Shown in pieces: positions 1-20,547 of a stretch of 20,547 nt of DNA (positions are counted from its first letter, which is position 1; the number at the start of each line of letters is the position of its first letter). Under the pieces are notes generated by a model, which had not been told where the DNA came from, ran no database searches, and saw only the letters and a program-made list of their open reading frames with translations. This DNA is from a virus, in the IMG/VR virus record IMGVR_UViG_3300030107_003573, positions 1 to 20,547 of that record; one strand, 5' to 3'. The translations under genes were made by a program, and so were the position numbers.

Positions 1-3000
1 AAGGAGAAGTGAAAGGTGCACCCCTTCGCATATCAGTATAAGTTTTTGTACCATCTTCATTTTCTTGAACCCATGAATAAGGTTGCCTACCCATAGCTTT
101 TTCTTGACGAGCAGCTGTCGGGTTTGGTGGAGGAGTGCCAGTAACTCTACCGTTAAAAGCGTCGTTCCAAGCCAAAGTTGTTATACCTGATGCAAGCATA
201 AATCTACCGTAGGCGTTTCTAGCTTTTAAAGTGTCTTGAGGACTTCCGTCAACTAACCTTAAATCGTTAACAAGGTCTTTCCTCATCTGTTTTAATGCAG
301 GAGGAATTGTGTAAAGAATATTACGCTTGGTCATATAACTTATTATGTTATATGGAGTCTGCACGAAAGGTAATTGAGTACGCACTACAGGGCCAAAAAC
401 ATTACTACTATCAATAGATTTATTCATCCTGCCTATCCATTGAGTAAAACCTGACCTTCTTGGGTCTTCTAAAGGACTAGTAAACGTTAATTTTTGAGAC
501 TGTGTTAGAGCTTGTTGAGAAGTTTTTACCAAGCCTAAATCATAATTATCATGCATAAACCGTTTAATAAAATCTCTTTTAGCTTCAAGAGTAGCAGCTA
601 TTGAACCTACTTCAGCAGCTTCTTCAGCTTTTTCAACAGCTTTTTGAGCAATCTTATCGTAAGTGTAATCACCATCAACTTGAAGAATGGTTTTATGTTG
701 ACGTGCGACCTCTTGCCCTATAGTTCTACCTTTTAAAACAGTTTCTTCAGCTTCCTTTCTAGCAACTACTAAAATCTCTTGTTCAGAAAGTTTGTTGTAA
801 GGATTTTTTTTACCACTTTGACGTGCTATTCTTATTCGATTCAAATTTTCTTCAGTAGTTTTTAAAAGTGTTGACCTTAAATTTAACTCAAGATTATTCA
901 TAGATGACTGCTGATATATAATGCTTTTCCAGAAATCATCAGTAGCAGCAAGAAAACGTGTAGATCCTGAATTCAATAAACCAAAAATGTCTGCCATTGT
1001 TGTGGCTACGTTTTTATCACCTGCTCCAAATCCTGCACGAGCTGAAATACTTTCATCTAACTTCATACCATCATTTAGTTTTGATCCTGTAGCATCAAAA
1101 GATGAACGATTGTTTCTCATCGTTTTCCAAGCAGTTTTTAAAGCTTTGGGAATTGCAATTGCCATTTGTAGGTGGCTTTTAAGATTTATAAACGCTTCAC
1201 TTAGCTCGTTTCCTGCTATTTCAAAATCTTTTTTATTCCCAAGTATAGTTCCTCTAGTAGCCACTACAGGAGCGCGAAGCAAAGCTCCGCCAGTCTGTTC
1301 TATAATGTCTACCATAATAGAAGCAGCAGGAGAGGCAAAGTTAATAAATGCCGACTTTGGAGAAGACAACATACTATTAATAATATCCTGAGCCATTACG
1401 TTTGAAAATAAAGCGTTATAGCTAGGAGTAGATTTGAGAACGCCAACAGCATCGTTTAACAGTAAAGAACGTAAGCTGTCTTTTGTATACATCGCTAAAC
1501 CTTTTTCATAATCCCCTCCTCCAAAAGCAGTCAAGAATTCCTTCATATCTTCTCTAGTCTGTAAATTATCTCCAATAGCTTGATTACCTACATAAGGTCT
1601 AGTTGACTTATTCATCTGGAGAAGTTGTAGAGTGCTTCCTATTTCACTGTTAGCTTGTTCAGCTGCTGCGTATGTTTCCCACAGTTCTGAGCGAGCTTTT
1701 TGGATTTCTAAAAGCTTGTCTTGAATCTGCTCATCACTTGCACCTGATTTTTTCTGTGTCATCTCTACAAGCTCATCTCCTAAATCTTTTATGTTTTCTA
1801 GTTTTCTAGTAACAGTGGCGTTTAGTAATAGAACTTGTTTTTTAAGATTGGATGCATCCTTAGCAATTTGATTTGCTCCGCCTACATCAAGCATTCCCCT
1901 AGATTCAAAATGATCATCAAGAAATAACTTCAATTCAGCAGGAGATTCCTTATCTACATTGTCAAGCATACGCTGTACGTCAGGATCATCTATCATATCT
2001 CTGAGCATTTGCTGAAGTCCAGGGTCATCAGTGTAGTGCCAAACAGCATTTACTTTAGAGCCTGGCTTACTTTCAGTACGTCTGCGTCCTTGACCTTTAG
2101 TAGCAGCACTTGAAGGGTACATGTCTAAAATCTTTTCTTCAATAGCTCCTCTATTTAATTTAACACCATTTTTATCTACAATTGAAATGCCTAAATTTTT
2201 AGCTAAGTTATGTAGATGAAAATCTTTGTTTTTACTTTTACTTGCATTATCTCTTGCTTGCATACGCCTCACAACGGATGAGCCGTCGATAATGTCATAA
2301 CGATCTTTAAACTCCTCTTTAAGTGCAGGATAATTTTGTATCACGCCAGGACGAACTGCTTGACCATCGTTTAGAGCTTGTTCAACAGCTTCTTTATGCT
2401 GTGCTAAAAGAGCTTTCCTACCTCCTGCTTCTTCAATTTCTTCTTTACTAAAAGAAAGTAAATAGTCATCTACTGACATTGTATGAGGTTGGTTTCTATT
2501 TACCCTACGCGGAACTACTTCAGCAGCTTCTGATCCTACATCGTCTAAAGTAACTTTTGTAGGGTCAGCTTTAGCAGGTTGCCTTACAATGCCTATATTT
2601 TTAGCAAGTTTTTCAGCCTCGGCTTTATCTTTATCTATTTTCTCTTGGATTCTTTTATTACGCCTAGCTTTCTGTTTCTTAATACCAATATTCTCTACTT
2701 CTTTTAAATATTTTTCAGTAGACTTATCAATATCTTCAAAACCTGTCACAGTTTTTTCATGTATACTTTTAATACCGTCACTTATCTGTTTTTGCGTTAA
2801 ATCTGGATTTCTAAAAAGCTGTCTTAAGGCTACTTGTGCTTGCACTCTTACAGCAATGTTTTTAATGTAAATAGCTTTAGTTCTTTTATAGGCATTACTA
2901 TTCACAATCGCATCTCTAGTAACTCCTCCTGCTTTCAACACAGGGCTTAAAGCAGCTCCAAAAATAAGACCTTCAAGAGCTTGCGTCAGACGACCTTCAA

Positions 3001-4165
3001 TAAAGGTTCTGTCAGGGTTATCTGTTTGCATAAACTCTGCAACCATGTCTTTAGGAAGCATGTCAAAAATAGTTCCTGTTTCTGAAGCATCACGAAGCAT
3101 GTCAATCTTGAAACCTATCTTTGCACCTTTTACAGGGTTTCCTAAAAATTTCTCTCCAACTTTAGCAGCGTTGCCACCTATAGTTAGAAGTAGATCGTAC
3201 CCTTTTTCAGTAGTAGTAACTGCTTTTTTACCTAAATAAGCTAAACCGTTAGGACTTACTTTTTCTAAAACTTTACCTGTATTTTTACCTAAAGATGAAG
3301 CTACTTTACCTCCACCCCTGATTAAAGCATTAGGTGCTTTTAATACTAGGTTTGCAGCTTTACCGTACCAACCTAAAGGAGCAAAAGCATGTAAAATTCC
3401 TTTACCAACTTCATGGCCTATAGTTCCAAGTGTTCCACGGTCTTCAGGAGGTTCGTATCCTAAACCAAAATCTTCTAGATGAAGATAAGGTATTCTTAAA
3501 TCATCTTTTAATTCTATACCTGCAAATTCTCCTAAATCTTTAACAGCAGGAGTCAGCTCTTCCAAAAGTGGATTAACAATGTCAACCCCTGTGTTAACCA
3601 TGAATTCTCCATACTCTTCAACCGCACTGTGAGCAACACCCAAAAAGAAATCTGTAGCTCCCCAAATCCCAGACCCTTCCTCTTGCGCTGCCGCCATTCC
3701 TCTTTCTGTCATCTCCACAGTTTTCTTCATTAAAGAAGTGCGCCAATTTGAACTTTTAGCAAAATCTTGTAATTCTTTTTGCTCTTGTTTAACTTTCTCA
3801 AGACCCGCTTCAATATTTTGCTCGGCTTGTTCTTGAAGCATTTCAGTACGAGCTTGGCCAGAGCCTTTAACTGGAATAGGCCCGCCATGGATTTCTTCCA
3901 TCTGCTCTTCCGTAAGAGGCTCTTCTTCAGGATCATCTATTGTAGGGCCTTCTACAGGTTCAATAACACTGTTACCTGAAGCTTCAACAGAATCTACAGT
4001 AGCTGAAGAGTCTTCTACAACTTCTTCTTCAGCAGCGGTTTCTAGTAAAGGAGCTTGCTCTTCTTCAGTAACAGCCTCTACAACTGGGGTTTCTTCAGAC
4101 TGAATTTCTTCAGACTGAGGCTCTTCAGGGTTTTGACCCTGGTCTTCTGTGTTTTGTGTAACCAT
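1..4165 (-). CDS. gp16-like internal virion / DNA-ejection protein, partial (3' end beyond window)
   Basis: My translation of the minus strand from the ATG at 4165 stays open for 1388 codons to the left edge, so the protein is larger than T7 gp16 (1318 aa). Its place after gp14- and gp15-like genes, its size and its last-in-operon position identify it as the large core protein ejected into the host to form the trans-envelope DNA conduit. Residues 1-90 are extremely acidic (runs of Glu, Asp and Pro). A Lys/Glu-rich, probably helical stretch follows around 500-540, and a VIQNYPAL motif near 605 resembles the 'YP-D/A-L' motif of large polyvalent phage proteins. Near 1235-1300 the segment with LPFVQTPYNI resembles the LPD38-type C-terminal region of ejected phage proteins (from memory). 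I see no N-terminal lytic transglycosylase like that of T7 gp16. The start forms a TAATG overlap with the gp15-like gene. Family call is sure by context; the domain names are tentative. Confidence 0.85.
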   Translation of the reverse strand, partial: MVTQNTEDQGQNPEEPQSEEIQSEETPVVEAVTEEEQAPLLETAAEEEVVEDSSATVDSVEASGNSVIEPVEGPTIDDPEEEPLTEEQMEEIHGGPIPVKGSGQARTEMLQEQAEQNIEAGLEKVKQEQKELQDFAKSSNWRTSLMKKTVEMTERGMAAAQEEGSGIWGATDFFLGVAHSAVEEYGEFMVNTGVDIVNPLLEELTPAVKDLGEFAGIELKDDLRIPYLHLEDFGLGYEPPEDRGTLGTIGHEVGKGILHAFAPLGWYGKAANLVLKAPNALIRGGGKVASSLGKNTGKVLEKVSPNGLAYLGKKAVTTTEKGYDLLLTIGGNAAKVGEKFLGNPVKGAKIGFKIDMLRDASETGTIFDMLPKDMVAEFMQTDNPDRTFIEGRLTQALEGLIFGAALSPVLKAGGVTRDAIVNSNAYKRTKAIYIKNIAVRVQAQVALRQLFRNPDLTQKQISDGIKSIHEKTVTGFEDIDKSTEKYLKEVENIGIKKQKARRNKRIQEKIDKDKAEAEKLAKNIGIVRQPAKADPTKVTLDDVGSEAAEVVPRRVNRNQPHTMSVDDYLLSFSKEEIEEAGGRKALLAQHKEAVEQALNDGQAVRPGVIQNYPALKEEFKDRYDIIDGSSVVRRMQARDNASKSKNKDFHLHNLAKNLGISIVDKNGVKLNRGAIEEKILDMYPSSAATKGQGRRRTESKPGSKVNAVWHYTDDPGLQQMLRDMIDDPDVQRMLDNVDKESPAELKLFLDDHFESRGMLDVGGANQIAKDASNLKKQVLLLNATVTRKLENIKDLGDELVEMTQKKSGASDEQIQDKLLEIQKARSELWETYAAAEQANSEIGSTLQLLQMNKSTRPYVGNQAIGDNLQTREDMKEFLTAFGGGDYEKGLAMYTKDSLRSLLLNDAVGVLKSTPSYNALFSNVMAQDIINSMLSSPKSAFINFASPAASIMVDIIEQTGGALLRAPVVATRGTILGNKKDFEIAGNELSEAFINLKSHLQMAIAIPKALKTAWKTMRNNRSSFDATGSKLNDGMKLDESISARAGFGAGDKNVATTMADIFGLLNSGSTRFLAATDDFWKSIIYQQSSMNNLELNLRSTLLKTTEENLNRIRIARQSGKKNPYNKLSEQEILVVARKEAEETVLKGRTIGQEVARQHKTILQVDGDYTYDKIAQKAVEKAEEAAEVGSIAATLEAKRDFIKRFMHDNYDLGLVKTSQQALTQSQKLTFTSPLEDPRRSGFTQWIGRMNKSIDSSNVFGPVVRTQLPFVQTPYNIISYMTKRNILYTIPPALKQMRKDLVNDLRLVDGSPQDTLKARNAYGRFMLASGITTLAWNDAFNGRVTGTPPPNPTAARQEKAMGRQPYSWVQENEDGTKTYTDMRRGAPFTSP

Positions 4166-6120
4166 TATTCAGTACTAACTCCCATTTCATTTAGATTCAT
4201 ATACTCCTCTCCTAAACTGCTGCTAACATCATCACCATCGCCATTATAAAAACTTAAAGGTTTTATACCTACTAATCTACCTTCAGTAAGCCCTTCTAGT
4301 AATGCTTGCTCCCATGCGGTTAATGCTTCATTTATTTGTTGTAAAGTAACTTCTTCTACATCTACTCTATTTCCATCCTCATCTAATTTAGGTCTTAAAG
4401 ACTTTAAACGCTCTTTAAAAAGTTCCCGCCTTTTTTCATTTCTTGAAATTTTAATACTTACTTTTAAAGATTGCATGACGTTGACATAGCGACCTTTATC
4501 TTCACTACTTAAAGAGCTTAAAATCTCATCCATAAAAGTAGTTTCAACTTTAGTAAATTCTTGAATATTACCTCTTACAAGTTGATTAAAAGAATCTTTA
4601 TTGCCTATATACTCATTGTCATATTTTTTAGCTATGTCATTTATTTCGTCAAGATCATTTAGAAATCTACTTCGAGTTAAAAAATCATCCGCACTGACTT
4701 CACCGTCTAAAAATGCAACGTCTAAAAATGCTCTTAATTCATCTTTGTCTACGTTATCGTCAACCATTGTTGCCCAATTAACCTTAAAAACATTGTCAGT
4801 AATGTTTCGGTTATTTTCAAATGCTCTTAATTTATCTTGAAAATCTAACTGAAGAGATTCTGATAAATTTTCAATTGAGGCAACGTCATCTGAGTACTCA
4901 GAGTCTTCATCTGTAAGAAGGTTTATAAAAGCTTGTTCTATATCTTTTCTTTTGGCTATGTATTCTTTACTTCCAAAAGTTTCTTTTCTTAACTCAAAAA
5001 ATAAACCATCAGCTTCTAAGTTAAATTGTCTAATTAATCTAGACTGTTTAGAATTTTCAATAGTTTCAATTTCTTTTTGATGATTTTCTTTACTAGTTAT
5101 AAACTTAAGCTGTAAAGCATCAACAGCTTCAGGGTCAATATCATAAAAAGATTTATTACCGTGAATGGCAACTCCTTCTTGTCCTAAAGATCCTGTGAAA
5201 TTTAAAATCCTTTCTGCGTCACTAAATTTACGTTGTGCAATTAATAAATCTACAGTAGATTTAAACGAAGGAATAAGTTCTTTAAAACCTGCTTCATTAA
5301 GAGGTATTTTAAAATCTCTAGTAGCTGTTTCCTGTAAAGAGTTAAACATAAAAGTATTAAATGAATCTTGGTCAGATAAGCTAGGGTCTTTAATATTTTC
5401 TAAAATTATTGTAGCTGTTGTGCCTTGAGCAGCTTTTATGTACTGATCTTGTAAATTAGAATTCTGTTGACTTTCTAATTGCGGAGCAAGTGTAGAAATC
5501 TTTTTAGTAATTAATCCTTGAACTAAAGGGTTTCCCATTACTGCTTGAGTTTCTGGGCTTAAGCCTAAATCTATAGGATTATTGTCACCGTCTTTTAAAC
5601 TACCTGCTGTAAGCCTTATAAGATAGTCTTCAATGTCTGTATCTTGAGTAGTTAGATTTTCTAAAACTTCAGGAGTAAGATGCGACTCTAAAGCACTGTC
5701 AAGCTCCAAGACAGCTTTATGGCCTTGAAATCTAGATGTAAAATACCTGTGATGTTTAAAAGGTATTAAACCTTCTTTAACTTTTGCACCTGCATACATG
5801 TCCATTATTTTCTGAGCTTCATCAGTTTTACCTGCTTCATGTAATCTTGCAGCTTGTAAAGCTTTAGAATTAAATTCTTCTTTCTGCTCTGAAGTTAAAC
5901 TGTTCCATGAATTTAGCCTAGCAATTTCAGCCTTTGTTTTAGCTTGCGATGTTGAAAGCATGTCAGACATAAAAGAACCGCTTAACTTAGCAATCGCATC
6001 ATACATCTCAGCATCTGCTGAACCTTGTTTGACAGGTGGAGCATAAGTGTCAAAAACACCTTGCTGTGGCCTTGTTGGAGCAAAGCCGAAATTTACATTT
6101 ATACGTTCACGTTGTGGCAT
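4165..6120 (-). CDS. gp15-like internal virion protein (core protein C)
   Basis: This 651-aa soluble, Glu/Lys-rich, mostly helical-looking protein has no membrane segment, no signal peptide and no enzymatic motif that I recognise. T7 gp15 is 747 aa, so it is somewhat shorter. It sits between a gp14-like and a gp16-like gene, the invariant order in T7-type phages, where gp14, gp15 and gp16 form the internal core of the head and are ejected to build a channel through the periplasm. The start ATG at 6120 overlaps the stop of the gp14-like gene (TAATG), and its own stop overlaps the next start in the same way, so the three core proteins are probably translationally coupled. The identification rests mainly on order, length and composition, since sequence conservation in this family is low. 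Confidence 0.75.
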   Translation of the reverse strand: MPQRERINVNFGFAPTRPQQGVFDTYAPPVKQGSADAEMYDAIAKLSGSFMSDMLSTSQAKTKAEIARLNSWNSLTSEQKEEFNSKALQAARLHEAGKTDEAQKIMDMYAGAKVKEGLIPFKHHRYFTSRFQGHKAVLELDSALESHLTPEVLENLTTQDTDIEDYLIRLTAGSLKDGDNNPIDLGLSPETQAVMGNPLVQGLITKKISTLAPQLESQQNSNLQDQYIKAAQGTTATIILENIKDPSLSDQDSFNTFMFNSLQETATRDFKIPLNEAGFKELIPSFKSTVDLLIAQRKFSDAERILNFTGSLGQEGVAIHGNKSFYDIDPEAVDALQLKFITSKENHQKEIETIENSKQSRLIRQFNLEADGLFFELRKETFGSKEYIAKRKDIEQAFINLLTDEDSEYSDDVASIENLSESLQLDFQDKLRAFENNRNITDNVFKVNWATMVDDNVDKDELRAFLDVAFLDGEVSADDFLTRSRFLNDLDEINDIAKKYDNEYIGNKDSFNQLVRGNIQEFTKVETTFMDEILSSLSSEDKGRYVNVMQSLKVSIKISRNEKRRELFKERLKSLRPKLDEDGNRVDVEEVTLQQINEALTAWEQALLEGLTEGRLVGIKPLSFYNGDGDDVSSSLGEEYMNLNEMGVSTE

Positions 6121-6716
6121 TAATAGTTACCCCATAGATAATCCCAGTTACTTATCGATTCTAAACCTGCTTGAGTTCTGGCAAGATTTAATTGTTCTAA
6201 ATTAGCTTTCATTGTCATTGAAGCTTGGTGTCCTGACCATATACTTCCTAACACTGTTAAGCCTTGAGCAACTGCATTAGGAGGATCACCTGGGTCTAGA
6301 GCGCTAATACGCTGTTGACCTTTTATTTCCATAGCTTGCCCTTGAATTCCAAAAGCAGTTGCAGCTGATTCCATTTCTTGATCAACACGGCCTACCGCTT
6401 CTGAAGCTTCTGCAAAATATGAATTTTCTAATATAGCTGCAGCATGTGAAGCTCCTAAACCTGCTTTAAGAGATGAATTACGAGCTTTTGCAATTGCTTT
6501 ATTTTTTGCTGAATCTATTTCTAATTTACGTTGAGAACGTGCAAGCTGTGATTGAGAAAATGATATACCTAAATTAGCGTATTGAAAACCTAAAGCTCTA
6601 TTTACATTTACAGAATTTTCTGTATACCTTTCAGATAAATTTTCATAAGCTGAATTTTGAGCTTGGACTTGAGCCAAGCCTTTTACTGCACCTATTCCTG
6701 CACCTGCACTACACAT
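6120..6716 (-). CDS. gp14-like internal virion protein (core protein B)
   Basis: A 198-aa Ala/Gln/Ser-rich protein, almost identical in length to T7 gp14 (196 aa). It begins MCSAGAG, and a Met-Cys start followed by small residues is usual for this family. Most of the chain looks like long amphipathic helices (residues 15-130, rich in Gln, Ala and Asn). In T7, gp14 is part of the internal core and inserts in the outer membrane during DNA ejection. The gene starts inside the end of the gp13-like gene (8-nt overlap) and its TAA overlaps the ATG of the gp15-like gene. Assignment comes from length, composition and position. Confidence 0.8.
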   Translation of the reverse strand: MCSAGAGIGAVKGLAQVQAQNSAYENLSERYTENSVNVNRALGFQYANLGISFSQSQLARSQRKLEIDSAKNKAIAKARNSSLKAGLGASHAAAILENSYFAEASEAVGRVDQEMESAATAFGIQGQAMEIKGQQRISALDPGDPPNAVAQGLTVLGSIWSGHQASMTMKANLEQLNLARTQAGLESISNWDYLWGNY

Positions 6717-7185
6717 TACTTAACCTCGCAAATTCATAAAAAGTTTTACTTTCTTCACCGTAATTTTCTACCTCTCTTAAGAAAGTAAAGCCCATCCAGC
6801 GAAGCCATTTAATATGCACCTTATTTCGTGCATCTACATAATTACAAAGAATGTCATATTTACTCTGCATTTTTTCTAATTCTTCTTTACATTGTTTTAA
6901 AAACTGTGTTCTTATTTCTTTAATATCATCAGTACCTACCATCCACACCCAACCTAAATTAAAGTTTTCTTCATGGCCGTCTGCCACTCCAAATACTCCT
7001 ATAGGGTTACCTTTATATTCAATAACTTTAGCATCTGTAGTTACTGCTACGTTTTTATCTAAAACATCTTGAATGTCTGAATGGTTGCCAAATGTGGCAT
7101 ACAACTCTTGTTTATCAGCGTGTCTTAAATTCTTAGCTAAATGCTTAACATCTGATTGTTCAAAATCTCTGACTACTGCGTTCAT
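6709..7185 (-). CDS. gp13-like internal core protein, GNAT-like fold
   Basis: 158 aa. The N-terminal pattern (residues 5-30, with DVKHLAKNLRHADKQEL) and the central GNPIGVFGVADG segment (about 59-70) match the T7 gp13 / DUF2833 family, small phage proteins with an acetyltransferase-like fold. The C-terminal part (VDARNKVHIKWLRWMGF) also has the shape of a GNAT C-terminus, where a helix is followed by the Gly-Phe strand. T7 gp13 is 138 aa and is needed for virion morphogenesis; whether any of these proteins acetylates something is unknown. The start at 7185 is well supported: AGGAGG lies 8 nt upstream (plus-strand 7194-7199), inside the end of the tail tube B gene, and the ATGA overlaps that gene's TGA stop. 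Confidence 0.8.
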   Translation of the reverse strand: MNAVVRDFEQSDVKHLAKNLRHADKQELYATFGNHSDIQDVLDKNVAVTTDAKVIEYKGNPIGVFGVADGHEENFNLGWVWMVGTDDIKEIRTQFLKQCKEELEKMQSKYDILCNYVDARNKVHIKWLRWMGFTFLREVENYGEESKTFYEFARLSNV

Positions 7186-10100
7186 GTATTCACCCTCCTG
7201 CTTCTAGCACTGTATTGTGCTTCATATTCAGCCGACATAAAGCTTACAGGGAAAGGCGATGAAGACGTTATAGTTAGCGTGTACGCATCAGATTTAGTAT
7301 GTATAGGTATTCTAAAGTCACCACTACTCACAGCCGTAGAGCCTTGGGCCGTAGATAAAACATCTGTAGTAGATGTAGTGTGCGTATAGGTGTATGTATT
7401 CGCACGGCCTGGGTTAGTTACTGAAGCTGTAAACGTAGTTGTGTCATCAAAAGAAACGTCGCAAGACATTATTTGAAAACGTCCTGATAGAAGCTGAGAA
7501 GATCCTTGACCTGCTGAACCTCGTATGACTGGTTTAGAGAACTCATACGTCATTGTGTAGTCTACTCCAAACCAAATTGATGATCCTGTCTTATCACCTG
7601 CAATTACAAGAGTACCTGCTGAACCGTTTTGAGTATCGATTGTAAGTTCTGCAGCACCGCCGTCACTATCTGTAGCTTTCGTGTAAGCTTTTATTGCATT
7701 ACCGCTCCAAGTAAATGGTAAGGTAAATGTAGTTTTACTGCTGACAGGAGTGTTGTAGGAAGCTGTAACTGCATCAAATCCTACACCGTCGGTGGCATCA
7801 TAAGATACTCTAGAATCAAGTTTAGTAACAAAGATTGAATTAGAATCTGTAAGATTGTTTTCAATCCTCATTTTATACAGATAAGTTTTACCGCCTGTAA
7901 TTACATCACTAGCTACATAACGCCACTGGCAAAGTACATATAAAATGTTGTCAATTGCGTGTATCCCAATGATTTGCTTTTGATCATCTGAGTCTCCCAT
8001 TAAAGGTAAAGAATATTTAAACCATGCGGACTGTACTCTTTGATTGCCTTTATCTAAATATTTGTACAAATACAAATCTTGCATAGTACCATCAGTTGCT
8101 TCAGGTAAACCTATGATTAGGTTTTGTTGAGGCATTGACGCATACATTTTCCAAGAGTTTGGTATGTATTGTGGTACATGGTCTGCAATATCTACTGAAG
8201 TATAGTTGTCACCTTGAGCATCAAGTACAGCCATTTGGCGCATACCTGAGAACTCTCCGCGATCATAACCGTAATAAAGAGATGAGCCAGACGCAATCGG
8301 AAGTGCGTTTATATTACACTCGTCATAAGAAACTTGCGTTAAGGCTACAGTTTCATTAGATAGTGCAGTACGTCCTGAACCTAACGCAAACTGTTGGGTA
8401 TCAGAAAATAGTATTAAATTGTTTTTGTATGGAACTGCGTGGCGAAGTGTCGCTATTTCATTAGAAGACACTGCTAAATCTATGGGTGCTGTATCGAGTA
8501 AGTCGATAACAGTTGTTCTAAAAAAGTTAAAAAATTCTCCTGTTTCGGACATTACACAGTTTTCACCTGCTAAAAATCCTAGACGGTTTTCGTAGAAAAA
8601 TATGTTGTTTATTTTTTTACCTACAAAAGAAGGGTCTGGGTTTGTGATTTCATCTCCAGCTCCTCTGCTTCCATATTTAAAAGCTGAGTAATCGGATTTT
8701 ATATTAATCGTTACAGCTTCGTCATCTGGATAATCCGTAGCTACGGCAGCACTTAAAGTTAAAGTGACTTTTCCTTCAGCATCAACATCAATCGATTCGT
8801 CTATAACTTTGGTTGCTTCGCTTCCTGTTCCGATATCAAAAACAATTTCAGAATATTTTGGAATTGATAAGAAAGGCGTTAGACCTTTTACAACAATTTG
8901 AGTATCACTTGTTGTCATTGCGTCATCAGGATCATGTATAGCACCTTCAACAGTTTGAGTAGTTACTCTAGGTATTTCCGTGGTACTTGCATTTATAAAT
9001 CCATTTGCGGATTTAAAAAGAAAAGTTCCGTCAGCTTGTCTTATTAAAACATGAGGCACTGTGGCATAGTCAAAACGATACGGAATTTGAGAACCTGTAG
9101 TTTCTACCCACATACCTTCTCCATAATCTTCACCATTTCTAGTTTGAAATTGCAAATAATAATCATCAATATTATTTTCAACATCACCGTCAATTCGTAT
9201 TCTAAATCCATCTGTGCATTGTGCAGGGAGATCTGTTAAATACTGTGTGCGGTCTTTAAAAGCATCTAAATAAGTGTTGCCAACACTGTCTGCTGTAGAC
9301 ATGATAAAATCTCTGTCTTCATCTAAAGGTTTAACTATTATATTACTGTCTTGTTGCGCAAACTCTAAATAGCTGAAATCTGTAGATTGAGTGTATTGAC
9401 CTTTAATTTGTGATGTACCTGAAGGCTTACTGTAATAATAAATTCTTTGACCGTCAGAACGTCTTAACGTAATTTCATATTGTCCTCCACCAACATCAGC
9501 GGTTGTATGAATAAAATAATCAACATTAGTGTCAAAGTAAGTAGAAGTTCTATTTCCAGTATTGGCGTTCACATAATAATATCTAGGGTTTCCAGGTAAA
9601 GACGTAAATTGCACAGCTTTTCCTACAACGGTAAAAGCGTTCTGCGATCCTGAAGGAGTTCCAGAGCCTGGATTAACTTTAATTGCTACAGGACTTAAAG
9701 TAGAACTTCCGTCTTTTCTCCAATCACTTGTAGGAACTGAAGTATCTGTATGGTAAGCATTTCCAGTTCCCCCATTTAAAGCTGTTACTAAATTACTTGC
9801 TATAGTATTTGTTTTAGCATCTCCTGCTGAGTTACCTGTAGTCACTGAATTAGACTGGCCATCTATTTTTACAATATATTCAGTGTTATAAGCAGCTTGT
9901 TTTAGTGTAACTAAACCTTGAGAACCGAATCTAGATGTTAATTCAGAGTGCATCTTAACTTTTCTCTCAGTGTTGACTATAAAAGTAACATCTCCAATTG
10001 TTAAAAATTTAAAAGCAGTCTTAGGGTCGAGAGCTTTTAGATACTCTCTAGGAGTTGTTTCTATTCTTGTATCAGTGGTTACTGAATCGACACCTGCTGT

Positions 10101-10955
10101 AAGACCGTTTTCTCCAAAGTTGTAGATTTGCATATCGCCATCATTTGCTGTGGAAACTCCTGTTCCTAAAGTCATATCAGTGTTTCCTGCCGTACCCTCA
10201 ACATCTTGAACTAATACAACATCTCTACTAGAAGCTAACTCAGTGCTTCCTGAAGAGTAGTCAGGGTGGTTTGTCGGCAGGTCACCTTTAGTTAAATTAA
10301 TGTCAAAAGCGCATCTTAAAGCTGTTATTGAAAGACCACTAGCTGCTGAACTATTGATTGCATCTGTCAATTCTTGCGCTCTGAATCCTGTACCTGCGTC
10401 TGAAGGAAGTTTAACGTAAATACCAATGTCATACGTTACACCGTCAGCTACTCCTCCTGTATTGAATATGTCTCCAGTAGAAGCAGATGTTGATGTCCAA
10501 TAAAAACGAGCTACATATCCAAAAGAATCTACTAAATAAATAGAATCAGTACTGTCAGGACTATAAACTCTGACATGACCTACAGCTTTTACACCTTGAG
10601 TAGTAAACTCCTCTCCTGATACAGCCTGATCGTAATAAACAGTAGCTTTAGAATTGTTAACTAAATCTACTATTTCTAACTCACCGTCATCTAAAAAAGT
10701 AGGCTTAACAGTGACAAGATACTTTTCCCCTGAATCTCTGTTAATAACGTGAGAAGAAGTGTCTGAAGCTTTAAGACCTGTAACAGCAGTAAAATCATCC
10801 GTCATAAATTCTGTCGGATGACGTTTCATCAAGCCTTCTACAGGAGAGGGGTATGCATTAGTTTGTTGTGCGCAGTGCGTTGGACTTCTTAACGCATCTG
10901 CTTGTTGCGATACCCCACTTAAAAGATTAGGTAAAGAAGAGTTAAGTATGCCCAT
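7182..10955 (-). CDS. Tail tubular protein B (T7 gp12-like nozzle), enlarged with inserted modules
   Basis: 1257 aa against 794 aa for T7 gp12. The N-terminus (residues 1-50, with LPNLLSGVSQQADALRSP) is diagnostic of gp12, as are TPREYLKALDPKTAFKFLTI (301-320), AYNTEYIVKIDG (355-366) and the block beginning FVGKKINNIFFYENRLGFLA near residue 775. The protein forms the distal tail nozzle, below the gp11 ring, and controls DNA release. Residues about 165-290 are an insertion relative to T7, with VVLVQDVEGTAGNT followed by a Gly-rich end, resembling repeated structural modules found in marine phage virion proteins. The C-terminal 200 residues are Thr/Ser-rich beta-type sequence. The start overlaps the stop of tail tube A (TAATG), and the stop overlaps the gp13-like start (ATGA). 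Confidence 0.93.
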   Translation of the reverse strand: MGILNSSLPNLLSGVSQQADALRSPTHCAQQTNAYPSPVEGLMKRHPTEFMTDDFTAVTGLKASDTSSHVINRDSGEKYLVTVKPTFLDDGELEIVDLVNNSKATVYYDQAVSGEEFTTQGVKAVGHVRVYSPDSTDSIYLVDSFGYVARFYWTSTSASTGDIFNTGGVADGVTYDIGIYVKLPSDAGTGFRAQELTDAINSSAASGLSITALRCAFDINLTKGDLPTNHPDYSSGSTELASSRDVVLVQDVEGTAGNTDMTLGTGVSTANDGDMQIYNFGENGLTAGVDSVTTDTRIETTPREYLKALDPKTAFKFLTIGDVTFIVNTERKVKMHSELTSRFGSQGLVTLKQAAYNTEYIVKIDGQSNSVTTGNSAGDAKTNTIASNLVTALNGGTGNAYHTDTSVPTSDWRKDGSSTLSPVAIKVNPGSGTPSGSQNAFTVVGKAVQFTSLPGNPRYYYVNANTGNRTSTYFDTNVDYFIHTTADVGGGQYEITLRRSDGQRIYYYSKPSGTSQIKGQYTQSTDFSYLEFAQQDSNIIVKPLDEDRDFIMSTADSVGNTYLDAFKDRTQYLTDLPAQCTDGFRIRIDGDVENNIDDYYLQFQTRNGEDYGEGMWVETTGSQIPYRFDYATVPHVLIRQADGTFLFKSANGFINASTTEIPRVTTQTVEGAIHDPDDAMTTSDTQIVVKGLTPFLSIPKYSEIVFDIGTGSEATKVIDESIDVDAEGKVTLTLSAAVATDYPDDEAVTINIKSDYSAFKYGSRGAGDEITNPDPSFVGKKINNIFFYENRLGFLAGENCVMSETGEFFNFFRTTVIDLLDTAPIDLAVSSNEIATLRHAVPYKNNLILFSDTQQFALGSGRTALSNETVALTQVSYDECNINALPIASGSSLYYGYDRGEFSGMRQMAVLDAQGDNYTSVDIADHVPQYIPNSWKMYASMPQQNLIIGLPEATDGTMQDLYLYKYLDKGNQRVQSAWFKYSLPLMGDSDDQKQIIGIHAIDNILYVLCQWRYVASDVITGGKTYLYKMRIENNLTDSNSIFVTKLDSRVSYDATDGVGFDAVTASYNTPVSSKTTFTLPFTWSGNAIKAYTKATDSDGGAAELTIDTQNGSAGTLVIAGDKTGSSIWFGVDYTMTYEFSKPVIRGSAGQGSSQLLSGRFQIMSCDVSFDDTTTFTASVTNPGRANTYTYTHTTSTTDVLSTAQGSTAVSSGDFRIPIHTKSDAYTLTITSSSPFPVSFMSAEYEAQYSARSRRVNT

Positions 10956-11569
10956 TATCTAACTACATTTCCTCTATTTACTGTTCTAAGGGTGTCATAG
11001 TGGTCAAAGATAGAATGATCAGCAGTATCGCCTTCCCATTCTTTTAAATCTGCAAGCGCACGGAATTCATCTTTAGTATTAAACGTGTGATGATTCCCTG
11101 AACCTACCATACGGTCTTGAAATATCCTTGCTGCTCTTAAAGTGATGTAACGCTGTGCAGGTTGTGGAAGACCTCCGAAATCTAAGTAATAAACAATAGT
11201 AGCTTTTACATTGTTTTCAAATTCATAAGTACGGTCTTTTTTATCATAAAGTCTCCACTCACCGCCAGTGTATTTCATAATAACATCTAGACCATTAGTG
11301 TTTTCAGGTTCTAAATCAATACGAGCTACATTGGTATCTAAGACAATATGCTTATCACTTGCAGGAGACAGCTCTACATCGTATTCAGTGTTAAAGTGCC
11401 AACCTTGAGCTTCTACTTCTTTAGTAACTTCATCCAGGATCTGAACAGCCATTACTACGTCAGCAGAAGAATTAGCTGAAATAATAGAGTCAGTAGTAGG
11501 TGTTTCACCTATCACAGATAACATTGTGTTAACTGCCTCTAATTGAGTAGTTCTTCCTGGAACAGCCAT
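10955..11569 (-). CDS. Tail tubular protein A (T7 gp11-like adaptor)
   Basis: 204 aa, close to T7 gp11 (196 aa). The N-terminal LEAVNTMLSVIGETPTTD (residues 10-27) is the hallmark of gp11, and EVTKEVEAQGWHFNTEYDVEL (48-68) is the second conserved block. Gp11 forms the dodecameric ring joining the portal to the tail nozzle. The ATG at 11569 lies one base after the stop of the preceding 146-aa gene, and the stop overlaps the tail tube B start (TAATG), so all three genes are read as one transcript. Confidence 0.93.
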   Translation of the reverse strand: MAVPGRTTQLEAVNTMLSVIGETPTTDSIISANSSADVVMAVQILDEVTKEVEAQGWHFNTEYDVELSPASDKHIVLDTNVARIDLEPENTNGLDVIMKYTGGEWRLYDKKDRTYEFENNVKATIVYYLDFGGLPQPAQRYITLRAARIFQDRMVGSGNHHTFNTKDEFRALADLKEWEGDTADHSIFDHYDTLRTVNRGNVVR

Positions 11570-11570
11570 G

Positions 11571-12011
11571 TTAGTAATTTACAATGATAAGTACGTCTTT
11601 GTCATCTGCTCCAGTTACTTTTACAGATAGCATTGGGGGCATACAATCACCTCCAATAAAACCTGCACCTGTACTAGCAGGCACTACTACGTTGTAACCG
11701 ACACCTATGTTTGAAGCTGTAAAACTTGCTTGCATTTTCATATAACCTGTGTCATCTGCTGTGTCAAAGTCGTTTGTTGATGTAGCTGAGTCAGCTGCTC
11801 CTTCAGCTAAAAGAGAAGGAATGTAATACTCTGCTGCTGTGTTACTCTCTACATGAACCCAAACTGATTTTGCTCCGTGTAGATCGATAGGTGTAGTGTA
11901 CTTATTTTGAGTGGCCTCAGTTAATCTGTAAACCAATGTTTTAGGTCTACGACCTTTTGATGTCGCTTCGTACCTTTCATGTACCAATGTCAGTGCTTCT
12001 GTTGCTGCCAT
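11571..12011 (-). CDS. Unknown 146-aa virion-module protein, possible head decoration or completion protein
   Basis: I do not recognise a family with confidence. The 146-aa chain is beta-rich by composition, with short Val/Thr/Tyr strands separated by small-residue loops, and it ends in a strand-like DKDVLIIVNY. It has no Cys-pair motif, no membrane segment and no signal peptide. It lies between the major capsid gene and tail tube A, where many podoviruses keep a head decoration or small head-tail protein, so such a role is the best guess from context alone. The start at 12011 (MAATEAL) is preceded by an AT-rich stretch without a good ribosome binding site, just downstream of the hairpin described at 12031-12062. 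Its stop is one base before the gp11-like ATG. Confidence 0.7.
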   Translation of the reverse strand: MAATEALTLVHERYEATSKGRRPKTLVYRLTEATQNKYTTPIDLHGAKSVWVHVESNTAAEYYIPSLLAEGAADSATSTNDFDTADDTGYMKMQASFTASNIGVGYNVVVPASTGAGFIGGDCMPPMLSVKVTGADDKDVLIIVNY

Positions 12012-12030
12012 AATATAATATTTTATTTAA

Positions 12031-12062
12031 GGGGTGATGGAGGGCATCCAAAGACACCCCCC
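12031..12062 (-). terminator. GC-rich hairpin behind the capsid gene, possible partial terminator
   Basis: Read on the minus strand, about 20 nt after the capsid stop codon, GGGGTG pairs with CACCCC around an inner GATG/CATC hairpin; the two foldings share bases. The following sequence is TTAAATAAAAT, a poor U-tract, so a strong intrinsic terminator is unlikely. The position is that of the T7 late terminator, directly behind gene 10, which lowers tail-gene expression relative to capsid. It could also be an RNA-processing or stabilising stem. Confidence 0.4.
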
Positions 12063-12082
12063 AAGAAAACCACCAGGATTAA

Positions 12083-13135
12083 TTATCCGTCGATGGTAAG
12101 AAGAACTGAAGCTTCAGGACGTAGAACGCCATGACCCATCGCGTATTTAGCGACCATAAGCGTAGATTGACGCTCGATCATGTATTCTTGCTCAACAGCC
12201 AAATCTAATAATTTAACTGTGCCAACCGCTGATTTGTGGAAGATAATACCCCACACATCATCGTCATCTTCACCTGAATAATCGTTTAGTGAGTTAACAC
12301 CAGTAACGTTATTAGTGTGAGAATCTTCATGCTTGACATTGTTGGATTTGTAAATTTCAAATCCTGCAACCATTGGTACTACACCTGAGCCGAAGCCTGA
12401 ACCACCAATGTCTGAGTTAGCTACAGATGTAGTGATATCAAACGCTGTACCTGCACCACCTGATAGTAGTGAGTAGTACAAAGTAGGTGTAAGAACAACA
12501 AAGCGATCTTGGTCAGGAACATCGTTCCCATCTAAAATTGCTGCTGCTTCAAACAAGTGAGTAACAAGCGTAGCTGAAGTAACAGAACTTTCTGCAACGC
12601 CACTACCACCGATAGACAATTGACCGCCACCATCTTTGTAAGGTGCAGCAAGACCTGAAGTCAATGCACCGTTAATGACAGAGCGAATTAAGTGTCGGTC
12701 AGCTTGCTTGGCAAGAGCAGCACCCATTTGGCGAGTGTATTCTGCTCTGTAGTCATAATGACTTTTTGCCTCGTCAATAGATGGGATCAACTGAGGAACA
12801 ACTAGTAAGTCATCAATACCGATGGTTTTTTCACCGTGTTTGATTACTGAGTAATCGTATTCAGCTGCTCCATCTGCGGGAGTACCGTTGTTTGCACCAT
12901 TATCAGTTATTACTGATGTACCTGGAGTGTGATAGTCAGCAGTGGTTGTACCCAGCACAGGAAATTGTGCAGATTTCCCCTGCGCTATAGATCTGACTGT
13001 ATGAAGAGGCATCATCACGTTGAACTCGTCAAACGCTGCCAATACCTCACCTGAGAATTGTTTGAGGAACAAAGCATCAGCAACACCAGTTCCTGATATC
13101 TGTCCTCCACGACCCGTAATGTCCGTGTATGCCAT
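12083..13135 (-). CDS. Major capsid protein (T7 gp10-like, HK97 fold)
   Basis: 350 aa, near the T7 gp10A size (345 aa). Clear family blocks are ALFLKQFSGEVLAAF (residues 21-35), GKSAQFPVLG (53-62), the central HYDYRAEYTRQMGAALAKQADR region, and the C-terminal SAVGTVKLLDLAVEQ and MGHGVLRPEAS segments. It forms the icosahedral shell around the scaffold. The start at 13135 has an excellent ribosome binding site, AGGAGG with a 6-nt spacer (plus-strand 13142-13147), the best in the operon, which suits the most abundant virion protein. It is the only gene in the operon with its own long leader (13136-13261). No frameshifted second capsid form is evident. Confidence 0.96.
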   Translation of the reverse strand: MAYTDITGRGGQISGTGVADALFLKQFSGEVLAAFDEFNVMMPLHTVRSIAQGKSAQFPVLGTTTADYHTPGTSVITDNGANNGTPADGAAEYDYSVIKHGEKTIGIDDLLVVPQLIPSIDEAKSHYDYRAEYTRQMGAALAKQADRHLIRSVINGALTSGLAAPYKDGGGQLSIGGSGVAESSVTSATLVTHLFEAAAILDGNDVPDQDRFVVLTPTLYYSLLSGGAGTAFDITTSVANSDIGGSGFGSGVVPMVAGFEIYKSNNVKHEDSHTNNVTGVNSLNDYSGEDDDDVWGIIFHKSAVGTVKLLDLAVEQEYMIERQSTLMVAKYAMGHGVLRPEASVLLTIDG

Positions 13136-13261
13136 AATAAACCTCCTAAAGGTTTAAGAGAAAAAAAGAAAAAATTGTAAAAGAAATAGAATACTGCTTG
13201 GGTCGTAAAGTTATCCTCCGCAGAGGGCCAAACACTTACGCTTAATTCTAGGTTTCTAACA
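13136..13261 (-). promoter_or_regulatory. 126-nt leader of the capsid gene with strong ribosome binding site
   Basis: This is the longest intergenic space in the late operon. In the minus-strand sense it holds a small CCTC-TGCG-GAGG hairpin (about 13216-13227), then a pyrimidine-rich T/C tract (about 13160-13175), then AGGAGG six bases before the ATG. I find no convincing sigma70 -35/-10 pair and no T7-type promoter. It probably serves high translation of the capsid mRNA, and possibly transcription by a polymerase whose promoter I cannot recognise. Confidence 0.5.
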
Positions 13262-13957
13262 TTAGAAAATGTTAGAGACTGAAAGCTTTTGTTCTACTTG
13301 CTTTCTGAAAGCAGGGTCAGTGCGATACAGTGGATTTTGCATATCACGTTTCATTTGATCTAATGACTCGTAAGCATTTGTAATTTTACCACTTGTATTG
13401 CCCTTAACCAGTTTAGGTTGTGTACCAACCTTTTGAGAATAACGAGCTTGCAATCCTCGAATTGCACTCATTACCTTGACTTGGTCACCTGACTGTACGG
13501 CTTCATCGTAAACCTTAACTTCTTCAGGTGATAATGTTTCAGATGCCCATTGCATCATATCTCCGTAAGCTTTTTCACCGCCTACTTCGCTGTAAATTTT
13601 CTGAACTTCAGCTTCCTGGATAGCCATTTGACCTTGTATATAAGAATCAACGACATCCTTAGCAATACCCATATTGGCTAAACCTTGATAATCTTCTTCA
13701 GACAGTTCACCATTTTGAGCATAGTTATCGGAATATTGTTGTAATTGTTCAGCAGTAGCAGGTTCAGAAACTTCAGTTGATCCTAGCTTTGATTCTAATT
13801 CGTTATAAGCTTTCGCTAAATCTTCAGCGTTTTCAAACTTTTCAGGAAGCCACTCAGCGCGTTCGCTTTGTGTTTCATTAGTTTCTTCTGTAGCCTGATT
13901 AGGGTCTACAGCAGGTGTTTCCTCTACTGGAATAGATAGTTTTTCAGTTGCTCCCAT
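13262..13957 (-). CDS. Scaffold / capsid assembly protein (T7 gp9-like)
   Basis: 231 aa, acidic and rich in Glu and Gln, with almost no Cys or Trp and a probably helical, extended chain, as usual for gp9 scaffolds (T7 gp9 is 307 aa). It starts with a disordered Thr/Glu-rich stretch (residues 1-35), continues with WLPEKFENAEDLAKAYNELESKLG (36-59), a pattern common in scaffolds of this type, and ends in a basic C-terminal helix (about 200-225), which in scaffolds contacts the capsid protein. It lies between portal and capsid, the standard place. An AGGAGG inside the end of the portal gene lies 11 nt before the ATG. The ATG follows the portal stop by 3 nt. Confidence 0.9.
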   Translation of the reverse strand: MGATEKLSIPVEETPAVDPNQATEETNETQSERAEWLPEKFENAEDLAKAYNELESKLGSTEVSEPATAEQLQQYSDNYAQNGELSEEDYQGLANMGIAKDVVDSYIQGQMAIQEAEVQKIYSEVGGEKAYGDMMQWASETLSPEEVKVYDEAVQSGDQVKVMSAIRGLQARYSQKVGTQPKLVKGNTSGKITNAYESLDQMKRDMQNPLYRTDPAFRKQVEQKLSVSNIF

Positions 13958-13960
13958 AAT

Positions 13961-15508
13961 TTATGCGCCCTCCTGCGCTTCGATTTGAGCTTGAGTATTG
14001 TTAGCAGAGGTCATCGAACGCATAGCTTCAGGCCCTAATTGTTGAGCCATTTGCATTTGTTGAGCTTGTTGCATCTCTGCTTGGATTTCCTCTTGAGAAC
14101 GTACGAGACCTTCAGTTTCTATACCAAGTGCGGACGCACGACGTTCTAAATATTCACTTACATTTACATATTGCCCTAACGCTTCAGGGCCTAATACTTG
14201 TGCAATTCCTGCTACAAAAGAATCTAGTTTATTCAGATCCTGACCACGACCTAAAGCATCTATACCTGTAACTACTACAGGAGTTACAAAATCTTTAGGA
14301 AGTTTTGGTAGCCTTTTACCTTTTTCCATTCTATGCATAAGAATGCGTACTAAAGGTAATTGGAATTCTTGACTTAATGATGAGTATACACCGCCTAGTT
14401 GACGCTCTAAACTTTGAGTAACAAGTCGAACTTCTTCAGCAGTGACACGTTCCGCTTTGCGGATTGCTCCTTCTGTGAGCATAAAAGCGTAATTTAAACG
14501 CTCTACAATTTGGTTTATAGTTTCTAAAGCTACACGGAAATCAGCGTGTTTCTGAACTTGTAGCGTAGTTACATCTCCTGCGTTACCTTCTACAATTGCG
14601 CCATTTTCAGATTTAGAGAGAGTGCGCTTGCGAGTCGTGCCATTTGGCGCAACCATAAATAAAACCTTTGCACTAGCTGCTGCTCCTTGAACAATAGCCG
14701 TTGACAATCCTTCAAGAGATTCTAAATCACCTTGATATTGCTCAACAAAGCCTCTGGCATAGTCGTGACCATCTACATGGTTTAAGCCTAACGCCATGTA
14801 AGGCAACTTATCTTTCGGATATGTGCCGTAAGAATCCTCAAGACGGATTCCATTTATCTCTTGAAATACTTCGTATGTAGTGTCGTTAATGGAGGAGACG
14901 CAAGTATATAGATCAACGGAATCCTTTTCTGAGTCTTCTCCCTCTAACGTAGCTAAAATTTCTTCGGGTAAATGATTAAGAGATACTGTCTCTTTAGTCA
15001 CTATTTTATCTACATTTCCCATAGGATCACGCTTAACAATGTAACGTGACAAATGGAAAACACGCATCCCACCTTCTTCAGGGATGTGAATTAAAACATT
15101 ACCTGCAATTATTAAATGTTTGAGAGCTTCAAATAAAGATACGCGAAAATTGTTAGATTCTACTTCACGCATTACTTCTCGCTCTATATCAGCCAGAGAC
15201 CTGTCAATTTCATTCTGCACCTCATCCATCCCTTGTATTTCACGCTTGGCTTTACTATCGAGCAGTAAGCGGAAAAAAGGAGCATTAGGCGGTAACAAAC
15301 TTGTCAACAGCGCATTAGCAAGGGAATTGACACCTCTAGCACCTACACTTTGGTACGGCGTAACAAAACGTGTACTTTCTCCTGCGCCCTCATCTGGGAT
15401 AAGAGTGGGCAGGGTCAAACGCGCCGCTTGTCTTGCACGTTCAAGTACAGGAGTACGGTCGACTTCACACTTTGTGTACAAGCCTTTTGCTGTTTTGCCG
15501 TATGACAT
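13961..15508 (-). CDS. Portal protein (T7 gp8-like head-tail connector)
   Basis: 515 aa; T7 gp8 is 536 aa. The start MSYGKTAKGLYTKCEVDRTPVL, the LTLPTLIPDEG block (residues 32-42), YQSVGARGVNSLANALLTSLLPPNAPFFRL (52-81) and ERVTAEEVRLVTQSLERQLGG (353-373) are all characteristic of the gp8 family. The C-terminus (about 470-510) is rich in Gln, Met and Ala. Twelve copies form the ring through which DNA is packaged by the terminase and to which the gp11-like ring binds. The gene is separated by 6 nt from the preceding short gene and by 3 nt from the scaffold gene. Confidence 0.95.
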   Translation of the reverse strand: MSYGKTAKGLYTKCEVDRTPVLERARQAARLTLPTLIPDEGAGESTRFVTPYQSVGARGVNSLANALLTSLLPPNAPFFRLLLDSKAKREIQGMDEVQNEIDRSLADIEREVMREVESNNFRVSLFEALKHLIIAGNVLIHIPEEGGMRVFHLSRYIVKRDPMGNVDKIVTKETVSLNHLPEEILATLEGEDSEKDSVDLYTCVSSINDTTYEVFQEINGIRLEDSYGTYPKDKLPYMALGLNHVDGHDYARGFVEQYQGDLESLEGLSTAIVQGAAASAKVLFMVAPNGTTRKRTLSKSENGAIVEGNAGDVTTLQVQKHADFRVALETINQIVERLNYAFMLTEGAIRKAERVTAEEVRLVTQSLERQLGGVYSSLSQEFQLPLVRILMHRMEKGKRLPKLPKDFVTPVVVTGIDALGRGQDLNKLDSFVAGIAQVLGPEALGQYVNVSEYLERRASALGIETEGLVRSQEEIQAEMQQAQQMQMAQQLGPEAMRSMTSANNTQAQIEAQEGA

Positions 15509-15514
15509 TTAAGT

Positions 15515-15685
15515 TTATGATAAAAGGTTAGTCTCTGATAACGGTATCGTTAAACCTGCTGTGCCTCTTTTCTTATTTCTTCCCTGGTTACGCTCGTTTG
15601 CAGTAACAACTTCCTGAGCCATAGGTGTAGGTGCAGCAGCAGGAGGAAGAGCAGCCTCTTGTTTTGGAGGCTTTGGAGTTGACAT
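15515..15685 (-). CDS. Short Pro/Ala-rich protein upstream of portal
   Basis: 56 aa from the ATG at 15685, starting MSTPKPPKQEAALPPAAAP. Upstream alternatives are ATG at 15697 and TTG at 15709; none has a good ribosome binding site, and I prefer 15685 because MS-x-PKPP starts are usual for the small proteins found in front of many phage portal genes. The N-terminal half is a disordered Pro/Ala tract. The C-terminal half is basic (RNQGRNKKRGTAG) and ends in a short hydrophobic tail, LTIPLSETNLLS, which matches the general form of that family. Function unknown; a minor structural or assembly role is only a guess from position. Confidence 0.7.
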   Translation of the reverse strand: MSTPKPPKQEAALPPAAAPTPMAQEVVTANERNQGRNKKRGTAGLTIPLSETNLLS

Positions 15686-15698
15686 AGAAAGACACATT

Positions 15699-15800
15699 TT
15701 AAAATACAAACATGCCTAACAAGCAGCCTATGATAAACCAGAATATAGACTTGGTGTTGGCAGTTAAAAAGGATGTAATATAATCTTTGAAAGCAGACAT
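15699..15800 (-). CDS. 33-aa single-span membrane peptide
   Basis: Minus-strand ATG at 15800 to TAA at 15699, coding for 33 residues: a short polar N-terminus (MSAFKDYITSFLTANTK) and one hydrophobic segment, about residues 18-33, ending GCLLGMFVF. It starts one base after the stop of the 63-aa gene and fits the tight spacing of the operon, so it is probably real despite its size. Small one-span proteins in this part of phage genomes are sometimes holin-like or spanin-like, but no lysis gene is adjacent and the sequence gives no specific clue. The downstream gene may start inside it or just after it. Confidence 0.6.
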   Translation of the reverse strand: MSAFKDYITSFLTANTKSIFWFIIGCLLGMFVF

Positions 15801-15801
15801 T

Positions 15802-15993
15802 TTAATTTAATATAGATTCGTTTTGCCGTTCGTAGACATCCTCTAAGAAGGAGACTACAGAACTTGCCCCTGCTTTATACCATATTTCACGGTCAGAATC
15901 TTGTAGGTCAGGAGACTTTTCTGGAAAAAGTTTTCTAAGAGCTGCAATTAAATGTATATTTAAAGTTGGTAGTGTTGTTTCTTCTTCGTCCAT
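15802..15993 (-). CDS. Conserved 63-aa phage protein of unknown function
   Basis: 63 aa, acidic. The pattern LIAALRKLFPEKSPDLQDSDREIWYKAGASSVVSFLED (about residues 15-52) is one I recognise from short phage proteins in structural operons: a hydrophobic helix with FPE, then a DREIW(Y/M)-x-AG block and a final helix. No enzymatic residues stand out and no function is known to me. The ATG follows the phosphoesterase stop by one base, and the stop is followed after one base by the next ATG, which supports the reading. Confidence 0.8.
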   Translation of the reverse strand: MDEEETTLPTLNIHLIAALRKLFPEKSPDLQDSDREIWYKAGASSVVSFLEDVYERQNESILN

Positions 15994-15994
15994 T

Positions 15995-16996
15995 TTATAA
16001 ACGTAACAAGTTTTCTGAAATTAATCCCTGCTTATCGAAAAAGCAAAGACGTTGTACTGGTGCGCCACCTTGGGCTAAGAACTCTTTTGCAAAATCATTG
16101 TCAGACTCAGGGCTTCCGCTTAAAAAGAAGTACAAATCGTTATTTAAAACACCAGAAGCGTGTGTGTGGTGGTGACCTACTGACAAATAATTCCAGTCAT
16201 CAATGTTTAATTGCCATCCCATAGCCTTCTTAAAAATGTTAGCAAGTGGCAGTGGGCTTCCTCCGCGTATCTGATCACCATGTACACAAAGGATTCCGTG
16301 GCCACACACCACCTGCTTAACATACCAATCGGTTGATATATCCCACGACACTTTAACCATCCCCGATTTGTCGCAGAGTAATTTTGCAGTTTCATAACTA
16401 ACAAGATCCCAATTGGATTTTCTTGAATGACCTGAATGTTTTAATCCTGTACGTCCGTGATTGCCGTGAACAGCTGCCACTTTAATCTTAGGAACGTAAG
16501 AATACAGCTCACACACGACGTGAGCTATCAATTCAGGCACAGTACGCAACGATTGCGTCCATAGATCGCTGTCAATCTCAAAAGGTTGGCCAGGAAATAT
16601 CGCTTCTCCCTCTACCATATCGCCTTGTAAAGCTATATGTAGGACTCTAGGCTTCTCATTCTTCAAGTATCTCTTTACTTCTTCGGTCAATTTGTGGATT
16701 CTCTTAACAGCTATTTTAGAATTATATGTCGCAGTACGCTTTCCTACTTGCCAATCGGACAAACAAAGCCATGCTTCTACAGGATTCGTCTTCATTTTAG
16801 GCGGTTTCCTAGTAGGCTTTAAAGGTTTTATTCCTTTAATAGCTTCATTTACAGCGTGATTTAGTAGATATTCAGTAGTTTTAAAGTTCTGTATTTTACG
16901 GCAAAGCTTTCTTATTTCTTGCCGTAACCGTTTTATTAAATTTACATCATCGTCTATTGATCCTGCCCATTCTTCAATATCAAATTTTTTGCCCAT
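15995..16996 (-). CDS. Calcineurin-like metallophosphoesterase
   Basis: 333 aa. The metal-binding motifs appear in order: LSDWQVG (79-85, for D-x-H), GDMVEG (125-130, for GDxxx), HGNHGR (177-182, for GNHD/E), CVHGD (237-241) and GHHHTH (274-279, for GHxH). The family hydrolyses phosphomonoesters or phosphodiesters with two metal ions, and members include DNA nucleases of the SbcD/Mre11 type. Here the histidine of motif I is replaced by Gln83. Residues 1-65 are a basic, probably helical N-terminal extension that could bind nucleic acid. The gene lies in the structural operon beside the terminase genes, which hints at a role in DNA processing rather than phosphate scavenging, but the substrate cannot be told. 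The ATG overlaps the stop of the preceding gene (TAATG). Confidence 0.9.
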   Translation of the reverse strand: MGKKFDIEEWAGSIDDDVNLIKRLRQEIRKLCRKIQNFKTTEYLLNHAVNEAIKGIKPLKPTRKPPKMKTNPVEAWLCLSDWQVGKRTATYNSKIAVKRIHKLTEEVKRYLKNEKPRVLHIALQGDMVEGEAIFPGQPFEIDSDLWTQSLRTVPELIAHVVCELYSYVPKIKVAAVHGNHGRTGLKHSGHSRKSNWDLVSYETAKLLCDKSGMVKVSWDISTDWYVKQVVCGHGILCVHGDQIRGGSPLPLANIFKKAMGWQLNIDDWNYLSVGHHHTHASGVLNNDLYFFLSGSPESDNDFAKEFLAQGGAPVQRLCFFDKQGLISENLLRL

Positions 16997-17283
16997 TAGC
17001 CAAAATTAGCCTTTTCATATTCATCAGGTAATCGGGTATTCATCCAATACCTTAGCCCCTCTGCGGAGTTATAACTAACTCCATATTGTTCTTTTAACAT
17101 AGATAAAAGTGACCTGATAGAAAACGCAGTCTTCTTTTCCGCACGAAGCTTTAAAAGTTTTTTAATAGCTTTGACTGCTTCTGGATTAGAATCTAATTCA
17201 CTACGCGAGCTGTTTTTAGTATGATTTTTCGCCCACTCATCTAAAGAAAATGTGGTATCATCCGAATTATCAGCGTCACTCAT
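16996..17283 (-). CDS. Unknown 95-aa protein, first gene of the late operon
   Basis: 95 aa from ATG 17283; a GTG at 17298 in the same frame would add five residues. I know no family for it. The N-terminal 30 residues are acidic and Asn/Ser-rich. The middle (about 38-58) is Lys/Arg-rich (AVKAIKKLLKLRAEKK), and residues 55-80 (FSIRSLLSMLKEQYGVSYNSAEGLRYWM) look like a helix-turn-helix, so a DNA-binding role is conceivable. It is divergent from the small terminase gene with only 18 bp between the two start codons, so it could regulate or act in packaging. Neither start has a clear ribosome binding site. The stop overlaps the phosphoesterase ATG. Confidence 0.7.
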   Translation of the reverse strand: MSDADNSDDTTFSLDEWAKNHTKNSSRSELDSNPEAVKAIKKLLKLRAEKKTAFSIRSLLSMLKEQYGVSYNSAEGLRYWMNTRLPDEYEKANFG

Positions 17284-17301
17284 AGCGCGAGTATACACAT
17301 T
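17284..17301. promoter_or_regulatory. 18-bp divergent junction between late operon and terminase genes
   Basis: Only 18 bp separate the ATG codons of the minus-strand 95-aa gene and the plus-strand small terminase. TATAC, with its reverse complement GTATA, lies in the middle (about 17291-17296), so a -10-like element can be proposed for either direction, but any -35 element would have to be inside the opposite gene. A weak plus-strand pair is TTATCA at 17267-17272 and TATACA at 17292-17297 with 19-bp spacing. No ribosome binding site is visible on either side. Confidence 0.3.
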
Positions 17302-17523
17302 ATGACAAACAATTTACAAGAATTATTGGCAAAATTGCACGAAGCTGTTGGCAATGAGTTGTTGCAAAGAATTATAACAGGTGATGCTACAAGTGCTGAT
17401 TTATCAGTTGCTACTAAATTTTTAAAAGACAATGGTATTAATGTCGATGTAGAAGACAGTCCACCAATTATGAATTTAGTTAAGGAACTGCCATTCATTG
17501 ATGAAGAAAAGAAAGCAGAGTAA
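17302..17523 (+). CDS. Terminase small subunit (DNA maturase A, T7 gp18-type)
   Basis: 73 aa. The sequence NLQELLAKLHEAVGNELLQRI, followed by GDATSADLSVATKFLKDNGI (residues 27-46), is typical of the short small terminases that accompany gp19-type large subunits; T7 gp18 is 89 aa and much more divergent. The small subunit recognises concatemer DNA and modulates the large subunit during packaging. The large subunit gene begins inside its last codons (overlap about 23-26 nt), in line with translational coupling. It is on the opposite strand from the virion genes, unlike T7. Confidence 0.85.
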   Translation: MTNNLQELLAKLHEAVGNELLQRIITGDATSADLSVATKFLKDNGINVDVEDSPPIMNLVKELPFIDEEKKAE

Positions 17524-19189
17524 AGTAGTAGTTCCAGAAGAACTGAAAGATTTTAGAAACTTTGTATATCTAGCATGGGAGCATTTGGGATTACCTGATC
17601 CTACGAAGGTTCAATACGATATTTCAAAGTATCTACAGCACGGTCCAAGGCGTAAAACTATCTGTGCATTCCGTGGAGTAGGTAAATCCTATCTAACATC
17701 AGCCTATGTAGTGTGGAAATTACTATTGAACCCTGATATTAACGTACTAGTAGTATCCGCGTCTAAGACACGCTCTGACGATTTCTCTACATTTACACAG
17801 CGTCTTATCGCTGAAATGCCTATTCTGGAGCATTTAAGACCAAAAAAAGGTCAACGTGACTCAAAAATAGCGTTCGATGTAGGCCCTGCATCTGCTGCTC
17901 ACGCGCCTTCTGTAAAATCAGTTGGGATTACAGGCCAACTTACAGGTTCACGCGCTGACATAATTGTAGCGGATGACGTTGAAAGTTTGAACAATAGCGC
18001 AACTCAAGGAATGCGTGAGAAACTTTCCGAGCTAGTCAAAGAATTTGAGGCGATTATTAAGCCTGGAGGAGAGATTACTTTCCTAGGAACGTACCAAACA
18101 GAGATGTCGTTGTACACAGTTCTTCCTGATCGTGGCTACGAGACAAGAATTTGGCCCGCAAGATACCCAGTAGAGAAAAAACTACCACGTTACGGCTCAA
18201 TGCTTGCTCCGCTCATCTATGATGAGTTGGCTGAAGACCCCGCGCTCGAAGGTGACCCTACAGACCCAGGAAGATTTGACGATTGGGAACTGAAAGAGCG
18301 CGAGGCTTCTTACGGTAGGTCAGGATTCGCAATGCAGTTTATGCTTGACCCTAGCTTATCGGACGCTGAAAGATATCCATTAAAACTCTCCGACCTCGTT
18401 GTGATGGACATTAACTCTGAATTAGCGCCTGAAAAGGTCATTCATTCGTCAGCTCCTGATAAGCAACTTACTGACCTACCTGTTCTTGGGTTTGCAGGAG
18501 ACTATTTCTACCAACCTACGCAAGTCATAGGGGATTGGGTTGAATATAAAGGATCTGTAATGGCGATTGACCCTTCTGGTAGAGGTTCGGACGAAACCTC
18601 CTACGCTATAGTGAATGTTCTTAACGGATTCCTATGGGTTCTCGAATGTTCAGGAGTAGAGGGCGGATATCAGGAAGAAACCATGCAAACTCTTGTAGAT
18701 ATTGCTAAAAAGAACCGAGTTAAGCAGATTCTCGTAGAATCTAACTTTGGTGACGGAATGTTTACTGAACTACTTAAACCATATCTACGAAAGACGTATC
18801 CAGTGACCGTAGAAGAGGTGAGACACCACACTCAGAAAGAAAAAAGGATCATAGACACTCTAGAACCTGTAATGAATCAGCACAAACTGATTGTGTCTCC
18901 ACAGCTTATAGATAAAGATTTTGAATCTACCAAGCATTTGCCTCCTGAAAAAGCTCCTCAGTACAGACTATTTCACCAAATGACACGGATTACCAAAGAC
19001 CGTGGAGCTTTACTACATGACGATAGGCTTGATGCACTATCTATGGCTGTCCAGTATTGGGTAGATGCCGCAGGAAAAGACGCAGATGAGGCTATTAAAG
19101 ACGCACGAGAGGAAAGGCTTGATAGAGATTTAGAGAAATTTATGGAAGACGCTGTAGGATTCGCTACAAAATCTGACAATTGGTTCTAG
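17501..19189 (+). CDS. Terminase large subunit (DNA maturase B, T7 gp19-like)
   Basis: 562 aa from ATG 17501; an in-frame TTG at 17498 is an alternative, and AAGGA at 17482-17486 is rather far from both. Counting from that TTG, the ATPase domain has Walker A FRGVGKS (58-64), Walker B IIVADDVE (155-162) and a conserved GQRDSKIAFDVGPA block (118-131). The nuclease domain has AIDPSGRG (356-363), ESNFGDGMF (414-422) and HDDRLDAL (507-514), with the acidic residues expected of an RNase H-fold nuclease. Similarity to T7 gp19 (586 aa) is obvious along the whole length, so the phage probably packages from concatemers in the T7 way, with terminal repeats. The stop TAG at 19187-19189 shares CTAG with the stop of the convergent methyltransferase gene. 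Confidence 0.97.
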   Translation: MKKRKQSKVVVPEELKDFRNFVYLAWEHLGLPDPTKVQYDISKYLQHGPRRKTICAFRGVGKSYLTSAYVVWKLLLNPDINVLVVSASKTRSDDFSTFTQRLIAEMPILEHLRPKKGQRDSKIAFDVGPASAAHAPSVKSVGITGQLTGSRADIIVADDVESLNNSATQGMREKLSELVKEFEAIIKPGGEITFLGTYQTEMSLYTVLPDRGYETRIWPARYPVEKKLPRYGSMLAPLIYDELAEDPALEGDPTDPGRFDDWELKEREASYGRSGFAMQFMLDPSLSDAERYPLKLSDLVVMDINSELAPEKVIHSSAPDKQLTDLPVLGFAGDYFYQPTQVIGDWVEYKGSVMAIDPSGRGSDETSYAIVNVLNGFLWVLECSGVEGGYQEETMQTLVDIAKKNRVKQILVESNFGDGMFTELLKPYLRKTYPVTVEEVRHHTQKEKRIIDTLEPVMNQHKLIVSPQLIDKDFESTKHLPPEKAPQYRLFHQMTRITKDRGALLHDDRLDALSMAVQYWVDAAGKDADEAIKDAREERLDRDLEKFMEDAVGFATKSDNWF

Positions 19190-19695
19190 TAAAGGCGTAC
19201 AACTTTGCCTATTAAATCTCCATTATTTACAGCATCCTCTAAAGCAATTAAATTCCTTAATCCGTAGGCAATTAAACAACTAGGAGCAGCAGCTGTGTTG
19301 GTAGTGTGACCCTCTACATGGTGAAATTTAAGCCTACCTTTAAGGAATAAAATACCATGCGCTCTATTAAAGACCTGCTCATAAAAGCCAATAGTATCTG
19401 TCCTAGCAAATATTAAAGCAATCCCATCACCATGATCAGCAAGACGAGATATCCATTTAAAGGTGTGTTTACCATAAGGAGGATTACACCATATACGGCC
19501 TTTCCATTCCTGAGATAAGCCATTATGGGAAATATTATACCCTTTAGTTGCGTGAGTAAATGGAGGCTTTATAGGTTGACATGGATCTAAATCAAAGACA
19601 CCAAGTGCTTTAGGGATGTAAGGAGGTGTTAACCACTCATCCTTATTCTCTGTATTAGTATTAAAGTTCTTAACCTTTTTACTCACATGGTGCAT
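19186..19695 (-). CDS. DNA N6-adenine methyltransferase (phage Dam family)
   Basis: 169 aa, the usual size of the phage Dam family (PF05869 type). Motifs seen are DEWLTPPYIPKALGVFDLDPC (residues 19-39), WCNPPYG (69-75, the catalytic NPPY of N6-adenine methyltransferases), LIFARTDT (94-101), LFLKGRLKF (about 117-125) and APSCLIAYG near 137-145. It methylates adenine in host or phage DNA, which could protect phage DNA from restriction or mark it; the target site cannot be read. No partner endonuclease is visible, so it is probably an orphan enzyme. The gene converges on the large terminase with a 4-bp overlap. The start at 19695 follows an AT-rich region with a weak AAGTGA ribosome binding site. 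Confidence 0.92.
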   Translation of the reverse strand: MHHVSKKVKNFNTNTENKDEWLTPPYIPKALGVFDLDPCQPIKPPFTHATKGYNISHNGLSQEWKGRIWCNPPYGKHTFKWISRLADHGDGIALIFARTDTIGFYEQVFNRAHGILFLKGRLKFHHVEGHTTNTAAAPSCLIAYGLRNLIALEDAVNNGDLIGKVVRLY

Positions 19696-19754
19696 TATAT
19701 ATCACTTATATAACCCTTTTTAGAATAATTTTATATTTATTTTTATAATAATAA
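19696..19754. promoter_or_regulatory. AT-rich promoter region, perfect plus-strand -10 box
   Basis: A nearly pure A/T stretch lies between the divergent methyltransferase gene and the structured RNA. TATAAT at 19744-19749 on the plus strand is a perfect -10 box, and the -35 side is weak (TTTAGA or TAGAAT near 19719-19726). Transcription would start near 19756, a dozen bases before the first paired element of the RNA. The minus strand also offers -10-like TATAAA sequences for the methyltransferase gene. Chance TATAAT matches are common in such AT-rich DNA, so the evidence is mainly position. Confidence 0.45.
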
Positions 19755-20275
19755 TAAATAAACCCTTACTGGAAGAGCCACCACGAACCCCAAAATAACA
19801 CAGAATTTTTAGAATTCTAGTGGTGAGTATATGAATATTTTATATTGGGAATTATAGTTCAGTTCATTAATAGGAAATATATTTAATATTCTTGAGATAT
19901 TAGTAGGTCGGTTATATTAAAATAAAGGCTGTGAGTTATTATTCTCACACTCCGAGCGAACAGGTTCTTGGTTGTACCTCAACGCTCCTTCTAGGTTTCT
20001 CTTTCTCCTTTACTAGAAGTGCTGAAGTAGGTTCGGTTATTTCCTACAGAGGCGGGGTGTGGGCCTCTCGTGATCTGCCACGCATGTAAAAGCCCTGTAG
20101 ATTGCGAGAGTTTTCTATTTAAACTACATCCCTTGTGACCTATTTTATTAGGCGAGGCACTGATGTAGTTTTTATAGGCCCACAGTGAGCCACCCTTAAA
20201 AAGACTCTAGTATTACAGGCTTCGACAGTGGGTGTGAAGTACAATTTCACTGAGGGGGTGGCTTACTTTTCCAGG
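19755..20275 (+). ncRNA. Candidate large highly structured noncoding RNA (about 520 nt)
   Basis: Hand folding of the plus strand gives a chain of helices. They are: 19779-19784/19820-19825 with inner 19802-19807/19813-19818; 19833-19839/19885-19891; 19930-19935/19944-19949; 19954-19958/19983-19987 with inner 19962-19965/19976-19979; 19988-19994/20013-20019; 20027-20031/20043-20047; P1 20058-20064/20178-20184; P2 20065-20076/20099-20110 (12 bp); P3 20121-20130/20162-20171 with inner 20031-type helices at 20131-20135/20153-20157 and 20139-20142/20149-20152; P4 20185-20197/20254-20266, enclosing 20234-20240/20244-20250. CTGGAAG at 19769-19775 can pair with 20268-20274 and close the whole. Seven G-U pairs in P2, P3, P4 and the inner P4 hairpin would be A-C mismatches on the other strand, so the RNA is read in the plus direction. 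There is no open frame of note. Size and complexity recall GOLLD and ROOL of phages, but I cannot confirm membership. Confidence 0.7.
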
Positions 20276-20360
20276 CTCATTTTTGACAAAAAAATGTGAT
20301 CAGGTATCGCTCTATCGAGCGCCGAAAAACCCCCCCAAAACCTTCTGAAATCGGTCATCC
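20276..20360. other. Short noncoding stretch between structured RNA and repeat cluster
   Basis: It holds an A/T hairpin (CATTTTT/AAAAATG, 20278-20296), a TTGACA at 20283-20288 without a matching -10 box, a 5-bp hairpin CGCTC-TATC-GAGCG (20309-20322) and a run of seven C at about 20330-20336. No gene is seen. Whether the RNA ends before it or continues into it is not decidable by eye. Confidence 0.4.
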
Positions 20361-20409
20361 AATTTGCAACATCCTACCAGGGGGTCGTTTTTATAGGATG
20401 TCGCAAATT
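20361..20409. repeat. 16-bp inverted repeat with 17-nt spacer
   Basis: The left arm (20361-20376, AATTTGCAACATCCTA) pairs with the right arm (20394-20409, TAGGATGTCGCAAATT) except at one position, A20368 against C20402. That mismatch would be a G-U pair in a minus-strand transcript. The 17-nt spacer is G-rich then T-rich. It may be an operator, an origin element or a transcript stem; it lacks the trailing U-tract of a plus-strand terminator. Confidence 0.7.
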
Positions 20410-20514
20410 AGTATGCCGCAAATTGCCAAAATGGCAGGTTTTTAGCGGCTCGCATTTGTTACCGAAACATATGCCAACATGGCAGATACTCTCAAAAATG
20501 ATTGCAACATCCTA
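20364..20514. repeat. Three copies of TTGC(A/G)ACATCCTA
   Basis: Identical 13-mers TTGCAACATCCTA lie at 20364-20376 and 20502-20514, and a third copy with one change lies in reverse orientation at 20394-20406. In addition, CGCAAATT is repeated directly at 20402-20409 and 20417-20424. Repeats of this density in noncoding phage DNA usually mark binding sites of a phage regulator or replication initiator. Confidence 0.65.
20424..20484. promoter_or_regulatory. Two TGCCA-N3-TGGCA palindromes, candidate operators
   Basis: TGCCA-AAA-TGGCA lies at 20424-20436 and TGCCA-ACA-TGGCA at 20472-20484, each followed by G, 48 bp apart start to start. A perfect 5-bp half-site on each side of a 3-bp centre is the form of an operator for a dimeric repressor or activator. 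Both sit in the repeat cluster at the edge of the unseen right arm, where early promoters may be. As RNA they would be two small hairpins, so a role in RNA is an alternative. Confidence 0.55.
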
Positions 20515-20547
20515 GCCCAAATTTTCGTCGGTTTCCGTGTTTTTTAT
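20485..20547. other. Right-hand end, noncoding, no gene recognised
   Basis: Apart from the third 13-mer copy (20502-20514), this stretch shows nothing gene-like on either strand. GGTTTCCG near 20530-20537 is partly complementary to ACCGAAAC at 20461-20468. Confidence 0.4.

Follow-up and report, generated by a model that had tools for sequence, protein, structure and literature searches.

A candidate family of structured noncoding RNAs flanked by terminase and the right terminal repeat in a group of T7-like phages

A structured element of about 510 nt, located at positions 19770 to 20280 on the plus strand of a T7-like phage genome fragment, is maintained in close relatives of the phage, and we consider it very probable that it represents a conserved plus-strand RNA structure. 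The architecture, a four-way junction formed by the helices Pa, H1, H2 and H3 together with optional P6 and P7 hairpins, is well supported and is kept by compensatory change. The more specific reading, that a group of T7-like phages encodes here, after terminase and before the right terminal repeat, a previously undescribed family of plus-strand noncoding RNA, has in our judgement an even chance of being correct. Its basis is that changes in the helices are compensatory, that the wobble pairs are strand-specific, and that synteny among relatives is strict. Few viruses have been studied as well as the T7-like phages, which abound in the sea; in the literature searched, a structured RNA of this kind was not found in them.

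The whole stretch of DNA analyzed, here called the window, is a linear virus record of 20,547 bases, and its genes for the portal, major capsid protein, nozzle, gp13-like protein, and small and large terminase subunits identify it as T7-like. The features that define the Autographiviridae are present, with T7-type terminase, portal, and capsid genes in the window, which is a genome fragment, and the single-subunit RNA polymerase read from its relative L005. The structural block lies on the minus strand, and the terminase genes lie on the plus strand at the right of the window. The structural genes (2 to 17298) are inverted relative to the terminase and, in L005, relative to the early genes; T7 differs in having all its genes on one strand. 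The gene for the small terminase subunit (17302 to 17523, plus strand; Pfam PF11123, E 5e-16) is followed by that for the large subunit (T7 gp19 or DNA maturase B type; 17498 to 19189, plus strand; Pfam PF22530, E 1e-41; PHROG 38, E 2e-120), which served as the upstream landmark. The nearest named phages by terminase are the Roseobacter phages CRP-227 and relatives (63%) and LUZ100 (58%). Between the terminase and the element lies a minus-strand gene for a Dam-like DNA adenine methyltransferase (19186 to 19695; Pfam PF05869), which is missing from this place in L002 to L005 and L048 to L052. L005 is a close relative (33 kb; terminase 97% identical) with the gene order tyrosine integrase, T7-like RNA polymerase, and then primase-helicase, DNA polymerase, and exonuclease. 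Its integrase gene (L041:3207-4196) stands immediately 5' of the polymerase gene (L041:4189-6561), an arrangement suggesting that L005 is probably a temperate T7-like phage.

The preliminary description had proposed an RNA gene of roughly 520 nt at 19755 to 20275, devoid of a credible protein gene, folding almost completely into consecutive helices, and preceded by a perfect TATAAT. In line with this, no open reading frame of at least 60 amino acids is present in 19700 to 20300, and no conserved reading frame was seen when a coding function of the element was looked for. The plus strand of 19755 to 20275 folds at -165.2 kcal/mol, compared with -131.6 kcal/mol (sd 6.05) for dinucleotide shuffles (z -5.55; equaled by 0 of 100 shuffles), and the opposite strand folds less strongly (z -3.71). 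The RNA-like unit is best redrawn as about 19770 to 20280 (z -5.70), and its counterparts in relatives span approximately 260 to 510 nt. Near-complete folding was borne out in part: the excess stability is held by the 3' two-thirds, whereas the AU-rich 5' third is near chance, with z of -0.4 to -1.3 only for 200-nt windows starting at 19701 to 19901. When the whole window was scanned on both strands in 200-nt windows (n = 408), the one at 20001 (plus strand) ranked third (z -5.4). The best-defined part is 19944 to 20110, containing the four-way junction and a hairpin with a conserved octaloop (z -4.1); the subregion 19940 to 20120 has one dominant structure, in which the minimum free energy fold (frequency 0.43) coincides with the centroid (z -4.1). 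The 200-nt fold that exceeds its shuffles most in the whole window (z -6.0) lies elsewhere, at 13248 to 13447 on the minus strand, just upstream of the major capsid gene and on that gene's coding strand, and is possibly a regulatory or processing structure.

The TATAAT is indeed present at 19744 to 19749, but it lies inside an AT-only stretch in which the promoter scan placed no site. As a sigma-70 promoter it was rejected, the scan yielding 3 sites in the region against 2.9 expected, i.e., chance level. Sequences upstream of the element differ among homologues, and no repeated phage promoter motif was identified upstream of the RNA in the genomes of the window, L005, and L051. The sequence ATTACCAATCTCTTACGGAGA before the 5' end of L004 is suggestive of a LUZ100-like (ATTACCACACAG..GGA) or T7 promoter, but a search of the same three genomes gave no repeated copies.

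Homologues are confined to close relatives and fall into group A, comprising five genomes (the window and L002 to L005), and the more diverged group B, comprising six contigs (L048 to L052 and L272). The four group-A relatives of the window came from a terminase search (88 to 97%) and carry the homologous region directly after terL. A wider terminase search supplied L048 to L052 (68 to 69% identity), which have approximately 260 to 370 nt of noncoding sequence at the equivalent place. L272 was pulled in by a pattern search using group-B RNA motifs alone, and a terminase gene was later seen directly upstream of the match.

In group A, the four-way junction is closed by Pa, whose strands at 19944 to 19953 and 20054 to 20063 are paired in 98% of cells. 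Within it, the H1 hairpin (19954 to 19987; GAGC/GCUC with inner AGGU/ACCU) is 100% paired with a compensatory U-A/C-G change, and it is followed without a gap, as the preliminary description had claimed for these abutting helices, by the H2 hairpin (19988 to 20019), which is 100% paired, has two pairs changed on both sides, and bears a conserved pyrimidine-rich loop, UCUCCUU. The variable H3 hairpin (20021 to 20053) has an outer stem that is 100% paired, with both-side changes in 2 of 3 pairs. Taken together, Pa and H1 to H3 are paired in 99.2% of cells, versus 39 to 55% when the partners are slid; both-side changes occur in 6 of 24 pairs, and the covariation score was reached by 0 of 500 shuffles. 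Immediately downstream, the P6 hairpin (20065 to 20110) consists of a variable stem, an internal loop, a GC/GC clamp, and the octaloop AUGUAAAA (20084 to 20091). The octaloop, AUGUAAAM, is invariant and closed by GC/GC, and 5 of 7 stem pairs show compensatory changes (covariation score again reached by 0 of 500 shuffles). Compensatory change among homologues, which had been put forward as support for a conserved RNA, was thus seen both in the group-A junction and in P6.

The remaining parts of the element vary more between relatives. P6 is missing from L002, and P7, a long hairpin at 20184 to 20267 with the stem AGUGAGCCACCC/GGGUGGCUUACU, is missing from L003; in the window, L002, and L005, P7 pairing is maintained with different letters. 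A tmRNA-like sequence, GGCUUCGACAG, near 20219 to 20229 was rejected as a candidate, as it occurs in the window alone and within the variable P7 loop. L005 has an almost identical copy of the hairpin AACUACAUC/GAUGUAGUU (20122 to 20170), but there the tip of this hairpin contains the P6 octaloop. The near-identity of the arms AACUACAUCCCUUGUGA.../...GGCGAGGCACUGAUGUAGUU in the two genomes, although P6 is nested inside only in L005, suggests that hairpin modules have been exchanged between relatives. At the borders of the element, RNAalifold paired P1 in group A (19775 to 19779, GAGCC, with 20274 to 20278); P1 reads GAGCC/GGCUC in the window and AAGCC/GGCUU in L002 and L005, and with few varying columns its support is modest. 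The motif ATTAATAGGAAATATAT (19866 to 19882, plus strand) has a similar form in groups A and B.

Of the six group-B contigs, four were matched in the syntenic position by a covariance model built from group A alone: L049, L050, and L051 with 24.4 to 21.8 bits (E 3.5e-4 to 2e-3 in 0.66 Mb) and L272 with 24.7 bits. The best other matches in the first search with this model reached about 17 bits (E about 0.05). At the core of L048 and L052 the model reached no match; by eye, their layout is comparable, with H1 as GAGC/GCUC, the closing helix as UCCAU/GUGGA or CUCUAC/GUAGAG, and additional hairpins. These two contigs were placed in group B by synteny, motifs, and hand-drawn helices, and H2 and H3 of group B are not aligned column by column. 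The H2 loop UCUCCUU is not kept in group B. When a group-B model (R2) was run on the wider set, the only contigs to score were L048 and L050, on which it had been trained; its syntenic match in L004 was not significant (E 2). Single-sequence folding stability is also uneven, with z of -0.9 to -1.2 for L004, -1.6 for L002, -1.9 for L003, and -1.3 for L051. The four-way junction Pa-H1-H2-H3 with compensatory changes, which we take as the criterion for membership of the proposed RNA family, is present.

The family is small. BLASTN of the element against named phages gave no match, and neither the group-A nor the group-B model found the RNA in other T7-like phages (terminase 55 to 67%), which mostly have small protein genes or unrelated sequence at this place. 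No model match was obtained at T7-like terminase loci of bacterial and archaeal assemblies, prophages included, and pattern matches in L024 and L027 to L029 were attributed to chance. Since in T7-like phages further removed the equivalent place is taken up by protein genes or by sequence without structure, T7-type packaging as such does not require the element.

To determine which molecule is under selection, one-sided changes were compared between strands. In the group-A core, six separate column pairs have such a change to plus-strand G-U, and no column pair has one to A-C. The plus-strand consensus fold of the core has 13 G-U and 1 A-C, and a consensus fold optimized for the minus strand has 1 G-U and 7 A-C; the helices were first defined by plus-strand folding, a possible bias, and an independent minus-strand consensus agrees. 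Helices acting as DNA would be expected to tolerate G-T and A-C changes equally, so the observed asymmetry, with plus-strand G-U and minus-strand A-C, points to selection on a plus-strand RNA. An alignment of group B alone (A10), poor in register, is without strand preference.

These results bear most directly on a DNA-level explanation, in which inverted repeats would either take part in genome-end formation as single-stranded or cruciform DNA or be bound by terminase or a recombinase. A hairpin-primed step has been proposed for T7 left-end formation, and the element is in the right place, beside the repeat junction. The equivalent gap is likewise rich in hairpins in T7, T3, phiYeO3-12, and a Klebsiella phage (z -2.4 to -3.9, the phiYeO3-12 and Klebsiella phage stretches extending past the junction, with the junction element unmatched there). 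Furthermore, a 15-bp motif at the 5' end of the window's element, GCCACCACGAACCCC (19777 to 19791), is found in the opposite orientation in the L048 intergenic region and, with one letter different, in L052, which would suit a double-stranded DNA site. However, the asymmetry of G-U and A-C is unexpected if the DNA strands are equivalent, and the multi-branched architecture and conserved loop sequences go beyond a simple palindrome. We therefore regard a DNA-level element as unlikely. In the same gap, a hairpin GGGAUUC...CAUCCC with varying stem letters follows gene 19.5 in T7 (39539 to 39760, L266:640-861), T3, phiYeO3-12, and the Klebsiella phage; loci L274, L275, and L276 accompany L266 in this comparison.

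The position of the element relative to the genome end was well defined. It lies directly 5' of AAAAATSTGAGNGGGTAT...CCCCC, the terminal-repeat (concatemer) junction element (AAAAATGTGAtcAGGTAT...CCCCCCC; 20288 to 20337, plus strand), which aligns with T7 (repeat start 39778) and LUZ100 (repeat start 37100); the junction AAAAATSTGAG...CCCCC is the element at T7's own end. The repeat begins 17 nt past the start of AAAAAT in T7 and 29 nt past it in LUZ100, and from these offsets the terminal repeat of the window is predicted to start at about 20307 to 20319. Repeats of TTTGCRACATCCTA occur within the predicted terminal repeat of the window (20320 to 20547) and within that of group-B L049 (4608 to 5057), and the minus strand of 20320 to 20547 has a strong fold as well (z -5.7). 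Every homologue has terL upstream, and every one has the junction element except L004, whose contig ends before the junction. The distance from core to junction is about 15 to 225 nt and differs within group A mostly by P6, P7, and one other hairpin. In the window's genome, where the Dam-like gene stands between terL and the RNA, the RNA remains at the junction rather than beside terL. In the L051 record (IMGVR_UViG_3300040985_000616), the contig ends are alike, with AGCTCCTAAGGTTTATGTGTAAAA at position 1 and, one letter changed, near 38975 (L261:1 and the end of L262). As its ends repeat each other, this 39-kb contig may be complete although classed as linear.

We tentatively favor a role at the genome end, to which we assign slightly less than even weight, since the RNA stays directly at the junction even with a gene between it and the terminase. 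Transcription would run rightwards to the junction, probably late, and would be due either to the single-subunit polymerase of the phage or to readthrough; late expression would fit the place beside the terminase. Judging by its place alone, the RNA could assist pausing of the RNA polymerase or recruit terminase, act in the cutting or processing of concatemers, or serve packaging or the replication of ends. Transcription into the junction is favored by parallels in relatives, including the folded gap described above. The promoter phiOR is located between the terminase and the repeat in T7 and phiYeO3-12. Previous work in LUZ100 mapped the phage promoter phi8 directly after the terminase and the terminator T21 at the repeat (PMC10134795), and phage DNA has class II pause/termination sequences (ATCTGTT) at its concatemer junction (PMC11617373). 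The T7 right end, from phiOR to the concatemer junction, shares the genome place, the junction element AAAAATCTGAG, and a folded stretch upstream, but it is unmatched by the group-A model and holds gene 19.5 and another fold there. Similarly, the LUZ100 phi8-T21 transcript resembles the proposed one in its flanking promoter and terminator but lacks excess folding (z +0.3 to -1.0) and is unmatched by the model. A stronger version, in which this clade uses the RNA as a working part of T7-type packaging or end formation, appears improbable; the RNA might, for instance, be a scaffold that arises from transcription into the junction and gathers paused phage RNA polymerase, terminase, and prohead. 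If true, this would give an RNA component to a type of packaging machinery believed to work without one. A conserved RNA beside the concatemer junction makes an RNA role in T7-type end formation or packaging testable, and it adds an Rfam-sized family with a consensus structure, an octaloop motif, and a defined genomic place.

Alternatively, the element could be a trans-acting regulatory or assembly RNA, an sRNA or a GOLLD/ROOL-like RNA, that merely sits at the genome end and uses an available late transcript. The preliminary description had suggested GOLLD, ROOL, IMES, or a new class with the same way of life; the results support a new class of structured phage RNA, whereas the Rfam matches are absent. 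Up to E = 1, no Rfam family was found in the window beyond chance matches, and the homologous element was unmatched in loci L002, L003, L004, L048, L049, and L052. GOLLD is frequently longer than 800 nt, and IMES RNAs are marine and of uncertain host. GOLLD and ROOL are large structured phage noncoding RNAs with conserved and variable domains, frequently near tRNA islands (PMC12286853). The element resembles them as a large structured RNA of phages or prophages with both kinds of domain, but it lies beside the terminase and terminal repeat without tRNA neighbors, a search of the window yielding no tRNA gene. GOLLD was rejected on its unmatched covariance model (up to E 1), the missing tRNA, and the length of about 510 nt; ROOL was rejected on its unmatched model in the window and the six homologous loci and the missing tRNA. 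The models for IMES-1 to IMES-4 were unmatched in the same loci, the marine origin being the likeness. The phi29 pRNA is a phage RNA that binds the portal or motor, is needed for packaging, and is encoded near a genome end; the Rfam packaging-RNA model was unmatched, and the small terminase subunit here is T7-type. Size and complexity would suit a trans-acting RNA, and the conserved loops (octaloop and pyrimidine-rich H2 loop) suggest binding partners, with the H2 loop able in principle to pair with Shine-Dalgarno sequences (AAGGAGA). Nevertheless, such a role would leave unexplained why every homologue in which that end is present has the element strictly next to the terminal repeat, and the absence of the H2 loop from group B and the Rfam result also speak against it, making it doubtful.

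Finally, the late terminase transcript could end in the element as a structured 3' untranslated region or a terminator, giving exonuclease protection or a stop before the repeat. This reading would suit an element that begins approximately 20 to 110 nt past the terL stop in homologues other than the window's genome, but it is very unlikely because in the window the structure is kept although the antisense Dam-like gene parts it from terL, and no intrinsic terminator was found on the plus strand within the element.

Group-B L052 also carries, in its early region, two candidate hammerhead ribozymes of type II, separated by about 500 bp (L052:3223-3318 and 3716-3815, plus strand). At 32 bits they fall short of Rfam's gathering score, 37 (E 3e-4 for the searched stretch), and they have the conserved CUGAUGA and CGAAAC cores.
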